Source: Oscillospiraceae bacterium (GTDB lineage: Bacteria; Bacillota; Clostridia; Oscillospirales; Oscillospiraceae). Taken from it: DNA of 64,000 nt. This document shows, one piece after another, positions 1 to 64,000 of the stretch (position 1 is the first letter of the stretch; every line of letters starts with the position of its first letter). A program made the translations under genes and the position numbers. The notes beneath the pieces were generated by a model. It had not been told where the DNA came from and searched no databases. It worked only from the letters and a program-made list of their open reading frames with translations. The stretch spans positions 50,668 through 114,667 of the forward strand of contig JAFUNI010000004.1 in NCBI GenBank assembly GCA_017482385.1, given 5' to 3'.

Positions 1-1730
1 CAACCACAGGAGGTCATGGGATCCTGGAACAGGGAGTACAGAGTGATCTTCTCAACAGCACCCTGGGAGTACTTGCAGACAGCCTCGTCCATGGAATCGT
101 AACGACCCAGCTTCTCGTCCTGGCAGCCGGTCTTGAGGATGGGCTGGCAGGGACCTGCGGGATCCAGCTCCTGGGTAGCCTTAGCATCCAGCCAGGAAAC
201 AGCGCCGCACAGACCCAAACGCTCGGGAGTAACGATACAAACATGGCTGGGGGAGAAGGCCTGACACATAATACAGGTGTAGAAGGTGTCAACGGATTCG
301 TCAGTCATAGAAGCCAAACGGGCATCGCGCTTGTTGAAGATCTCGTTAGCTTGTGCGCGCAGCTCCTTGTTCTTGTCAGCGTCAACAACGATGGTGACCT
401 GGCACTTGTCCACAACAGCCTCGAACTCGCTCATGACCTTGGCGTACAGAACTTCGCCCAGGTGAGCAAACTTGAAGCCAGCCTCAAAGTCGGCCTTGGA
501 GATACGGACACGGATCATATCACGCTGACCGGTGTGCATAACGCCCTCAATGCAGTTGATCCAGGCGTGGATCTTACGCTCCATAACGGACTCGAAGTCA
601 GCCTGCATAGCCTTGCCGGCAACCTCAATGGTGTAGGACAGGGAGATCTTGGAGCCGACGGGGATCTCGTCGATCTCGGGGCCGATAACGGTGATCTTGT
701 GATCCTCGACTTCCTGCATGGTCTTGGTCTGCACCAGCTCGAAGCAGTCCACACGGGAGCCGTCCACTTCCACCTGCATATCGCCCTTACGGATGATCTC
801 ACCCTCGAAGGCGGTAGCGTAGGAAACGGGAATGTCGATCTTGGTGATCTTCAGCTTGATGTCGCGGGCTTCCAGAGAAGTTGCATTCCACTTCTCGGTA
901 TCCAGCTGCTGAATCAGGCTCTTGGGAACGCGGAACATATTCTCGGTCTCGTTAGAGATAACGGGGAAGCCCAGCTGAATAGCGCCGGCACCGTAGGAAA
1001 CGATCTCGTCGGACAGGGACTTGTAAGCGTTAACAAAAGCGCGGATACGGTCCATGGTGTACTGATACAGAGCCTTGGTATCGCCGGGAGTGATGTTACC
1101 GAAGATCAAAGCAGCACGCAGAGCCACGGAAACCACGTGGATAACGGACTGATCCTCGTAACCCAGGGGCACAACACGCACGCCCTCGCCCAGATTCATA
1201 CCGGCATCAGCACAGTGCTTGACGGAGCTGCCGGTCAGGGTGACCAGCAGGCCCTGTGCCTGGTAGGACTTGGCCAGAGCTACGGTCTCAGCGGGATCCT
1301 CAGCGCCGCCGATGATAACAGCAACACCGGGAATATCGCCGGTAACCAGAGGCAGACCCAGGTTACGGACGAATGCGTCGGACAGGAAGCCCATCTCGGG
1401 CTCTGCGTAGGGCTCTGCACCCTGCAGATACTTCAGAACTTCCAGGAATTCTGCACACAGAGCAGAAGCAACACCGCTGTCGAATGCGTCCTGCAGACGG
1501 GGGTTGCGGGTCATCATGGGCTTGATGTCATTTTCCAGAGCGGCCTTCAGCTCACCCAGGTTATTGATCTTCTTGCCGGTGATGGAATAGTAGCAGGGGA
1601 TGTTGTAAGCGGTGTTGGGGAAAGCGACGGCTTCGGCCTCGCCGAACTTGGCGATGGCAGCGTCGATAGCGGTTACGGTACGCTCGTAGTTGTAGTCGTT
1701 ACCGCTGAAAACTCTATCAAAAAGTGTCAC
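1..1730 (-). CDS. acsB: acetyl-CoA synthase (CODH/ACS beta subunit), 3' part missing at window edge
   Basis: This enzyme joins CO, a methyl group from the corrinoid protein and CoA into acetyl-CoA, the last step of the Wood-Ljungdahl pathway in the cytoplasm. I translated the minus strand from a GTG start (1728-1730) preceded by AGGAGG with 7 bases between; the frame is open to the window edge for 576 codons, against roughly 700-730 in the family. Near residues 490-530 it reads CIMCQAFSPSHVC followed by CGAVSWLDAK, the start of the A-cluster region that binds the Ni-Ni-[4Fe-4S] centre. The remaining A-cluster cysteines lie beyond the window. It is the last visible gene of the cooS-cooC-acsB run. 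A 502-residue plus-strand reading frame over this gene is an antisense shadow. Confidence 0.95.
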   Translation of the reverse strand, partial: MTLFDRVFSGNDYNYERTVTAIDAAIAKFGEAEAVAFPNTAYNIPCYYSITGKKINNLGELKAALENDIKPMMTRNPRLQDAFDSGVASALCAEFLEVLKYLQGAEPYAEPEMGFLSDAFVRNLGLPLVTGDIPGVAVIIGGAEDPAETVALAKSYQAQGLLVTLTGSSVKHCADAGMNLGEGVRVVPLGYEDQSVIHVVSVALRAALIFGNITPGDTKALYQYTMDRIRAFVNAYKSLSDEIVSYGAGAIQLGFPVISNETENMFRVPKSLIQQLDTEKWNATSLEARDIKLKITKIDIPVSYATAFEGEIIRKGDMQVEVDGSRVDCFELVQTKTMQEVEDHKITVIGPEIDEIPVGSKISLSYTIEVAGKAMQADFESVMERKIHAWINCIEGVMHTGQRDMIRVRISKADFEAGFKFAHLGEVLYAKVMSEFEAVVDKCQVTIVVDADKNKELRAQANEIFNKRDARLASMTDESVDTFYTCIMCQAFSPSHVCIVTPERLGLCGAVSWLDAKATQELDPAGPCQPILKTGCQDEKLGRYDSMDEAVCKYSQGAVEKITLYSLFQDPMTSCG

Positions 1731-1747
1731 GGTTTTTCCTCCTATTT

Positions 1748-2521
1748 TTAATCAAGTTCATCACGATCTAAGATCGCTTTGATGTTGCGAATTTCTTCGA
1801 TTGCTTTGGGGCTGAAATCGTAGGGTGATTTACCCTGGCGGTCTGCGTCGATAATATCGGTGTTGTAGTGGATGCAGCCCAAGAAGTCCTCAGCGGGAAT
1901 GGCGTTGCGGACGAATTCTTCGTCCTGGGCATCCCGGATCTTGTTGGCAACCACACGCACCTGCTTGACACCCAAATCCTTTGCAAGACGCTTTACATTC
2001 CGGTAGGTCTGTACGCTGCGGGCGCCGGGCTCAATGACCACGATAAACTGGTCCATATTCGCCGCAGTGCCTCTGCCCAAATGCTCCAACCCCGCTTCCA
2101 TATCCATGATGACCACATCGTTTTTTCGATAGGTCAACGCAGACAGGATGGATTTGAGCATCACATGCTCGGGGCAGACACAACCGCTGCCGCCCACATC
2201 CACAGTGCCCATCACCAAAAGCTTTACGCCGTTGATCTCCTTGGAAAAGGTATCCGGAATGTCGGAAACCTGGGGATTCAACTTAAAAAACTTATTGGCG
2301 GCGGTAGCGCCGGTGCGTTCTTCAACCAAAGTACGCATTTTGGAAATGGGGACGATGGCGTCCACTTCATCCTGTGTAAGGCCTAAGGCCAAGCCCAGGT
2401 TTGCATCGGGGTCTACATCGGCGGCCAGGACGGTGCGTCCTTCGTCGGCGTAGAGTCTTGCCAGGGTAGAGGACAGGGTGGTTTTACCTACACCGCCCTT
2501 ACCGGTAATCGCTACTTTCAT
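1748..2521 (-). CDS. cooC: CooC-type carbon monoxide dehydrogenase maturation ATPase
   Basis: A MinD/ParA-like deviant Walker P-loop ATPase, 257 residues, that helps insert nickel into the C-cluster of CO dehydrogenase (known for CooC/AcsF). The P-loop KGGVGKTTL is at residues 8-16. DVDPDANLGLALG near residue 36 and the CVC motif near residue 114 (GSGCVCPEHVML) are typical, the cysteines being the likely metal-binding and dimerising pair. Its ATG overlaps the cooS stop (TAATG), so translation is probably coupled. acsB follows after 17 bases. The position between CODH and ACS fits a role in maturing one or both enzymes. Confidence 0.93.
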   Translation of the reverse strand: MKVAITGKGGVGKTTLSSTLARLYADEGRTVLAADVDPDANLGLALGLTQDEVDAIVPISKMRTLVEERTGATAANKFFKLNPQVSDIPDTFSKEINGVKLLVMGTVDVGGSGCVCPEHVMLKSILSALTYRKNDVVIMDMEAGLEHLGRGTAANMDQFIVVIEPGARSVQTYRNVKRLAKDLGVKQVRVVANKIRDAQDEEFVRNAIPAEDFLGCIHYNTDIIDADRQGKSPYDFSPKAIEEIRNIKAILDRDELD

Positions 2522-4425
2522 TAGATACCCAGAGCTGCACGCTTAGCTTCAATGCAAGCGATCATCTTGTCGCCCAAAGCCTCGATATCGGTGTCCACAA
2601 CGAACTTAGCCTCAACCCACTTGTTGACGCCGTTCTCGCCCTGGAGCAGCTCGGTGACTTCGGTAGAGCCCTTGGAGTAGGGATCCACGCCCAGGAAGGT
2701 CTCAATACCGGTAGCCACAACGTAGTTACCGATGGAAACAGCCTTCTCGGACATCCATTCGGGAGCGCAGCCGACCACGGGAACCTGGGAAATGTTGATG
2801 CCCCAGTCCTTAGCGATATCGGAAGCCAGCACCATCATACGGGAAATATCCACGCAGGAACCCATATGCAGTACGGGAGGAATCTTGGCCAGCTCGCAAA
2901 CACGCTTCAGACCTGCGCCGCAGTATTCCTTAGCCTGCTCGGGATCCATCAGACCTGCCTTGGCAGCAGCCTGTGCGGAACAGCCGGTGGTGATCACGAT
3001 GATATCGTTCTCCAGCAGCTTCTTCATCAGCTCAATGTGAGCGGTGTCGGGACGAACCTTGGGGTTGTTACAGCCGACCATAGCCACAGCGCCGCGGATA
3101 ACACCGGAGTGTACACACTCGACCAGAGGCTTGGTGGTGCCGAACTCATCCAGCTGGGAGTTGGCAACGGTATCCAAAACGTCCTTGATAGCCTCAACAG
3201 AGTAGCCGACTCTTGCCTTCTGCTTCTGATTGGGGATGTTGACCAGCTCGGGAGTACGGTTCTTGAAGTTTTCAATAGCCATCTTCACGATTGCCTTAGC
3301 GTTGTCACCGGCGGTCTCAGCATGGAACTGAATGAACTCGGAGTCGGGCATACGGGCAATGGGAGAGGTGGTGATGAACTTGGTATGGAAGCACTTGCTG
3401 AGGGGGCCCAGAGCAGGGAAGATACACTGCACGTCCACCACGATGGCTTCGCAGGCGCCGGTGAGGACAACGTTCTCCTGGTTCAGGAAGTTACCTGCCA
3501 TAGGAATGCCGTGACGCATGGTGACCTCGTTGGAGGTACAGCAGACACCGGCAACGGTGATGCCCTTGGCACCCATGGATTTTGCCAGCTCGATCATTTC
3601 GGGATCGTTGGCATAATGTACGATCATTTCAGACAGGGAAGGATCGTGACCGTGAACAACAATGTTCACGTTGTCCTTCTCCATAACACCGATGTTAGCC
3701 TCGGTGTCGATGGGCTTGGGAGTGCCGAACATAACGTCGGAGAACTCAGTGCCCATCATAGAGCCGCCCCAGCCGTCGGACAGGCCTGCGCGCAGGGACT
3801 GACGAATCAGAGCCTCGGGCAAGGAAGAACAACCCATATGGGTCATGTGCATCGCAGTAGCGATTTCCCGGTCGATAGCCCGGGGCATGATCTCTGCCTT
3901 CTTCCACAGCTCCTTGGTGTGCTCGGGAGCACGCTGTGCAAACTTCTGCTCGCCGAAGGGGAAGCCGTACTCCAGCAGGCCGATCTCAGCCATTTCGTGA
4001 GCCAGATCGTAAATGTCCTTGCCTTCGGTCTCTACGCCCCATTCCTTGGCGATGCGGATCAGCTTTTCAGGATCCTTGACCTGATAGTTGCCGCCCTCGC
4101 GGGTCTGGTGCAGGGTGTGCATAATTTCGCGGCCGTGGTCAGAGTGAGCCGCAGTACCGCCTACGGTGAAACGCAGGTAGTTACGGGCGACGATGCCGTG
4201 CACGTCACAGCCACAGATACCGCGGGGGCTCTTGGGGGTGATACGGCAGGGGCCCATGGAGCAGATCCGGCAGCAAGTACCGCCTTCGCCGAATCCACAG
4301 TGGGGAGATTGATTCTTGACGCGCTGCTGCCAAGTGTCAGCGCCGACCTTATGAGCGGTTTCCAACAGCTCGTTGGTGGCAGCTTCCATTTCTTCAACAG
4401 ACGTAGTGAATGCCCAATCCTTCAA
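2521..4425 (-). CDS. cooS: anaerobic Ni-Fe carbon monoxide dehydrogenase catalytic subunit
   Basis: This is the AcsA/CooS hybrid-cluster-fold enzyme that interconverts CO and CO2; here it would supply CO to the acsB product. It has 634 residues, normal for the family. The N-terminal cysteine cluster (CGFGEGGTCCRICSMGPCRI, residues about 44-63) makes the B and D [4Fe-4S] clusters. C-cluster ligand regions VHGHDPSLSE, GVCCTSN, GCNNPK, TTGCSAQAAAKAGLM and MGSCVDISR are all visible in order. The ATG is preceded by TAGGAGG on the minus strand. It is the first gene of the run, under the promoter at 4489-4517. No corrinoid or methyltransferase subunits are in view; they may lie to the left. Confidence 0.96.
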   Translation of the reverse strand: MKDWAFTTSVEEMEAATNELLETAHKVGADTWQQRVKNQSPHCGFGEGGTCCRICSMGPCRITPKSPRGICGCDVHGIVARNYLRFTVGGTAAHSDHGREIMHTLHQTREGGNYQVKDPEKLIRIAKEWGVETEGKDIYDLAHEMAEIGLLEYGFPFGEQKFAQRAPEHTKELWKKAEIMPRAIDREIATAMHMTHMGCSSLPEALIRQSLRAGLSDGWGGSMMGTEFSDVMFGTPKPIDTEANIGVMEKDNVNIVVHGHDPSLSEMIVHYANDPEMIELAKSMGAKGITVAGVCCTSNEVTMRHGIPMAGNFLNQENVVLTGACEAIVVDVQCIFPALGPLSKCFHTKFITTSPIARMPDSEFIQFHAETAGDNAKAIVKMAIENFKNRTPELVNIPNQKQKARVGYSVEAIKDVLDTVANSQLDEFGTTKPLVECVHSGVIRGAVAMVGCNNPKVRPDTAHIELMKKLLENDIIVITTGCSAQAAAKAGLMDPEQAKEYCGAGLKRVCELAKIPPVLHMGSCVDISRMMVLASDIAKDWGINISQVPVVGCAPEWMSEKAVSIGNYVVATGIETFLGVDPYSKGSTEVTELLQGENGVNKWVEAKFVVDTDIEALGDKMIACIEAKRAALGI

Positions 4426-4453
4426 TGTGATTTCCTCCTATTTGTTGATTTTG

Positions 4454-4471
4454 CACCAATGCATATTGGCG
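4454..4471. promoter_or_regulatory. inverted repeat downstream of the cooS promoter, candidate operator
   Basis: GCxCCAAT-gcat-ATTGGxGC lies about 20 bases after the -10 box, between promoter and ribosome site. The arms are perfect apart from one position. The location suits a repressor or a small RNA hairpin; no regulator gene is adjacent to name it. Confidence 0.45.
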
Positions 4472-4488
4472 CATAGTACATCAGTATT

Positions 4489-4517
4489 ATTCTAATGCCT
4501 TTGGGCTCAAAAGTCAA
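4489..4517 (-). promoter_or_regulatory. promoter of the cooS-cooC-acsB operon
   Basis: On the minus strand TTGACT (4512-4517) and TAGAAT (4489-4494) are separated by exactly 17 bases, giving a vegetative-type promoter 64 bases before the cooS start codon. Confidence 0.8.
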
Positions 4518-4589
4518 TGGTTATTTGCCCATAAATCGACGGAATTTCCATCCCCCGGGAGGGGATGCTCCGGTTTTCTCCCGAGGAGA

Positions 4590-4618
4590 TTGACACTGCC
4601 CAAAAACGGTGGTATAAT
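4590..4618 (+). promoter_or_regulatory. promoter of the AEC permease gene
   Basis: TTGACA (4590-4595) and TATAAT (4613-4618), both perfect consensus, are separated by 17 bases. It diverges from the cooS promoter with about 75 bases between the two -35 boxes. Confidence 0.88.
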
Positions 4619-4651
4619 ACAACGCAATTTGTAGAAAGGAGAGGAAATGCT

Positions 4652-5575
4652 GTGGCTGTTTTGTTAAAGCAGATGTTGGTGCTTTACATATTCATTATTG
4701 CCGGCATTGTTTTGGGCAGGTGGCGAAAAGATATGGCGCAAAAAAGCAGCGTCTTAAGCTTTTTGCTGGTGAATTTGTTGCTGCCCTGCAAGATGTTTCT
4801 GAACTTCTCCCGCAATTTTACGGTATCCTATCTGCAGAACAATTATGTGACCGTCTTTATCGCGCTGGGTATTTTGGGACTGCTGATTCTGGCGGGAGTG
4901 CTGGTTGGAAAGCTTTTGACAAAGGATCAGTACGCCCGGAAGGTTTATAACTACTCTACTACCGTTGCCAATTATGCGTTTTTTGGATATGTGCTTGTGG
5001 AAAACGCCTTCGGTGAGGCGGCTATGAATGATATGATGGTGTTTTGCTTGCCCATTGCGCTGTACTGCTACACCTTCGGTGTTGCACAGCTAATGGACAA
5101 AAAGGTATCTGCCAAATCTCTGTGTAATGTGACTACGATTGCGATTGCCTTGGGCATACTGGTTGGCCTTACCGGTATGCAGCTGCCGGATGTGATTTCT
5201 ACCGTGGCGGGCAATGCCGGCAGTGCGGTGGGACCTGTGAGTATGCTCTTGGTTGGTTTTGTGCTTTCCGGATTTACGTTGAAGGAACTGCTGCCTACTT
5301 GGCAGACTTGGGTGTTCTGCGTCATTCGGCTTTTGATTTTGCCGGCAGGTGTTTTTGGGATTTGTATGTTGCTGCGGCAGTTTATAGTGCTGCCTGGACC
5401 GGTATATCCCTACGCAGTGTTTATGGCGGCAATGCCTTGCGGCTTGAATCCGGTCATATATCCCCGGCTGATCGGTAAGGATTGCTCGCTGGGTGCAAAG
5501 CTGATCCCACTGACTTCCATTCTTAGCTGTCTTACCATTCCGCTATGGCTTTACATAACCGAATTATATAGCTAA
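4652..5575 (+). CDS. AEC family transporter (auxin-efflux-carrier fold)
   Basis: A 307-residue permease with about ten hydrophobic segments, including LVLYIFIIAGIVLGRWR at the N-terminus and ALNPVIYPR-type residues (CGLNPVIYPRLIGKDC) in the last third, the crossover region of the AEC/bile-acid-symporter fold. Family members move organic anions such as malate, or export small metabolites; the substrate cannot be read from sequence. I chose the GTG at 4652 because AGGAGAGG sits 6-8 bases before it; a longer reading frame back to 4565 would overlap the promoter. It is monocistronic, with its own strong promoter and a terminator at its stop codon. Confidence 0.85.
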   Translation: MAVLLKQMLVLYIFIIAGIVLGRWRKDMAQKSSVLSFLLVNLLLPCKMFLNFSRNFTVSYLQNNYVTVFIALGILGLLILAGVLVGKLLTKDQYARKVYNYSTTVANYAFFGYVLVENAFGEAAMNDMMVFCLPIALYCYTFGVAQLMDKKVSAKSLCNVTTIAIALGILVGLTGMQLPDVISTVAGNAGSAVGPVSMLLVGFVLSGFTLKELLPTWQTWVFCVIRLLILPAGVFGICMLLRQFIVLPGPVYPYAVFMAAMPCGLNPVIYPRLIGKDCSLGAKLIPLTSILSCLTIPLWLYITELYS

Positions 5576-5605
5576 AAAAGCTGCCGTATTTACGGCAGCT
5601 TTTTT
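5575..5605. terminator. bidirectional intrinsic terminator between the AEC gene and lrgB
   Basis: The 14-base stem with arms AAAAAGCTGCCGTA and TACGGCAGCTTTTT has A- and T-runs on both sides. It overlaps the stop codons of both convergent genes and serves both strands. Confidence 0.9.
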
Positions 5606-6296
5606 AGCGTAAAAGTAATACCAAAGGAAATAAAACAGAGGTAAGGATACCGGCTATCACTAAGGATAAACTGCTGACAGCTCCAGCCAAAGGATCAATC
5701 TCGGTAGCCCGGGAGGTACCGATCACATGGGATGCGGTGCCTAAACCTACGCCTTGAGCAATGGGGTCTGTGATTCGCAGGATCTTGCATGCAAAAGAAC
5801 CTACCAGGTTGCCCAAAATGCCGGTGATCACAATGGCCGCGGAGGTCAGTGCGGGAATGCCGCCGTTTTGTTCGGAGAGGACTACGCCGATGGCAGTGGT
5901 GATGGATTTGGGCAGCAGGGATACGGTCAAAGCTGTGTCCAGCTGCCAAACTCCGCAAAGGACACCGATGAAAAACAGGCTTGTTACAGTGCCTGCGGCA
6001 ACACCGACCAAAATGGCACCTATTTGGTTTTTGAAGGCCTTTAACTGTCCGTAAAGGGGCACGGCCAGACTGACCGTAGCCGGTGTTAGCAGCCAGGTGA
6101 TCCAACCGGAACGGGTTTGATAGAGCTGCAGATCAAAATCTGTTAACAGCAGGACGGCGATGGACAGCGCAGTTGCGATCAGCAGTGGATTGCACAGGGG
6201 CGAGCGGGTCTTTTTCTGACACCATAATCCCAGTTGATATGTAGCCAATGTCAGCAGTAAAGGGAAAAGGGAAATGTCTTGCAGAAGTTCTGTCAT
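5604..6296 (-). CDS. lrgB: LrgB/CidB-family membrane protein
   Basis: This is the 230-residue partner of LrgA/CidA. It is almost entirely hydrophobic, with the family signature region LPKSITTAIGVVLSEQNGGIPALTS and the C-terminal GLGTASHVIGTSRATEI. LrgAB-type pairs are known from staphylococci and streptococci in autolysis control, and from Bacillus (PftAB) and Streptococcus in pyruvate uptake. The ATG at 6294-6296 overlaps the lrgA stop by four bases, which fixes the start; the frame extends further upstream but that part lies inside lrgA. Its stop falls in the shared terminator, so it ends the run that starts at glgC. Confidence 0.92.
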   Translation of the reverse strand: MTELLQDISLFPLLLTLATYQLGLWCQKKTRSPLCNPLLIATALSIAVLLLTDFDLQLYQTRSGWITWLLTPATVSLAVPLYGQLKAFKNQIGAILVGVAAGTVTSLFFIGVLCGVWQLDTALTVSLLPKSITTAIGVVLSEQNGGIPALTSAAIVITGILGNLVGSFACKILRITDPIAQGVGLGTASHVIGTSRATEIDPLAGAVSSLSLVIAGILTSVLFPLVLLLR

Positions 6297-6646
6297 TTGC
6301 GTTTCCCCCTTTTGATCAGCCATTGTGTCACCAATCCACTGACACCCAATACCAGGAATGTAGAAACAACGATAATGGTGATGATTGCCGCTGCGTTTTG
6401 GGAGATAACACCCCAGTATTCCAAAATTTTTACACAGATCGGTACGTATAAGACTGGCATAACGGAGATCAGCCAATTGGCAGCATCCTGCACCTGTGCA
6501 GTTTTCAAGATCCCTGTGGCCAGCGCGATCAGCAGCAGTACAAGTCCGTAGATGGCGGCGGGAATGGGAAGGGGAATGACCCGCTCCAGCAGCTCTCCCA
6601 ATCCGGAAAACAGAAGAATATACAGTAATTGGGTAATGTATTTCAT
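6293..6646 (-). CDS. lrgA: LrgA/CidA-family holin-like membrane protein
   Basis: A 117-residue protein with four hydrophobic segments (residues about 5-22, 28-47, 60-80 and 85-106). The family motif PIPAAIYGLVLLLIAL, in which IPA and the following G-L pattern are typical, is at residues 27-42. It forms membrane oligomers with LrgB. The AGAGG site sits a few bases before the ATG. The gene begins 15 bases after the Cys-rich small gene, so it appears to be read with the glycogen genes; transport of a glycolytic end product would fit that setting better than lysis, but this is inference. Confidence 0.9.
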   Translation of the reverse strand: MKYITQLLYILLFSGLGELLERVIPLPIPAAIYGLVLLLIALATGILKTAQVQDAANWLISVMPVLYVPICVKILEYWGVISQNAAAIITIIVVSTFLVLGVSGLVTQWLIKRGKRK

Positions 6647-6661
6647 AGAGATCCTCTTTGT

Positions 6662-6838
6662 TTATTGATCTTCGCTTAATTTGCGTATTTCTTGGGCAAT
6701 GGTGCAGTTGGGGGCGTGAATGCAGTTTTCAAAGCAGCAATCCACGTCCACGACTTTTCCGTCTTCGGTTTCCACGGCAACCATACGGCTTTTGTCCAAA
6801 GTGCGGCAATAACCGCTGAAAAAATATTCTTTCTCCAT
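6662..6838 (-). CDS. 58-residue Cys-rich hypothetical protein
   Basis: I translated this directly from the minus strand. The ATG at 6836-6838 lies one base after the stop of the upstream amylase gene, with GAGGAA spanning that stop as ribosome site; the TAA is at 6662-6664. The protein begins MEKEYFFSGYCR, has a hydrophilic middle and ends with four closely spaced cysteines: C34, C35, C39 and C45 (DVDCCFENCIHAPNCTIA). This suggests a small metal- or Fe-S-binding protein. I do not recognise a named family. Tight coupling to the amylase upstream and lrgA downstream supports it as a real gene. Confidence 0.75.
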   Translation of the reverse strand: MEKEYFFSGYCRTLDKSRMVAVETEDGKVVDVDCCFENCIHAPNCTIAQEIRKLSEDQ

Positions 6839-6839
6839 T

Positions 6840-8639
6840 TTATTCCTCTTCTATACAGAATCCACCGGGGGCAAGGGCTTGCCCGTTCAGTCGGTGGCTC
6901 ATCAGCACAGTGCCCTCCGGAATATCCCAGTTGCCACCGCTTTGGTTTACATAAATCTCAACAGACTTACCCGAATAACTGCGGCTAAAGCCGATTTTGC
7001 CATCTCCTGCCTGGAAAAAACGAATGTCACCCAACTGCAGCGCAGAGTTTTCTTTGCGGAGATTTCCCAAGGTCCTGTAAAGACCCAGCAGAATGGGATC
7101 GACCTTTCCCCAGGGGTAGGTGCGGCGGTTAAAGGGATCCTTGTGACCTTCCATACCTGCCTCGTCGCCATAGTAGATACTGGGCGCGCCGGGGAGCGTG
7201 TATTGGAGAAATGCAGCTGTAAAAAGCTTTTCCTTTGCCTGTTCCAAAACTTCCGGAGAAAGCTTTTTGGTTGCAGCCACCTCCCGGTTGTAATCAAAAT
7301 CATCGACCAGGGCAGTAAGGATCCGGGGCGTGTCGTGGCTACCCAGCAGATTCATATTGCAGGCAAGGACCTGAGGCGGATAGTTTTCTGCGATTGTCAT
7401 TACCGTTTCACGGAAAGCTACGCCATCATCTTTACCCCAGAGGAAGTTGAGAATCGCGGTGCGGAAGGGATAATTCATGCAGGAGTCCAGCACTCCCTCG
7501 GTGAAGTACCGGCGGCGAATGCCATAGGCGACTTTGTTGGATGCATCCTCCCAAACCTCGCCAATGAGCAGAGCATCGGGGCGGAGCTGCCGCAGCCGTT
7601 TTTTGAGCGCTCCGATAAATTCGTTGGGCAGCTCGTCTGCCACATCCAGGCGGAAGCCGTCTGCGCCCAGCTTCAGCCAGTGAGCAATGACGGAATCATC
7701 ACTACCGAAAATATAGTCCATAAAAGCCGGGTCTGATTTATTTACAGTGGGGAGGGTATGGAATCCCCACCAGCTTTCGTATTTGTCCGGATACCGGTGG
7801 AACTGATACCAGGAATAGTAGGGAGAATTTTTGCTTGCGACAGCTGATTCAAAATAGGTGCTCCGGGAGCCAGTGTGGGAAAACACCCCGTCCAAGACCA
7901 CTTTGATACCCCTTTTGTGGGCAGCTTGACACAGGGCCTTAAAATCTTCCTCTGTACCCAGCATGGGATCGGGCGTTTTGTAATCAGCGGTGTCATAGCG
8001 GTGATTGGAGAAAGCCTTGCTAATGGGATTGAGATACAAAATCGTTGTGCCGAAAGAGGCAATATAGTCCATCTTTTCGGTAATTCCACGGAAATTTCCA
8101 CCGAAAAAGTCGTTGTTCAGTACTTCGCCTTTATCATTGGGCTGCCAAACAACTTCCTCGTCCCAGGAATTATGCATGGTATAAGGCTCCAACTTCCCGG
8201 TCAGCTTGCAATCTCCGGACTTGTGGAACCTGTCGGGGAAAACCTGGTAGATCACAGCGCCCTTTGCCCAGTCCGGGGTGGTGAAATCTGCCGGTGTGCA
8301 GGTAAGCTGCCACCGGTCACCTGCTTCCATATTGGTATGGTGACCTTGCTTAAACAGCCGGAAAGAACCCTCCGGCTTGTAGATTTTAAAGTAATAATAG
8401 TATAGACCTGGTTTCAGTGTAAAACTGCCGCTCCAAACATCATATGCGCCTTGTGTTGACGCTTTTTGCAGGGGAGCGACTATACCGGGTGTGCCGTCTT
8501 CCAAATCCAAAACGCATTCCACTTTTACAGCCCCAACAGAGCAGGGGATGTAAATGTGCAGACAGCAGGATTGCCCTTCGGCTAAAGTGCCGAAGGGCGA
8601 TTTGTATTCTGCTTTCTGAGAATCAAATAAAATCCGCAT
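6840..8639 (-). CDS. GH13 alpha-amylase family enzyme (neopullulanase/cyclomaltodextrinase-like)
   Basis: A 599-residue intracellular glycosidase without a signal peptide. An N-terminal beta-sandwich (about 1-130) precedes the TIM barrel. Conserved GH13 regions are all visible: DGVFSHTG, GFRLDVADE with the nucleophile Asp near residue 328, IGEVWED with the acid Glu near 358, and LLGSHDTPR with the third Asp near 435. The ATG at 8637-8639 begins two bases after the glgA stop and uses an AAAGG site inside glgA; the longer frame to 8774 runs inside glgA and was not used. It probably trims or degrades glycogen or maltodextrins in the cytoplasm. Confidence 0.92.
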   Translation of the reverse strand: MRILFDSQKAEYKSPFGTLAEGQSCCLHIYIPCSVGAVKVECVLDLEDGTPGIVAPLQKASTQGAYDVWSGSFTLKPGLYYYYFKIYKPEGSFRLFKQGHHTNMEAGDRWQLTCTPADFTTPDWAKGAVIYQVFPDRFHKSGDCKLTGKLEPYTMHNSWDEEVVWQPNDKGEVLNNDFFGGNFRGITEKMDYIASFGTTILYLNPISKAFSNHRYDTADYKTPDPMLGTEEDFKALCQAAHKRGIKVVLDGVFSHTGSRSTYFESAVASKNSPYYSWYQFHRYPDKYESWWGFHTLPTVNKSDPAFMDYIFGSDDSVIAHWLKLGADGFRLDVADELPNEFIGALKKRLRQLRPDALLIGEVWEDASNKVAYGIRRRYFTEGVLDSCMNYPFRTAILNFLWGKDDGVAFRETVMTIAENYPPQVLACNMNLLGSHDTPRILTALVDDFDYNREVAATKKLSPEVLEQAKEKLFTAAFLQYTLPGAPSIYYGDEAGMEGHKDPFNRRTYPWGKVDPILLGLYRTLGNLRKENSALQLGDIRFFQAGDGKIGFSRSYSGKSVEIYVNQSGGNWDIPEGTVLMSHRLNGQALAPGGFCIEEE

Positions 8640-8641
8640 TG

Positions 8642-10087
8642 TTAACCTTTCAGCATTTTCTGAAACAGCGCCATATACCGTGCAGCGGGCTTGTCCCAGC
8701 TGAAATCCTGCTGCATATCGATCTTCTGTAAAGTCCGGAAGGAATCTTTCTTGTTGTTGTACAGATTCAGACACCGCTTTAGCGCGCCCAGGAAATCATC
8801 TGCATTGTAGCTTTGGAAAGTAAAGCCCAAACCACCCTGGCCGTCCTCATCAACAGGGGGAACAGTATCCCGCAGACCGCCGGTTGCGTGCACAACGGGC
8901 ACAGTGCCGTAGCGCATGGCATTCATCTGACTTAAACCGCAGGGCTCGCTTTTGGAGGGCATCAGGTAGATGTCGCCGCCGGCGTAGATCCGGGAGGCAA
9001 GCTTGAGATCAAAAGTGATCTTTGCAGCCACCTTTTGAGGAAATTCCTGCTGCAAAGAACGGAAAAAGTTCTCATAATGGCTTTCGCCGGTTCCCAGGAT
9101 CAACAGCTGGCAATCCTCTTCCCACAGGAGTCTGCGGGCAATATGGCACAGCAGATCCAAGCCCTTGTGGCCGGCCAATCTTGTGACCATCACCATCAGC
9201 GGCGCATCAGCCCTCACGGGCAGCCCCACTTCTTTCTGCAAAGCGGCCTTGCAGGCGGCCTTGCCTTCGGTGAAGGTTTCTGCGTTGTAGTGGGCAGGCA
9301 GAGCAGCGTCCGTTTCCGGATTAAAGGTGTTTACATCAATGCCGTTGGTGATGCCGGTGAGCTTGCCGGCATTCCCGGCAAGGACGGAAGAAAGCCCGTG
9401 GGCATAATAGGGAAGCATAAGCTCTTTCGCATAGCTTTCCGATACGGTGGTCACCAAATCGGCGCACTCGATAGCGCCTTTCATCATATTGACAGCCCCG
9501 TCCATATCCAGCCGCTCCCGGTAGGTCCAGGGAAGACCCAGCACATCATCAAAGAAATCGCTGTCCGCCCAGCCCTGGTATTCAATGTTGTGAATGGTGA
9601 ACATACACCGGGTATTGGGGAAGAAGGGATAGTATTGAGATTTCAGAAAAACGGGAACCAAAGCGGTCTGCCAGTCGTTACACTGGATCACATCGGGGAT
9701 AAAATCGATAGAAACCAAAGCATCCAGGCAGGCCTTGGCAAAATAGGCATACCGCTCCCCGTCGTCACCGTGACCGTAGGGCGCGCCCTCCCGGCCACCG
9801 AAGTAATACAGATTGTCCAGGAAATATACCTGCACACCATCGGTGCGGTTTTTAAGCTTATGCACACCGGTGTACTGCTGCCGCCAGCCCAAAGCTACGT
9901 GGAATTGCGCCACCAGCTCCGTTTCAAATGCAGGGTTGTCCAGTATTTTCTTGTAATAAGGGAGGATCAGCGCTACCTCGTTGCCTTCGATCCGGGACAG
10001 GGCGGCAGGCAAAGCCTCCATCACATCTCCCAGGCCGCCGGACTTGATATAGGGCGCGCCCTCAGATGCCAAAATGGCAATTTTCAT
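8642..10087 (-). CDS. glgA: glycogen synthase (ADP-glucose type, GT5)
   Basis: It transfers glucose from ADP-glucose to the growing alpha-1,4-glucan. The 481 residues match the family length. KSGGLGDVMEALPAAL near residue 16 is the GT5 ADP-glucose-binding KxGGLGDV motif. GNDWQTALVP-type (QCNDWQTALVPVFLKSQ), the TRLAGHKGLDLL segment and the C-terminal PSKSEPCGLSQMNAMRYGTVPVVHATGGLRDTV are typical. It overlaps glgD by four bases. Confidence 0.97.
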   Translation of the reverse strand: MKIAILASEGAPYIKSGGLGDVMEALPAALSRIEGNEVALILPYYKKILDNPAFETELVAQFHVALGWRQQYTGVHKLKNRTDGVQVYFLDNLYYFGGREGAPYGHGDDGERYAYFAKACLDALVSIDFIPDVIQCNDWQTALVPVFLKSQYYPFFPNTRCMFTIHNIEYQGWADSDFFDDVLGLPWTYRERLDMDGAVNMMKGAIECADLVTTVSESYAKELMLPYYAHGLSSVLAGNAGKLTGITNGIDVNTFNPETDAALPAHYNAETFTEGKAACKAALQKEVGLPVRADAPLMVMVTRLAGHKGLDLLCHIARRLLWEEDCQLLILGTGESHYENFFRSLQQEFPQKVAAKITFDLKLASRIYAGGDIYLMPSKSEPCGLSQMNAMRYGTVPVVHATGGLRDTVPPVDEDGQGGLGFTFQSYNADDFLGALKRCLNLYNNKKDSFRTLQKIDMQQDFSWDKPAARYMALFQKMLKG

Positions 10088-11196
10088 ACGATTTCTCCTC
10101 GTTTGATGATGATGGGACGGTTGGGGGTTCCGATGATCTGCGTACCGGGCTGCACCACCACATCCTTGTCCAAAATCACATATTTCAGTTCGCAGTTTTC
10201 GCCGACCACAGTGTCGTTCATGATCAGACAGTTTTCAATCTTAGCGCCGGCCTTGACTGTGACCTGCCGGAACAGAACACTGTCCCGGACACTGCCCTCC
10301 AGCATACCGCCGTCTGCCACCAGACAGTTGTCGATGGAAGACGCTTCGCCGTAGTAGGTGGGAACCCGGTCGCGAACCTTGGTGTAAACCGGATGGTTGT
10401 AGTAAAACAGGTCGTGGCGGGTACGACTGTTGAGCAACGCCAAAGAGTTGTGGAAATACTCCTCTACGGACTCGTTAAACATAGCGAGGCCGGGGAAGTT
10501 ATACACATTCAGTGTAATTTCACCCCGCTGCCAGCTGCCCAGCACCAAGTCCCGGTCCATATGATACAGATTCCGGGCGATGCACTCCTGTACCAGCTTA
10601 CGCAGCAGGCGCTTGGACAGCACAAAAAGGTCCATAGATGCCAGGTAATTGGCAGGGGCTGCATAGTCCACAGCAATATCGGCGATCTCGCCGGACTCGT
10701 TTAACTGGATGGCCAGGTCCAGCTGCTTTTTGCCGTTGGCAATGCCTGCCTTGGTTACCACGGTGATGTCCTTACCGCTTTTTATATGCGCATTCAGTAC
10801 GCTGTTCAAGTCCAAATTGCACAAAATGGCGGAGTCAGCCATGACCACATACTCATCCTCCGGGCCAAAGTCAATAAAGGTCATTGCATGATAAAGACCT
10901 TCCAGCTTGCCCCGGTAGCTGTGGGAGGAGGACATGGCAAAGGGGGTCAGAAATTCCAGGCCGCCTTCTTCCAGCTCTAAGCCCCATTCCTCGCCGGAGC
11001 CGATGTGGTTGATAAGGCTTTGATAATTCTGACGGGATACAATACCGATATGGCGAATGCCCGCAGCTGCCATGTTGGAAAGGTGGAAGTCGATCTGCCG
11101 ATAGCGGCCGCCGAAGGGGATGCTGCCCATAGTGCGCCGGTGGCTCAGCACATCCATATTGGCGTCGTTGGCAAAGATAATACCCATTACATTCAT
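10084..11196 (-). CDS. glgD: GlgD, glucose-1-phosphate adenylyltransferase regulatory-type subunit
   Basis: A 370-residue GlgC paralogue typical of Firmicutes, where GlgC and GlgD form a mixed enzyme and GlgD has weak or no catalysis of its own. The nucleotidyltransferase N-terminus is divergent (IIFANDANMDVLSHRRTMGSIPFGGRYRQIDF), lacking the GGxGxRL loop seen in the neighbouring GlgC. The C-terminal half is a left-handed beta-helix with isoleucine-rich turns (VKAGAKIENCLIMNDTVVGENCEL). It follows glgC by 14 bases. Confidence 0.95.
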   Translation of the reverse strand: MNVMGIIFANDANMDVLSHRRTMGSIPFGGRYRQIDFHLSNMAAAGIRHIGIVSRQNYQSLINHIGSGEEWGLELEEGGLEFLTPFAMSSSHSYRGKLEGLYHAMTFIDFGPEDEYVVMADSAILCNLDLNSVLNAHIKSGKDITVVTKAGIANGKKQLDLAIQLNESGEIADIAVDYAAPANYLASMDLFVLSKRLLRKLVQECIARNLYHMDRDLVLGSWQRGEITLNVYNFPGLAMFNESVEEYFHNSLALLNSRTRHDLFYYNHPVYTKVRDRVPTYYGEASSIDNCLVADGGMLEGSVRDSVLFRQVTVKAGAKIENCLIMNDTVVGENCELKYVILDKDVVVQPGTQIIGTPNRPIIIKRGEIV

Positions 11197-11210
11197 AGTG
11201 CGTCCCTCCT

Positions 11211-12401
11211 TTACCGCATTTCGCCGGGCAGAACCACTGTGCCGGTTTCGACTACAGTATTCTTTGCCACAACGCTGATAGCTTTTTCTTCCTCGGGAGT
11301 GAAGACACCGCCAACTACCGCGTTGCGGCTGATCTTTGCGTTCTCACCCACAATAGAATGGCGAACAATAGCGCCGGATTCAATGGTCACGCCAGGCATC
11401 ACCACAGAATTTTCCACCAAAGCGCCAGCACCCACAGTACAGCCGGTGGAGATAATGCTGTTTTGCACAGATCCGTAAACCTCAGAGCCCTCTGCGATGA
11501 AGCAATTCACAGTCTTTGCTTTTTCATCAATGTAGGAAGAGGGGAGTGCATTGTTACGGGCGTAGATCTTGCTGCGCTCGTCACCCCGGATGTTAAAGGC
11601 GGGCTCTTTGCCCAGCAGGTCCATATTGGCCTCCCACAAAGAGTCGATGGTGCCCACATCCTTCCAGTAGCCGTCAAAGGGATAGGCCATCATCTTATGA
11701 CCGGCATTCAGCAGACCGGGAATGATGTTTTTGCCAAAATCGTTGGAAGAATTGGGATCAGCCTCGTCTTCGACCAGCGCTTTGTGCAGAACATCCCAGT
11801 TAAATACGTAAATGCCCATGGAGGCGTTGGTGGACTTGGGCTTTGCAGGCTTTTCCTCAAACTCGTAAATGGAATTGTCGGGGTTGGTGTTCAGAATACC
11901 GAAACGGCTGGCTTCACTTAGGGGAACATCCCGGACAGCAATGGTACAGGAAGCATTGTTTTTTTCGTGATATTCCACCATGGCGTTGTAATCCATTTTG
12001 TAAATATGGTCGCCGGAGAGGATCACCACATAGTCCGGATCAAAGCGCTCAATAAAGTCGATGTTTTGATAAATGGCATTGGCAGTGCCCTTGTACCAGC
12101 CACTCTTCTTGTCGTGGCGTTCGTAGGGGGGAAGTACCTGGGCACAGCTGCGGGTCTTGTTAAGACCCCAGGGCTGTCCGTTGCCGATGTACTCGTTCAG
12201 CTCCAAAGGCTGATACTGGGTAAGAATGCCCACCGTATCAATGCCGGAATTAACGCAGTTACTTAAGGGGAAATCGATAATGCGGTATTTGCCGCCGAAG
12301 GGGACGGCAGGTTTGGCGGTCTTCTCGGTAAGGACCTTCAAACGACTGCCCTGACCACCGGCCAAGAGCATTGCGATACAGCGCTTTTTCTGAACAAGCA
12401 T
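11211..12401 (-). CDS. glgC: glucose-1-phosphate adenylyltransferase (ADP-glucose pyrophosphorylase)
   Basis: It makes ADP-glucose from ATP and glucose-1-phosphate, the committed step of glycogen synthesis. The 396 residues include [20 protein letters not shown] near residue 13 (catalytic loop), [24 protein letters not shown] and [21 protein letters not shown]-terminal beta-helix follows ([23 protein letters not shown]). TAAGGAG precedes the ATG. It is the first gene of the run to lrgB. The 190 bases upstream are AT-rich and contain a second ribosome-site-like AAAGGAG near 12440, but I could not fix a promoter there. Confidence 0.97.
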
Positions 12402-12554
12402 AGTAACAACTCCTTAAATAATGGTGAAGTAAAAGGGAATATAACTCCTTTATATATAGAATATCATATTTCTGCAGAGAAAGAAAGGGGTATTTTTTGC
12501 TAAAAACCTGTGTAAAAATATGGCAGTTATGACGAGAAGATAAGGGAAAAACGC

Positions 12555-12586
12555 AAAAACTGCCACACATCGTGTGGCAGTAAAAA
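12555..12586 (-). terminator. intrinsic terminator after the phosphohydrolase gene
   Basis: A 10-base perfect stem (ACTGCCACAC / GTGTGGCAGT, 3-base loop) is followed on the minus strand by TTTTT. It lies just past the stop at 12593, in the leader of glgC. Confidence 0.85.
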
Positions 12587-12592
12587 TGCGGG

Positions 12593-13399
12593 TTAAGCAT
12601 CCGTCTTGGGGAGTACCTTGTAGAAGTGGGTAATATTCAAGTCCTCATCCGTGTCCAGACCGTGAGAACCGCAGTCACCGTCGATCTCGTGGCAGCCATG
12701 ATCCATAGCGAAGCCCATAAGGGTGTTGTGATGCGCCCAATGTTCTGCGATCATTTCGTAGTACATACCGAAGGCCTTTGCGTTGGTGCGAAGTTCACCC
12801 AAGGAATCGACACTTTCCGGACCGGTCTTGTGCATACAGGTATCGTAGTTTCCGTTGTACACGCAAATGAAGTCGTGCTTGTCTTCCAAAATCAGCTGGG
12901 CGGCTTTGGCATTGACCTTCTCGATGGAATCGTAAAGATAGTAATCCATATTCCGTTCCAAATAAATGTTACCCATGCTGTCCTTTGCGGTGGATACCAG
13001 GGCGGGCTTTTTGCCGGCCCGCAGCAGGGCGTCAAAAATGGTGTCAATTCTGATCACCGGCTTGGCATACTCCCGAATGCCGTGAACTGCGGGCTGGGCG
13101 CCGGTGTACATAGTGCCGAAGCAAACCGGAGTCACAGAGGGCATCACGGTACAAAGGGGCAGCTGCAGCTCAGTCCTGTTGGTCACTTCGGCAAGAAAGT
13201 GGGGATACTTTTGGAAAATCCACTGGGCAACAGCATCGGGATTGTACATAAAGATCCGGTCTGCCTTCTTGCCGTTTAGCTGGCTGTCTATGTAAGCGCA
13301 CAGGTCAGCATTGGGCGCAGCGGATTCCTTGGGCGGTTCAATACCGAGAGCATAACACAGAGCAGCGCACAGTGTATCCAAAGAGGTAGCGTTTCTCAT
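12593..13399 (-). CDS. alkaline-phosphatase-fold hydrolase (type I phosphodiesterase/nucleotide pyrophosphatase-like)
   Basis: A 268-residue cytoplasmic protein. PSVTPVCFGTMYTGAQPAVHGI near residues 88-109 is the conserved active-site segment of this superfamily, with a Thr or Ser nucleophile and a nearby TGxxPxxHGI. DHGCHEIDGDCGSHGLDTDEDLN near the C-terminus carries the Asp/His metal ligands. The protein is shorter than most family members and lacks a signal peptide, so the substrate is probably a cytosolic phospho-ester or diester; it cannot be named. It has its own promoter (13430-13458) and terminator, and ends just before the glg run. Confidence 0.8.
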   Translation of the reverse strand: MRNATSLDTLCAALCYALGIEPPKESAAPNADLCAYIDSQLNGKKADRIFMYNPDAVAQWIFQKYPHFLAEVTNRTELQLPLCTVMPSVTPVCFGTMYTGAQPAVHGIREYAKPVIRIDTIFDALLRAGKKPALVSTAKDSMGNIYLERNMDYYLYDSIEKVNAKAAQLILEDKHDFICVYNGNYDTCMHKTGPESVDSLGELRTNAKAFGMYYEMIAEHWAHHNTLMGFAMDHGCHEIDGDCGSHGLDTDEDLNITHFYKVLPKTDA

Positions 13400-13429
13400 A
13401 GTCGGTCTCCTTTGTGTTTTATGTTCTAT

Positions 13430-13458
13430 ATTATATCACAGTATTTTTGCCCCTGCAA
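13430..13458 (-). promoter_or_regulatory. promoter of the phosphohydrolase gene
   Basis: On the minus strand TTGCAG (13453-13458) and TATAAT (13430-13435) are spaced by 17 bases. They lie 31 bases upstream of the ATG. The rest of the 13400-13680 gap is AT-rich; a weak TTGTAA-17-TAAACT on the plus strand around 13522-13550 may serve the ABC gene. Confidence 0.75.
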
Positions 13459-13680
13459 CGGCAGATTCGACAATGGTTTTTTTGCACAAAAAAATGGGGT
13501 CAATTTTGTGGAAAATCCATCTTGTAATTGATACGCTTTCGTGATAAACTGACCCAAAACAAAGAAAGTCAAACTTCCCAAAAACTGTGCTGTTTTGCGG
13601 GTCTTGGCAAGCCTGCAAGGAGGAAACAGCACCGCAACGTGATTGGCCAGAAGCAATGGACAAAACGGAGGAAGTAAAAA

Positions 13681-16017
13681 ATGATAAAAACAGACCGAAC
13701 GGACGAAACTGACCCAGCGCAGCTTCGGGAGGAAGCAAGCCTGACTGTCAATGAACCCTTCCGGGGCAGACAGTTTGCGGCAAACAAAAAGCTCACTGTG
13801 GAAGAAAGAACCCTGTTGGAAAGCACCCTTGCAGAGGAAGAAAGCCTCCTGTTCGCAGTGGTGGGTGATTTGAACATCCGAAACCACTATGCCCGTTCCG
13901 TCCTTGTTGTGACGGAAAAAGGACTGTATGGTTTGGATGCAAGCTTTGAAAACGGTGTCCGCACCCAAAGCTTTGATGGGCTGAAAAGGGCCTTTGTCAA
14001 GCGTTGCTACGGCAATGCATTGCTGATCTTTACGGATGATGCGGATAACCGCACCAATTTCCTGCGCTTTTCTTATAAGGAAGCGCCCGTGTTTGATGCT
14101 GCCGCAACCTTCATTAACCGGGTAGCCTCCGGCAATGACCGGGAAGAGGAGCTGCGTACGATTGAAAGTTCCTTTGAAAAGCAGTTCCGGGTCTGCCCCA
14201 AATGCGGCCGTACCTTGATTCGCCCCGGCGCGCCCTGTATGAATTGCCAGTCCAAGGATAAGGTGATTGGGAAGCTGGGCCGTTACATCCTGCCGTATAA
14301 GGGTATCCTGGCGATTTGCCTGCTGTTGGCAGTGGTAACCACTGCGGTGTCCCTGGTGCCGCCCTATATGACTAAGGTGTTGGTGGACAGTGTGCTGCCT
14401 AACGGGGATAAGAACGGCCTGTTGCAGTGCGTGATCGTATTGCTCGTTGCCCACCTTATCCACTATGGCGTTGGTGCTGTTCGTTCCCATTTTATGCGTG
14501 TCACCGGCGACCGGATCATGACGGATATTCGCAACGATGTGTATGAAAAAGCCCAAAAGCTGCAAATGCGCTTTTATGACCGCACCTCCACTGGCTCGGT
14601 CATCAACCGCATCAGCGGCGACAGCCAGACTATCAACGCCTTTATGATGCGTGTCACCCAGGAAGTGGTGGTGCAGCTGTTTTTGCTTATGGGCATTATC
14701 GTGATTATGTTTGCTATGAACTGGCAGATGACCTTGCTTGCCTTGGTGCCGGTGCCCTTTGTGGTTATGGGTTCCCGGATCTTCGGCAAAAAAGTGAGGC
14801 CCTACTACCGCAGAAGTTGGCGCTATTGGTCGGCAGTTACCAGTATTATGACCGATACCATCCCCGGTATCCGTGTCATTAAGGCCTTTGCAAGAGAGAA
14901 TCGCAGCGTGGACAAATTCAAAAAGGCCAATAATTTCTGGTTGCAAACGGATATCAAAGTCTCCCGGATCGTTACGTTGTTTCCAAATGTGGTGGGCTTT
15001 GCCGTAACCTGCGGCTCTTTGCTCATTTGGAGCGTAGGCGGCAACTGGGTCATTGAAAAGCCGGAGTTTATCTCCGCAGGTCTGCTGGTGTCCTTTATTT
15101 CCTACGCATCCATGTTCTATGGCCCGGTGAATTTCTTTGCCAACTTGAACGATTCCTATCAAAATTTCCTCAATGCCGCTGAGCGGTTGATGGATATCAT
15201 CGATGCCGAGCCGGAAAATGATTTCTCCGGCGGCAAGCACCCGGAGAAGCTCCACGGTAAGATCGAATTCCGGAATGTGAACTTCTCCTTTGACCGGGCG
15301 AAAAAGACCCTGACCAATGTGAATTTTGTCATTGAACCCGGTGATATCGTGGGTATTGTGGGTACTACCGGTGCCGGTAAATCCACTATCATTAACCTGC
15401 TGATGCGTTACTATGACCAGTATGACGGCGAGATCTTGGTGGACGATATCAATATCCGGGACATTGATATGACCTTCTATCGCTCGGAGCTGGGTTATGT
15501 CCAGCAAGAGCCCATGATGTTCCATGAGACCATCTATCAGAACATTGCCTATGGCTGCGAAAATGCCACTGTGGAGGATGTGATCCACGCGGCGGATGTG
15601 GCCAATGCCCATAGCTTTATTGCCCGCCTGCCCGACGGTTACGATACGGTGCTGGGCGAACGGGGCGTAGGCCTGTCCGGCGGCGAACGGCAGCGTTTGT
15701 CCATCGCCCGGGCGGTGCTGAAGAACCCCAGTATTCTGCTCTTTGACGAAGCTACCGCCTCCGTTGACTCGGAAACCGAGCATCAGATCCAGGAGGCCAT
15801 CGAGCAGATGATCCAGGGCAGAACCACCCTGATGATCGCCCACCGCCTGTCCACCCTGCGCAAAGCCAATAAGATCATCGTGGTGGACAAGGGTAAGATC
15901 CTGGAAATGGGTACACCTGAGGAACTGATGGAGAAAAAGGGCAAATATTATAAGCTGATCCAAATCCAAACCATGTCCGCTGAAATTCAGAAGACAAAAG
16001 AGGAAGAGAGGCTGTGA
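13681..16017 (+). CDS. ABC exporter with N-terminal sensor-like region and zinc ribbon (DUF1854-associated)
   Basis: A 778-residue fused ABC transporter half. Residues 1-170 are an extra domain of unknown role, followed by a four-cysteine ribbon CPKCGRTLIRPGAPCMNC near 177-194. Six membrane segments then lie around 205-470, and an ATP-binding domain around 520-760 has Walker A GTTGAGKST, signature LSGGERQRLSIARA and Walker B ILLFDEATAS. Exporters of this shape sit beside DUF1854 genes and have been annotated as cyanophycin-metabolism-associated ABC transporters in proteobacteria; no cyanophycin gene is visible here. Homodimer formation is expected. It overlaps or abuts the DUF1854 gene. A 847-residue antisense frame is a shadow. 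Confidence 0.88.
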   Translation: MIKTDRTDETDPAQLREEASLTVNEPFRGRQFAANKKLTVEERTLLESTLAEEESLLFAVVGDLNIRNHYARSVLVVTEKGLYGLDASFENGVRTQSFDGLKRAFVKRCYGNALLIFTDDADNRTNFLRFSYKEAPVFDAAATFINRVASGNDREEELRTIESSFEKQFRVCPKCGRTLIRPGAPCMNCQSKDKVIGKLGRYILPYKGILAICLLLAVVTTAVSLVPPYMTKVLVDSVLPNGDKNGLLQCVIVLLVAHLIHYGVGAVRSHFMRVTGDRIMTDIRNDVYEKAQKLQMRFYDRTSTGSVINRISGDSQTINAFMMRVTQEVVVQLFLLMGIIVIMFAMNWQMTLLALVPVPFVVMGSRIFGKKVRPYYRRSWRYWSAVTSIMTDTIPGIRVIKAFARENRSVDKFKKANNFWLQTDIKVSRIVTLFPNVVGFAVTCGSLLIWSVGGNWVIEKPEFISAGLLVSFISYASMFYGPVNFFANLNDSYQNFLNAAERLMDIIDAEPENDFSGGKHPEKLHGKIEFRNVNFSFDRAKKTLTNVNFVIEPGDIVGIVGTTGAGKSTIINLLMRYYDQYDGEILVDDINIRDIDMTFYRSELGYVQQEPMMFHETIYQNIAYGCENATVEDVIHAADVANAHSFIARLPDGYDTVLGERGVGLSGGERQRLSIARAVLKNPSILLFDEATASVDSETEHQIQEAIEQMIQGRTTLMIAHRLSTLRKANKIIVVDKGKILEMGTPEELMEKKGKYYKLIQIQTMSAEIQKTKEEERL

Positions 16018-16019
16018 GT

Positions 16020-16505
16020 ATGGAACGAATCTATATTGATGGCCATATGGCCAAGTTTACCCGCAAGGATATTACCACTGTGGATGTGCAGCTGCAGGAC
16101 GGAACGATCTTCCAAAATGTAGAGCCCCGCTGCCTGTTTCCTTCTTCCGACGGAAGAAATTTCATTACCCTTTTGGATGAAAACGGTATAGAGCAGGCGG
16201 TGATCCGCAGTTTGGATACTCTACCGGCGGAGCAGAGGGAAATCATAGAGGGTTGCCTTGCTGAGTATTATCTCATTCCCCGTATTACCAAGATTCTGAA
16301 TACCACAGAAAAGTTTGGGCTTATCACCTTGGATACGGAAACTGACCGGGGGCCTGCCCGGATCGAGATCCGCAACCTGCTCTACGGTTTCAAGCAGGTG
16401 GGTAACCGCCTGCTCCTGCGGGACGGCAATGACAACCGCTACGAAGTTCCCGACTTAACGAAACTGGATGCTAAAAGCCGTCATTTGCTGGACAACTTCA
16501 TATAA
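16020..16505 (+). CDS. DUF1854 family protein
   Basis: A 161-residue soluble protein, mostly beta-strand, with the segments FTRKDITTVDVQLQDG, CLFPSSDGRNFITLLDENG and the C-terminal LRDGNDNRYEVPDLTKLD, the part I associate with DUF1854. The family is consistently next to ABC transporters and its function is unknown. The ATG at 16020 is preferred because GAGAGG lies 8 bases before it; a GTG at 16014 overlaps the ABC stop. With the exporter it forms a two-gene unit ending at the terminator that follows. I infer a regulatory or substrate-handling partner of the exporter. Confidence 0.8.
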   Translation: MERIYIDGHMAKFTRKDITTVDVQLQDGTIFQNVEPRCLFPSSDGRNFITLLDENGIEQAVIRSLDTLPAEQREIIEGCLAEYYLIPRITKILNTTEKFGLITLDTETDRGPARIEIRNLLYGFKQVGNRLLLRDGNDNRYEVPDLTKLDAKSRHLLDNFI

Positions 16506-16511
16506 AAAACA

Positions 16512-16538
16512 AAGACCCGTGGATTGACCACGGGTCTT
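16512..16538. terminator. intrinsic terminator between DUF1854 gene and ribU
   Basis: An 11-base perfect stem AAGACCCGTGG / CCACGGGTCTT has a 5-base loop and A/T-rich flanks on both sides. It serves two convergent genes. Confidence 0.85.
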
Positions 16539-16540
16539 GC

Positions 16541-17245
16541 TTATTTTCCGAAGAGAGGTCTTGCTACTTTCTTGTAAAGCAAGAGCGTCAGTAGGGAAAT
16601 AGTTACACCTTTAATAAGATTCAGCGGCGCAACTGCCAGCAGGACAAAGCTTTGCAAAGAGGAAATGCCGGCGTTTATCTTGCTGCCCATACCGATGATG
16701 GCATCCAACGGCAGGCCGAACAGCTGGGAGAACTTGGGCAGCAGATAAATGGCGTTGAACATGCTGCCGAAGATGGTTAAAAACAATGTGCCGGTGATCA
16801 GACCCCACAGAGCGCTGGCCCGGGTCTTTTTGGTATGGTAGACGATCACTGCCGGCAGCACCAGGCTGCAGCCCACGGCAAAATTTGCAAAATCACCCAC
16901 AAATGCAGTGGAAGTGCCCTTCAGCAGCAGCTTTAGAATGATCTTCACTGCCTCGCAGGCAACAGCAGAGGTGGGACCCAGGTAAAAACCGCAGAGCATC
17001 ACAGGCAATTCCGAGAAGTCTAACTTGTAAAACTCAGGGGCCAGGAACAGCAGGGGGAAGTCCAGCATATGCAGCACCGATGCAATCGCGCCGCAAATGG
17101 CCACGGTGCACATCCAACGGGTCTTGGAGGTGCGCCGGGTGGCGGGGAGAAAATGCTCCGCAATTTTTGAAACCACAGTGAGGGCTGCAATGATTCCTGC
17201 GCAGCACAGCACAAACACAAAGTTTTCTTTCAAGTCAGTCCACAT
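16541..17245 (-). CDS. ribU: RibU-type riboflavin ECF transporter substrate-binding subunit
   Basis: A 234-residue membrane protein with six or so helices that binds riboflavin and works with a shared ECF energy module (EcfA/A'/T), which is not in this window. The segment KLDFSELPVMLCGFYLGPTSAV near residue 75 and ACEAVKIILKLLLKGTSTAF fit RibU. The N-terminal stretch before the first core helix is somewhat long. GAGGTGG precedes the ATG. The FMN riboswitch upstream settles the substrate better than the protein sequence alone. It is monocistronic, with a terminator shared with the convergent gene. Confidence 0.92.
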   Translation of the reverse strand: MWTDLKENFVFVLCCAGIIAALTVVSKIAEHFLPATRRTSKTRWMCTVAICGAIASVLHMLDFPLLFLAPEFYKLDFSELPVMLCGFYLGPTSAVACEAVKIILKLLLKGTSTAFVGDFANFAVGCSLVLPAVIVYHTKKTRASALWGLITGTLFLTIFGSMFNAIYLLPKFSQLFGLPLDAIIGMGSKINAGISSLQSFVLLAVAPLNLIKGVTISLLTLLLYKKVARPLFGK

Positions 17246-17257
17246 ACTACCACCTCA

Positions 17258-17291
17258 ATAAAAATTGCCCTGGGTATAGGATACCCAGGGC
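17258..17291 (-). terminator. riboswitch expression-platform terminator upstream of ribU
   Basis: An 11-base perfect stem GCCCTGGGTAT / ATACCCAGGGC with a 3-base loop is followed on the minus strand by AATTTTTATT. It lies between the FMN aptamer and the ribU start, so FMN binding would favour it and stop transcription. Confidence 0.88.
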
Positions 17292-17307
17292 ATAAAAATA
17301 CAGTAAA

Positions 17308-17424
17308 ATTCCTCTTCTTCCATCCTGACTGTACAGTCGGTATCGGAATTGCACCGATTCAGCTTGCGCTCGCGGACTTTTACCGCCGGTCGGGAATCGC
17401 ACCCTGCCCTGAAGATCTCTATGA
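17308..17424 (-). ncRNA. FMN riboswitch (RFN element)
   Basis: Read on the minus strand, the leader contains AGGGCAGGGTGCGATTCCC, then GACCGGCGGTAAAAGTCCGC, GCGAGC, and finally a GACTGTACAGTCAGGATGGA arm. This is the conserved order and sequence of the FMN aptamer. It binds FMN and represses the riboflavin transporter when flavin is sufficient. Confidence 0.96.
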
Positions 17425-17434
17425 AGTTATCAAC

Positions 17435-17463
17435 AGCATACCACGACTACACCGACTTGTCAA
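17435..17463 (-). promoter_or_regulatory. promoter of the FMN riboswitch-ribU transcript
   Basis: TTGACA (17458-17463) and TATGCT (17435-17440) on the minus strand are separated by 17 bases, starting transcription just before the aptamer. Confidence 0.85.
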
Positions 17464-17489
17464 GAAGACAGGTCTATGCTACAATAAAA

Positions 17490-18062
17490 TTACTTAGTCG
17501 GCGCTGTGGCGGTCGGTGCTGTGGAAGTGGCGGTCGGTGCGGTAGCGGTGGGTGTTGTGGCTGCAGTAGGTACAGTTGCTTGAGGAATCGTAGTGGGAAT
17601 CTGGCTGTGCTTTATTAGAGCCTGCATTGTGCCCTTGGCGGCAGTGTCGGTGATATCGCCACCGATCACTTGATCTTTGTAGACCAAGAGCGTGGCGTAT
17701 ACCGGTTCTGTTGCACCGGGGAAGTTGGTGACTTTGTACACATAGCGCATCACGGTTTTGCCGGAGTGCTGGCTTAAGTCATATCCGGCACTTTTTTGCA
17801 GATCGTTGTAGCGGGTAAAGATCTGATTCTGCTCCTTGGGAATCCGGACCTGTCCGGACTCAGCGGGAGATGTGTTTACCTGCCACCCCAAATTCTGCAA
17901 AAACTGCACCCGTCCGTCGTTGCTTGCCATAGATGGGGCAGCGGTGGGCTGGGAAGAATTGCCTCCGCCAAACAAAAGGATAAGCGCGAGGATCACACCG
18001 GCCACAGCGGCCAGTGCGATCAGTACTTTCTTCATATTGACCTTTGCGGTCATGACCATCAT
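17490..18062 (-). CDS. membrane-anchored DUF4830 protein with Pro/Thr/Ala tail
   Basis: A 190-residue protein with one N-terminal membrane helix (about residues 12-31 after MMVMTAKVNMKK), an extracytoplasmic DUF4830-like domain (RVQFLQNLGWQV through KTVMRYVYKVTNFPG and LLVYKDQVIGGDI), and a 40-residue C-terminal run of repeated T-A-P-T units. The ATG at 18060-18062 has AGGAGG eight bases before it, so the frame's further 10 residues are left out. The tail repeats (ACCGCCACT-like codons, 17490-17580) are a small tandem repeat that may vary in number. The function of DUF4830 is unknown; a wall-proximal location is inferred. Confidence 0.75.
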   Translation of the reverse strand: MMVMTAKVNMKKVLIALAAVAGVILALILLFGGGNSSQPTAAPSMASNDGRVQFLQNLGWQVNTSPAESGQVRIPKEQNQIFTRYNDLQKSAGYDLSQHSGKTVMRYVYKVTNFPGATEPVYATLLVYKDQVIGGDITDTAAKGTMQALIKHSQIPTTIPQATVPTAATTPTATAPTATSTAPTATAPTK

Positions 18063-18133
18063 ATTGAATCCCTCCTGGTTAAATATTGACACTACAATCT
18101 ATTCGGATACCGGGAAAGGTAGAACGGAGAATT

Positions 18134-18835
18134 ATGGAACGGTTGGACAAATTTTTATGCGACTGTGGAGCAGGTACCCGCAGCCAGGTAAAGATGATAT
18201 TAAAAAACGGCAGAGTGACTGTGGATGGAAAGCCGGAGCGTGACGGCAGCCGGAAGATAGACCCGGATACACAAAAGGTTCACCTGGATGGAGAACTGCT
18301 GAATCGCCGGGGCAGGGTGGTGGTGATGCTCAACAAGCCTGCCGGCTTTGTCACTGCCACGGAGGATAAAAACGATAAAACAGTAATGGAACTGCTGCCT
18401 GCGGAATATGGTCATCTTGAACTGAAACCTGTGGGCCGTTTGGACAAAGCTACAGAGGGCCTGCTGCTTTTTACCAATGACGGCGATCTTCTCCACAGGC
18501 TGATCTCTCCTAAAAAGGAAGTGCCCAAGCTATACTATGCCAAGCACGAAGGCACAGCCTCAGAAGAAGATGTAAAAGCTTTTGCAGAGGGGATTACCTT
18601 GGGCGACGGCACAAAATGCCTGCCTGCGGTCTTGCAACCTTTAGATCCAGGGGAGAGCTTGGTCACGGTCTGTGAGGGGAAGTATCATCAGGTCCGGCGG
18701 ATGCTTGCCAGCCGCAACCTGCCTGTGACCTACCTGGAGCGTCGGCAAGAGGGAAACCTGATGCTGGGAGATCTGCCCAGAGGACAGATTCGGGAACTGA
18801 CCGAGGCGGAAATATCCGCATTGTTGGAAGTATAG
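18134..18835 (+). CDS. RsuA/RluB-family 16S/23S rRNA pseudouridine synthase
   Basis: It isomerises a uridine in rRNA. The 233 residues comprise an S4 RNA-binding domain at 1-45 (MERLDKFLCDCGAGTRSQVK) and a catalytic domain with GRLDKATEGLLLFTNDGDL near residue 105, whose Asp is the catalytic residue. The C-terminal motif YHQVRRMLASRNLPVTYLER is also typical. The ATG at 18134 has GGAGA four bases before it; an earlier in-frame start at 18086 lacks a site. The target base cannot be told apart within the family; RsuA (U516) is likely from the size. Confidence 0.9.
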   Translation: MERLDKFLCDCGAGTRSQVKMILKNGRVTVDGKPERDGSRKIDPDTQKVHLDGELLNRRGRVVVMLNKPAGFVTATEDKNDKTVMELLPAEYGHLELKPVGRLDKATEGLLLFTNDGDLLHRLISPKKEVPKLYYAKHEGTASEEDVKAFAEGITLGDGTKCLPAVLQPLDPGESLVTVCEGKYHQVRRMLASRNLPVTYLERRQEGNLMLGDLPRGQIRELTEAEISALLEV

Positions 18836-18961
18836 CAAAATGACGAAAGAAATTGAAGAAATCCGCATTCTGTCAATGGTTTTCGCTCGTTGACAGTGAC
18901 TGGCGTTGGGTATATTACATAAAAAACACGATAGATTTTGCAATAAAATGTCAAAAAAGAC

Positions 18962-19025
18962 TTGCAATTTGTGCAAAACTAATATATAATGGCTCTGCAA
19001 TTTGTGAGAAATGTATTTGTGCAAT
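18962..19025 (+). promoter_or_regulatory. promoter and repeated operator-like boxes before the PucR-family gene
   Basis: TTGCAA (18962-18967) and TATAAT (18985-18990) are spaced by 17 bases. GCAATTTGTG occurs at 18964-18973 and again at 18997-19006, and ATTTGTGCAAT at 19015-19025. The boxes overlap the -35 and lie just downstream of the -10, a layout typical of autoregulation. The rest of the gap (18836-18960) holds an inverted repeat CTGTCAA/TTGACAG near 18872-18898 without a T-run. Confidence 0.65.
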
Positions 19026-19049
19026 ATTCTAACAGGAAGGAATAGAAAA

Positions 19050-20138
19050 ATGTCTAACAGTGTTTTTCAAGGTGTGATCCAACAGTTAAAAGAAGCTTCC
19101 GACCGCGTGTTTGGCGTGGTGGATAACGAAGGCTTTGTTGTTTCCTGTACGGAGTCCGAGCTGCTGGGCGAACGCTGGCAGGAGGCTGTGCAAGGTTTGG
19201 CAGACAGCGGCGAACAGGCTGTGGTTATGGGCCAGAAGACCTTCCGTGCTATTTTCGGTGCTACCGGAAGTGTTGAGTATGCTGTGTTCTGTGAAGGCGC
19301 GGATGCCCAAAGCCAACTCCTCTGCAATATGGCTTATATTGCCCTGAACGATGCTAAGTCCTATTATGAGGAAAAGCATGACCGGGGTACTTTCGTTAAA
19401 AATATTATTATGGATAATATCCTGCCCGGCGATATTTATGTCCGGGCCAAGGAGCTGCATTTTGCTACCGATGCGCCCCGGGCGGTTTTCCTGGTGCGAC
19501 AGATGGGTGAAAGCGAAGCATCCTTAGTGGATGTGCTGTCGGGTCTGTTCCCGGATAAGCTGCAGGACTTTGTGTTGAGCATCAACGAGACTGACGCCGC
19601 TGTCGTGAAGCAGCTTGCCGAGGTCCCCACCAACGAGGAATTGGAGAAAATGGCCCGGAATGTGGAAACTGCGGTGACCGAGGAAATGGGCGTTTCAACC
19701 GTTATCGGTATTGGCACAGTAGTTGGCCACCTGCGGGAGTTGGCAGATGCTTACAAAGAAGCCCAGACAGCCATTGAAGTGGGCAAGGTGTTTGACACTG
19801 AGAAGAGCATTATCAATTATGAGAATTTGGGCATTGGCCGTCTGATCTATCAGTTGCCTACCACTCTGTGCGATATCTTCCTGTCCGAGGTGTTCAAGAA
19901 GAATTCTATTGATACTTTGGATCATGAAACACTGTTTACCATCAATAAGTTCTTTGAGAACAACTTGAATGTGTCTGAGACCTCCCGGAAGCTGTTTGTT
20001 CACCGGAACACCTTGGTGTACCGTCTGGAGAAGATCAAAAAGCTTACCGGCTTGGACCTGCGTCAGTTTGACCACGCTATCGTGTTTAAGGTAGCTTTGA
20101 TGGTCCGTAAGTACTTATCCTCCCGTGAACTGTATTAA
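19050..20138 (+). CDS. PucR/CdaR-family transcriptional regulator
   Basis: A 362-residue regulator. The N-terminal half (1-120) is a sensor-like region without a named domain, the middle (about 130-290) is the GGDEF-like CdaR domain, and the C-terminus carries the PucR helix-turn-helix (FFENNLNVSETSRKLFVHRNTLVYRLEKIKKLTGLDLR near 305-340). CdaR members control sugar-acid, purine or amino-acid catabolism. No catabolic operon is adjacent, so the target is open; the repeated boxes in its own promoter suggest that it controls itself. AGGAAGGAA precedes the ATG at 19050, 13 codons inside the open frame. Confidence 0.88.
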   Translation: MSNSVFQGVIQQLKEASDRVFGVVDNEGFVVSCTESELLGERWQEAVQGLADSGEQAVVMGQKTFRAIFGATGSVEYAVFCEGADAQSQLLCNMAYIALNDAKSYYEEKHDRGTFVKNIIMDNILPGDIYVRAKELHFATDAPRAVFLVRQMGESEASLVDVLSGLFPDKLQDFVLSINETDAAVVKQLAEVPTNEELEKMARNVETAVTEEMGVSTVIGIGTVVGHLRELADAYKEAQTAIEVGKVFDTEKSIINYENLGIGRLIYQLPTTLCDIFLSEVFKKNSIDTLDHETLFTINKFFENNLNVSETSRKLFVHRNTLVYRLEKIKKLTGLDLRQFDHAIVFKVALMVRKYLSSRELY

Positions 20139-20151
20139 TGCGTAAAAGTTA

Positions 20152-20177
20152 AGCCGCACAATAATGTGCGGCTTAAA
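20152..20177 (+). terminator. hairpin after the PucR-family gene
   Basis: AAGCCGCACA-ataa-TGTGCGGCTT style stem of about 11 bases lies 15 bases after the stop. It lacks a clear T-run, so termination is probable rather than certain. Confidence 0.6.
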
Positions 20178-20253
20178 GCCTGTATTTGGGCCTCCAAATG
20201 TTTGTAGAAATTGTGAATTTTCTGTGTTTCCAGTATTTTTCAGTTTTTTCACG

Positions 20254-20283
20254 TTGACAGGCCTAAGGGCAATATGTTACAAT
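20254..20283 (+). promoter_or_regulatory. promoter of the ftsEX module
   Basis: TTGACA (20254-20259) and TACAAT (20278-20283) are spaced by 18 bases, 41 bases before the ftsE start. Confidence 0.7.
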
Positions 20284-20323
20284 TTGGTTACAATAATTTC
20301 TGAAAGAATCTTGGAGAAAAGAT

Positions 20324-21004
20324 ATGATTGCGTTTTCTGATGTAACAAAATCTTATTCCGTAGGCACCCATGCCCTGCGGGGTGTTTCCATGCAGATAGA
20401 AGACGGTGAGTTTGCCTTTTTGGTTGGTCCTTCCGGTTCTGGCAAGTCCACCATTATTAAACTTATCACCGGCGAATTGAAGCCCACCTCCGGTACAGTC
20501 CATGTGAACGGCTATTCCTTGGAGCGAATCCGCAGACGGGAGATCCCCTATCTGCGTCGTACTGTCGGCGTTGTGTTTCAGGACTTCCGGCTGATCGATA
20601 CAAAGTCTGTTTATGACAATGTGGCATTTGCTATGCGGGCCATCGGTGCACGGGAGCGGGAGATCCGTGAGCGTGTACCTTACATATTGGAACTGGTTGG
20701 CTTAGAGAATAAGAGCCGCCGTCACCCCACGGAGCTGTCCGGCGGTGAGCAGCAGCGGCTTGCCATTGCGAGAGCCTTGGTGAATAACCCTTCAACCATA
20801 ATTGCTGACGAGCCTACTGGTAACTTAGACCCGGCTCGTTCTTTGGAAATTATGAGCCTGCTGCAGGAAATCAACAATTTGGGAACCACAATGCTGGTGG
20901 TCACCCATGAGCGTGATTTGGTGGAGCGGTTTGGAAAGCGTGTCATTGCCATCGACGAAGGTCTGGTGGTTCACGACGGAACGGATGGGTATTACAGATT
21001 ATGA
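20324..21004 (+). CDS. ftsE: cell division ATP-binding protein FtsE
   Basis: A 226-residue ABC ATPase that, with FtsX, activates peptidoglycan hydrolysis at the septum. Walker A GPSGSGKST is near residue 36, the signature LSGGEQQRLAIARAL near 138, and Walker B IIADEPTGNLD near 158. The opening MIAFSDVTKSYSVGTHALRGVS is characteristic of FtsE. Its TGA overlaps the ftsX ATG (ATGA). ATP hydrolysis is transmitted through FtsX to the secreted hydrolase encoded two genes on. Confidence 0.96.
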   Translation: MIAFSDVTKSYSVGTHALRGVSMQIEDGEFAFLVGPSGSGKSTIIKLITGELKPTSGTVHVNGYSLERIRRREIPYLRRTVGVVFQDFRLIDTKSVYDNVAFAMRAIGAREREIRERVPYILELVGLENKSRRHPTELSGGEQQRLAIARALVNNPSTIIADEPTGNLDPARSLEIMSLLQEINNLGTTMLVVTHERDLVERFGKRVIAIDEGLVVHDGTDGYYRL

Positions 21005-21897
21005 AATTAACAAATCTTGGATATTTGATTAAAGAGGGCATCCGCGGTATTTTCCTCCACGGCTTTATGTCCCTGGCCGCCGTTGTGGTTACTGTGGCCT
21101 GCCTTTTGATCGTGGGCAGCTTCAGCTGCCTGGTTTACAATGTGAATGTAATGGTTGAGGATCTGAACAAGACCAATGAGGTTCTTGCGTTTGTGGACGA
21201 TTCCCTTACCGATGCAGAGGCAAGAAGTATTGGCACGGTTATCAACCAGATCCCCAATGTGCATAAAGCAGAATTTGTCCATCGGGACAAGGCTTGGGAG
21301 AGCTTTGTTGAGGACCACGGCAACGATCCGGCCTTTGACGGCGTGGATCCCAAGACCACGATCCGGCACCGTTTTGTGGTGACATTGGAAGACAATGAGC
21401 TGATGAAAGAAACGGCTGCGCAGTTGGAAAGCATCACCGGCATAGACAAAGTCAATGCTGCTTATGAGATCGCAAGAGGCTTCAGCACGATCAAAAATGT
21501 GCTGCATATTGCCTCTGTTGCGGTAATTGGCGTGCTGTTGGTTGTCAGCTTGCTGATTATCTCCAATACTGTTAAGCTGGCTATGTATGACCGCAAGGAC
21601 GAGATCGCTATTATGAAGATGGTGGGCGCAACCAATGGCTTTATCCGCCTGCCCTTCGTGGTGGAAGGTTTTGTTTTGGGTATGGTCGGCGCGATGATCG
21701 CCTTCTTCTTGGAATGGGCGATGTACAATGCGCTGGTAGAGAAACTTACAGTGGTGGATACCCTGCACCTGTTCAGCTTTGTGCCCTTTACCCAGCCGGA
21801 GCTGATGCAGACTATGGTGGCGACCTTTGTGGCTGCAGGTCTGTTCGTAGGTGTTGTGGGTAGCTGGACCTCTATCCGGAAGTTTATGGATGTTTAA
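21001..21897 (+). CDS. ftsX: cell division protein FtsX
   Basis: A 298-residue permease-like protein with four membrane helices (about residues 20-45, 170-195, 220-245 and 270-292). A large extracellular loop lies between the first two (about 50-165) and contacts the PcsB-type hydrolase in other Gram-positives. The cytoplasmic DRKDEIAIMKMVGATNGFIRLPF motif is shared by FtsX/MacB permeases. It does not move a substrate but transmits FtsE action. It is translationally coupled to ftsE. Confidence 0.95.
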   Translation: MKLTNLGYLIKEGIRGIFLHGFMSLAAVVVTVACLLIVGSFSCLVYNVNVMVEDLNKTNEVLAFVDDSLTDAEARSIGTVINQIPNVHKAEFVHRDKAWESFVEDHGNDPAFDGVDPKTTIRHRFVVTLEDNELMKETAAQLESITGIDKVNAAYEIARGFSTIKNVLHIASVAVIGVLLVVSLLIISNTVKLAMYDRKDEIAIMKMVGATNGFIRLPFVVEGFVLGMVGAMIAFFLEWAMYNALVEKLTVVDTLHLFSFVPFTQPELMQTMVATFVAAGLFVGVVGSWTSIRKFMDV

Positions 21898-21918
21898 TTG
21901 CCGCGTTAGGAGAACATA

Positions 21919-23178
21919 ATGAAGAAAAGACAGCTTTTAGTCAGCATCATAGCCGGCCTGTTGGCAGCGGTGATGGTTTTCGGCCTGATCGCTATGGCCG
22001 TTCCTACTGCTGATGCTGCAAAGACTTCCGCTGAGATTCAACAGGAAATCGAAGCGCTGAAGAAAGAGCATAAAAAGAACAAAGAAAAGCTGAATGCTTT
22101 GAAGGATCAACTGGCCGGCAACCAGACGGAGATCAATCAGCTGGTTGCGAAAAAAAATGCAATCGACCAGGAGGTATTCCTGCTGAACCAGCAGGTGCAG
22201 AACCTGTCCCAGCAAATCACGGCCTATAACGGTTTGATTGCCGATAAGCAGGCAGAGCTGGATACAGCCACAGCCCGTTGGGATGAGCTGAGCCAGCAGT
22301 ATAAAGCCCGGGTCCGGGCGATGGAGGAAAACGGAAGTGTATCCTATTGGTCCGTTCTCTTCCAGGCAAACAGTCTCTCAGATCTGTTGGATCGGCTGAA
22401 TATGATCGAGGAAATCGCAGCAGCTGACCAGCGGCGGATGAAGGAACTCAACGAAGCTGCAAAGGAAGTTTCTGAGGCAAAAAACGGTCTTGAATCGGAA
22501 AAGATCGCGTTGGAAGCCAGCAAAAAAGAGCTGGAAGAAGCGTCTCAGCAGATGGAGGATTCCCGGCTTGCAGCGGAAGAATTGCTCCAGACACTGATCG
22601 CCAAGGGTCAGGCCTATCAGGCGCTGATCGACGAACACGAAAAGATCGAAAGCGAATCCTTAAGAGAACTGAGCGCAGCGGAAACCGCCTACGACAAAGC
22701 CAGAGAGAAAGAATATCTGGAATGGCTGGCTGCCCAAAAGCCCCCTGCCAACACAAGCGGTACCACAGTAGATGCAAGCGGTAAGGTGTGGCTGATGCCC
22801 ATTAACTATACCCACTTCTCCAGCCCCTTTGGCTGGCGGATCCATCCCATTTATGGTGATACCCGGTTCCATGCCGGCGTGGACCTGTCTGCCCCTACGG
22901 GAACGCCCATCGTTGCTACCCGAGCCGGTGTTGTGACCACTACCGCTTATGAGGCCGGCGGCGCAGGCTACTTTGTGAATATCAACCATTTGGACGGCTT
23001 TGTAACCCGCTATATGCATATGACCCATTTTGTTGTGGTTGAGGGTCAGACGGTGAAAGCCGGACAGGTCATCGGTTACTGTGGTTCCACCGGAGCATCT
23101 ACAGGACCCCACCTGCATTTTGGCGTTTACTACAACGGTTCTGCAGTGAATCCGGCGCAGTATATCAATATCAGATAA
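21919..23178 (+). CDS. secreted M23 peptidoglycan hydrolase with coiled coil (PcsB/EnvC-like)
   Basis: A 419-residue protein: signal peptide at 1-34 ending before AKTSAEIQQ, a long coiled coil about 35-265 (heptads rich in K, E, Q and L), and an M23 LytM domain about 290-419. The Zn ligand motifs are HAGVDLSAPTGTP (with the preceding H of RFHAGVD) and HLHFGVY near the end; both appear intact, so it is probably an active endopeptidase. Its position directly after ftsEX argues that it is the hydrolase controlled by FtsEX at the septum. A ribosome site AGGAG precedes the ATG. Confidence 0.92.
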   Translation: MKKRQLLVSIIAGLLAAVMVFGLIAMAVPTADAAKTSAEIQQEIEALKKEHKKNKEKLNALKDQLAGNQTEINQLVAKKNAIDQEVFLLNQQVQNLSQQITAYNGLIADKQAELDTATARWDELSQQYKARVRAMEENGSVSYWSVLFQANSLSDLLDRLNMIEEIAAADQRRMKELNEAAKEVSEAKNGLESEKIALEASKKELEEASQQMEDSRLAAEELLQTLIAKGQAYQALIDEHEKIESESLRELSAAETAYDKAREKEYLEWLAAQKPPANTSGTTVDASGKVWLMPINYTHFSSPFGWRIHPIYGDTRFHAGVDLSAPTGTPIVATRAGVVTTTAYEAGGAGYFVNINHLDGFVTRYMHMTHFVVVEGQTVKAGQVIGYCGSTGASTGPHLHFGVYYNGSAVNPAQYINIR

Positions 23179-23187
23179 ACACAGAAT

Positions 23188-23219
23188 ATATCCCGCAGCT
23201 CCATCGGGGCTGTGGGATA
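23188..23219 (+). terminator. hairpin between the M23 hydrolase and S41 protease genes
   Basis: ATATCCCGCAGC / GCTGTGGGATAT forms a stem of about 12 bases with one wobble and an 8-base loop. The T-run is weak, so partial read-through to the protease gene is likely. Confidence 0.55.
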
Positions 23220-23247
23220 TTTCCACTTTAAATTGAGGTGACGGGAA

Positions 23248-24402
23248 ATGAATTGGAAAAAACGGATTCTGAAAACGGTATCCTATATACTGGTGGCGGC
23301 TTTGGCATCTGCGGCAACGCTGTTTGTTTGGGGAGCCCGGCAGGAAAGTGACAAGCTGACAGAATTGCAGCAGGTGATAGACCATTACTTCGTAGGCGAA
23401 GCAGATATGGAATATGCGCGGGATGTGGCAGCTGCCGCGCTGGTCGATGGTCTGGGCGACCAGTGGAGCTACTATATCCCGGCATCGGAAATGAGCGCCC
23501 ACCAGGAGTATAAAGAAAATTCTACCGTGGCCATCGGCGTGAATATCGCAGTCCGGGAAGATAATACCGGCATTGATATTCTTGGCGTGACTATGGGCGG
23601 CGCTGCAGACGTAGCTGGTATCCTTCCGGGGGATATCCTTATCAAAGTGGACGGAGCATCTGTCGCGGGTATGAATCTGGACCAGGTAACGAGCCTCGTT
23701 TACGGTGAAGAAGGCGCAGAACTGACCGTCTCTGTGCTCCGGAACGGGGAGGAGATGTCCTTCCGCCTAAAACGGCAGAAGATCACAGTGGCTGCTGGAA
23801 AAATGCTTACAGATGATATTGGATTGATCCGCATCAATAATTTTAACTCGGGTTGCGAAGAGGAGACTCTTGCTGCCATTGAGCAGCTGCAGAAGCAAGG
23901 TGCCAAGAAGCTGATCTTTGATGTGCGGAATAACCCCGGCGGCTATGTGTCGGAAATGATCGATGTGCTGGACCACCTTTTGCCGGAGGGAGTCCTGTTC
24001 CGCCAGGAAGATCATTTGGGAAATAAAAGCGAGGAAAAATCCAATGAATCCTGTGTGAAAATGCCCATGGCTGTTCTGGTAAACGGTGACAGCTACTCTG
24101 CGGCAGAGTTTTTTGCAGCGGTACTGCAGGAATATGAATGGGCGAGCGTTGTAGGAGAAAAAACCTCCGGCAAGGGCTATTACCAGTTGACGATAAATCT
24201 CTCTGACGGCTCTGCGGTCAACCTTTCCAGCGGAAAATACTTCACTCCCGATGGCGTGAACCTGACGGAGGCCGGCGGCTTGACCCCGGATCATGTAGTG
24301 ACCCTGGATGCGGAAACCGCAGGAAAAATCGCTGTGGGCGGTGTTTTGCCCCAAAATGATCCCCAAATCCAGGCTGCTATTGCCCAATTGCAGGGAAAAT
24401 AA
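23248..24402 (+). CDS. S41 C-terminal processing peptidase (CtpA-like)
   Basis: A 384-residue membrane-anchored serine protease. The N-terminal helix is about residues 8-27. A PDZ domain spans about 95-180 (GVNIAVREDNTGIDILGV and AGILPGDILIKVDGASV). The S41 catalytic domain contains LVNGDSYSAAEFFAAVL with Ser near residue 286 and the Lys of GEKTSGKGYYQ near 311. Such proteases trim secreted or wall proteins, including cell-wall hydrolases; the placement beside the FtsEX hydrolase suggests that hydrolase as a possible substrate, which is inference. GAGGTGACGGG precedes the ATG. Confidence 0.92.
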   Translation: MNWKKRILKTVSYILVAALASAATLFVWGARQESDKLTELQQVIDHYFVGEADMEYARDVAAAALVDGLGDQWSYYIPASEMSAHQEYKENSTVAIGVNIAVREDNTGIDILGVTMGGAADVAGILPGDILIKVDGASVAGMNLDQVTSLVYGEEGAELTVSVLRNGEEMSFRLKRQKITVAAGKMLTDDIGLIRINNFNSGCEEETLAAIEQLQKQGAKKLIFDVRNNPGGYVSEMIDVLDHLLPEGVLFRQEDHLGNKSEEKSNESCVKMPMAVLVNGDSYSAAEFFAAVLQEYEWASVVGEKTSGKGYYQLTINLSDGSAVNLSSGKYFTPDGVNLTEAGGLTPDHVVTLDAETAGKIAVGGVLPQNDPQIQAAIAQLQGK

Positions 24403-24424
24403 ACACAGAAATAGTGGAAAATTC

Positions 24425-24453
24425 TTGACTTGACAGTTTTTATCTTCTATAAT
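24425..24453 (+). promoter_or_regulatory. promoter of greA-lysS
   Basis: TTGACT (24425-24430) and TATAAT (24448-24453) are spaced by exactly 17 bases. Confidence 0.85.
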
Positions 24454-24491
24454 ATTAGAATGATTTTTAACCAAGAAAGGACTTGTGTTTT

Positions 24492-24968
24492 ATGGCTAAG
24501 GAATTTAAGATTACCAGTCTGCGTCTGGCAGATCTGGAAAAGGAACTGAATTATCTGAAAACCACCCGTGAGCGTGAGATCGCTGCAATGATCGCAGAAG
24601 CCCGCTCCTACGGCGACTTGTCCGAAAACTCCGAGTACGATGCCGCTAAGAATGAGCAGGCTAAGCTCTATGGCCGTATTGCTGAGATCGAGGATATCCT
24701 GTCCCATGCCGTTATCATCGAGGATGAGAACGAAGCTTCCGGCCGCGTTGGTCTGGGCTGCAATGTTACCGTTGAGGACGAGAAGGGCAAGAGAATCACC
24801 TATAAGATCACCGGCTCCCAGGAAGCCAATCCTATGGAGTTCAAGCTGTCTGATGATTCTCCCTTTGGCCGCGCTGTCGTTGGCAAGGCTGAGGGCGATA
24901 AGTTTACCGTCAATGCGCCTTCCGGTTCTTATACTATGAAGGTCATTGCTGTTACACGCGAGGGCTAA
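24492..24968 (+). CDS. greA: transcription elongation factor GreA
   Basis: A 158-residue factor that promotes cleavage of RNA in backtracked RNA polymerase. The N-terminal coiled coil carries the acidic tip region (ARSYGDLSENSEYDAAKNEQ near 38-57), and the C-terminal domain has SPFGRAVVGKAEGD. The ATG at 24492 has AAGAAAGGA at proper spacing; a TTG three codons earlier would sit on the ribosome site. lysS follows after three bases. Confidence 0.96.
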   Translation: MAKEFKITSLRLADLEKELNYLKTTREREIAAMIAEARSYGDLSENSEYDAAKNEQAKLYGRIAEIEDILSHAVIIEDENEASGRVGLGCNVTVEDEKGKRITYKITGSQEANPMEFKLSDDSPFGRAVVGKAEGDKFTVNAPSGSYTMKVIAVTREG

Positions 24969-24971
24969 GCC

Positions 24972-26465
24972 ATGGCAGAGATTGTACAGCAGGCTGAATT
25001 GCCTGTATCCGAGCAGGCGCAGATCCGCCGGGAAAAGCTGGCGGCGCTGCAGGCCGAGGGCCGTGACCCCTTCCAGATCACTAAGTTTGATTTCAATTCT
25101 GACTCTGCAACCATCAAGGGCGACTATGAAGGCTTTGAGGGCAAATCTGTCCGCATTGCCGGCAGACTGATGAGCAAGCGCGGCCAGGGCAAGGTTATGT
25201 TCTGCGATCTGCAGGACTCCACCGGCCGTATCCAGCTGTTCGTGAAGATCGACGAGCTGGGCGAGGAGGAATATGCCCGTTTCAAGAAGTACGATATCGG
25301 CGATATCGTGGGCGTTGAGGGCGAAGTATTCAAGACCCGTACCGAGGAAATTTCCGTCCGCGCCAAGGTCGTGACCCTGCTTTCAAAGTCCCTGCTGCCC
25401 CTGCCCGAGAAGTACCACGGCCTTACCGATAAGGAGATCCGTTTCCGTCAGCGTTATGTGGACTTGATGGTGAATCCCGAGGTAAAGCAGAACTTCATCG
25501 TCCGTTCCAAGTTCATCAAGTTTATGCGTGCATATCTTGACAATATGAACTACATCGAGGTGGAGACCCCGGTACTGAATACCATCGCTGGCGGCGCATC
25601 TGCCCGTCCTTTCATTACCCACCACAACACGCTGGACATCGATATGTATATGCGTATCGCCACCGAGCTGCCTCTGAAGCGGCTGATCATCGGCGGAATG
25701 GACCGGGTGTATGAGATCGGCCGTATCTTCCGTAACGAGGGCATGGACCCCAAGCATAACCCCGAGTTTACCTCTGTTGAGTTGTACCAGGCCTATGCTG
25801 ATTTCCACGATATGATGGATATCGCCGAGGGTATCATCTCCGGCGCTGCCAAGGAGATCCTGGGCACTTACGAAGTGGAGTGGATGGGCGAGAAGATCGA
25901 TCTGACCCCCGGCTGGCGCCGTATGACTATGGTGGAGGCAGTTCGGGAGTATGTGGGTATCGACTTTGATGCCATCACCGACGATGCCGAGGCCATTGCT
26001 GCTGCCGAGGCCAAGGGTGTTGAGCTGGCTGATGCCGCTGAGAAGACTTGGGGCAATGCCCTGTATGCCTGCTTCGACCAGCGGGTAGAGGAGCATTTAA
26101 TCCAGCCTACATTCATCACTATGTACCCTGTTGAGGTCAGCCCTCTGACCAAGCGCAGCCCCAAAGACCCCCGGCTCACCGAGCGGTTCGAGCTGTTCAT
26201 CTGCCACTCCGAGCTTGCCAATGCTTACTCCGAGCTGAACGACCCCATCGACCAGAGAGGCCGCTTTATGAAGCAGGTGGAGCAGCGGGAGCGTGGCGAC
26301 GACGAGACCGAAATGCTGGACGAGGACTTCCTGAATGCTATGGAATACGGTATGCCTCCCACGGGCGGCATGGGCATCGGTATTGACCGTACGGTCATGC
26401 TCCTGACCAACAACGATACCATCCGCGAAGTCATCCTCTTCCCCACGATGAAACCCCTTGATTAA
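24972..26465 (+). CDS. lysS: lysyl-tRNA synthetase, class II
   Basis: It charges tRNA-Lys. The 497 residues show an OB-fold anticodon-binding domain at about 60-165 and a class II catalytic core with motif 2 FRNEGMDPKHNPEFTSVE and motif 3 GMGIGIDRTVMLLTN. The family match is unambiguous along the full length. Genes for greA and lysS are often paired in Firmicutes. The 3' end is followed by direct repeats of a type seen at integration sites (see 26521-26542). Confidence 0.97.
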   Translation: MAEIVQQAELPVSEQAQIRREKLAALQAEGRDPFQITKFDFNSDSATIKGDYEGFEGKSVRIAGRLMSKRGQGKVMFCDLQDSTGRIQLFVKIDELGEEEYARFKKYDIGDIVGVEGEVFKTRTEEISVRAKVVTLLSKSLLPLPEKYHGLTDKEIRFRQRYVDLMVNPEVKQNFIVRSKFIKFMRAYLDNMNYIEVETPVLNTIAGGASARPFITHHNTLDIDMYMRIATELPLKRLIIGGMDRVYEIGRIFRNEGMDPKHNPEFTSVELYQAYADFHDMMDIAEGIISGAAKEILGTYEVEWMGEKIDLTPGWRRMTMVEAVREYVGIDFDAITDDAEAIAAAEAKGVELADAAEKTWGNALYACFDQRVEEHLIQPTFITMYPVEVSPLTKRSPKDPRLTERFELFICHSELANAYSELNDPIDQRGRFMKQVEQRERGDDETEMLDEDFLNAMEYGMPPTGGMGIGIDRTVMLLTNNDTIREVILFPTMKPLD

Positions 26466-26520
26466 GAAAATGCCGTAAAATAGCGGTATTAAAGGGTTTT
26501 TGAAACTCTGTCAAAACCGA

Positions 26521-26542
26521 TTTACGACACATTTACGACAAA
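26521..26542. repeat. tandem 11-base direct repeat downstream of lysS
   Basis: TTTACGACACA is followed directly by TTTACGACAAA. Together with the preceding short hairpin (AATGCCG/CGGTATT, 26469-26490) this lies between lysS and an AT-rich gene. Such repeats resemble tyrosine-recombinase arm or core sites, but no recombinase gene is present. Confidence 0.5.
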
Positions 26543-26555
26543 TGAAAAAATGAAG

Positions 26556-26591
26556 ACACCCTATGACCGTAAAAAGTCATAGGGTGTTTTT
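26556..26591. terminator. bidirectional intrinsic terminator between lysS and the XRE gene
   Basis: A 12-base perfect stem ACACCCTATGAC / GTCATAGGGTGT with an 8-base loop is followed by TTTTT on the plus strand. Confidence 0.88.
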
Positions 26592-26634
26592 GCATGAGTT
26601 CTATTAAAACAAGCTATCAAATTGGGGATTTGTT

Positions 26635-27624
26635 TTAATCCTTATTTTTCTTGTCAGCTATAGGATTACAAATACACATCACTATCGGGAACAGGATACC
26701 TCCTACTGCAAAGATAATCCAAGTTAGTTTCCAATGGCTTGTGAGGAAGGATACCACAAGATAGATTGCGGTCAAAACACCCCAATAGCAGAATCCAACA
26801 ACCTCTTTTATGCTCGTTCTGTTTTTCTCTTTCTCTGTAAATTCTCCTTCTTTCAAGAGCTTTTGCATACTTGCGTTTTGCGTTCCCGCCACGATAAACA
26901 TTCCTGCGCCTATACCTACAATAACCATAAGCAAAGCAAGTGCCGCCGCAACAATTATCTCATTCTCTGTAAAAGATAGAATTACTAAAGGAACGACAGA
27001 GAAAATACACAAGCATGTTGCGATAATATTATATGCAACATAGGTTGGTCTGAAAGCGTTTTTCTTTTCTGTTACTAACCCTTTCACTCCATATTCAAGT
27101 TCAAAGGGGATATTCTTGTCGAGAAAAGCGTAGGGCTGATTTTTGAAGCCACAATAAATGTAGATTGGAACGGCACAAAGAAGTAAAGCAAAGAGAACGG
27201 TTAACCCCACCGAGCCTGCTGTAGTTTCTGTTATAATTGGATTTGGCAACTCTGATAAGATGCTTAATACCATAATTGTGATTGGAGAAAGAATACACAA
27301 GAATGTGGCAAGAGCGATGCGCCATGAGGCTTCCTTCCGTTGCTCAATATATGCATTTGCTTCTTCTATCGAGATTCTTTTTATGGCTGTATCCGAAGAA
27401 GTATCATTGGTTGATTCTTCGACCTCAATTTCGTCTTTCAAAAGATAATCGGTAGTAACTCCGAAAAACAAGGAAAGTTGCAATATCTTTTCTAAGTCGG
27501 GGATAGTTTGTGCGCTTTCCCACTTTGACACGGCTTGCCTTGAAATATTCATTTTGTCAGCAAGTTCCTCTTGCGACCAACCGTTCCGTTTTCGTAATTT
27601 AATAATCTTATCTGCTAATATCAT
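26635..27624 (-). CDS. XRE-family regulator with C-terminal membrane domain
   Basis: A 329-residue protein. The N-terminal HTH_3 is at residues 1-62 (LRKRNGWSQEELADKMNISRQAVSKWE), followed by an acidic linker and five or six membrane helices from about 105 to 320. Regulators of this build are common in Firmicutes and are thought to sense membrane or envelope conditions; the ligand is unknown. Base composition is clearly more AT-rich than in the lysS or mntP neighbourhood, which suggests recent transfer. A palindrome near 27728 upstream is a likely autoregulatory operator. Confidence 0.85.
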   Translation of the reverse strand: MILADKIIKLRKRNGWSQEELADKMNISRQAVSKWESAQTIPDLEKILQLSLFFGVTTDYLLKDEIEVEESTNDTSSDTAIKRISIEEANAYIEQRKEASWRIALATFLCILSPITIMVLSILSELPNPIITETTAGSVGLTVLFALLLCAVPIYIYCGFKNQPYAFLDKNIPFELEYGVKGLVTEKKNAFRPTYVAYNIIATCLCIFSVVPLVILSFTENEIIVAAALALLMVIVGIGAGMFIVAGTQNASMQKLLKEGEFTEKEKNRTSIKEVVGFCYWGVLTAIYLVVSFLTSHWKLTWIIFAVGGILFPIVMCICNPIADKKNKD

Positions 27625-27707
27625 AAAAACACCTCGTTTGAAAACTTATAAGCTCGCAACTCTTATTGTGCCTTCAGTATACCTTAAATCACACTTGCGC
27701 ACTACCA

Positions 27708-27740
27708 ACCGAGAGTTTTCAATCTGTCAACCGACGGTTG
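27708..27740 (-). promoter_or_regulatory. operator-like palindrome upstream of the XRE gene
   Basis: CAACCG-A-CGGTTG (27728-27740) is a perfect 13-base palindrome; a third half-site CAACCGA begins near 27708. On the minus strand TTGACA overlaps its end, and TATACT lies about 45 bases further on. The layout suggests autoregulation by the XRE protein. The rest of 27625-27798 is AT-rich and shows no gene. Confidence 0.6.
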
Positions 27741-27798
27741 CTTTTTGCTCTGATTCATATAATTCAATTACAAATTTCAGCATAACGAATGAATTACA

Positions 27799-28344
27799 TT
27801 ATACCACAGAGAAAAAATATTCCGTTATCAATTCGGGAGTTTCTATCATTCCACCTGCGATCCACCATTTTAAGGTTTCAATAAAGGTGGATATAATATG
27901 GTTTTTCCAAAACGCTTCCGGAATATTGGTTGGGCGTTCGAAGAGGGAAAGCTGACTTTCTACAAGGGTTTCTAAATTGGCACGAAAATACTTCAAAAAC
28001 AAGTCGTTGTTTTGAGATGCCAGCAGTGCAAGAATGTTGTTGTCGTTCTTTTGCAAATGCTGAAACAGGTGCAAAAAAACTGAGTCCGAACCGTCGCAAT
28101 CAAAGATGTGCCGATGGCCGTGGGGATCATCGTTTTCTGTATCAAATATGTGGCAGAATAACTCCTCGCAAAAGGCTTTCAAAAGATAATCCTTGGTTTC
28201 AAAATGGGAATAGAACGTGGCTCTGCCGATATCGGCAACCTCTATGATTTCACCAACAGTGATTTGGTTAAAATCCTTTTGGGATAGGAGCTTGGTAAAA
28301 GCGTGAAAGATCGCTTCCCGTGTTTTTCTTTGCCGTCTGTCCAT
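27799..28344 (-). CDS. TetR/AcrR-family repressor
   Basis: A 181-residue regulator. The N-terminal HTH (residues about 6-55) reads REAIFHAFTKLLSQKDFNQITVGEIIEVADIGRATFYSHFETK, typical of TetR. The C-terminal ligand domain ends with WWIAGGMIETPE, resembling the TetR_C_33/DhaS-like set. The ATG at 28342-28344 has GGAG at eight bases; the frame's extra 12 codons are omitted. It is divergent from the CDF exporter gene with a perfect palindrome between them, so it most likely represses that exporter. Codon use is AT-rich as in the XRE gene. Confidence 0.88.
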   Translation of the reverse strand: MDRRQRKTREAIFHAFTKLLSQKDFNQITVGEIIEVADIGRATFYSHFETKDYLLKAFCEELFCHIFDTENDDPHGHRHIFDCDGSDSVFLHLFQHLQKNDNNILALLASQNNDLFLKYFRANLETLVESQLSLFERPTNIPEAFWKNHIISTFIETLKWWIAGGMIETPELITEYFFSVV

Positions 28345-28393
28345 ACAATTTCTCCAATTTGTTCCGTAATGAATAACCATGGGCTATCGTATG

Positions 28394-28441
28394 TTGCAAT
28401 GATGGCCCAGTTTTATATAATATAACCGAACAACGTGTTCG
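28394..28441 (+). promoter_or_regulatory. CDF exporter promoter with TetR operator palindrome
   Basis: TTGCAA (28394-28399) and TATAAT (28416-28421) are spaced by 16 bases. Directly downstream lies CGAACA-ACG-TGTTCG (28427-28441), a perfect inverted repeat in the place expected for a repressor that blocks transcription initiation. Confidence 0.75.
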
Positions 28442-28493
28442 ATAACATATATATTGTATCGCAGATGCTTGCGTATGTCAACGGGAGGTCTTT

Positions 28494-29393
28494 ATGAAAA
28501 CCGAGAAGAATATTCTGATTGCCTTTTTGCTGAATTTGCTCTTTTCTGTCTTTGAGTTTGCAGGCGGTATTTTTACCGGCAGTGTGGCCATCGTGTCCGA
28601 TGCGGTTCACGATATCGGCGATGCCGCCAGTATTGGCATTTCCTATTTTCTGGAAAAGAAAAGTAAAAAGCAGCCCGACGAAACCTATACCTACGGTTAT
28701 GGAAGACTTTCGGTCATCGGCAGTGTGATAACCACCCTTATTTTGCTGGTTGGTTCTTGCTTTGTTGTGTATAATGCCGTGTGCAGAATCATCAAACCCA
28801 CTGAAATCAACTATAACGGTATGATCCTCTTTGCTGTAGTGGGTGTGGCGGTGAATTTTTGCGCTGCCTTTTTCACCCGGGAGGGAGATTCTCTGAACCA
28901 AAAGGCTGTAAACCTGCATATGCTGGAAGATGTGCTGGGTTGGGCAGTGGTTTTAGTGGGCGCTGTTGTAATGCGGTTTACGGATTTTGCCATCATCGAC
29001 CCCGTTCTGTCCATTGGCGTGGCGGTATTTATCTTTGTAAATGCCGTCAAAAATCTGAAAGAAGCCCTCGACCTGTTCCTGGAAAAAACACCTCACGGCA
29101 TAGATGTCCCGGAGGTCAAGGAGCATCTTATGGGAATCGATGGGGTGTTGGATGTCCACCATATTCACATTTGGAGTATGGACGGCTACCACAATTATGC
29201 CACAATGCACATTGTCACAAATGGCGATCCCCACACGATCAAGGATGCCATCCGGGAAGAATTGCGGGAGCACGGTATCGGTCACGCGACCCTGGAACTG
29301 GAGGGGGACTGGGAGCATTGCCACGACAAAAACTGTCATATAGAATCCTGTTCCCACACAGAACACCATCACCATCACCACCATCATCATTAA
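28494..29393 (+). CDS. cation diffusion facilitator (CDF) metal exporter with nine-His tail
   Basis: A 299-residue CzcD/ZitB-like transporter that exports divalent metal, usually zinc, in exchange for protons. Six membrane segments contain the metal-site motifs SDAVHDIGDA (TM2) and HMLEDVLGW (TM5). A cytoplasmic C-terminal domain (about 205-280) follows. The protein ends in a Cys/His-rich tail, CHDKNCHIESCSHTE and then nine consecutive histidines. The tail is probably a natural metal-binding or buffering segment, not a cloning tag, since the gene lies in ordinary chromosomal sequence. GGGAGG precedes the ATG. It is divergent from the TetR gene. Confidence 0.93.
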   Translation: MKTEKNILIAFLLNLLFSVFEFAGGIFTGSVAIVSDAVHDIGDAASIGISYFLEKKSKKQPDETYTYGYGRLSVIGSVITTLILLVGSCFVVYNAVCRIIKPTEINYNGMILFAVVGVAVNFCAAFFTREGDSLNQKAVNLHMLEDVLGWAVVLVGAVVMRFTDFAIIDPVLSIGVAVFIFVNAVKNLKEALDLFLEKTPHGIDVPEVKEHLMGIDGVLDVHHIHIWSMDGYHNYATMHIVTNGDPHTIKDAIREELREHGIGHATLELEGDWEHCHDKNCHIESCSHTEHHHHHHHHH

Positions 29394-29395
29394 AA

Positions 29396-29430
29396 AACCG
29401 CCCTATGGCTTTTGGTCATAGGGCGGTTTT
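29396..29430 (+). terminator. intrinsic terminator after the CDF gene
   Basis: A 12-base perfect stem AACCGCCCTATG / CATAGGGCGGTT (9-base loop) is followed by TT. It lies three bases after the stop codon. Confidence 0.88.
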
Positions 29431-29443
29431 CGCTAAGAAAAAA

Positions 29444-29472
29444 TTGACAATAGACTATAAAAATGCTATAAT
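29444..29472 (+). promoter_or_regulatory. promoter of the mntP run
   Basis: TTGACA (29444-29449) and TATAAT (29467-29472), both perfect, are spaced by 17 bases. The leader is short, about 40 bases, so no yybP-ykoY manganese riboswitch can be accommodated. Confidence 0.9.
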
Positions 29473-29519
29473 ACCCCATTATTGTGCGTATAAATCTCTA
29501 CATAAGCGGAGGAAGTATA

Positions 29520-30089
29520 ATGGGAATTTGGGAATTGCTTCTGCTGGCACTCAGTGTGAGTATGGATGCCTTTGCAGTCTCTATGTGTAAGGGCCTTTCG
29601 GTGAAGAAAGCCGGCCCTAAGGAGTGCCTGACCTGTGGCGCTTGGTTTGGCGGATTCCAGGCATTGATGCCTTTGGCTGGCTTTTTCCTGGGCGCGCTGT
29701 TCGCCGGTAAAATTGAAGCCTTCGACCACTGGGTTGCCTTTGGTTTGCTGGCTATCATTGGCGCAAATATGCTCAAAGAGGTCTTTGAGGCGGATTGCGA
29801 ATGCTGCGATAAAAATGCAGATTTTTCTGTAAAGACGATGTTTTTAATGGCTGTTGCTACTTCCATTGATGCTTTGGCTGTGGGTGTTTCCTTGGCAATG
29901 GCCGGCAATGTGAATATTTACTTGGCGGTAGTGCTGATTGGTGCCTTTACCGGTACCCTCTCTGCCATTGGTGTCAAAATCGGCAACATTTTCGGCAGCC
30001 GCTTTGAGAAGAAGGCTCAAGTCACCGGCGGCGTGATTTTGATTTTGCTGGGCGTTAAGATCCTTTTGGAGCATTTGGGTGTACTGTAA
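29520..30089 (+). CDS. mntP: MntP-like manganese efflux pump
   Basis: A 189-residue membrane protein with six helices made of two inverted repeats. SMDAFAVSMCKGL near residue 14 and SIDALAVGVSLAM near residue 113 are the two symmetric Asp motifs of MntP. It exports Mn(II). A cytoplasmic cysteine cluster (ECCDKNADF) in the central loop is an addition. GGAGGAAG precedes the ATG at 29520; an earlier in-frame start lacks a site. VanZ-like and DUF4358 genes follow in the same transcript. Confidence 0.9.
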   Translation: MGIWELLLLALSVSMDAFAVSMCKGLSVKKAGPKECLTCGAWFGGFQALMPLAGFFLGALFAGKIEAFDHWVAFGLLAIIGANMLKEVFEADCECCDKNADFSVKTMFLMAVATSIDALAVGVSLAMAGNVNIYLAVVLIGAFTGTLSAIGVKIGNIFGSRFEKKAQVTGGVILILLGVKILLEHLGVL

Positions 30090-30589
30090 TGGAGCAGAAT
30101 CAGAAAAAGATACGCTTTTGGGCGATTATGATCATTTGCAACATCCTGTTTATTTGGGGAAATTCCTTGCTGCCCGGCTCAGTTTCCGGCGCTATCAGCA
30201 GCTTTGTGAAGGAACTGGTTTATATGTTTTTTCCTGGTCTGTCCAGTGCAGGGGAGGGAGGCCACGGGCTGCTGCGAAAAGTTGCCCATTTTACGGAATT
30301 TGCCTGTTTGGGTGCGTGTTTTACCCGTTTTTTGTTCTTGCTGAAAAAACCTCGTTTGCTGGCGTTGGCCGGGGCATTCTTGGTGGCCTGCTGCGATGAA
30401 ACCATTCAGCGTTTTGTTCCGGACCGAGGACCCAGCTTTAAGGATGTTTTGATCGACACATCCGGTGCGGTGGTAGGTATGACTTTGTTGCTTGTTGGGT
30501 ATGCTTATGTCAAAAGCGGCGACCACAGAATCCACCAAGCCGTCCGGCAGCAAAACACTGCCCGGCACGATGGAGGAGAACATCAATAA
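30089..30589 (+). CDS. VanZ-like membrane protein
   Basis: A 166-residue protein with four hydrophobic segments and the VanZ features RKVAHFTEFACLG near residue 64, CDETIQRFVPDRGPSFKDVLIDTSGAVVG near residue 105. VanZ-family proteins confer low-level teicoplanin resistance in one case; most members have no known role. It begins at the last base of the mntP stop and overlaps the following DUF4358 gene by about 80 bases. Confidence 0.85.
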   Translation: MEQNQKKIRFWAIMIICNILFIWGNSLLPGSVSGAISSFVKELVYMFFPGLSSAGEGGHGLLRKVAHFTEFACLGACFTRFLFLLKKPRLLALAGAFLVACCDETIQRFVPDRGPSFKDVLIDTSGAVVGMTLLLVGYAYVKSGDHRIHQAVRQQNTARHDGGEHQ

Positions 30590-30995
30590 GATCATGGAAG
30601 AAAACCCTGTGGAATTTATGGGTGGGGTGATCCCGTTGGACTTAGAAGATGTTTCTGAGGATGCGTTGCTGGCATTTGAAAGCTATACGGGTCTGAAAAC
30701 CCGTGAGCTGATCAAAGAGGGCGCGGTCTATGAGCCTATGATGGGTTCTCAGGCCTTTTCTTTGGTGCTGGTGCGGGTGACGGATCCTGCCAAAGCAGAG
30801 CAGGTTGCCCGGGATATGAAGGCCAATATCGATCCCCGCAAGTGGATCTGTGTCCAGGCGGATCAAGTGATGCTGGCGGGCTACGGTGATGTGGTGATGT
30901 TCATTATGCTGGACAGCGCTTTGGGTAAAACTGCCCAGTCCTATGTGGACGCATTCGAAAAGGTTTGCGGCAGCAAGCCGGACTTTACTCTCTGA
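30507..30995 (+). CDS. DUF4358 family protein
   Basis: A protein of about 160 residues starting inside the VanZ gene. The conserved body reads PVEFMGGVIPLDLEDVSEDALLAFESYTGL followed by AFSLVLVRVTDPAKAEQVARDMKANIDPRKWICVQADQV, which I recognise as DUF4358. The start is uncertain: ATG codons at 30501, 30507 and near 30570 are possible and none has a strong ribosome site, so coupling to VanZ is likely. DUF4358 proteins are often lipoproteins or membrane-anchored; here no signal is visible. Function unknown. Confidence 0.75.
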   Translation: MSKAATTESTKPSGSKTLPGTMEENINKIMEENPVEFMGGVIPLDLEDVSEDALLAFESYTGLKTRELIKEGAVYEPMMGSQAFSLVLVRVTDPAKAEQVARDMKANIDPRKWICVQADQVMLAGYGDVVMFIMLDSALGKTAQSYVDAFEKVCGSKPDFTL

Positions 30996-31003
30996 TAAGA
31001 ACA

Positions 31004-31031
31004 GGGCAGCGGGCACTCCGCTGCCCCTTTT
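31004..31031 (+). terminator. intrinsic terminator before the MBOAT gene
   Basis: A 9-base perfect stem GGGCAGCGG / CCGCTGCCC with a 5-base loop is followed by TTTT. It lies 15 bases before the MBOAT start, so it may attenuate rather than fully end the transcript. Confidence 0.8.
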
Positions 31032-31045
31032 GCAAGGAGCAATTT

Positions 31046-32425
31046 ATGGTATTTTCCAGTATTCCCTTTTTGTATTACTTTTTGCCGACGGTGATACTGT
31101 GTTATTTCCTGTCGCCTAAAAAGCTTAAAAATACGGTGCTATTGCTGTTTAGCCTGGTGTTTTATGCCTGGGGCGAGCCGAAATATGTGCTGTTGATGGT
31201 GGTAACCATTCTTTCCTTCTATCTGTGTGGTCTTGCCATCGGCAAGAGTGAAAAGTATAAAAAATTTTTTTTGATTTTGTCTGTGGTGATCGGTGTGGGC
31301 CTTTTGGGCGTGTTCAAATATGCCGACTTTTTTATCTCCGGCTTTTCCGCAGCAACCGGGATCGGTGTGCCGCTTTTGCGCCTGGCTCTGCCGGTGGGCA
31401 TCAGCTTTTATACTTTCCAAAGTCTGAGCTATACCATAGATGTGTACCGGGGCAATGTGCCGGCCCAGCGCAATCTCATCACCTTCGGCGCTTATGTGAC
31501 ATTGTTTCCCCAGCTGATTGCCGGCCCTATCGTCCGCTATGTTGATGTGGCACGGGAGCTTGGCAGCCGCAGCCACAGCTGGGAGGGCGTAGGTGAAGGC
31601 GTGCGCCGTTTTTTGATTGGTTTGGGGAAGAAGATACTCATCGCCGATCAGTTCGCACTGCTCATTCAGAACTTCCGTCAAGCGCAAGAGCCCTCAGTGC
31701 TGTTTTACTGGATGTATGCTGTCGGCTTTATGCTGAATATCTACTTTGATTTTTCCGGCTATTCCGATATGGCCATCGGATTGGGACGAATCTTCGGCTT
31801 TCACTTCGTTGAGAATTTCAACTATCCCTATATTTCCCGGAGCGTAACGGAATTTTGGCGCCGGTGGCATATGAGCCTTGGCAGCTGGTTCCGGGATTAT
31901 GTGTATATCCCTATGGGCGGCAACCGGGTGGGTAAACTGCGTTGGACAGTGAATATTTTCACGGTCTGGATGCTTACAGGCCTGTGGCATGGTGCTGCAT
32001 GGAATTTTGTCCTGTGGGGGCTGATGTTCGGCGTGCTGCTGATGTTGGAGAAAATCATACCGTTCCTGCAAAAACTGCCTGTCGCCCTGCGGCATATTTA
32101 TGTGCTTTTGGCGGTTTGCATCAGCTTTGTGCTGTTCAATGCCGAGAGCATTGCCCAGGCAGGGAGTGATTTGTCAGCAATGTTCGGCTTTACCGGACTG
32201 CCTGCAGTGACAGGGGAGACCCTTTATTATTTGCGCAGCTTTGCGGTTCTCTTCATCTTGGGCATCTTGGGTGCGACCCCCATCGTAAAGAAAGCGGCGA
32301 ACGGGCTTTTGCCCACCCGGGTTGGTACGGTGTTAGAGCCTTTGGGGCTCATTGCGCTGCTGCTTCTTTGCACAGGCTATTTGGTGGACGGCTCGTTCAG
32401 TCCGTTCCTGTATTTCCGCTTTTAA
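31046..32425 (+). CDS. MBOAT-family O-acyltransferase (AlgI/DltB-like)
   Basis: A 459-residue membrane protein with about eleven hydrophobic segments that moves an acetyl (or similar) group across the membrane onto a surface polymer. RSVTEFWRRWHMSLGSWFRDYVY and LTGLWHGAAWNFVLWG contain the two conserved regions; the His of WHGA is the catalytic candidate. The nearest character is AlgI, as in pseudomonad alginate and Firmicutes capsule acetylation. AAGGAG precedes the ATG at 31046. It is paired with the DHHW gene, which probably passes the acyl group to the polymer. Confidence 0.93.
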   Translation: MVFSSIPFLYYFLPTVILCYFLSPKKLKNTVLLLFSLVFYAWGEPKYVLLMVVTILSFYLCGLAIGKSEKYKKFFLILSVVIGVGLLGVFKYADFFISGFSAATGIGVPLLRLALPVGISFYTFQSLSYTIDVYRGNVPAQRNLITFGAYVTLFPQLIAGPIVRYVDVARELGSRSHSWEGVGEGVRRFLIGLGKKILIADQFALLIQNFRQAQEPSVLFYWMYAVGFMLNIYFDFSGYSDMAIGLGRIFGFHFVENFNYPYISRSVTEFWRRWHMSLGSWFRDYVYIPMGGNRVGKLRWTVNIFTVWMLTGLWHGAAWNFVLWGLMFGVLLMLEKIIPFLQKLPVALRHIYVLLAVCISFVLFNAESIAQAGSDLSAMFGFTGLPAVTGETLYYLRSFAVLFILGILGATPIVKKAANGLLPTRVGTVLEPLGLIALLLLCTGYLVDGSFSPFLYFRF

Positions 32426-32436
32426 GGGGGCTGATT

Positions 32437-33522
32437 ATGAAAAAAATTGGTATTTTTGCTGTAATCGCCCTGTGGGCAGCGCTGACGGCATTTGCTTGGT
32501 TTGCTCCGAGTAAGGAAGTTTCCCAATCTGAGCGCAGACCCTTAAAGCAGTTCCCGGAAATCTCCGCAGACACCCTGTTGAAGGGCGATTTTATGGAGAA
32601 ATTTGAAGGATATGCACTGGACCAGTTTCCGTTGCGGGATGATTTTCGCACCTTAAAATCCCTGTTTTCCTATAAGGTTTTGGGAAAAATCGATAACAAT
32701 GGCATCTATATCGCCGATGGCTATGCCGCCAAGCTGGAGTACCCCTCGAATCCGGCATCTGTAAACAATGCGCTGAAAAAGTTTGATTATATTTATACCA
32801 CCTATCTGCAAAATACGGATTGCAAGATATATTCTGCAGTAATTCCAGATAAGGGCTATTATTTGGCGGCAGATAAGGGATATCCCATGATGGATTACCC
32901 GCAGCTTTTTGCACAGATAGCAGAAGGAATGCCCTGGGCAAAACAGGTGGACATTACCGGTAGCTTGTCTGTTGCAGATTACTACCGCACCGACACCCAT
33001 TGGCGGCAGGAAAAGCTTCTTAATACCGCAAATGTCCTCTGTGATGCGATGGGTATCTCCCGTCCGGAAGGCTATAGCCTTACTTTGGTAAGCCAAGATT
33101 TTAAGGGCGTGTATTACGGCCAGGCGGCGCTGCCTATGGGCGCGGAAGACATCTATGTTATGGAGAATTCTGACCTTGCCGATTGCCGGGTGTATAACTA
33201 CGAAACAGGGAAGTATGGCAGCATCTATGATAGGGAGAAACTCTCCGGGAACGACCCCTATGATGTGTACCTGTCCGGCGCACAATCCCTTTTGCGGATA
33301 GAAAATCCCAATGCCGGGACCGACAGGGAGCTGATCATCTTCCGGGATTCTTTTGGCAGTTCCTTAGCGCCCTTGCTGGTGCAGGATTATAAGACTGTTA
33401 CCCTGGTGGATATCCGCTATATAAGTTCTCAATTATTGGGCAACTTTTTGACCTTCCAAAATCAAGATGTGTTGTTTGCCTACAGTACTCTCATTTTGAA
33501 CAATAGTGCAACCCTTAAGTAG
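32437..33522 (+). CDS. DHHW-family AlgX/AlgJ-like acetyltransferase partner
   Basis: A 361-residue secreted or membrane-anchored protein with an N-terminal helix (about residues 3-23). The signature YYRTDTHWRQE near residue 180 contains the catalytic D-x-H of the SGNH-like fold, and IIFRDSFGSSLAPLL near residue 300 contains the serine motif. Such proteins complete polysaccharide O-acetylation with an MBOAT partner. The acceptor polymer cannot be named. The start at 32437, 69 bases inside the open frame, follows AAGGGGG. Confidence 0.9.
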   Translation: MKKIGIFAVIALWAALTAFAWFAPSKEVSQSERRPLKQFPEISADTLLKGDFMEKFEGYALDQFPLRDDFRTLKSLFSYKVLGKIDNNGIYIADGYAAKLEYPSNPASVNNALKKFDYIYTTYLQNTDCKIYSAVIPDKGYYLAADKGYPMMDYPQLFAQIAEGMPWAKQVDITGSLSVADYYRTDTHWRQEKLLNTANVLCDAMGISRPEGYSLTLVSQDFKGVYYGQAALPMGAEDIYVMENSDLADCRVYNYETGKYGSIYDREKLSGNDPYDVYLSGAQSLLRIENPNAGTDRELIIFRDSFGSSLAPLLVQDYKTVTLVDIRYISSQLLGNFLTFQNQDVLFAYSTLILNNSATLK

Positions 33523-33548
33523 AAAAGACCCCCTAAAGGGGGTCTTTT
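33523..33548 (+). terminator. intrinsic terminator after the MBOAT-DHHW pair
   Basis: An 11-base perfect stem AAAAGACCCCC / GGGGGTCTTTT with loop TAAA and a T-run; it starts at the base after the stop codon. Confidence 0.92.
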
Positions 33549-33567
33549 TCTGCTGCCGAAAACCCTC

Positions 33568-33595
33568 TTGCAAAGTGAGAAAAAATGGTTATAAT
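33568..33595 (+). promoter_or_regulatory. promoter of the ktrB-to-rnc run
   Basis: TTGCAA (33568-33573) and TATAAT (33590-33595) are spaced by 16 bases. No c-di-AMP riboswitch-like leader is visible; the leader is only about 40 bases. Confidence 0.8.
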
Positions 33596-33638
33596 ATATA
33601 ATAATGTATTATGGGATTTTTGGGAAAGGAGGAAGCCT

Positions 33639-35012
33639 ATGCCTGCGAAAAAAAGCGCCCCTAAAAAGCGGGGTTATAAACATCATTTTAGCACCACGCA
33701 GATCATTGCGTTGGTATTTGCCGGGATTATTCTGCTGGGTGCGACACTGCTGACCCTGCCGGTTGCCTCCCGCAGCGGAGAATCCTGCGGGTTCTTCCCG
33801 GCGTTGTTCACCGCTACCTCTGCAACCTGCGTTACAGGACTTGTACTGTTTGATACATGGTCTCAGTGGAGCGGCTTTGGGCAGACGGTTATCCTGTTGC
33901 TTATTGAAGTTGGCGGTCTGGGATTTATGTCCGTGGCATCTGTGGTTATCTTCCTTCTGCGGCGCAAAGTGGGACTGAAGCAGAGAATGGTGATGGCTCA
34001 GGCAATGAGTGTCAACGATATGCAGGGCGTTGTGCGGCTGCAGAAGCTGGTGATCTTCGGTTCGCTGGGGATCCAGGCTGTGGGTATGGTGCTGCTGCTT
34101 GCCCGCTTTTGGCCGGAGTTTGGCTTTGTCCGGGGGCTTAAATGGAGTGTGTTCCACGCAATATCTGCTTTCTGCAATGCAGGTTTTGATATTTTCGGCG
34201 TATTAGAGCCGGGCAGCAGCGTGATGCTGTTTAACGATGACCCTGTTGTGTTGCTTGTTTTGATGATGCTGATCACGGTCGGCGGTCTTGGTTTCTTGGT
34301 TTGGCAGGAGCTGGCAACTGTTCGTTCTTTCAAGAAGTTCAGTGTCTATACAAAATTGGTGCTGATCGCCACAGGCTGTATTATTCTGATCGGCTCCGGT
34401 GTGATCCTGCTGTTAGAGTGGGACAACCCGGAAACCTTTGGCCCGATGCCTGTGTGGCAGAAAATACTCAATGCCTTTTTCCAGGCGGTGACTTTGCGTA
34501 CTGCTGGTTTTGCTGCAATAGACCAGGCCTTGCTGACGGACGGCGCAAAAGCCATATCCATGGTGATCATGCTCATCGGCGGCTCCTCCGGTTCTACAGC
34601 AGGCGGCCTCAAAACTGTGACCTTTGTGGTGCTGGTGCTGTTTATCTGGAGCAAGGCTCGGGGCAGAAGTACGGTGCATGTCTTTAAGCGCACGATCCCC
34701 CAGGAAAAAGCAATGGATGCCACCACCATTTTCTTGATTATGACCGGCCTTGCCTTCTTTGGTGGTTTCTTTATTGCCGCGACATCGCCGGTTAGCTTTA
34801 CCGATGGCCTTTTTGAGGCCGTGTCGGCCTTGGCAACGGTAGGCCTTACTGCCGGTGTTACCCCTGTGATGAGCCTGCCCGCCCAGGCGCTTATCATTGC
34901 CTTTATGTATTTCGGCCGGGTGGGCATATTGACTATCAGCTTAGGCTTCTTGATGGGAGATAAGGCGGAGGATCGCTTCCGCTATGCAGATACCAATTTG
35001 TTGATTGGATAG
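33639..35012 (+). CDS. ktrB: potassium uptake channel subunit KtrB/TrkH family
   Basis: A 457-residue membrane protein of the SKT superfamily with four pore repeats. Selectivity-filter segments are visible: TSATCVTGL near residue 60, SAFCNAGFDIF near 185, TLRTAGFAAID near 285 and SALATVGLTAGVTP near 400. It imports K+ (perhaps with Na+) gated by the KtrA-type ring encoded next. The N-terminus is basic (MPAKKSAPKKRGYKHHF), normal for KtrB. GGAGGAAG precedes the ATG at 33639. Confidence 0.95.
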   Translation: MPAKKSAPKKRGYKHHFSTTQIIALVFAGIILLGATLLTLPVASRSGESCGFFPALFTATSATCVTGLVLFDTWSQWSGFGQTVILLLIEVGGLGFMSVASVVIFLLRRKVGLKQRMVMAQAMSVNDMQGVVRLQKLVIFGSLGIQAVGMVLLLARFWPEFGFVRGLKWSVFHAISAFCNAGFDIFGVLEPGSSVMLFNDDPVVLLVLMMLITVGGLGFLVWQELATVRSFKKFSVYTKLVLIATGCIILIGSGVILLLEWDNPETFGPMPVWQKILNAFFQAVTLRTAGFAAIDQALLTDGAKAISMVIMLIGGSSGSTAGGLKTVTFVVLVLFIWSKARGRSTVHVFKRTIPQEKAMDATTIFLIMTGLAFFGGFFIAATSPVSFTDGLFEAVSALATVGLTAGVTPVMSLPAQALIIAFMYFGRVGILTISLGFLMGDKAEDRFRYADTNLLIG

Positions 35013-35028
35013 GGTAAGGAGGATTGTT

Positions 35029-35676
35029 ATGAAAACTTATATTGTTGTTGGCTTGGGCCGTTTTGGCACGGAAGCAGCCAAGCGGCTGTGCGAATTGGGC
35101 TGTGAGGTGCTGGCTATTGATCAGAGCAGCGATCTGGTGCAGCATATCAGCGACAGCGTGACCCAGGCTGTTGTGGCTGATGCCCGGGATAAGGGCGTAT
35201 TGCGTGCTTTGGGCGTGGCCGATTTTGATTGCGCTATCGTTGCCATTGGCGGCAGCCTGGGCGATTCTGTCCTGGCAACGATGAACCTAAAGGAATTGGG
35301 TGTTCCTTATGTAGTCTGTAAGGCCCATGACGAGACCCACCGCCAGGTGCTGACTAAGCTGGGCGCGGATATGGTGGTGATCCCCGAGCAGGAGCAGGCA
35401 AATCGCCTGGCCCGGAATCTGTCCAGCCCCAATGTGTTGGATTATATTGAACTATCCGACGATTACGGCATTATCGAAGTGCCAGCCCCGGCAAAGTGGA
35501 TCGGAAAAAGTCTGAAAGACTTGAATGTCCGTGCCAAGCTGGGCGTAAATATCATTGCCATCAAGCAGGGCGAAAGTGTCAATGTATCTCCCGGTGCGGA
35601 TTATGCTATTTTAGAGGGCGATGTGATGGTCGTTTTGGGCGATACAGCTGCGCTGAACGCGGTGCAGAAATTATGA
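35029..35676 (+). CDS. ktrA: KtrA-type cytosolic K+ channel gating subunit (RCK domain)
   Basis: A 215-residue protein of an N-terminal Rossmann RCK_N domain (VVGLGRFGTEAAKRL at the start, then the acidic VLAIDQSSDLVQ) and a C-terminal RCK_C domain (about 135-215) that may bind c-di-AMP. It forms an octameric ring gating KtrB. GTAAGGAGG precedes the ATG. The last four bases overlap the next gene. Confidence 0.95.
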   Translation: MKTYIVVGLGRFGTEAAKRLCELGCEVLAIDQSSDLVQHISDSVTQAVVADARDKGVLRALGVADFDCAIVAIGGSLGDSVLATMNLKELGVPYVVCKAHDETHRQVLTKLGADMVVIPEQEQANRLARNLSSPNVLDYIELSDDYGIIEVPAPAKWIGKSLKDLNVRAKLGVNIIAIKQGESVNVSPGADYAILEGDVMVVLGDTAALNAVQKL

Positions 35677-36419
35677 GCGAACTGATTACTTCCCGGAAGA
35701 ATCCCTTGCTCCAGCAGGTGAAAAAGCTCCTGTCCTCCCGGAAAGAGCGGGAGGAAACGGGCCTTTTCGTGTCCGACGGCACGAAGCTGCTGCAGGAGGC
35801 GATCCGCTGGTGGCCGGGCTTACATACGGTGATCCTTTCTCAAAATGTGGAAATGGAGATCCCTGCCGGCGTGCGTGAGGTAAGAGTCCCTGAGGATGTG
35901 ATGGAATCCATCTCTCCCATGCAAGCACCCCAAGGCGCACTGTTTCTGTGCCGCCTGCCGGAAAAGAAAGCGTTCACGCCAAAACCGGGTATGCTGCTGC
36001 TGGATGGTATCCAGGATCCCGGTAATTTAGGGACGATCCTGCGTACAGCAGATGCGCTTCAAATTCCGGTTGCTCTCTTGGAGGGCTGCGCTGACCCCTA
36101 CAGCCATAAAGTCGTCCGTTCTTCTATGGGCGCTGTGTTCCGCATGGAGGTGGTGCAGACCACATGGGCGGCCGCCGAGCAGGCTTGTAAAGAGGCGGGT
36201 ATCCCTGTGGGTGTCACAGCTTTGGACGAAAAAGCCCGAGATCTGCGTGAATCCCCGCTGAACACGATGGCAGTCGTGATCGGCAGTGAGGGACAGGGTG
36301 TCCGTAAAGAAATTTTGCAGAGTGCCCAGAACAGCTTGATCATTCCCATGAATCCCAATTGCGAATCCTTGAACGCAGCCATTGCCGCAGCCATTGTTAT
36401 GTGGCAAATGAAGAAATAG
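35673..36419 (+). CDS. SpoU/TrmH-family RNA 2'-O-methyltransferase
   Basis: A 248-residue SAM-dependent RNA methylase. The N-terminal substrate domain (LITSRKNPLLQQVKKLLSSRKERE) is followed by a SPOUT knot with LLLDGIQDPGNLGTILRTAD near residue 107, VVIGSEGQGVRKE near 195 and the C-terminal IPMNPNCESLNAAIAAAIVMWQM. The order of three motifs is intact. It is similar to RlmB/YsgA proteins that methylate 23S rRNA; the exact target is not clear. It starts within the KtrA stop (ATGA). Confidence 0.9.
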   Translation: MSELITSRKNPLLQQVKKLLSSRKEREETGLFVSDGTKLLQEAIRWWPGLHTVILSQNVEMEIPAGVREVRVPEDVMESISPMQAPQGALFLCRLPEKKAFTPKPGMLLLDGIQDPGNLGTILRTADALQIPVALLEGCADPYSHKVVRSSMGAVFRMEVVQTTWAAAEQACKEAGIPVGVTALDEKARDLRESPLNTMAVVIGSEGQGVRKEILQSAQNSLIIPMNPNCESLNAAIAAAIVMWQMKK

Positions 36420-36433
36420 AAAGGGTGAAAAGT

Positions 36434-37654
36434 ATGCTCCTCCATTGGATTTGGTTTGCCGAGTTAAAGGATATTTCTCTTTTACATAAGCACCGTCTTT
36501 TGGAGCGCTTTGGCGATCCGGAGGAGCTATACCGTATGTCCGAGGAGGCCTTGCTGAATGCCGGCCTTCCGGAAAAGGAAAGAAACGCCCTGCTTGACAA
36601 AAATTTATGGAAAGCCGAGCAGATTACAGAGCGTTGCACCAAACGGGATATTGGAATCCTGCCAGTTGCAGACAGCGCCTATCCCAAGCGTCTGCGCAAT
36701 TCTGCCGATGCGCCTATCGTGCTGTATTACCGGGGCATTCTGCCCGATTGGGATGCAAGACCTTTTATTGGTGCGGTAGGTACAAGGAAGGCATCTGCCT
36801 ACGGTTTGCAGGTCGCCCATCAATTGGGAAGTCAAATTGCCTCCTGCGGCGGCTTCGTGGTGTCCGGCGGTGCGGCCGGCGGAGATACTGCTGCTATGCA
36901 GGGCGCAATGAGTGCCGGCTATCCCGTTGTAGGCGTGTTAGGCTGTGGCGTGGATGTGGTCTATCCCCACAGTAACCGCAAGCTTTTTGAAAAAATCGTA
37001 GCAGATGGCTGCCTGATTTCTGAATATCCTCCGGGAACAGAGCCAAAGCCCTGGCATTTTCCTGCCCGTAACCGAATCATCAGCGGTGTCAGCAATGGCG
37101 TGCTGGTGGTGGAAGCACCCAAGGGGAGCGGTGCGCTGATCACAGCCCGTCATGCATTGGAGCAAGGCCGGGATGTGTTTGTTGTGCCCGGAAATATCAA
37201 TTCTCCCACTTGTGAGGGCAGCAATGCCCTTCTGCAGGAGGGCGCTGCACCGGTGCTTTCCGGCTGGGATGTGGTGTCCGGCTATGAATTTTTGTACCCC
37301 GGAAAGCTCCAAAAGAACTTGAATGTTTCTCTTTATACCGGTGAGGAAACTTTGGCACAGGTGGCGCAGACACCGGCACATTTGGAAAATTCTACGAATA
37401 AATCGGCAAAATCCGGGAAAATACCCATTGACAACGGAGAAAAATCCCCGTATATTGAATTAGTTAAAAATCGACCTGCTCTTGATGAAGAGGAGCAGGC
37501 TGTTTTGGCGTGCCTTACAGAAAGTCCGCAGCAGGCTTCTGAAGTGATGGCTGCCTTAGATATGCCCTCGGGAAAAGTGCTGTCTGTTCTTACAATGCTG
37601 ACAGTAAAGGGCTATGCAAAGAAGCATCCCGGCGGCAGCTATAGTATGAAATAA
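36434..37654 (+). CDS. dprA: DNA-processing protein DprA
   Basis: A 406-residue protein that loads RecA on incoming single-stranded DNA during transformation. A SAM-like N-terminal region (1-80) precedes the Rossmann-like core (about 100-300) with GAVGTRKASAYG, VSGGAAGGDTAAMQGAM, GVLGCGVDVVYPHSNRKLF, SEYPPGTEPKPWHFPARNRIISGVS and the GSGALITARHALEQGRDVFVVPG. A C-terminal winged helix (about 345-400) is present, as in most family members. It lies directly before topA, as in many Firmicutes. The start at 36434 is preceded by AAGGGTGAAAAGT. Confidence 0.95.
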   Translation: MLLHWIWFAELKDISLLHKHRLLERFGDPEELYRMSEEALLNAGLPEKERNALLDKNLWKAEQITERCTKRDIGILPVADSAYPKRLRNSADAPIVLYYRGILPDWDARPFIGAVGTRKASAYGLQVAHQLGSQIASCGGFVVSGGAAGGDTAAMQGAMSAGYPVVGVLGCGVDVVYPHSNRKLFEKIVADGCLISEYPPGTEPKPWHFPARNRIISGVSNGVLVVEAPKGSGALITARHALEQGRDVFVVPGNINSPTCEGSNALLQEGAAPVLSGWDVVSGYEFLYPGKLQKNLNVSLYTGEETLAQVAQTPAHLENSTNKSAKSGKIPIDNGEKSPYIELVKNRPALDEEEQAVLACLTESPQQASEVMAALDMPSGKVLSVLTMLTVKGYAKKHPGGSYSMK

Positions 37655-37672
37655 TCGTGTTCGGAGGAAACT

Positions 37673-39847
37673 ATGGGTTTCAATCTTGTTATTATGGAGT
37701 CTCCCACAAAGGCGAAGACCGTGGGGAAATATTTGGGTCCTGACTATGTGGTGAAGGCATGCCGCGGTCATTTGCGGGACCTGCCCAAGAGCACCCTGGG
37801 TGTGGATATTGAAAATAATTTCACCCCCGAGTATGTCCCCCTGGCAGACAGAGGGGATATCATTGCAGAACTGAAGAAGGAAGCCAAGAAGGCAGATACT
37901 GTCTACCTTGCAACTGACCCGGACCGGGAGGGTGAGGCCATTGCCTGGCATTTGAAGGAGCTTTTGGAGCTGCCCGACAGCAAGACCAAGCGGGCCGCTT
38001 TTAACGAAGTTACGGAAAAAGTGGTAAAAGAAGCCATTGCCAATCCCCGGGATATCGACAGCAGCCTGGTGGATGCTCAGCAGGCGCGGCGTGTGCTGGA
38101 CCGGATCGTGGGCTATCAGCTTTCTCCTTTGCTGTGGAAGAAGATCCGCAGAGGCCTGTCTGCAGGCCGTGTCCAGTCTGTTGTGACCCGGTTTGTGGTG
38201 GACAGGGAAAATGAGATCCGTGCCTTTGTACCCAAGGAAAGCTGGTCTTTGGATGTGAAGCTGCGCCTTTTGGATAAAAACGGCAGCTTTACAGCCCGTT
38301 ACTATGGCGAAACAAAAAAGCGGGAGCTGGCTACCGAAGCCCAGGTGCAGGATATTATTAAGGATATCACCGATAAGGAATTTACTGTAGCCGGTGTAAA
38401 GCGGGCAGACAAGAAGCGCTCTGCTGCACCTCCCTTTACCACCTCTACCTTGCAGCAGGAGGCATCCCGCAAGCTGAATATGACCCCCAAGCGCACCATG
38501 GCCATTGCCCAGCAGCTTTATGAAGGTGTGGACGTGGCAGGAGAAGGCACTTTGGGTCTGATCACCTATATGCGTACCGACTCTCTGCGCCTTTCCGACG
38601 AAGCTATGGCTGCAGCAGCGGACTTTATCAAGACTCGTTACGGCAAGAACTATTATTACGGCTCTTTCCACAATTTCTCCGCCAAGGCCGGCGCCCAGGA
38701 TGCCCATGAGGCCATCCGTCCCACCCATGTGGAGCTGGACCCCGAGAAGATCGAAAAGAGCTTGACCAAGGAACAGTACCGGCTGTATAAGCTGATTTGG
38801 AGCCGATTCCTGGCCTCCCAGATGGCAAATGCTGTATATGATACCGTGTCCATTGATACCCAGTGCGCAGGCCACCTGTTCCGTAGCTCCCACCAGAGTG
38901 TGAAGTTCTCCGGCTTCTTAGCTGTTTATGAAGAGAGCCGGGACGAGGAAGCAGAAGCACCCGGCACACCGCTGCCCGATCTGCAGGTAGGGGACAGAGC
39001 CGTTGCCACGGAATTAAAGCCCGAGCAGCACTTCTCCCAGCCTCCTGCCCGGTTCAATGAGGCAAGTCTTATTAAGGAAATGGAAGAGCGGGGCGTTGGC
39101 CGTCCCTCCACCTACGCAACCATCGTGTCCACCATTCAGGACCGGGAGTATGTGAACAAGGTGGATAAGCGCCTGCAGCCCACCGCCTTGGGCGAAGTGG
39201 TCACCGGCCTTATGATGGACCGTTTCACCGATATCATTGATGTGGAATTTACCGCCAATATGGAAACCCGCCTGGACCGGGTGGAATCCGGCGAGCAGGA
39301 TTGGAAAGCCTTGCTTGCGGAATTCTACCAGGGCTTCAGCAAGGAACTGACCGATGCGGAAACCGCCCTGGAGGGCACACGGCTGAAAGTGCCCGATGAA
39401 GTGACCGAGGAAATCTGTGAGGTTTGCGGCAGAAATATGGTGGTGAAGATCGGCCGGTTCGGTAAGTTCTTGGCTTGCCCGGGTTTCCCCGAGTGCACCA
39501 ATACCAAGCCCATTGTGGAGAAAATGCCCGGCCGCTGCCCCAAATGTGGCAGCACTATCTTGAAGCGCAAATCCAAGCGCGGCTATGCCTATTATGGCTG
39601 TGAGCGCGGTGCGGAGTGCGGCTTTATGACTTGGGATGTACCCACCGCAGAGGATTGCCCCAAGTGCGGACAGACTATGTTCAAGAAGTCCGGCCGGGGC
39701 AGAATGAAGCCTTTCTGCGTAAACGAGTCCTGCGAAAACTTCCTGCCGGAAGACAAGCGGGGCTACTATAAGAAGAAAGAAGCCGGCGAGCAGACAGAGG
39801 AAAAGCCTGCCAAGAAAACCGCCGGCAAGCGCAAGGAGACCAAATGA
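37673..39847 (+). CDS. topA: DNA topoisomerase I
   Basis: A 724-residue type IA topoisomerase that relaxes negative supercoils. The Toprim acidic motif DPDREGEAIAWHL is near residue 83, and the catalytic tyrosine is in GLITYMRTDSLRLSD near residue 305. The C-terminus carries three Cys4 zinc ribbons (CEVCGRNMV..., CPKCGSTILKRK..., CPKCGQTMFKK...), then a Lys-rich tail. Ribosome site CGGAGG. A 445-residue minus frame over it is a shadow. Confidence 0.97.
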   Translation: MGFNLVIMESPTKAKTVGKYLGPDYVVKACRGHLRDLPKSTLGVDIENNFTPEYVPLADRGDIIAELKKEAKKADTVYLATDPDREGEAIAWHLKELLELPDSKTKRAAFNEVTEKVVKEAIANPRDIDSSLVDAQQARRVLDRIVGYQLSPLLWKKIRRGLSAGRVQSVVTRFVVDRENEIRAFVPKESWSLDVKLRLLDKNGSFTARYYGETKKRELATEAQVQDIIKDITDKEFTVAGVKRADKKRSAAPPFTTSTLQQEASRKLNMTPKRTMAIAQQLYEGVDVAGEGTLGLITYMRTDSLRLSDEAMAAAADFIKTRYGKNYYYGSFHNFSAKAGAQDAHEAIRPTHVELDPEKIEKSLTKEQYRLYKLIWSRFLASQMANAVYDTVSIDTQCAGHLFRSSHQSVKFSGFLAVYEESRDEEAEAPGTPLPDLQVGDRAVATELKPEQHFSQPPARFNEASLIKEMEERGVGRPSTYATIVSTIQDREYVNKVDKRLQPTALGEVVTGLMMDRFTDIIDVEFTANMETRLDRVESGEQDWKALLAEFYQGFSKELTDAETALEGTRLKVPDEVTEEICEVCGRNMVVKIGRFGKFLACPGFPECTNTKPIVEKMPGRCPKCGSTILKRKSKRGYAYYGCERGAECGFMTWDVPTAEDCPKCGQTMFKKSGRGRMKPFCVNESCENFLPEDKRGYYKKKEAGEQTEEKPAKKTAGKRKETK

Positions 39848-41145
39848 TGGTAAAAGTCATCGGCGCAGGCCTTGCCGGCACAGAAGCTGCCTGGCAGTTG
39901 GCACAGCGGGGTATTTCAGTGGAGCTTTATGAAATGAAGCCCCATAAGAAATCCCCGGCCCACCATACCGATACCTTTGCGGAGCTGGTTTGCTCCAATT
40001 CCCTCCGGGGAGATAAAATTGAAAATGCCGTAGGCCTTCTCAAGGAAGAACTGCGCCGCCTGGACAGTTTGATCATCAGCTGTGCCGATGCCACCCGTGT
40101 GGAGGCCGGCGGCTGCCTGGCAGTGGACAGACAGGGCTTTTCTGATTTGGTAACGGAGAAAATCCGCAGCCACCCTAATATTACTGTTATTGACGAAGAA
40201 GTCACCGAAGTGCCGGAAGGCCCGGTGATCATCGCCACAGGCCCGCTCACTTCCGATGCTTTGTCCAAAGCCATTGGAGCGTACTTCGGCAGTGACTATC
40301 TCCACTTCTTTGACGCGGCAGCGCCCTTGGTTACTGCCGAGTCTGTGGATATGAATGAAGCCTGGTGGCAGAGCCGTTACGACCGGGGAACTCCGGATTA
40401 TGTAAACTGCGCCATGAATAAGGAGCAGTACGAGGCCTTTATCGCAGAGCTGATCTCCGCCGAGGAGGCAGAGGTCCACGGCTTTGAGGATAAGCGGGTC
40501 TTTGAGGGCTGTATGCCTGTGGAGGTAATGGCCCGCCGCGGCCAGGACACCCTGCGCTACGGACCGCTGAAGCCTGTTGGCCTGGTAGACCCCAAGACCG
40601 GCAAAGAGCCCTATGCGGTGGTCCAGCTGCGGCAGGACAATGCTGCCAAGAGTGTGTATAATCTGGTGGGCTTCCAGACCCACCTCAAGTTTGGCGAGCA
40701 GAAGCGGGTATTCTCTATGATCCCGGCACTGAAAAACGCCGAGTTTGTCCGTTACGGTGTCATGCACCAAAATACCTTCCTGCAAAGCCCCAATCTGCTG
40801 GATAAGTACTATGCTGACCGCCGTAACCCCTTGGTTGCCTTTGCTGGACAGATGACCGGCGTGGAGGGCTATGTGGAAAGCGCAGCCTCCGGTTTCTTAG
40901 CGGCGGTTGCTATGGCGGCTAAGGTACAGGAACGGGAAATCCCCGACTTCCCCAAGGAAACTGCCATCGGCGCTTTGGGCTTGTACATCAGCGATGGGCG
41001 GATCGAAAACTTCCAGCCAATGAATGTGAATTTCAGCATCATTGCGCCTCTGGAGCAGCGGATCCGCAAGAAGGCTGAAAAGAATTTGGCTATTGCCAAC
41101 CGTTCTTTGGCCATTATCGACGAACTGAAAAATAAAGGTATATAG
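39844..41145 (+). CDS. trmFO: tRNA (uracil-5-)-methyltransferase TrmFO
   Basis: A 433-residue FAD- and folate-dependent enzyme that methylates U54 of tRNA. The FAD dinucleotide motif VIGAGLAGTEAAWQLAQRG is at the N-terminus, and VCSNSLRG, EVMARRGQDTLRYGPLKPVGL and AGQMTGVEGYVESAASG are typical. An ATG at 39847 is also possible; both are near AAGGAG. The gene starts over the topA stop. TrmFO is typical of Firmicutes with folate-dependent T54 synthesis. Confidence 0.97.
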   Translation: MMVKVIGAGLAGTEAAWQLAQRGISVELYEMKPHKKSPAHHTDTFAELVCSNSLRGDKIENAVGLLKEELRRLDSLIISCADATRVEAGGCLAVDRQGFSDLVTEKIRSHPNITVIDEEVTEVPEGPVIIATGPLTSDALSKAIGAYFGSDYLHFFDAAAPLVTAESVDMNEAWWQSRYDRGTPDYVNCAMNKEQYEAFIAELISAEEAEVHGFEDKRVFEGCMPVEVMARRGQDTLRYGPLKPVGLVDPKTGKEPYAVVQLRQDNAAKSVYNLVGFQTHLKFGEQKRVFSMIPALKNAEFVRYGVMHQNTFLQSPNLLDKYYADRRNPLVAFAGQMTGVEGYVESAASGFLAAVAMAAKVQEREIPDFPKETAIGALGLYISDGRIENFQPMNVNFSIIAPLEQRIRKKAEKNLAIANRSLAIIDELKNKGI

Positions 41146-41162
41146 ACGAAAGAGGTGCGGCT

Positions 41163-42197
41163 ATGAAGATCATTCTGGACGCAATGGGCGGTGACAATGC
41201 CCCCATGGCGCCTGTTATGGGCGCTATTCAGGCAGCCAAGGATTTTGGCGCGGAAATCACATTGATAGGCAGGGGAGAGGAGATCCTGCAGGCCCTCCGG
41301 GAGCAGGGGATCGAGACCTTGCCCAAGGGCATTGAAATGGTCCATGCTGACGAGGTGGTGGATATCCACGAGGATCCTGCTGCCGCTGTACGGAAGAAAA
41401 AGAATTCCTCTATGATGTTGGGCCTTAAGATGCTTGCTGACGGTGAGGGCGACGCCTTCATTTCCGCCGGCTCTACCGGTGCGCTGCTTAGCGGCGCAAC
41501 CTTGATCGTAAAGCGGGTCAAGGGCATTCGCCGGGCAGCAATGGGCCCCGTGATGCCCAATAAGGCCGGCACTAAGACCGTCTTTTTGGACTGCGGCGCA
41601 AACGCCGAGTGTACGCCGGAATTTCTGCTGCAGTTTGGTATTGTAGGTTCTCTGTATGCCAAGAAGTACTTAGGTGTGGAAAACCCCAAGGTGGGTCTTC
41701 TCAACATCGGCGCTGAGGACACCAAGGGCACGCCCTTGCAGAAAGAGGCCTATGCACTTCTGCAGGAGGCAAGCGAAAAGGGTCTTATCAACTTCGTGGG
41801 CAATACCGAGGCCCGCGATGTGCCTTTGGGCGCTGTGGATGTGGTGGTCTGCGACGGATTTTCCGGCAATGTGTTGCTGAAATCCATTGAAGGTACTGCT
41901 ATGTTTATGGGCAGCTTGATGTCCAAAATGTTCAAGAAAAACTTCCTCAGCAAGCTGGCAGCTCTGTTTGTGATGAAGGACATCAAGGCCTTCAAGAAAC
42001 TGCTTGACTACCGTGAGATCGGTGGCACCCAGTTCTTAGGTATCCGCAAGCCTGTTATCAAAGCCCACGGTTCTTCCGACGAGCGGGCTTTCCGCAATGC
42101 GGTACGCCAGGCAATGGACGCAGCCAATGCTGACTTCTCTGCGGAGCTGGAGCAGAGCCTGCAGGCCCTTTCTGATAAGGAGACCGCAGATGATTAA
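41163..42197 (+). CDS. plsX: phosphate acyltransferase PlsX
   Basis: A 344-residue enzyme that makes acyl-phosphate from acyl-ACP for PlsY, starting phospholipid synthesis. MKIILDAMGGDNAP opens the protein; ISAGSTGALL near 100, DCGAN near 143 and NVLLKSIEGTAMFM follow. GAGGTGCGGCT precedes the ATG. The partner fabD/acpP genes usually beside plsX are not here. Confidence 0.97.
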   Translation: MKIILDAMGGDNAPMAPVMGAIQAAKDFGAEITLIGRGEEILQALREQGIETLPKGIEMVHADEVVDIHEDPAAAVRKKKNSSMMLGLKMLADGEGDAFISAGSTGALLSGATLIVKRVKGIRRAAMGPVMPNKAGTKTVFLDCGANAECTPEFLLQFGIVGSLYAKKYLGVENPKVGLLNIGAEDTKGTPLQKEAYALLQEASEKGLINFVGNTEARDVPLGAVDVVVCDGFSGNVLLKSIEGTAMFMGSLMSKMFKKNFLSKLAALFVMKDIKAFKKLLDYREIGGTQFLGIRKPVIKAHGSSDERAFRNAVRQAMDAANADFSAELEQSLQALSDKETADD

Positions 42198-42870
42198 GGA
42201 TTTGGAAACCGCCATCGGCTACCGGTTCAAGAATATTATGCTCCTGCAAAATGCCTTGACCCATTCTTCCTATGCCAATGAGCATTGGCACGACAGCCTG
42301 AAAAGCAATGAACGGCTGGAGTTTTTGGGAGATTCCGTTTTGGGTATGGTGGTTGCGCAGCATTTGTTCCGCAATTTTCCCAATCGCCCGGAGGGCGATC
42401 TCACCCGTATGCGGGCAGATATGGTCTGCGAAACAGCCTTGGCAAAGATTGCCGAGGAGATCAATTTGGGCGAGCACCTGCTTTTGGGAAACGGCGAGGA
42501 ACAAAACGGCGGACGAAGCCGCTGCTCCATTTTGGCCGATGCTGTGGAGTCTGTGATTGCGGCCTGTTTCTTAGACGGCGGTATGCCTGCGGCGGAAAGC
42601 TTTATAAGCTGCTTTGTGCTGTGTAATGTGCCGGGGGATAAGCCTGCCAATTTGGATTATAAAACGGCATTCCAGGAACTGGTGCAGCAGAAAAAGAATC
42701 AGCAGATTGCCTATCGCCTTATAGGGGAAAGCGGTCCGGACCACGATAAGGAGTTTACCGTGGAAGTGACCCTCAACGGTAAAGTTGTGGGACAGGGAAC
42801 CGGTACCAGCAAAAAGCGTGCAGAGCAGAATGCTGCCAAAGAGGCAATGGAAAAACTCTTCCATAAATAA
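42190..42870 (+). CDS. rnc: ribonuclease III
   Basis: A 226-residue double-stranded RNA nuclease. The catalytic signature NERLEFLGDSVLGMVVA is near residue 40, the second acidic site ILADAVESVIAACFLDGG near 116, and a C-terminal dsRNA-binding domain (about 155-225) ends in TGTSKKRAEQNAAKEAMEKL. The ATG overlaps plsX by eight bases and fixes the start. Confidence 0.97.
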   Translation: MIKDLETAIGYRFKNIMLLQNALTHSSYANEHWHDSLKSNERLEFLGDSVLGMVVAQHLFRNFPNRPEGDLTRMRADMVCETALAKIAEEINLGEHLLLGNGEEQNGGRSRCSILADAVESVIAACFLDGGMPAAESFISCFVLCNVPGDKPANLDYKTAFQELVQQKKNQQIAYRLIGESGPDHDKEFTVEVTLNGKVVGQGTGTSKKRAEQNAAKEAMEKLFHK

Positions 42871-42877
42871 ATTGCAT

Positions 42878-42918
42878 AATCCCTCCTGTGGCGGAAAAAA
42901 TACCACAGGAGGGATTTT
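42878..42918 (+). terminator. intrinsic terminator after rnc, overlapping the spoVAC ribosome site
   Basis: A perfect 14-base stem AATCCCTCCTGTGG / CCACAGGAGGGATT has an 11-base loop and a short T-run. The AGGAGGG of the right arm is also the ribosome site of the next gene, so the hairpin could mask that site on read-through transcripts. Confidence 0.85.
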
Positions 42919-42920
42919 CT

Positions 42921-43304
42921 ATGACGGAAAAAGAGTATGGAAAACTGATAAGCAATATGGCTCCCAAGTCGCCCATCATCAAGGATTGTTTCAATGCCTT
43001 TTGGATCGGTGGACTGATCTGCACAATCGGCCAGCTGATTATGAATGGTTATGCGGCGCTGGGCCTGGACAAAACCGATGCCGGCACAGCCACATCAATG
43101 TCGTTGGTATTTCTTTCTGCCTTGCTGACGGGCCTGAGCCTTTACGATAATATCGCCAAACACGCTGGCGCCGGTACCTTGGTACCCATCACCGGCTTTG
43201 CCAATGCCATTGCCGCCCCCGCCGTGGAATTCAAAACCGATGAGTGTGATATAATAGGACTCAGTCGGAAAGCCTTACAATTCATGGCGAGTATGATGAT
43301 TTAG
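42921..43304 (+). pseudogene. spoVAC: spoVAC, truncated by insertion (5' part)
   Basis: SpoVAC is a membrane channel protein of the Ca-dipicolinate import/release complex of spores. Residues 1-108 agree with the family: MAPKSPIIKDCFNAFWIGGLICTIGQ at the start and ALLTGLSLYDNIAKHAGAGTLVPITGFANAIAAPAVEFKTDE. From residue 109 the reading turns to CDIIGLSRKALQFMASMMI, unlike any SpoVAC, which should continue with a glycine-rich membrane segment to about 150 residues. The usual downstream spoVAD is absent. I infer that a mobile element entered near 43240. A native short isoform is unlikely but not excluded. Confidence 0.85.
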
Positions 43305-43415
43305 TCCAACTATACTTACACGAACAGGCGGTGATATTGACGAGTGTCTTGGAGTATTCGAACTGCTCCCCAATTTTATATTTAGCAACTTTCCAACCTG
43401 CCACACAGGTTCGAG

Positions 43416-43454
43416 GTACCGGACGGATTCTGTCACACCGTCCGGTACTTTTTT
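43416..43454 (+). terminator. intrinsic terminator near the left end of the element
   Basis: An 11-base perfect stem GTACCGGACGG / CCGTCCGGTAC with an 11-base loop is followed by TTTTTT. It may insulate the element from spoVAC transcription. The rest of 43305-43479 shows no gene. Confidence 0.88.
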
Positions 43455-43479
43455 ATAGTGATTACATACGGAGGATTAT

Positions 43480-43692
43480 ATGAACACAGGAACGCTTGTT
43501 AAACGGCGCGGATCAGATTGTATGGATATCCGCTTCGGTTTATATGACTATCATGGAGGGTTACAATGTGGAGAAACATTAGATGTTAAGATCAGTGGTA
43601 AATGGATCCCTACCCGAATTGAACTGGGTGAAGATTGGTATTTAGTAGGTATCGATGTGGACGATTTGGTAGGACTAATCGTCCGAATTTAA
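43480..43692 (+). CDS. DUF5348 family small protein
   Basis: A 70-residue protein with RFGLYDYHGGLQCGETLDV and GKWIPTRIELGEDWYLVGI, which I recognise as DUF5348, a family nearly confined to conjugative elements of Clostridia. It is likely a small beta-rich protein. Its function is unknown; regular presence next to replication-type genes suggests a role in element maintenance. ACGGAGG precedes the ATG, and a terminator follows 11 bases after the stop. Confidence 0.75.
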   Translation: MNTGTLVKRRGSDCMDIRFGLYDYHGGLQCGETLDVKISGKWIPTRIELGEDWYLVGIDVDDLVGLIVRI

Positions 43693-43703
43693 TAGTTCGG
43701 CGT

Positions 43704-43733
43704 AGCCAGCAGGAGAAATCTTGCTGGCTTTTT
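43704..43733 (+). terminator. intrinsic terminator after the DUF5348 gene
   Basis: AGCCAGCA / TGCTGGCT forms an 8-base perfect stem with a 10-base loop followed by TTTTT. Confidence 0.8.
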
Positions 43734-43761
43734 CTATTTTAAGGACAAGGAGGATGGCGGT

Positions 43762-44820
43762 ATGAAGTGCCTGCGCAAGTATGAGTGGGTAAAGCTGCCC
43801 CGGAATTATCCGGATATGGGAAAAGGTCTTATGGGTTACTGGGCGAAGTTAGCAGCTCGTGCTGCTTTCCGGAAAGGCAATGCAACCTACTGTGGCCACA
43901 TTAACCCTGTAACCCCAGGTATGTGGGCTGGTGGCATTGTCGGCCTCAAAAGCATTCTTGGGGTTAAGCGCAAGGCTGACGCAATGGATGTTCTGAAGCA
44001 GCTTGCAGCTCTTGGCTATGTAAAGTACTCCCTTGATCCTTTGACTAAGAAGTTGACATATGAGATCACCGATTGGGTGGTTAAGTGTTCCGGTGCTGAA
44101 TGTATGACAGGTACAGTCTATGCCACTGATGGATATGGCTTCCTGTGTATGCCCAGAAGCGTCACGGAGCGTCTCTATGAGCAAAATCGTATTTTTGATG
44201 AGTCAGATGCCTGGCTTGATCTTTGGTGCCATACGACATTTGAAGACCGTGGGAATGCGTTCTCATTCCTTTCGCCGGTTGTTCAGTACGGAAAGTATGG
44301 TGCTGTCTTAACTTTGGAAACCCTGGGACAGCGTTGGGGCTGGGAAAAGACTAAGGTATGGAGATTCTTTAGAAAGCACGGGGATGTCTTCTCTCTGCAC
44401 CGTCTACCCAGCTCTTATGGCTGCCTCATTTTCAATAAGCAATACCCCACAGGAACAGATGTTCAGGTCCCTACTCAGGATGAAATTATGAGTATAGTTA
44501 ACGAAATACTCATAAGCGGCAATTATAAGTACACGGAGAACAGTGAGAATGCCAAGATCAATCATATGGTTGCATGGCACAGTGCGAAGGTCATTGAGGC
44601 TCGACAGGCGGAGTCTGCCCTTTTGGAGGCAGAATGCCGCGTTGCACCTTTTGACCCTATAACACGCACGTATATTTCTCATGGTTGGAACTGTAAGCAT
44701 TGTAGGAACTGTCAGTATGCCTGGGGTGGTGTGTTAAAGGATCCGCAGACTTCGGTTGAAAGTGAAGTTAAGATCCGTGGACCGTGTATCAACAGGTACA
44801 AGGAAACGAAGATATTTTAG
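43762..44820 (+). CDS. winged-helix DNA-binding protein, candidate replication initiator of the element
   Basis: A 352-residue protein. Residues about 60-115 (KSILGVKRKADAMDVLKQLAALGYVKYSLDPLTKKLTYEITDW) look like a winged helix, and residues about 175-225 (GQRWGWEKTKVWRFFRKHGDVF) like a second one. The C-terminus has a four-cysteine cluster (CKHCRNC...C) that may bind zinc. Proteins of this build are found at the start of conjugation modules and are annotated as DnaD-like or replication proteins; the exact role is not established. Its own reading frame contains the repeat boxes at 44472-44532, as in replicons whose origin lies inside rep. AAGGAGG precedes the ATG. Confidence 0.65.
   Translation: MKCLRKYEWVKLPRNYPDMGKGLMGYWAKLAARAAFRKGNATYCGHINPVTPGMWAGGIVGLKSILGVKRKADAMDVLKQLAALGYVKYSLDPLTKKLTYEITDWVVKCSGAECMTGTVYATDGYGFLCMPRSVTERLYEQNRIFDESDAWLDLWCHTTFEDRGNAFSFLSPVVQYGKYGAVLTLETLGQRWGWEKTKVWRFFRKHGDVFSLHRLPSSYGCLIFNKQYPTGTDVQVPTQDEIMSIVNEILISGNYKYTENSENAKINHMVAWHSAKVIEARQAESALLEAECRVAPFDPITRTYISHGWNCKHCRNCQYAWGGVLKDPQTSVESEVKIRGPCINRYKETKIF
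44472..44532. repeat. cluster of inverted and direct 9-base boxes inside the winged-helix gene
   Basis: TACTCA (44472-44477), TTATGAGTA (44486-44494), TACTCATAA (44507-44515) and TTATAAGTAC (44523-44532) lie in tight succession, with a GTTAAC palindrome in the centre. The same three full boxes recur at 54007-54049. This may be a protein-binding site or origin-like iteron set. Confidence 0.7.
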
Positions 44821-44831
44821 GAGGTTGTTAT

Positions 44832-45458
44832 ATGGCTCGGAAAAGAGTAACCCTTTATGACGCTCATGAGAAGCGTATTTTAGAGCAAGCATCTGCCTTT
44901 GCGGAATTTCTAACCCTCAATGGAACGATTGGAGACCGCAAGATTGAGGATGAGGAAAGACGTAAGGCTAAGCAGTCTGCTGCAAAAAAAGCTTACCACA
45001 ACACAGAAATCCTGCTTCAGCAATACCGGACAATCATTTGGGTGCTGGAGAGTGCTCCCGGTGAGCTGGCCGTGGAGTTAAGAATGCAGACGCAGAACCT
45101 TGATGCGCTGGTTGCAAGGATCGACTTTGAAATGGCAATGGAGAACAAACGCCTGGAAAGCCGTCTGAACACCATTATCAAAACCAGAATCCTGTTGGAG
45201 CGGATGCAAGAGGCGTTGATGGTTCTTCGGAAAAAGCCCAAAGACGGAGAAATCCTTTATCGGTTAATCTATGATGCGTATCTGGATCCGGTGGAGAGAG
45301 ATTTCCCAACGCTGTGTGAAAGAGCTCAACTTTCTCCACGGACTTATTATCGCATGCGTGCTGAGGCGATAACGATCATATCAATCAAGCTTTGGTCGGC
45401 ACCTCCTGGAGATGTGGATGAGTGGTTAGAGATACTCTCGATGATAGAGAGGCTCTAA
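44832..45458 (+). CDS. helical hypothetical protein, possible RinA/ArpU-like regulator
   Basis: A 208-residue, mostly alpha-helical, charged protein. Residues 15-130 contain heptad-like coiled coil (AEFLTLNGTIGDRKIEDEE, QTQNLDALVARIDFEMAMENKRLE). The C-terminus (KPKDGEILYRLIYDAYLDPVE and LCERAQLSPRTYYRMRAEAITIIS) has the spacing of a sigma-region-4-like helix-turn-helix, as in phage late regulators such as RinA or ArpU. The link is weak and made from architecture only. GAGGTTGTT is its ribosome site; it follows the winged-helix gene by 11 bases. It may control the following conjugation operon. Confidence 0.6.
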   Translation: MARKRVTLYDAHEKRILEQASAFAEFLTLNGTIGDRKIEDEERRKAKQSAAKKAYHNTEILLQQYRTIIWVLESAPGELAVELRMQTQNLDALVARIDFEMAMENKRLESRLNTIIKTRILLERMQEALMVLRKKPKDGEILYRLIYDAYLDPVERDFPTLCERAQLSPRTYYRMRAEAITIISIKLWSAPPGDVDEWLEILSMIERL

Positions 45459-45604
45459 TTTCATGGAACGTTCGTACATTATGTCTTTGGCAAAACGGTG
45501 GCAGAGATATGGCAAAACTGCGGCATAAAATTGTCAGTAAAATACTAATGACACGCAAATCAACCTGTGTTATATTTGTATTGTCCAAAACTGGACGAAG
45601 CGAT
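45459..45604 (+). other. intergenic region before the pilin gene with imperfect direct repeats
   Basis: GGCAAAACGGTGGC (45489-45502) and GGCAAAACTGCGGC (45511-45524) are 22 bases apart. TCAGTAAAATACTAATG occurs here at 45534-45550 and exactly again at 56268-56284. A 21-codon frame from 45463 has no ribosome site and I do not call it. An oriT or operator role is possible but not shown. Confidence 0.4.
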
Positions 45605-45655
45605 AAGACACTGTTTTGAGAGCTGATTTCAGCCCTTCAAAATGGTGTCTTTTTT
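45605..45655 (+). terminator. strong stem-loop with T-run before the pilin gene (attenuator or terminator)
   Basis: AAGACACTGTTTTGA pairs with TTCAAAATGGTGTCTT (about 16 pairs, two wobbles) and TTTTTT follows. It lies 33 bases before the first transfer gene, where it could limit transcription entering the conjugation operon. Confidence 0.75.
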
Positions 45656-45687
45656 CGTTTCATCCCATTGGAAAGGAGGTATGTCAT

Positions 45688-46050
45688 ATGGTTAAGCAAC
45701 TCGCCAAAGGCAAGGAGCGGCTGACAAATGCCTATTGGTCTGCTGTCGGCATGGCTTCTGTTGCAATGCTGTCGCTGCAACCGGTAATGGCGGATACGAT
45801 CTGGGACCGTTTCTCAACGATCCTTCAGGATATTTACGGTCAGGTCGTAGCCATCAGCACCATCGTTGCGGTAACTGTGGGTGCCATCGCACTGCTCATC
45901 CGGATGATTTCCCGGAACCAGAGGGCAGTTGAGGAAGCAACCCAGTGGCTGAAGAGAATCGTGGTCACCTGGATCGTTCTGAACTCTCTCGGCTTCATCG
46001 TTGCGTATCTGCAGCCCCTCATTGCCGGCGGCAGCTATTCGCCCACCTAA
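45688..46050 (+). CDS. VirB2/TrbC-like pilin or channel subunit of the conjugation system
   Basis: A 120-residue membrane protein with a signal-like N-terminus (residues 16-35, likely cleavage after PVMA-35) and two hydrophobic helices (about 50-70 and 88-110) separated by a basic loop RMISRNQRAVEEATQWLKR. This two-helix layout is that of VirB2/TrbC-type pilins. The family in Gram-positive elements sits directly before the VirB6 gene, as here. AGGAGG lies 8 bases before the ATG; frames starting earlier run through the hairpin. Sequence conservation of this family is low, so the call rests on shape and position. Confidence 0.75.
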   Translation: MVKQLAKGKERLTNAYWSAVGMASVAMLSLQPVMADTIWDRFSTILQDIYGQVVAISTIVAVTVGAIALLIRMISRNQRAVEEATQWLKRIVVTWIVLNSLGFIVAYLQPLIAGGSYSPT

Positions 46051-46086
46051 CCGTTCCATGTCAAGCAGGGATGGAGGTGAAAACCG

Positions 46087-48570
46087 ATGCTTGACTGGAT
46101 ATTTGAAGGCATCGTCGGCTGGGTAGCAAGCATCGTATCTCAAGCAATGGATGCAGTTTCTGCTCTATTTCTTGAGGCACTTGGTACCGATATGACGGCC
46201 ATGGAGGAGTATTTTCCCTTTGTGACAAAAGCTTTCGACGTGATACAGATTACAGCATGGGCAATCTTGATACTGATTACCGTGTGGCAACTGTTTCGAG
46301 CGTTCGGAGGTCCGATAACAGAAGCGGAAAACCCATGGCATCTATTGATCCGCGGTGCGCTGTTTGCGTTCCTGATCGGCTATGCCAAACCCATATTCCT
46401 AACGTGCTTATCCATAGCAAGAGCACCCTACACAGCACTGATGGATATCACAATGACTGGCTCGGATTTCACCTTTGCCGGTATTGAGCAAGCCCTTTCC
46501 AATGGGTTAACCTCAATCATAGCGGTGGCCAGTGTGGTAGGAATGATACTGATTCTGATCCTGGAGATCGCATTGGGCTGGAACTACTTCAAACTCCTGT
46601 TGGAGACAGTAGAGCGTTACATCGTTGTGGGTGTGATGTGTTACACTTCTCCGCTGGCTTTCTGCATGGGCGCATCCAAAGCAACGAACCCTGTGTTTAA
46701 GTCGTGGTGCCGAATGGTCGGTTCTCAGCTATTGCTGCTGGTTATGAATGTTTGGTTCCTGAGGGGCTTTGCTTCCACCATGGGCCAGTACATTGCCAGC
46801 GGCGGTGCACTATCGACGGGAAAAGGCAGCATCTTCCTGTGGCTGTTCTGCGCCATCGCTTATCTAAAAACAGCCCAGAAGTTTGATAGCTACCTGGGCG
46901 CAATTGGACTGAATGTGGCTCAGACCGGAAGCGGTATGGGCATGGAGCTGCTGATGGCAGCCCGGGTGATCACCGGAGTAGGCGGCGGCATGGCTCGCAG
47001 TGCAGGAAGTATGTTCAGCAGAGCAGGAAGCGCAGCAACCGGAACCGGTGCAGCAGCTGCAGGTTTTGCACAGGGCTTTGCATCCAGATTCAGTCCCAAC
47101 TCCTATGTCCGCGATGCCGTTGTGCAGGGTGGTCAGAGAATGGGCTTTGGCGGTGGTGCCGGCTTTATGGCACGTGCCTTCGGTGGCATAGCCGCAAGAA
47201 ATGGCGCAACGCTGAACAGCAATTCTATTGCTTCTGTGGCAGCTCGCACTCCCAATGCATCCGGCACCATTGCCGGCGACATTGCAGATCGCAGTTTGAG
47301 CAATTATATGCCTCAGATGCAGGGATTCCAGCTGCAGGGCACGCAGATCACTGGCGGACATATCAGTACAACGGCGATCTCTCCCGATGGAAAGCAATCT
47401 GCTGTAGATATGTACAGTGCTGCTCAGTTTGAAAAGCCTGATGTTCCTCACAGTGTTGTTACCGCTTCTGATGGAAGTCAGTGGTACCAGATGGCCAGCG
47501 GCGAAGGCCGTGGAGCCTTTTACGATGCACCTGTCTTTAATGGAATGGGTGCTGATGCACCTCATGGTGTTGATGTGCCTGGTGGAGACGATGTTCCTGT
47601 TTCCTCTGGCGACGCAGGTATGCCTGCCTCTACAGACGGTACGGATACCCATTTGGATCCCGGCGTGGATGGAGCACCTATCAGCGTATCCTCTGAAGTA
47701 CCTCAAATCAGCGGGGATCCCGGTGATATTAATGTTCCCGGAGCAACTGTTGTTGCAGGTGGTCCTGAAGTTATCGGAGACGCTGGCGTTGCAGGAGTCG
47801 CTCTGGGAGAAGATACCCCTGAAGCTCCTATGGTTAGTGGTGCCGTTGTTGGCGGTATTCCTTACCATGGCGAAGAGCCGATGGATGGCTCTGACAATTA
47901 CGATTCTTCCGATGGCGGGTATATGGGAGGTTATTCCGAGGCACCCTTGGTTGCTGCAACCTTCCCCGGTGCGCCTGAAGGTACTGCTCTTCGAACTGTT
48001 GATGACGGCGTCATTGAAGCAAGTACTCCCGATGGTGGAAACACCCTTTGGTACAATAGTGCTTACTTCCAAGAACCTGATGCACCTCACTCTGTTATGC
48101 AGTCTGCCAATGGAGTCGACTGGTATGCTATGCAACAGCACGCAGATGTGCCTCAGTTTGAGGCTGGAGATGCTGCTGAAAGCTACAACCAGGCAACATT
48201 CCAGAACTTCATGCCGGGCTATGGTGAGCAGGTTTACCAGGTCGACAGTTCTCATCGGCAGGACGGCCATTTTGAGGTCCGTAACGAGGATGGCTCTGGT
48301 ACCCGTTTCTATGACACGGCCCAGTATGCAGCACCTCGCGGCGACTACCAGGTCTTTGAAGATTCTCGCGGTAGCCAGTGGTACGCAATCCGTGGTGAAG
48401 CAGCTATCGAGCGAAGACCCGTCTATGAACAAGGGCATGCAGTCTATGATGGTGATAAGCTTCGTACTGAAACAGTGGAAACTGTGCGGTACAGGCAGAC
48501 ACCTGCCAAGTACTCCGCCCCGGAGAAACGCGGTGACATCGAACGCAAGCCCCCGAGAAGAAAACAATAA
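46087..48570 (+). CDS. VirB6/TrbL-like transfer channel protein with repeated C-terminal extension
   Basis: An 827-residue protein. Residues 1-300 have about seven hydrophobic helices, the VirB6/TrbL core of the mating channel (for instance AWAILILITVWQLFRAFGG and SVVGMILILILEIALGWNYF). Residues 300-420 are Gly/Ala-rich. The rest is a long hydrophilic tail holding three copies of a 35-40-residue motif (about 431-471, 647-683, 734-770) with the pattern Y-x-x-A-x-F-x-x-P-D-x-P-H-S-V ... G-x-x-W-Y, separated by an acidic Pro/Val/Asp-rich stretch. The tail is more than half of the protein and is unusual. AGGTGAAAACC precedes the ATG. A 578-residue minus frame is a shadow. Confidence 0.8.
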   Translation: MLDWIFEGIVGWVASIVSQAMDAVSALFLEALGTDMTAMEEYFPFVTKAFDVIQITAWAILILITVWQLFRAFGGPITEAENPWHLLIRGALFAFLIGYAKPIFLTCLSIARAPYTALMDITMTGSDFTFAGIEQALSNGLTSIIAVASVVGMILILILEIALGWNYFKLLLETVERYIVVGVMCYTSPLAFCMGASKATNPVFKSWCRMVGSQLLLLVMNVWFLRGFASTMGQYIASGGALSTGKGSIFLWLFCAIAYLKTAQKFDSYLGAIGLNVAQTGSGMGMELLMAARVITGVGGGMARSAGSMFSRAGSAATGTGAAAAGFAQGFASRFSPNSYVRDAVVQGGQRMGFGGGAGFMARAFGGIAARNGATLNSNSIASVAARTPNASGTIAGDIADRSLSNYMPQMQGFQLQGTQITGGHISTTAISPDGKQSAVDMYSAAQFEKPDVPHSVVTASDGSQWYQMASGEGRGAFYDAPVFNGMGADAPHGVDVPGGDDVPVSSGDAGMPASTDGTDTHLDPGVDGAPISVSSEVPQISGDPGDINVPGATVVAGGPEVIGDAGVAGVALGEDTPEAPMVSGAVVGGIPYHGEEPMDGSDNYDSSDGGYMGGYSEAPLVAATFPGAPEGTALRTVDDGVIEASTPDGGNTLWYNSAYFQEPDAPHSVMQSANGVDWYAMQQHADVPQFEAGDAAESYNQATFQNFMPGYGEQVYQVDSSHRQDGHFEVRNEDGSGTRFYDTAQYAAPRGDYQVFEDSRGSQWYAIRGEAAIERRPVYEQGHAVYDGDKLRTETVETVRYRQTPAKYSAPEKRGDIERKPPRRKQ

Positions 48571-48641
48571 AGAGACGGCCATGATTGTTTTTGCAGTCAT
48601 GGCCGTTTTTCATTTCCCGTGCATCACAGGAGGTGATACCA

Positions 48642-50675
48642 ATGTCCGAGCCGGCCAAGCAGCAAATGGGAGATGGCCGAGATAATTTCGGTCAGGCTGC
48701 TGGAAAAGCCGCTCAAGCAGCGAAACAGGCTACCAAAGAAGCTGCCAAGCAGGCCGCAGCGAAAGGTGCAGAAGCAACAGCAAATGCTGCTGCATCTACC
48801 GTTAAGGCCGGTGTTGAAGGCGGCAAAGCTGTTGCAGAGATTGCAGCCGGTACCGCCTCAGGCGGTCCTTGGGGTGCGATCATTTCTGCTGCATGGGCTA
48901 TGCGGCACACACTTTACAAGATTCTAATCTGCATATGCCTGGTTTTGGTCTTCTTGATCGTGCTGATCGCGTCTCTCCCCAGTATCATCTGGGACTATCT
49001 TATGGGCGGTGCCAATGAGCCTGCCTTCTCCACCACCAACGCTTCCGTTGTTGTGGCTTACGATGAACTGACAGATGATGTCACTGCCATCGTAGACACC
49101 GGATATGACCAAGCTTTGGACTCGGTGGAGGCGATTATCCAGAATGGTGGTTATGACTACGACCTTTCCATGCAGGCTCTTGCCAATTATGCGCAAAGTT
49201 CTGCTGGTTATGATGTAAGTTACATTCTGGCGGCTTACTCAGCATCTCTTCAGCAACAGAACACAACCACAGCGGATATGCTCAGTAAGTTAAGTGGTAC
49301 TACCGGTCAGATGTTTCCAGTAACCTCTGTAGAGAAAGAATTGGAGCGAATTGTCCCCGTGACCTATTCTACTTATAAATCGGTCACAATCACAGTTGTA
49401 ACCTCAGTGCAGGTCAACGGTATTGTAAATGGAGTTACCCGTTATACCTACACCACTGAGCAAAGGACTTACTATTTGCCTGATGAGGTAAAGGAATCTG
49501 AAACAGCTGTTACAGTCCCCAAATATAAGGCTGTGACTGTTTCCGTTCCAACCTACACCAATGGTTCCATTTCCGGGACACGGAGTGCTACCTATTATGA
49601 AGTTGATGGTGAAGAAACATTAGAACCCACTACTGAGATCATCAAGTATGTGGAGTGTACCATTCATCCTTTTGACAATAGCGTGATCGCCAGTGCTTTT
49701 GGCATCGATATGACCGCACAGTATCCGGGTTCGACTCTAACCTATGGAGAGGTAACCCAGAACATGTCTAACTCGCTGAAGATGACCATCTACGGAACAC
49801 TCGGAAGCGGATCTATTGTGCCTCTGACCGATGCAGAGCTAATTGCCTTTGTAAGCCGGCAGAACTGTAATGCCACCCGTAAGCATATCATTACCACTGG
49901 TTTAGCGCTGGTCGGTAAGGTGCCCTATTTCTGGGGCGGCAAAAGTGCGGCCGGTTGGAACGATGAGTGGAATACTCCCAAATTGGTCACAGCTGCAGGC
50001 TCCAGTTCTTCTGGAACGATCCGTCCTTATGGGTTGGATTGCTCCGGTTTTTCGGACTGGACTTACAAGACCGCTTTGGGTGTCAGCCTACAGGCAGGCA
50101 CCGGTGGTCAGTGGGAGAACTCAGAGGCAATTACGGCAGATGAATTGCTTCCCGGAGACCTGGGCTTTCTTATGGAAAGCGATGGCTCAGGATGGAATCA
50201 TGTGTTGATCTTTGCCGGATATTCCGAGGATGGGACTCGCATGTGGGTCCACTCGGCAGGTGGTACAGGTGTGGTGTTCAACTCGCCTAGCTATGAAGGT
50301 TCCCTCAAACTTAGAAGACCCAAGAATGTAGACTTCAATCAGCCTGTGGGATCCACTGCATATGGTGAACCCCTTTACTCACTGCAGGTAAACGTGACCC
50401 ATTACTGCGCCTGCTCCAAGTGCTGTGGCTCCAATGCTGATGGATTTACCGCAAGTGGCAAAGCAGTCCAGCGCGGTATGGTGGCCATGTCCAGCTATTA
50501 TCCTTTCGGCACCCAGATTATGATCAACGGAATCATGTATACCGTTGAGGATCGAGGCGCTTCAGGGATAGAGAATGACATCAGCCGTGTGGACATATTT
50601 GTGCCAGATCACAATGAAGCTTTGCGGTTAGGTCGCTATGATACTACCGCATTTATTTATCGAATAGGAAGGTAA
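48642..50675 (+). CDS. bifunctional cell-wall hydrolase (NlpC/P60 + 3D domain) of the conjugation system
   Basis: A 677-residue VirB1-like protein that would open peptidoglycan for the mating channel. The N-terminal 80 residues are Ala/Lys-rich amphipathic helices (AAKQATKEAAKQAAAKGAE), followed by a single membrane helix (about 92-112). A linker/beta region follows. The C40 NlpC/P60 domain is at about 420-565 with Cys near 467 (GLDCSGFSDW) and His near 517 (GWNHVLIFAGY). A 3D (RlpA-like) domain is at about 583-677 (VTHYCACSKCCG, GFTASGKAV, VEDRGASG, VDIFVPDHNEA). The pairing of two wall-active folds is notable. AGGAGGTG precedes the ATG at 48642. Confidence 0.9.
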   Translation: MSEPAKQQMGDGRDNFGQAAGKAAQAAKQATKEAAKQAAAKGAEATANAAASTVKAGVEGGKAVAEIAAGTASGGPWGAIISAAWAMRHTLYKILICICLVLVFLIVLIASLPSIIWDYLMGGANEPAFSTTNASVVVAYDELTDDVTAIVDTGYDQALDSVEAIIQNGGYDYDLSMQALANYAQSSAGYDVSYILAAYSASLQQQNTTTADMLSKLSGTTGQMFPVTSVEKELERIVPVTYSTYKSVTITVVTSVQVNGIVNGVTRYTYTTEQRTYYLPDEVKESETAVTVPKYKAVTVSVPTYTNGSISGTRSATYYEVDGEETLEPTTEIIKYVECTIHPFDNSVIASAFGIDMTAQYPGSTLTYGEVTQNMSNSLKMTIYGTLGSGSIVPLTDAELIAFVSRQNCNATRKHIITTGLALVGKVPYFWGGKSAAGWNDEWNTPKLVTAAGSSSSGTIRPYGLDCSGFSDWTYKTALGVSLQAGTGGQWENSEAITADELLPGDLGFLMESDGSGWNHVLIFAGYSEDGTRMWVHSAGGTGVVFNSPSYEGSLKLRRPKNVDFNQPVGSTAYGEPLYSLQVNVTHYCACSKCCGSNADGFTASGKAVQRGMVAMSSYYPFGTQIMINGIMYTVEDRGASGIENDISRVDIFVPDHNEALRLGRYDTTAFIYRIGR

Positions 50676-50679
50676 GCTT

Positions 50680-50895
50680 ATGCGCACGCAAGACTATCGA
50701 ATCCACCTCATTGGTGGCCGCACGATCCTTGTTCGCGAAGAATGTAACGGCCCTGTCGATACGTTCCTCCACAATCGTTTTTGGAGATGTAAGCCTGACG
50801 ACATTTTAGAGGTTGGCTCCCCGGAAACAAGTCGGGCCTATATCCCTGCAAGAAATATCCTGTACATCTCTACCGGGGGTTCCTTAGAGGAATAA
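50680..50895 (+). CDS. small hypothetical protein, paralogue of the next gene (copy 1)
   Basis: A 71-residue protein starting MRTQDYRIHLIGGRTILVRE. It shares with the next gene the opening YRI-x-L-x-GG, the spacing to a hydrophobic motif near the end (RAYIPARNILYIS against LHIPCWQILSIE) and overall size. They look like tandem duplicates of a small beta-barrel-like fold. Ribosome site AGGAAGG lies just before the ATG. It sits between the wall hydrolase and PrgI. No function can be assigned. Confidence 0.7.
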   Translation: MRTQDYRIHLIGGRTILVREECNGPVDTFLHNRFWRCKPDDILEVGSPETSRAYIPARNILYISTGGSLEE

Positions 50896-50930
50896 CCCTC
50901 GTACAAACTATCATAAAGGAAGTGATACCT

Positions 50931-51146
50931 ATGCTTAGATCAAGCTACAGAATCAACCTGGTCGGTGGTGCTCGTATCGATGGAGACGAGTTTTTTGAAG
51001 TCGAGGCAGATCGCGTCGTAACGAAACTGAAAGACCTGAAGCAGGGAGACTTGCTGACCATTGACCATTCTTCTGGTCTCCAGCTGCATATTCCTTGCTG
51101 GCAGATTCTCAGTATTGAGACCACCCCCGTAGTTGAAGTAGGTTAA
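50931..51146 (+). CDS. small hypothetical protein, paralogue of the previous gene (copy 2)
   Basis: A 71-residue protein starting MLRSSYRINLVGGARIDGDE, with residues LKQGDLLTIDHSSGLQLHIPCWQILSIETT in the second half. The fixed points YRI-L-GG and IP-x-x-x-I-L-x-I match copy 1 while the middle differs. AAAGGAAGTGATACCT gives the ribosome site for the ATG at 50931. It ends two bases before the PrgI gene starts, so both are probably translated with the transfer genes. An accessory or regulatory role is inferred from position only. Confidence 0.7.
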   Translation: MLRSSYRINLVGGARIDGDEFFEVEADRVVTKLKDLKQGDLLTIDHSSGLQLHIPCWQILSIETTPVVEVG

Positions 51147-51148
51147 GT

Positions 51149-51517
51149 ATGGAAGAGAAGGAATTCAGCAATGTGTACGCCATTCCGGCTAACTACACCG
51201 ATTCTGGAAAACTCCTCGGTGGTATGGTAGAAACCCGTAATGCTATTGAGGCTGTTTTTCTTGTAATTCTGGTGGGTTATCCTGAATTGATGTGGATTCC
51301 AATGTCTACTACGATCCGCATCGTTGTCATGACGATCACCCTTATTCCGCTGGCTGTGATTGCTGTAATGGGCATTGATGGAGACTCGTTGATCCAATAC
51401 CTTGGACATATCGTCTCCTTTTGGTTTGGCAGGCGGAAACTACACTTCAGGAGGATAGGTTATAAGTATGACCCCAAACAGCTCAAAAACCCGGGCAAAA
51501 AAGGCAAAAAGAAGTAA
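51149..51517 (+). CDS. PrgI family protein (VirB3-like)
   Basis: A 122-residue membrane protein with two adjacent helices (about residues 38-58 and 62-82) and a basic C-terminus (KLHFRRIGYKYDPKQLKNPGKKGKKK). PrgI/VirB3 proteins partner VirB4 and anchor it to the membrane. The gene overlaps virB4 by 50 bases, an unusually long overlap that could couple the two. The sequence NVYAIPANYTDSGKLLGGMVETRN is typical of PrgI N-termini. Confidence 0.85.
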   Translation: MEEKEFSNVYAIPANYTDSGKLLGGMVETRNAIEAVFLVILVGYPELMWIPMSTTIRIVVMTITLIPLAVIAVMGIDGDSLIQYLGHIVSFWFGRRKLHFRRIGYKYDPKQLKNPGKKGKKK

Positions 51518-53993
51518 GCCGGAAAAGCTTGAGTTTGTTCAGCCTTTCCTCCCGGTCAAGGATATCCAAAACGGCATTGTGGAGACCACTGATGGCCGCT
51601 ACGTAAAGATCCTTGAGATCGAACCCATTAACTTTATGCTCCGATCTTCTGAGGAGCAGTACAACATCCTATCTTCATTTGCCAGCTGGCTGAAGATCTC
51701 GCCTATGCGCCTGCAGTTCAAGTCTATCACTCGAAAGGCTGATTCCGACAAGCACATTGCTATGATGCGTGAGGAGATGGCTAACGAGGATAACGAAGAA
51801 TGTAAGGCTTTGAGTGAGGACTATATTCGGTTGATAAAGGATGTGGGATCCAGAGAAGCGCTGACCCGGCGCTTCTTTTTGATTTTCCAGTATGAGGCCA
51901 TCGGCAGGAACGAGTCTGATGACTATTCCAAGATCTACAGTATGTTGATCAGTGCAGAACAAAATGCCCGCGCCTACTTTATGCAGTGCGGAAACAACAT
52001 CCTGCAGCCGAAGAACCCGGATGAAGCTACGGCCGAGATCCTTTATATGTTCTTCAATCGCAGATCCTGTGTAGACGAACCTTTTACTGACCGGGTAAAT
52101 CGCGTGATCGTAGATGCTATGGCGGCCAAGGGTAAAGTGATCGGTCTTGATCCGATCCCCAATATCCCTGTTCGTCATTTCATCGCGCCTCGCGGTTTGG
52201 ATCTGACGCACCATAATTACATCATTATGGATGGTCGTTACTATTGCTTCTTGTATATCAAGGGCGATGGTTATCCCAACAGGGTTCGCGGTGGCTGGAT
52301 GTCCAGTCTGATCAATGCCGGCGAAGGTATTGACATCGATGTACATCTGCATCGTGAAAATCGCAGCAAGACTATCGATAAGGTAGCACAGCGCATCCGT
52401 CTGAATCGCACGAAGCTCAAGAGTATGCACGATACCAGTACCGACTATGAGGAACTTACGAACTCCATCCAGGCCGGCTACTACATTAAAAACGGTATTG
52501 CCAACCACAACGAGGACCTGTTCTACATGTCTGTTTTCGTGACGGTGTCGGCAAGAACATACGATGAGCTGCTGTGGCGTAAGCAGCAGATGATCGATAT
52601 GCTCAAGTCGATGGATATGTACCTCAGTGAATGTCGCTTCCAACAGGAAGAAGCACTCCGTTCGGTAATGCCTTTCCTGCAGATCAGTCCCAAGCTGGTG
52701 AAAAAGACCCAGCGCAATGTACTGACCAGTGGAGCCGCATCTACCTATATGTTCACCAGTTTTGAAATGTCCGATGACTCCGGCGTTCTGCTGGGTGTCA
52801 ACCGGCATAATAACTCCCTCTGCATTGTTGACCTCTTCAACACGAAGATCAACAAGAATGCGAACCTTACCATGTGCGGTACTTCCGGTGCCGGCAAGAC
52901 CTTCACCCTCCAGCTTTTGGCTTTGCGTATGCGAATGCGTGGCATCCAGTGCTATATCATTGCCCCTATCAAGGGTCACGAGTTCAAGCGTGCTTGCAGC
53001 AAAATTGGCGGTGAGTTCATCAAAATCGCTCCCGGCTCTCCTCACTGCATCAATGTGATGGAGATCCGACACACCATTTCTCCGGAGATGGAGCTGATCG
53101 ATGAGGTCGATTACAACGATATGGACTCGATGTTGGCCAGAAAGATTCAGCAACTGATGATCTTTTTCAGCCTGCTGATTCCGGATATGACCAACGAAGA
53201 GGAGCAGATGTTGGATGAAGCCCTTATCAAGACTTATAACGATTTTGGGATTACTCACGATAACAACTCGCTGTATGTGGATGCCAATGTATACCCTCCA
53301 AAGCTTAAGAAGATGCCTATCCTGGGTGACCTTCATAAGCACTTAATGGAGAATCCCATGACTGCCCGTGTGGCTGCCATTGTCAGCCGTTTCGTTACCG
53401 GTTCTGCTCAGAGTTTTAACCGTCAGACAAATGTGGATCTTACGAACAAGTACATTGTTCTGGATCTGTCTGAACTGAAAGGAAAACTCCTGCCGGTGGG
53501 CATGATGATTGCCTTGGACTATGTTTGGGATAACATCAAGGCAGACCGCACCAAAAAGAAAGCCATTATGATCGACGAGATCTGGCAGCTCATCGGTGCT
53601 TCCTCCAATAGGATGGCCGCTGAGTTCTGTTTGGAAATCTTCAAGGTCATTCGTGGCTACGGTGGCGCAGCAATTGCGGCTACCCAGGACCTCAGCGACT
53701 TCTTCAGTCTGGACGACGGCAAGTATGGACGAGCCATCATCAACAACTCCAAGAACAAGATCATCTTGAATCTGGAGCAGGACGAAGCCCAGTATGTCAA
53801 AGATGTCCTGAAACTTACCCATACGGAGGTCCGTTCCATTACCCAGTTTGAACGTGGTGAAGCTTTGATTCACAGCAATAACAACAAGGTTCCTGTGGTG
53901 ATTAAAGCTTCTGCTCAGGAAAAAGAAATGATTACCACTGACCGTGCTGAACTGGAGGCCATTCTTCGGAAGCGGCAGAAGGAACAAACCTAA
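51468..53993 (+). CDS. virB4: VirB4/TraE-family conjugation ATPase
   Basis: An 841-residue ATPase that drives assembly of the transfer channel. An N-terminal domain (about 1-400) is followed by the AAA+ core: Walker A CGTSGAGKTFTLQ near residue 470, Walker B KKAIMIDEIWQLIG near 700, and a glutamine sensor region AAIAATQDLSDFFSL near 742. The length is normal. The start overlaps prgI and lies after GGAGG; later ATGs would lose no known domain but have no better site. A 555-residue antisense frame is a shadow. Confidence 0.95.
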   Translation: MTPNSSKTRAKKAKRSKPEKLEFVQPFLPVKDIQNGIVETTDGRYVKILEIEPINFMLRSSEEQYNILSSFASWLKISPMRLQFKSITRKADSDKHIAMMREEMANEDNEECKALSEDYIRLIKDVGSREALTRRFFLIFQYEAIGRNESDDYSKIYSMLISAEQNARAYFMQCGNNILQPKNPDEATAEILYMFFNRRSCVDEPFTDRVNRVIVDAMAAKGKVIGLDPIPNIPVRHFIAPRGLDLTHHNYIIMDGRYYCFLYIKGDGYPNRVRGGWMSSLINAGEGIDIDVHLHRENRSKTIDKVAQRIRLNRTKLKSMHDTSTDYEELTNSIQAGYYIKNGIANHNEDLFYMSVFVTVSARTYDELLWRKQQMIDMLKSMDMYLSECRFQQEEALRSVMPFLQISPKLVKKTQRNVLTSGAASTYMFTSFEMSDDSGVLLGVNRHNNSLCIVDLFNTKINKNANLTMCGTSGAGKTFTLQLLALRMRMRGIQCYIIAPIKGHEFKRACSKIGGEFIKIAPGSPHCINVMEIRHTISPEMELIDEVDYNDMDSMLARKIQQLMIFFSLLIPDMTNEEEQMLDEALIKTYNDFGITHDNNSLYVDANVYPPKLKKMPILGDLHKHLMENPMTARVAAIVSRFVTGSAQSFNRQTNVDLTNKYIVLDLSELKGKLLPVGMMIALDYVWDNIKADRTKKKAIMIDEIWQLIGASSNRMAAEFCLEIFKVIRGYGGAAIAATQDLSDFFSLDDGKYGRAIINNSKNKIILNLEQDEAQYVKDVLKLTHTEVRSITQFERGEALIHSNNNKVPVVIKASAQEKEMITTDRAELEAILRKRQKEQT

Positions 53994-53998
53994 ACCTT

Positions 53999-54049
53999 GG
54001 GCGTTGTACTCATAAAGCCAATTATGAGTATAACGCCCATTATAAGTAC
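53999..54049 (+). promoter_or_regulatory. long stem-loop plus repeat boxes upstream of the DUF5697-like gene
   Basis: GGGCGTTGTACTCATAA (53999-54015) pairs with TTATGAGTATAACGCCC (54022-54038), 17 pairs with one G-U, 6-base loop. TTATAAGTAC follows at 54040-54049. The 9-base boxes are the same as in 44486-44532, and both sets run into A-x-GGAGAA. There is no T-run, so a binding site is more likely than a terminator. Confidence 0.7.
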
Positions 54050-54062
54050 AAGGAGAAACACT

Positions 54063-54581
54063 ATGGCACTACGAGAAGAGGAGCATATGATTGTCCGTTG
54101 GCTTAGCCAATATGGTCCAATGACCAGAGAGATGATTCGAAAGCTCCTGCATTACAAACCCAGCGATACTGTGACCCGGATATTAAACGGTCTGGTTCGC
54201 TACCGGAAGATCGCTATGATCGAGGGTCACAAGTATTACGCAATTGACCGATATTGCACCTTGGTTCCTAAGATGCACGAAGCGGTCTATGTGCTGCTTC
54301 AGTTTATTACGGATATCGATCCCCGGAGTCACCAGATTGCGGATACGCCATCTCAGATTCGTTTCCTGCAGGGGAATACCTTCTACGAGATCGTGGTACT
54401 GGATTACGGAGAAGAAAATCTAACTCAGTTTCTCCATCCAGAGAAAAATAAGGTGTTTCTGATCGTTGTTCCGAATATGGATTTCGCTGAGGGACTGTGG
54501 CTCCCGGAAGCAAAGTGTATCTTCGTAACTTTAGAGGCATCAGGAAATGCCATTCCGAATGTCAATTTTTATTCAACTTAG
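54063..54581 (+). CDS. DUF5697-like winged-helix protein
   Basis: A 172-residue protein. Residues 5-65 (EEHMIVRWLSQYGPMTREMIRKLL and TVTRILNGLVRYRKIAMIEGHKYYAID) form a winged helix. The rest (75-172) is an alpha/beta domain with IVVLDYGEENL, FLIVVPNMDFAEG. I associate it with DUF5697 in clostridial elements; function unknown, probably a DNA-binding regulator. The ATG at 54063 uses the AAGGAGAAA site; the open frame extends 22 codons earlier through the repeat hairpin. Its own upstream repeats make autoregulation plausible. Confidence 0.65.
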   Translation: MALREEEHMIVRWLSQYGPMTREMIRKLLHYKPSDTVTRILNGLVRYRKIAMIEGHKYYAIDRYCTLVPKMHEAVYVLLQFITDIDPRSHQIADTPSQIRFLQGNTFYEIVVLDYGEENLTQFLHPEKNKVFLIVVPNMDFAEGLWLPEAKCIFVTLEASGNAIPNVNFYST

Positions 54582-54592
54582 GAGGAAATACA

Positions 54593-55363
54593 TTGGATTC
54601 CAATAGCTTTACCGAAGCAACGGGAAAGGTTCTTCGGATCCTTCCCAAGCTGTACGCCGGCACAGTCCGGATGCAGTATGCTCAAGAACATGGCATGCTC
54701 GCTGAGGCAAATATGATAGCCTTCGAGAACTACCGGCACGCAGAAGCTCTTACCCTTTGTTACCGAATGATCCCTACCTATACCGGCCTACCTTATGCCA
54801 AGAAAGAAGTGGAAAGGATCATGGCTGAGGAAGTTCCTTTTGAGATCGGTTTTACCGACGAAGGTTGGTTTTCCGTTCGCTTTCCCCGGATGCTCCCCAA
54901 GAAGGAAAAAGGCGGCGTCGAATATATTCGCGGCCAGCTCTATCCTGCGCTGCAGCGGTTCTTCCAGAATGAGTATCCTGTCCGTTTTGATGACTGCGTG
55001 ATCATCTACCGACATGTATATGCGGAAGGGTTTCCCGAACGTAAGAAGCGGGACCACGACAACATCGAGACCAACGAGATCACTGATGCCATTGCGCTGT
55101 TCGTGATGACTGACGATGCTCCAAAATGTTGCCAGCATCACCACTGCAGTGCTGCCGGTCCGGCCGAGCGGACAGAGGTTTATGTGGTCCCGGAAAAGGA
55201 CTTCATCAAGTGGTACGAAGCAGCCAAAACCTTCCCCGAGGAAGGGGTGAAACTCCGTGGTCAGAGGTCCATTTTTGACGAAAAAACTGTTCCAAAACCG
55301 GGCAAAAAATACGCCGGGACGAAAAGACAACTTTCAATACCGGAAAAAGCCTTGCGGCTCTAA
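54593..55363 (+). CDS. DUF6100-like protein with RusA-type acidic motif
   Basis: A 256-residue protein read from a TTG start (54593), preceded by GGAGGAAATACA; the frame before this lacks a site. The N-terminal half is helical (AGTVRMQYAQEHGMLAEANM). Residues about 105-215 have a beta pattern ending in KRDHDNIETNEITDAIALFVMTDD, which resembles the D-x-DN ... D of RusA-fold Holliday junction resolvases (essential aspartates). DUF6100 is the family name I connect with it. If the RusA similarity is real, the protein would process branched DNA during transfer; this is inference. The C-terminus is basic. Confidence 0.6.
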   Translation: MDSNSFTEATGKVLRILPKLYAGTVRMQYAQEHGMLAEANMIAFENYRHAEALTLCYRMIPTYTGLPYAKKEVERIMAEEVPFEIGFTDEGWFSVRFPRMLPKKEKGGVEYIRGQLYPALQRFFQNEYPVRFDDCVIIYRHVYAEGFPERKKRDHDNIETNEITDAIALFVMTDDAPKCCQHHHCSAAGPAERTEVYVVPEKDFIKWYEAAKTFPEEGVKLRGQRSIFDEKTVPKPGKKYAGTKRQLSIPEKALRL

Positions 55364-55447
55364 GAAAATCCAGAATCGGAAGTTGTCCTTTTTCGGTGGA
55401 CAGAGCAGGCACATCAACGAAAATTCTTCAACTCCGGGGGTGTCGGG

Positions 55448-56596
55448 ATGATACGCATCCAACAGGACACACTTGCATACGAGTTGCTTACTATTCTTGC
55501 CTATGTTGGCGAATTTCCTTTTGCTTCCATCTATCTTCTCGGCAATAAAGATGTGTGGCGCAAACTCGTATCCAAGCTATCCCAGGAGCAGACCTATCGT
55601 GTTCTTAACTATCCCGACAAGATTACTGGACGACTACTTAATCTGTCCGGTGAGAAGAAAGCCCGGACGATTCGCCTCAGCCAAAAGGGTGCATATGTTC
55701 TCTCTTTGGTTAATCCGGATGCTGCAAAATACTATGCGCGTGTCTTTGGAAATGCGCACCTATCTAGTGCAGAGGAAAGGATAGATCGAGCGCATCGTCT
55801 GGCTGAATCTGTGGCCTTCTTCCGGTTGGTCGGGGTCGAGACTTGTCCTTTTATACTTCCAACGCTACAGCTCAAGTTGTTCCAAAGGACTGTTCCAAAT
55901 GAACCTGCCTTTTACACCAGCCACGAGCTGAAGCATTTCGGTGGTGATTCGGTCAGTAAGGTTGCCTTCTCCCGAATTACCGGAATGCTGTTTTCTTCCG
56001 GTGGGAATTATGCGGTATATAACAGCCGCGATTACAGGATGGAGTGGAATGGGCGTGGTGAGAGCAAGGTCTTGGCACATCTTCAAGGAGTTGCCCGGAT
56101 GAATGCCGGTCCGGAAGAAATGGATTCGGCAATTATGTTGGCCAGCGATTACAGCATCGCCCAACTAACACTGGCCTTCCTCGGAAATGTAAACCGGGTG
56201 CAAAACCGGTTTGACAAGATCTACACCCACCTGCATTTTATCCCAATGGATTCGTATGGTGCAAGGCTCAGTAAAATACTAATGCTCCCAGACTGGAAAC
56301 AGATTCTGCTGGAGCTGCTATTTGACGATGATGAGCTTGCCGGTATGGGAGCTACCTTCGGCTACGATGCCATTCGAGACGGGACCTATGTGCTTTCATT
56401 CCTGGATAGTGACATCTTTCGCCTAAATGCATTTTGGGAAACCGTTCGGGTTCAAAAGTATAGAGCTTCGGTGATCTGCTTTCCGGAGCAGGTGCCATTC
56501 CTGCGAAGCTTCCTAAGGAACAAGGTTGGTCTTCAGACGGTAACGATGGATATGGTAGAAAACGCAATTATGGAAGGATGTGATTCCAATGAATGA
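55448..56596 (+). CDS. hypothetical protein with N-terminal winged helix (replication-relaxation-like)
   Basis: A 382-residue cytoplasmic protein. Residues 5-90 (LAYELLTILAYVGEFPFASIYLL ... RVLNYPDKITGRLLNLSGEKKARTIRLSQKGAYVLSL) have winged-helix character of the kind seen in replication-relaxation proteins. The rest is alpha/beta with no motif I know. It overlaps virD4 by eight bases, and the virD4 ATG lies within its last codons, so the two are coupled. The position before the coupling protein hints at a relaxosome accessory role; the evidence is context and one domain. Confidence 0.55.
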   Translation: MIRIQQDTLAYELLTILAYVGEFPFASIYLLGNKDVWRKLVSKLSQEQTYRVLNYPDKITGRLLNLSGEKKARTIRLSQKGAYVLSLVNPDAAKYYARVFGNAHLSSAEERIDRAHRLAESVAFFRLVGVETCPFILPTLQLKLFQRTVPNEPAFYTSHELKHFGGDSVSKVAFSRITGMLFSSGGNYAVYNSRDYRMEWNGRGESKVLAHLQGVARMNAGPEEMDSAIMLASDYSIAQLTLAFLGNVNRVQNRFDKIYTHLHFIPMDSYGARLSKILMLPDWKQILLELLFDDDELAGMGATFGYDAIRDGTYVLSFLDSDIFRLNAFWETVRVQKYRASVICFPEQVPFLRSFLRNKVGLQTVTMDMVENAIMEGCDSNE

Positions 56597-58454
56597 GAAA
56601 ACCCGCAGGGTGGCGATCGTAGTTGCTGTCATACTGGGCTGTGCTGCTTTGCTTTATTTAGGTGGCCTACTGGGCCAGCTATTTACCAACTACAACACCT
56701 GGCTCTCTGCCGGTGGTATGACAGGTAAGGCTCAGATGCAATCCCCAGACTGGAATCCGCTAATCTGCATTACCAGTGCCTTCACCGGGAACGGGCTGAA
56801 GGCATTGCTTCTCATCGTAGGTGTCGGCGCAGCGATCTTCATCTACATCAAAGTCCATGATAAGTTCTCTGGTATTTCCTACGATGAGCGCGGTTTTACC
56901 AAGAGCAAACATGGAACCTACGGTACAGCCGACTGGATGACAGAGAAAGAAATGAAATCAGTCTTGGAGGTGAGCACCCCCGAGAAAGCAACGGGCATGA
57001 TCCTGGGCGAACGAAAGGGACAGCTCATCTGCTTGCCTGAAGATACCAGACTCAATCGGCACACAGCTGTGTTTGGCGCTTCCGGTACCATGAAATCCCG
57101 CGCTGTTGTACGCAATGCATTATTCTCGGCCATCCGCAGGGGCGAGTCCGTACTCATTTCGGATCCAAAGTCCGAGATGTACAACGAGACCTCGGAACTG
57201 TTCCGTAAAAATGGGTATGAGGTAAAAGTCCTGAACCTGGTGGACCCGCTGCACAGCGACTCGTGGAACTGTATGTCCGACCTGGGAGACGACACCTTGA
57301 TGGCCCAGATGTTGACCAATGTTATCATTGGCAACACCAGCTCCGGCAAGGGCGACCACTTTTGGGATAACGGCGAGGCCAACCTCTTAAAAGGCTTGGT
57401 TCTCTGTGTGCAGTTAGATCCGACGATTCAACAAAAAGATAAGAACCTGACGAAGGTGTATGAGATTCTCACCGGAAATAATTTAATGGGCACCATTAAC
57501 GGAGTCCTTGCTAAGACGGAATATCATGCGGCCAAGGCATCCTTTAGTCTCTTTGCCCAGTCCAGCGAGACGGTTCGGCAAGGTATTATCCTGGGTCTCG
57601 GCACCCGTTTGCAGGTGCTTCAAGACCAGGCTGTTAAGCAACTGGTTTCTCGCTCCGATATCGACCTCACCGCACCAGGCAAACGCAAATGCGCCTATTA
57701 CATCATTCTCAGCGATCAAGAAACATCGATGGCATTTATATCCTCGCTGTTCTTCTCATTCTTGTTTATTAAGCTGACTCGCTTTGCGGATAATTCGCCC
57801 GGTGGAAAATGTCTTGTTCCGGTCAATATGATCTTGGATGAGTTCAACAACATTGGACGAATCGGTGGCGCCCCAGACGGATCTGATTTCTGCAGATCTC
57901 TCAGCGTTATCCGATCTCGTGATATCAGGGTAATGATCGCAGTTCAGAGCTTAGGCCAGTTACAAAACCGGTATCCCAATAACCTCTGGGCTGAAATCGT
58001 AGGCAACTGTGATATTCAGCTGATGCTGGGATGTACCGATGATGTAACTGCAGAATATATCTCAGAGCGCAGCGGCGAAATGAGCATCCAGGTAGATTCT
58101 ACGATGACCGTAAAGAAGACGGTAGCACTGGCTCAGGTGATACCCCAGTACCGTGAGACCCAAGGTCAAGGCAGGCGCAAACTCCTAACCGCAGATGAAG
58201 TTCTTCGTCTTCCTCATGAGGAGATGCTGGTTATTATTCGCGGTCAGAATATGCTGAAGCTTAAAAAGTTTGATTACACACGGCACCCATTGTCCAAGGA
58301 ACTGGTGCCCACGACAATTCAATCTTACATTCCAAGCCGACAGTACAGCGTACTTCAGACTGAGTTCGTTAAACCTGTTACTCCTGAGGAACCGAGGAAG
58401 AAAAAGTTTGAAAAGCTGAGCCCGACGCAAGTCGTTCAGAATACCAACAAATAA
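56589..58454 (+). CDS. virD4: VirD4/TraG-family coupling protein
   Basis: A 621-residue hexameric ATPase that brings the relaxase-bound DNA to the channel. Two N-terminal membrane helices (about 10-32 and 73-93) are followed by the ATPase domain. The P-loop reads FGASGTMKSRAV (near residue 160), with Met where many have Gly or Ala; Walker B is VNMILDEFNNIG near 415, and QSLGQLQNRYPNNLW is a typical C-terminal block. The ATG at 56589 lies inside the end of the previous gene. The family match is clear. Confidence 0.94.
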   Translation: MNEKTRRVAIVVAVILGCAALLYLGGLLGQLFTNYNTWLSAGGMTGKAQMQSPDWNPLICITSAFTGNGLKALLLIVGVGAAIFIYIKVHDKFSGISYDERGFTKSKHGTYGTADWMTEKEMKSVLEVSTPEKATGMILGERKGQLICLPEDTRLNRHTAVFGASGTMKSRAVVRNALFSAIRRGESVLISDPKSEMYNETSELFRKNGYEVKVLNLVDPLHSDSWNCMSDLGDDTLMAQMLTNVIIGNTSSGKGDHFWDNGEANLLKGLVLCVQLDPTIQQKDKNLTKVYEILTGNNLMGTINGVLAKTEYHAAKASFSLFAQSSETVRQGIILGLGTRLQVLQDQAVKQLVSRSDIDLTAPGKRKCAYYIILSDQETSMAFISSLFFSFLFIKLTRFADNSPGGKCLVPVNMILDEFNNIGRIGGAPDGSDFCRSLSVIRSRDIRVMIAVQSLGQLQNRYPNNLWAEIVGNCDIQLMLGCTDDVTAEYISERSGEMSIQVDSTMTVKKTVALAQVIPQYRETQGQGRRKLLTADEVLRLPHEEMLVIIRGQNMLKLKKFDYTRHPLSKELVPTTIQSYIPSRQYSVLQTEFVKPVTPEEPRKKKFEKLSPTQVVQNTNK

Positions 58455-58466
58455 GGAGGAATGATT

Positions 58467-59636
58467 ATGGCCCCGCGTGGCAAAGGCCCGCCGTCTGATG
58501 GCGTGCTGAAAGCACCAGAACCCCAAACTGATCTAGATCAGACCCAGATCACCGAGAATGCTGCAGTGAATTCTGCAGAAAACAACCCAGACTCCCAGAC
58601 TGATCCTGTTTTGAAGGTACAACCTAGAAAACGGGTATCCGCCCGAGATATCCTGCCATCCTCTGGCGACTCTGCTTCGGAAACAAACAGTGCAGACGAA
58701 CCAATAACCCGCAAGCGGATCAAAATGGAAGCCCCTATGCCAAACACAGAGATATTGGCCATTGATGATGAGCTTGGCGTCCAGACCGAGCTGGAAAAGG
58801 CACGGGATAAGTTCCTGGACCTGGTTGAGTCCCTAAAGACCGGACGCTATCTTACCGACCGGATCCAGGGTGTTGAGAAACATTCCGATGGCGGTATGCC
58901 CAGAGCTGTGATTTATCATGGAGATTACAAGGTGATTCTTATGGCCTCTATGGTCGTGGATCTTCCCAGAGATCTTCGGGATAGAACGCCTAACGAAATG
59001 TATCTGTATATGTTGCAGAAACGGCTTGGATCTGAAATCGACTATGTCATAAAGGGTATTGATTCTAATACCGGTATGGCGGTTGGTAGCAGAATGGAAG
59101 CAATGGCAACTAAGCGGCGCCACTATTACCTAAACCTGACCCGAGAGGGCACATACCGTGTCTATGAGGGACTGGTTTGTGAAGTTCGAGTTGTTTCGGT
59201 TATACCGGAAGGTATCTTCGTTGAATTATTCGGTGTTGATGTGTTTGTCCCTTTGCGTGAGCTTAGCTACACCAGAATCCCGGATGCAATGGGCTACTTT
59301 GAACCTGGCGACCGCATTTTGGTGAAGATTACTAAGTTGGATAGAAGCGACCCCAAGAATATCTATGTGGCAGCTTCCGTGAAGCAGGTGGCGACCAATC
59401 CTACGGAAAAAGTGCTGGAGAAGATCGACATTGGCGGCAATTATGCCGGCACCGTTACTATGATCGACCAAACTGGTATATTTGTCCAACTGGATATGGG
59501 AGCGGAATGCAGATGCAAATTTCCGCTTCGTGCAAGACCTCCCATTGATGCACGCGTGATTGTTGCCATCGATGGCGTGAGTATGGAAACCAAATCGGTC
59601 TGGGGCAAGATCACCTATATAACCATACCCAAATAA
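58467..59636 (+). CDS. S1-domain nucleic-acid-binding protein of the element
   Basis: A 389-residue cytoplasmic protein: disordered Pro/Asp/Ser/Thr-rich N-terminus (1-110), then a beta-rich region (about 125-215), and two S1-like OB folds (about 228-310: EGLVCEVRVVSVIPEGIFVELFGVDVFVPLREL; about 325-385: GGNYAGTVTMIDQTGIFVQLDMGAECRCKFP). S1 folds bind single-stranded RNA or DNA. It follows virD4 within 12 bases and is a known companion of such transfer clusters, without assigned function. A role in guarding transferred ssDNA or in mRNA control is inference. AGGAGG precedes the ATG at 58467. Confidence 0.75.
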   Translation: MAPRGKGPPSDGVLKAPEPQTDLDQTQITENAAVNSAENNPDSQTDPVLKVQPRKRVSARDILPSSGDSASETNSADEPITRKRIKMEAPMPNTEILAIDDELGVQTELEKARDKFLDLVESLKTGRYLTDRIQGVEKHSDGGMPRAVIYHGDYKVILMASMVVDLPRDLRDRTPNEMYLYMLQKRLGSEIDYVIKGIDSNTGMAVGSRMEAMATKRRHYYLNLTREGTYRVYEGLVCEVRVVSVIPEGIFVELFGVDVFVPLRELSYTRIPDAMGYFEPGDRILVKITKLDRSDPKNIYVAASVKQVATNPTEKVLEKIDIGGNYAGTVTMIDQTGIFVQLDMGAECRCKFPLRARPPIDARVIVAIDGVSMETKSVWGKITYITIPK

Positions 59637-59659
59637 CTCCCCAGAAAGAAGGAATCTCA

Positions 59660-60070
59660 ATGGAGCAATGTGAACTGAGCAGAGAGGAGATACTGCGAAG
59701 AAAAAAGCTCTCAGAAAATACCCGCAAGATGATTTGTGACAGTCTGGAGATAAAGTCTCAAAATGAGACATCAATAGAGGCTGCTTATGAGGGGTTCGAA
59801 TTGAAAATCCTCTTTTCAGAGCTGCACCCGCTTATGGTTTTTTGCTTAGAAAAGCCTTTGGAAGAAAACAAGAGAACAATCTCCTCAAGAACAAATTTTG
59901 TAAATCTCACCAGTGTACTGGGTAGCCACTGTGTAAACGAGTACGTCGGCAAATATCAGTATCGGGCTACGCACTGGTTAGATACCGAAATCACCCAGAC
60001 TCGCTTCCTTGAGATTCTTGGCCGCTGTGCCATTGAGGCATCTCGAGGGTACCAAAAATTAGCGAGCTAA
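59660..60070 (+). CDS. small hypothetical protein (possible YbjN/secretion-chaperone-like fold)
   Basis: A 136-residue soluble protein with a short helical N-terminus and an alpha/beta body. It ends TRFLEILGRCAIEASRGYQKLA, a C-terminal helix pattern of YbjN or type III secretion chaperone folds; the similarity is impressionistic. AGAAGGAATCT gives the ribosome site. It lies between the S1 protein and the lipoprotein. I do not recognise a family. A substrate-binding chaperone for a secreted partner would be testable given the two surface-protein genes that follow. Confidence 0.55.
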   Translation: MEQCELSREEILRRKKLSENTRKMICDSLEIKSQNETSIEAAYEGFELKILFSELHPLMVFCLEKPLEENKRTISSRTNFVNLTSVLGSHCVNEYVGKYQYRATHWLDTEITQTRFLEILGRCAIEASRGYQKLAS

Positions 60071-60101
60071 GTTGCACTTTGTGATACTCATTCGTGTAAT
60101 A

Positions 60102-60117
60102 GTAATGAATTCATTAC
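60102..60117. promoter_or_regulatory. 16-base perfect palindrome upstream of the lipoprotein gene
   Basis: GTAATGAATTCATTAC is fully self-complementary and lies 17 bases before the lipoprotein ATG. A sequence CATTCG-(3)-AATAGTAA just before it recurs without the 3-base insert near 60936, upstream of the adhesin gene. A dimeric repressor site is the simplest reading. Confidence 0.6.
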
Positions 60118-60133
60118 GAAAGGAAGAGATATC

Positions 60134-60919
60134 ATGAAAAAACTCATCGTCATCTTGTTGATCCTGAGTTTGGTGCTGGTTGGTTGTACTACCCCAGACT
60201 CAGATTCCAGTGCCTCGAGTAGCCCTGATCTCCATCAGAGTGCACCCTCTGAAAGCACATCCTCCCAGACTGATTCTACCGACAACCTGGAAGGAACGAA
60301 TTCGGGCCCGGGTCCCAGCGCTACGACGTCGGCAAACCCATCTGTGCCAGACCCATCTGAAAACGGGACTGAAGGCACCGAAGGGACAAAGCCGACCGGG
60401 TCGACCGAAGGCACTGACCCAACCGAGACAACTCAACCGCAGGCAACAGAAAAGCCGACCACACCTACAACTCCGACTGAGGAAACGAAACCTACCACTC
60501 CTCCGGAGACAAAACCTACCGAGCCACCCGCAACAGAACCGGAAGCGACCAATCCTCCTGCCACAGAGCCTGATGCAACAGATCCTCCGACAGAAAAGGT
60601 GGATGCATCCGTGATTGTTTCGCAAGCTAATTCCTATGCGGTGTCTTTGGGCTTTGTGGTGGACTATAGCTTAAACAAAAGCAATTCCGGCTACTACAGC
60701 CCGGACTACAGACCTATTGCCACAAATGAAGTGGGCATTGCGGCTGCTAAGGATTTGGTGTCTGCAACTAAGAACCAGCTCAATAGCCGCTTCTCTGAAG
60801 GCTATTCTCCAACTCTGGTTGAAAGTATCTTCGGTTTAGTCCGAGTGAATTGTGTGGTTGAGTATAGCCATACAGATGAACTTGGAAACTGGTACTACAT
60901 TTATGTTTTCTACGGATAA
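60134..60919 (+). CDS. lipoprotein with Pro/Thr/Glu-rich stalk and small C-terminal domain
   Basis: A 261-residue secreted protein. The lipobox LVLVGC puts the lipidated cysteine at residue 18. Residues 19-155 are a low-complexity stalk of S, T, P, E, N and D, with repeated TEPPATEPEATNPPATEP-like units that could span the wall. The C-terminal domain (about 157-261) has VSQANSYAVSLGFVVDYSL and VRVNCVVEYSHTDELGNWYYIYVFYG; it is beta-rich and resembles nothing I can name. AAAGGAAGAGATATC precedes the ATG. The membrane-anchored, wall-crossing layout suggests a receptor, entry-exclusion or adhesion-assisting role next to the adhesin. Confidence 0.8.
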   Translation: MKKLIVILLILSLVLVGCTTPDSDSSASSSPDLHQSAPSESTSSQTDSTDNLEGTNSGPGPSATTSANPSVPDPSENGTEGTEGTKPTGSTEGTDPTETTQPQATEKPTTPTTPTEETKPTTPPETKPTEPPATEPEATNPPATEPDATDPPTEKVDASVIVSQANSYAVSLGFVVDYSLNKSNSGYYSPDYRPIATNEVGIAAAKDLVSATKNQLNSRFSEGYSPTLVESIFGLVRVNCVVEYSHTDELGNWYYIYVFYG

Positions 60920-60946
60920 TTGGGTGTAGTACATCATTCGAATAGT

Positions 60947-60986
60947 AAGGAGTCTCGTTACAACCGCGAGGCTCCTTTCGCTTTTT
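60947..60986 (+). terminator. hairpin between the lipoprotein and adhesin genes
   Basis: AAGGAGTCTCG pairs with CGAGGCTCCTT (11 pairs, one G-U, 9-base loop), followed by TCGCTTTTT. The adhesin ribosome site AGGAGG lies 3 bases further on, so this could be an attenuator as well as a terminator. Confidence 0.65.
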
Positions 60987-61000
60987 AGGAGGTCTATGAT

Positions 61001-64000
61001 ATGAAACTCAAACGACTGCTTGTCTTCCTGTTGGCGTTTGTAATGCTCCTCTCTGTGGTGCCTGCAGTGTATGCTTCGGACATCGTTGATCAGGAAAGCA
61101 CGACAGAGCCGACCGTGGATGCAAGCGATCAAACTGAACAGACCGAACCGTCTGTAACGGAAGAATCCACAGAACCGCCTGCTGATGAGTATGATGGTGA
61201 ATTAGATCCAGTTCTTGTTGAAGCAGGGTTTACCAGCGATCAGCTTCAAGCGGGTAATGTGCTACTGGAACCCATCAGTACCTTCGCTGCAAGTACTCGG
61301 TCAGTCAAGAAAACAGCAACTTTGCGCAACTGCAACTGGATGGACTTTCCCTGTACCGATAATTCGCGGCAGGGCTTCCATTATGCTGATGAAGACGGGG
61401 CTGCACCGTGGGATTACATGAATATGATCTACTGCCTTGAGAACAAAAAGGACTTCAGTTATGGCAGCGGTCACTCAGGTGTAGGAGAACTTCCTTTAGA
61501 TGGAAGTGGCGATACCCATGGTGAGTCCATTTGGTATGGCTTTAGTGCCGATCAGCGTGTTGCAATCGCCTTAACTATGCTTTATGGCGCACCTACAAAA
61601 TTGTGGGACGAAAGCTGGGGCATCAATGCAACTGATGACTGGAACCTGCACAACCCCAATATTGGCTACCGTTTTGCAACACAAGCAATTATTTGGGAGT
61701 TCGTTCAGGGCTTGCGTGAACCCACTCCTCCGTACAAACTGAACAGCACCTATTGGTTGGACAAGTCTCAGGGCGTATGTATGAGTGAGGATGGTAAGAC
61801 AGACCATTTCATGGTTGCATACAACTCCATCATTAGTGATTTGCAACTCCACAACACCATCCCCAGCTTTGCAGGCGATTTTGCTGCAACTGCACCCGAA
61901 ATTCAGTTGGCGGGAACGAGTACTACCGTAACTGACACCAACGGCGTGTTGGGTAGATTCACCTTTACTGGTTCCGGTGGCGTTTCCTACAGCAAGAACG
62001 GAAACAACCTGACAATCACAGCGAATGGTGCTATTCCTACCGGAGTGCAAAGTGCATCCGCAACCTTACCGGACGCGGCTTCCTCGCTGTACGAAGTCTG
62101 GTACAACCAGTATGACAAGAGCAAGCAGGTTTGCATTAAAGTTGCTATCCCTGCCAGTGACCCTGTTCCTGCCTACTTTAAGCTGAAGGCCTCGAATGGT
62201 TCTTTAAGCCTTAAGAAAACCACTGAGGATGGCAAGAATCTGGCGGGCTGGCAGTTCAGTATCTACAGTGATCAGAACTGTACAAATCGCATTTCTGGTC
62301 CCCACACCACCGATGCAAATGGCAATATCTCTGTTGCCAATCTGACAGCAGGACAGGTATGGGTTAAAGAGATTGGCCACACGAATGCTGAGATTGCTAA
62401 GCTTTACTACTGCAACAGTACAAATCCCCAGGCGGTAACGATTGTGGCGGGTCAAACCGCATCTGTTACCTTCAACAATAAGTTGAGTACAGGTGTTGCC
62501 AAAATCGTAAAGACAGCCACCAATGGAGGTTCCGTTTCCGGATGGCATTTTACTGTCAAGAACTCTGCCGGTGCGGTAGTCGGCAACTATGTAACCGACT
62601 CCTCCGGTGTGATTTCTCTCAATCTGCTTCCGGGAACATACTCGGTCACAGAAACTGATGGAGCTTACAAGTACTGGGTCAATGATCCCAATCCCACCAA
62701 GACCGTTACGGTTACCGCGGGCCAGACTGCCAAGGTCACATTCCAAAACCAGTATAGGGGCCAAGCTCAGATCATCAAGACAGCTACCACTGGCGGCAGT
62801 GTTGAGGGCTGGCACTTCACAGTGAAGGATTCCGCTGGTAATAAGGTCGGCGACTATGTAACTGATTCCACCGGTATCATCACTCTGGATCTCGAGCCTG
62901 GTACTTACACCGTTACCGAAACGGATGGTAAGTACACTTACTGGCATAACGATCCGAATCCCGAGAAAAAGGTGACCGTTGTTGCTGGTCAGACCGCGAA
63001 GGTTACATTCCTGAACGAGTGGATCGGCAAGGCGAAGATCATCAAGACCGCTACCAATAATGGTAGTGTGGAAGGATGGCATTTCTCCATCTTTACTGCA
63101 GACGGCACCAAGATCGGCGACTACGTAACTGATTCCACCGGCATCATTACCGTGGATCTGGAGCCTGGCGTCTACACCGTCAAGGAAACGGATGGTGAGT
63201 ATCCCTACTGGCACAATGATCCGGAGCCCGAGAAGACCGTTACCGTGGTGGCGGGTGAAACCGTAGAGGTAACCTTCCTCAACGAGTGGGTTGGTAAGGC
63301 CAAGATCATTAAGACTCTGGCCAATCCGGAAGCCGGTACGGTAGAAGGCTGGCAGTTCACCATCTCTCGCATTGTTGGCGAGACGGATGCGGTGTATCTT
63401 GCCACTGTTACTACCGGAGCTGACGGTACCATCGAGTATGATCTGGAACCTGGTCAGTATTTGATCACCGAACTGATCGAAGAGAATTCCCTGTGGGAGT
63501 GCATTACAGATCAGTCTGTGGTAATCACAGTTACGGCCGGTCAAACCACTGAGGTACCCTTCACCAATGCACTGCGGCCCGGCAAGATCAGTATTCACAA
63601 GGTCGATACCCGGGGTGAGTCTCTGGACAGCACCGAATTCACACTTGAGTGGAGTGAAGACGGCGTCAATTGGCAGCCTGTCTCCTATACTGATTCCACA
63701 GTGCCCCAGATCGGCGGATGTACCACGGCCGGGCTCTTAGAAGGCGGCAAACTGGTCACCGATGAAACCGGTCTGGTGAGCTTCGAAGGTCTGTATCCCA
63801 CGCTGCAGTACCGGCTGACTGAAACCAAAGCCAAGAACGGTTATCAGCTGCTACAGTCCTCTGCATACGAAGGTGGCCTGGATGTGGAAAATGAACTGGT
63901 CGTTTCCCTCAAGGTCGTGAATGCAGAAGTGTTCACCATGCCCGAAACCGGTGGCAACACCCTGATCGTGCAGCCCTGGATCGTACTTGCCCTCCTGTGC
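61001..64000 (+). CDS. thioester (TQXA)/Cna-B repeat surface adhesin with MPETG sorting signal, 3' end cut
   Basis: I translated this frame directly; it is open for exactly 1000 codons to the window edge. A signal peptide (cleavage after residue 25, SVVPAVYA) is followed by a Thr/Glu-rich linker (26-65). The thioester adhesion domain spans about 100-330 with Cys145 (MIYCLEN) and Gln228 (ATQAIIWEF), the pair that forms the reactive bond. Four or five Cna-B/SpaA-like domains follow, with Lys and Asn at isopeptide positions (KIIKTA ... VTFLNEW) and Glu in YTVTETDG. The last visible residues MPETGG (980-985) and IVQPWIVLALLC are a sorting signal and start of the membrane helix. Only about 15-20 residues are missing. 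It probably binds host or recipient surfaces covalently. Confidence 0.92.
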   Translation, partial: MKLKRLLVFLLAFVMLLSVVPAVYASDIVDQESTTEPTVDASDQTEQTEPSVTEESTEPPADEYDGELDPVLVEAGFTSDQLQAGNVLLEPISTFAASTRSVKKTATLRNCNWMDFPCTDNSRQGFHYADEDGAAPWDYMNMIYCLENKKDFSYGSGHSGVGELPLDGSGDTHGESIWYGFSADQRVAIALTMLYGAPTKLWDESWGINATDDWNLHNPNIGYRFATQAIIWEFVQGLREPTPPYKLNSTYWLDKSQGVCMSEDGKTDHFMVAYNSIISDLQLHNTIPSFAGDFAATAPEIQLAGTSTTVTDTNGVLGRFTFTGSGGVSYSKNGNNLTITANGAIPTGVQSASATLPDAASSLYEVWYNQYDKSKQVCIKVAIPASDPVPAYFKLKASNGSLSLKKTTEDGKNLAGWQFSIYSDQNCTNRISGPHTTDANGNISVANLTAGQVWVKEIGHTNAEIAKLYYCNSTNPQAVTIVAGQTASVTFNNKLSTGVAKIVKTATNGGSVSGWHFTVKNSAGAVVGNYVTDSSGVISLNLLPGTYSVTETDGAYKYWVNDPNPTKTVTVTAGQTAKVTFQNQYRGQAQIIKTATTGGSVEGWHFTVKDSAGNKVGDYVTDSTGIITLDLEPGTYTVTETDGKYTYWHNDPNPEKKVTVVAGQTAKVTFLNEWIGKAKIIKTATNNGSVEGWHFSIFTADGTKIGDYVTDSTGIITVDLEPGVYTVKETDGEYPYWHNDPEPEKTVTVVAGETVEVTFLNEWVGKAKIIKTLANPEAGTVEGWQFTISRIVGETDAVYLATVTTGADGTIEYDLEPGQYLITELIEENSLWECITDQSVVITVTAGQTTEVPFTNALRPGKISIHKVDTRGESLDSTEFTLEWSEDGVNWQPVSYTDSTVPQIGGCTTAGLLEGGKLVTDETGLVSFEGLYPTLQYRLTETKAKNGYQLLQSSAYEGGLDVENELVVSLKVVNAEVFTMPETGGNTLIVQPWIVLALLC
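62498..63298 (+). repeat. three 267-base tandem repeats inside the adhesin gene
   Basis: Units beginning KIVKTATNGG (62498), QIIKTATTGG (62765) and KIIKTATNNG (63032) are each exactly 267 bases (89 residues); a fourth, more divergent unit starts at 63299. Identity between neighbours is high, with Y(V)TDS(S/T)G, PGTYTVTETDG and YW-ND-P shared. Unit number could change by recombination. Confidence 0.88.

Follow-up and report, generated by a model that had tools for sequence, protein, structure and literature searches.

The spoVAC gene of an Oscillospiraceae bacterium is split by a putative integrative conjugative element with three serine recombinases, and spoVAC is followed by cassette arrays in relatives

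Results

The window (the whole stretch of DNA analyzed, 64,000 nt, G000:C4:50668–114667) ends where contig C4 stops, at window position 64000. Genome assembly G000 is estimated to be 95% complete and consists of 35 contigs. All window features described here are on the plus strand. Upstream of spoVAC, the host flank has an open reading frame at 42097..42870 (start codon uncertain) that we take, from its sequence, to be an rnc-like gene encoding ribonuclease III; among 65 loci with the 5′ part of spoVAC, 13 have a gene that matches it. The short SpoVAC frame that follows (42921..43304) encodes 127 amino acids. SpoVAC residues 22–125 match positions 1–103 of the 117 positions of PF03862 (SpoVAC_SpoVAEB; E 3e-34), but likeness to SpoVAC ends after residue 106 (VEFKT, window position 43238). 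The abrupt break described in the original prediction is therefore present, though after residue 106 and not 108. Codons 1–106 plus a GA dinucleotide make up the 5′ part of spoVAC (42921..43240; PF03862), which an empty-site alignment with 33 relatives identifies as the left arm (B) of attB, and codons 107–127 of the short frame are core and element DNA. The left junction reads ...GAATTCAAAACC-GA-TGAGTGTGATATAATAGGAC. Its GA (43239..43240) is the crossover core of attL, is common to the left and right junctions, and is present in all seven left junctions read, among which the tail of the frame after GA varies.

The original prediction called for the remainder of spoVAC to exist beyond the element. 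It is present and precise, on another contig of the same genome (C7:15074–15193), directly after three serine recombinases, and the right junction reads ...CTAACTTGACACAAGCA-GA-GGGCTTCATC (core at C7:15074). Joining the two flanks in silico at GA yields an intact SpoVAC frame of 145 amino acids that is 70–86% identical to 29 SpoVACs of the same genus and 56–62% identical to four from elsewhere in the order. With both halves found and both junctions precise, the claim that a conjugative element interrupts spoVAC is upheld.

A search of G000 with PF03862 returned three matches: the 5′ part, a full-length copy on C7, and the 3′ part (profile positions 84–117, C7:15068–15169). Adjacency identifies the full-length copy, located directly after spoVAD, as a spoVAEb-type gene, which leaves the split gene as the only spoVAC found in G000. 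We rejected a second spoVAC that could rescue function, as full-length matches are only of the SpoVAEb type, judged by span and, in G000, also by the neighboring spoVAD. The spoVAD–spoVAEb pair is intact as a separate locus (C7:305564–306894); spoVAD is thus missing from the split locus, as had been noted, but not from the genome. SpoVAD and SpoIVA are both present in G000, indicating that the lineage keeps spore genes.

Interruption of spoVAC is not the common state in the genus. A full-length match of the SpoVAC type (span of 345–351 nt) is listed in 48 of 60 same-genus genomes. The remaining 12 comprise G036, which has a related element, G038 and G039, where contig ends interrupt the gene, and nine genomes without a listed SpoVAC-type match. 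Away from contig ends, none of the 22 relatives that were searched again has the same short SpoVAC (5′ part only) in a locus lacking an element, although nine of the 22 list no SpoVAC-type match. Ten genomes are carriers (G000, G036, G099, G153, and G174–G179). With SpoVAC and SpoVAEb types told apart by span, no full-length match of the SpoVAC type is listed in any of the ten; the 3′ part is found in all ten and the 5′ part in seven. Precise excision in silico restores an in-frame gene in all seven elements for which both junctions are available.

The original prediction that all DNA to the right of the break is element-type is borne out, as 43241–64000 encodes TrbL-like, NlpC/P60, VirB4-like, and VirD4 proteins and is colinear with a complete 80.9-kb relative. 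The left arm of the element (P′, 43239..43310; ∼70 bases) is conserved in all seven elements aligned and includes an extended −10 sequence, TGATATAAT (43247..43255). The stretch around GAGTATGATGATTTAGTCCAA (43286–43308), 3′ of this −10, is also conserved in the seven aligned elements and is possibly a leader or a regulator site. Next are a DUF5348 protein (43480..43692; PF17295, E 1.8e-23) and a 352-amino-acid protein without a Pfam match (43762..44820), which is the first gene of the conserved left, or transfer, module and is 60% identical to the gene in the same position in the complete relative, G175. Comparisons of the other transfer genes to G175 give 60% identity for the TrbL-like transfer protein (46087..48570; PF19597, E 1.7e-5, under the curated cut-off), 65% for an NlpC/P60 cell-wall hydrolase (48585..50675; PF00877, E 9.4e-12), 81% for a VirB4/TraG-like conjugation ATPase (51468..53993; PF19044, E 8.2e-21), and 66% for a VirD4-type coupling protein (56580..58454; PF02534, E 1.2e-50). 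The contig end cuts an element-borne surface protein with SpaA and thioester domains (61001..64000; PF17802 and PF08341). A search of the assembly for a PF03432 relaxase gave no match; the middle of the element is absent from C4 and C7. The element is a putative integrative conjugative element (ICE); transfer to a recipient would be indicated only indirectly, by the presence of the same right end in another spoVAC context (contig L204, below).

The element runs past the end of the window, and its right end is C7:1–15075. In this part, at locus L007, three large serine recombinases are encoded in tandem (9983–11632, 11635–13338, and 13328–14935). All are full-length frames with Resolvase and Recombinase domains, and only the first two have a zinc ribbon. 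About 35.8 kb of the window element are in hand, with a C4–C7 gap of unknown size. In G175 (Lachnospiraceae bacterium MGB1), both spoVAC halves are on one contig and the element is complete, measuring 80,939 bp from core to core with GA at both ends. Colinearity with the C4 part extends over the first 22 kb of the G175 element and with the C7 part over its last 13 kb, and its recombinases are 57–70% identical to those of the window element. About 45 kb of the G175 element have no match on C4 or C7; the counterpart in the window element is either on other contigs or absent.

Joining of the element ends is predicted to form a promoter. TGn-TATAAT is present in all seven left arms read, and the right arms of four elements have a TTGACA whose first base is 12 bases before GA. 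When the ends are joined, a −35 with six of six consensus positions is placed 17 bp from TGn-TATAAT in G000, G036, G099, and G178. Matches are lower in the joined ends of G179 (five of six, at 18 bp), G175 (four of six), and G153 (three of six). The best −35 at integrated left ends, in contrast, has at most two of six positions. Because the conserved genes of the transfer module are on the plus strand, the joined promoter would read into them. A search of IMG/VR with the joined-end pattern gave three matches, none with TATAAT, and neither an excised circle nor an empty site was seen. Separately, CTTGACA occurs shortly 3′ of the recombinase in 15 distant loci that are not in spoVAC (L124–L133, L135–L137, L144, and L145), roughly at the expected position of the element end (ends not mapped). 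Promoters formed at circle junctions may thus be widespread among these recombinases.

spoVAC is a recurrent target. A search of 136 same-genus genomes for the third recombinase gave matches in four (E ≤ 1e-100), and in all four, the 3′ end of spoVAC directly follows it. We used the four genus recombinases as queries in a wider scan of a contig set with one genome per species (84,980 species). Of the 41 loci recovered, nine with at least 51% identity run into spoVAC within ∼210 bp and 32 with at most 42% identity do not. Among the best 80 of 232 recombinase relatives in IMG/VR, three run into spoVAC (99%, 67%, and 37% identity). Hence, every locus with a third recombinase at least 51% identical runs into the 3′ end of spoVAC (11 of 11; nine genome and two IMG/VR loci), as do at least 12 of the 121 loci overall (41 genome loci plus the best 80 of 232 from IMG/VR), a lower bound because 18 of the 121 had fewer than 250 bases downstream. 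In a tree of 33 recombinases chosen from 122 rows, the twelve rows labeled as spoVAC group together with support of 100/99. IMG/VR contig L207, labeled as other in the tree, has a recombinase that is 37% identical, falls outside this clade, and is directly before a spoVAC 3′ end. Targeting of spoVAC is therefore not confined to the clade, and a second recombinase lineage may target the gene.

Movement of the element by site-specific recombination is indicated most clearly by IMG/VR contig L204 (IMGVR_UViG_3300018495_004215), where identity drops exactly at GA. This contig has the same right end: 1984 of 2000 bases (99.2%) preceding the core are identical, including 149 of the 150 nearest to it. 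Past the core, identity falls to 94 of 120 bases (78%) and, beyond that, to 62% of aligned bases. A P′ pattern, which misses the P′ of the window element itself, had two matches in 394 genomes of the order, neither of them in spoVAC.

Spare spoVAC 3′ ends are arranged in arrays in relatives. A number of the 22 relatives searched again have an intact spoVAC followed by one to several fragments with the 3′ end only, and in nearly all cases read, the fragment is preceded by the right arm of the element and not by spoVAC sequence. Among 136 genus genomes, 25 contain the right half-site pattern GTCCTANNTTGACANNAGCAGAG, with 32 occurrences in all versus 0 for a reversed-pattern control, and the pattern is found in six of 394 sampled genomes of the order, five of them outside the genus. 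Across the genus and order searches, 34 of 38 distinct half-sites continue into a spoVAC 3′ end (E < 1e-3); the four that do not are in G117, G146, G150, and G029. At the level of genomes, 22 of the 25 in the genus, G000 itself included, have a half-site beside a spoVAC 3′ end. In IMG/VR, the pattern matched only an already known contig.

In total, 43 units were delimited, spread over 24 loci and 23 genomes; for some, the limits are decayed 3′ ends, and G041 is a doubtful member of the set. The median size between half-sites is 1127 bp. A single frame of at least 60 amino acids is present in 32 of the 43 units, antisense to spoVAC in 30 of these, and no unit matches the three recombinases (0 of 43; E 1e-3). 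In 18 of 43 units, the 3′ end is followed by one kind of terminator hairpin, compared to none of 18 array-free loci (a near match in L011 was not counted). Seven of 20 cassette proteins from relatives have no match in a Pfam scan; matches of the others include Fic, DMP19-like, GH43, GH2, M28 peptidase, and a YitT-type membrane protein, as well as parts of a type I restriction-modification set, an FGGY kinase, and one IS200-like transposase. A scan of ten cassette proteins for defense genes gave Fic or type I matches in six. One spoVAC cassette of 8.4 kb in G033 (L182:2146–10094) has both a Fic-type protein (PADLOC profile) and a type I restriction-modification set.

The window element itself is part of such an arrangement. 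On C7, behind the element, are two further right half-sites (at 17222 and, with mismatches, at 18685) with decayed 3′ ends; the half-sites enclose an ornithine-cyclodeaminase-like gene with a neighbor that is presumably LysR-like, and a phosphoesterase. L204 has the same layout with other cargo (half-sites at 4727, 6091, and 7045). The element thus heads an array in both near-identical copies. In three genomes (G000, G134, and G135), spare spoVAC 3′ ends are broken near the same codon by an insert of ∼110 bases (L007:17242–17470, L177:12153–12381, and L178:6239–6468), the translated sequence of which is similar in G000 and G135. G041 has two different intact spoVAC genes, on contigs C36 and C37 (L079 and L080), and C37 is near-identical to G028 from the spoVAC stop codon onward; the assembly is likely contaminated or chimeric. 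The 99.7% cassette identity between G028 and G041 was rejected as evidence because of the two spoVAC copies and because near-identity of C37 to G028 extends beyond the cassette.

Discussion

We consider it probable that an ICE with a triplet of serine recombinases is inserted at GA in codon 107 of spoVAC, that its excision restores the gene and generates a promoter in the circle, and that the same system built the arrays behind spoVAC. Both junctions, the empty site in silico, the recurrence of the target, and the same right end in a second spoVAC context are shown by the sequences. Excision is predicted to join the −35 of the right end to the −10 of the left end such that a promoter reads into the transfer genes in the circle only. 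This would be a simple reason for transfer genes to be silent until excision.

Integration is predicted to affect spores. SpoVAC and SpoVAEb form a membrane complex for dipicolinic acid (DPA), according to excerpts of PMC13059800. In C. difficile, spoVAC mutants produce spores that are stable but free of DPA and sensitive to heat, whereas in B. subtilis, the mutant spores are unstable (PMC4959285, in excerpts). Cells with the integrated element would lack SpoVAC and make DPA-poor spores. Given that no full-length SpoVAC-type match is listed in carriers and that the C. difficile mutant spores have no DPA, poorer spores are expected until the element leaves, when excision would restore the only spoVAC of the host.

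G000 is a draft and the element spans a contig break, and an artefact of assembly or binning could have brought together unrelated contigs that merely resemble halves of one gene. This is highly improbable and was rejected because the complete relative has both halves, and the whole element, on one contig; in addition, seven left junctions have the same P′, and the parts on C4 and C7 are colinear with the two ends of the G175 element. Alternatively, the element could be stuck, with spoVAC permanently lost in the lineage. The lack of a SpoVAC-type full-length match in all carriers and of a PF03432 match in the assembly is consistent with a dead end, and loss may be tolerated, as spoVAC mutants of C. 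difficile still sporulate (PMC4959285, in excerpts). Yet the three recombinases are full length with the expected domains, both gene halves are still in frame in seven of seven elements, and a right end that is 99.2% identical, on contig L204 next to a different spoVAC, is suggestive of recent movement. We therefore regard permanent loss as improbable.

The original prediction went further and proposed a switch like that of skin-type elements, in which sporulation-controlled excision restores spoVAC when needed. Excision that is precise and in frame in all seven elements, and recombinase frames that are full length with resolvase and recombinase domains, would suit such a switch. There is also a precedent in gin, a non-phage element that interrupts gerE in B. 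cereus, encodes three serine recombinases, and excises at mid-sporulation (PMC5595907, in excerpts). However, spoVAC belongs to the sigma-G regulon of the forespore in C. difficile (PMC3789822, in excerpts). Excision in the forespore would be inherited, unlike the rebuilding of a mother-cell gene, and the element would be lost from the lineage unless reintegrated. Carriers are also few (4 of 136 same-genus genomes) and the element has conjugation genes. The results lend no support to a sporulation-controlled switch, and we judge it quite improbable. An ICE that leaves spoVAC intact upon excision is the reading we favor.

The same recombination system is proposed to have built the cassette arrays behind spoVAC in relatives. 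An element that excises between attL and a distal right half-site would take neighboring cassettes along in its circle. Following integration elsewhere, ordinary excision would leave behind the cassettes and the spoVAC 3′ end of the donor, and the recipient's own 3′ end would be displaced. Only ordinary attL × attR and attB × attP reactions, and no cassette recombinase, would be needed. The model predicts that the 5′ and 3′ parts of spoVAC are decoupled in genomes with arrays. We assigned the sets for comparison, with G041 counted as array-free by contig C36. For the 22 array genomes, identities of 5′ and 3′ parts show no correlation (Mantel rho −0.03, p 0.57); for the 18 array-free genomes, they are correlated (rho 0.31, p 0.009). 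Two 5′ blocks compared to each other gave rho of 0.33 (p 0.006) in array genomes and 0.22 (p 0.07) in array-free genomes. When the 5′ block was cut to the length of the 3′ part, the array-free set also had no correlation (rho 0.09, p 0.23). Decoupling is thus seen in one comparison of a weak test with noisy controls.

A pair of genomes, G028 and G116, allows for a closer look at boundaries. Their cassette bodies are 96% identical and their spoVAC 5′ parts are 69% identical, but the shared body starts after the stop codon of spoVAC. The rebuilt 3′ end, from core to stop, is 83% identical, while the model predicts about 96%; the predicted boundary is therefore not observed on the left side. To the right, the 60 bases preceding GA are 88% identical, with a full match in the 23 closest to it, and identity after GA is 73%, placing the boundary within ∼40 bases of GA. 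Gene conversion among spare 3′ ends could explain this pattern. More broadly, spare 3′ ends could be products of duplication, or of homologous recombination, at a conserved gene end without involvement of the recombinase. The left cassette boundary of G028 and G116, at the stop codon or terminator and not at GA, speaks for this, as does the potential for recombination between the spare 3′ ends, which are direct repeats. We nonetheless find it unlikely, since spare ends start at GA and are preceded by the right half-site of the element in 34 of 38 sites, and right-arm subtypes are, by inspection, common to elements and cassettes.

If cassettes do move by the recombinases, a tentative extension, toward which we lean less than not, is an integron-like system. 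The spoVAC 5′ part would be the platform, cassettes would each bring a 3′ end and a half-site, and the serine-triplet ICE would be the vehicle that chooses among successive right half-sites. If this holds, these gut bacteria would have a patchwork DPA-channel protein, and the array would record which donors came before. A gene-cassette platform of Clostridia that uses sites of large serine recombinases in place of an integron integrase would be indicated. Independent of arrays, the recurrence of spoVAC means that a sporulation gene is now among the recurrent targets of serine-triplet ICEs in gut bacteria, and the proposed effect on spores links conjugation to spore quality in a manner that can be tested.

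Skin elements in sigK are prophage-like and interrupt a mother-cell gene, from which excision is terminal. They are similar to the spoVAC element in that an excisable element splits a sporulation gene (PMC5025042, in excerpts). The gin element in gerE of Bacillus cereus ATCC10987 is of non-phage type, has three serine recombinases, and restores a sporulation gene by excision, as is also predicted for the spoVAC element. It differs in its size of 28.6 kb, its lack of conjugation genes, and its location in a mother-cell gene; its recombinases are only 22–26% alike, and girAB are dispensable for the rearrangement. Moreover, regulated excision of gin is proven, while excision of the spoVAC element is predicted in silico only (for gin, excerpts of PMC5595907).

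The closest likeness of the integration module is to streptococcal ICEs with triplet serine integrases, which are inserted in mutT, hsdM, and traG (Ambroset et al. 2016; PMC4701971, in excerpts). Both have three adjacent serine recombinases in the same orientation at one end, a disrupted target, and a conjugation module. Direct repeats of the streptococcal elements are 2–8 bp, and here the repeat is the 2-bp GA. Unlike those ICEs, the hosts here are Oscillospiraceae, Lachnospiraceae, and other Clostridia, the target is spoVAC, which is not among the targets named in those excerpts, and the elements are linked to cassette arrays. The main text of a catalog of large serine recombinases (PMC10083194) has no word beginning with spoV, and a survey of gut elements names spoVA genes as cargo and not as a target in the part available (PMC6907783). 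Our literature search, with subscription papers and preprints mostly outside its scope and several sources covered in part, found no report of spoVAC as the target of an element or of such arrays.

The arrays can be compared to two other systems. In SCC, and in the Enterococcus cassette chromosome (PMC6222049, in excerpts), large serine recombinases also insert cassettes with variable cargo at a conserved gene. The 3′ end of the target is regenerated in the arrays of relatives, which have an intact spoVAC and spare ends, but not by the window element, which leaves a short SpoVAC. In contrast to SCC-type elements, the units here include ∼40 codons of spoVAC, and the three recombinases have no match in any of the 43. 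Accretion and cis-mobilization of CIMEs likewise involve units that lack a recombinase and have attachment sites in tandem with a mobilizing ICE (PMC5704250, in excerpts). Here, however, the units are mostly of a single gene, are up to five complete in a row per contig, and have the target gene rebuilt.

Likeness to integrons is architectural only. Tn4451 has a serine recombinase with a 2-bp core, and Lyras and Rood are said to have described in 2000 a promoter for tnpX at its circle junction. The creation of a promoter by joined ends and the use of a serine recombinase with a 2-bp core are thus features that the spoVAC element would have in common with Tn4451. The difference is that the promoter is that of tnpX in Tn4451, whereas here it would serve the transfer module, and the recombinases are encoded at the opposite end of the element. 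The integration module is of the known triplet-integrase ICE type, and within the literature covered, the spoVAC target and the spoVAC cassette arrays appear to be new.
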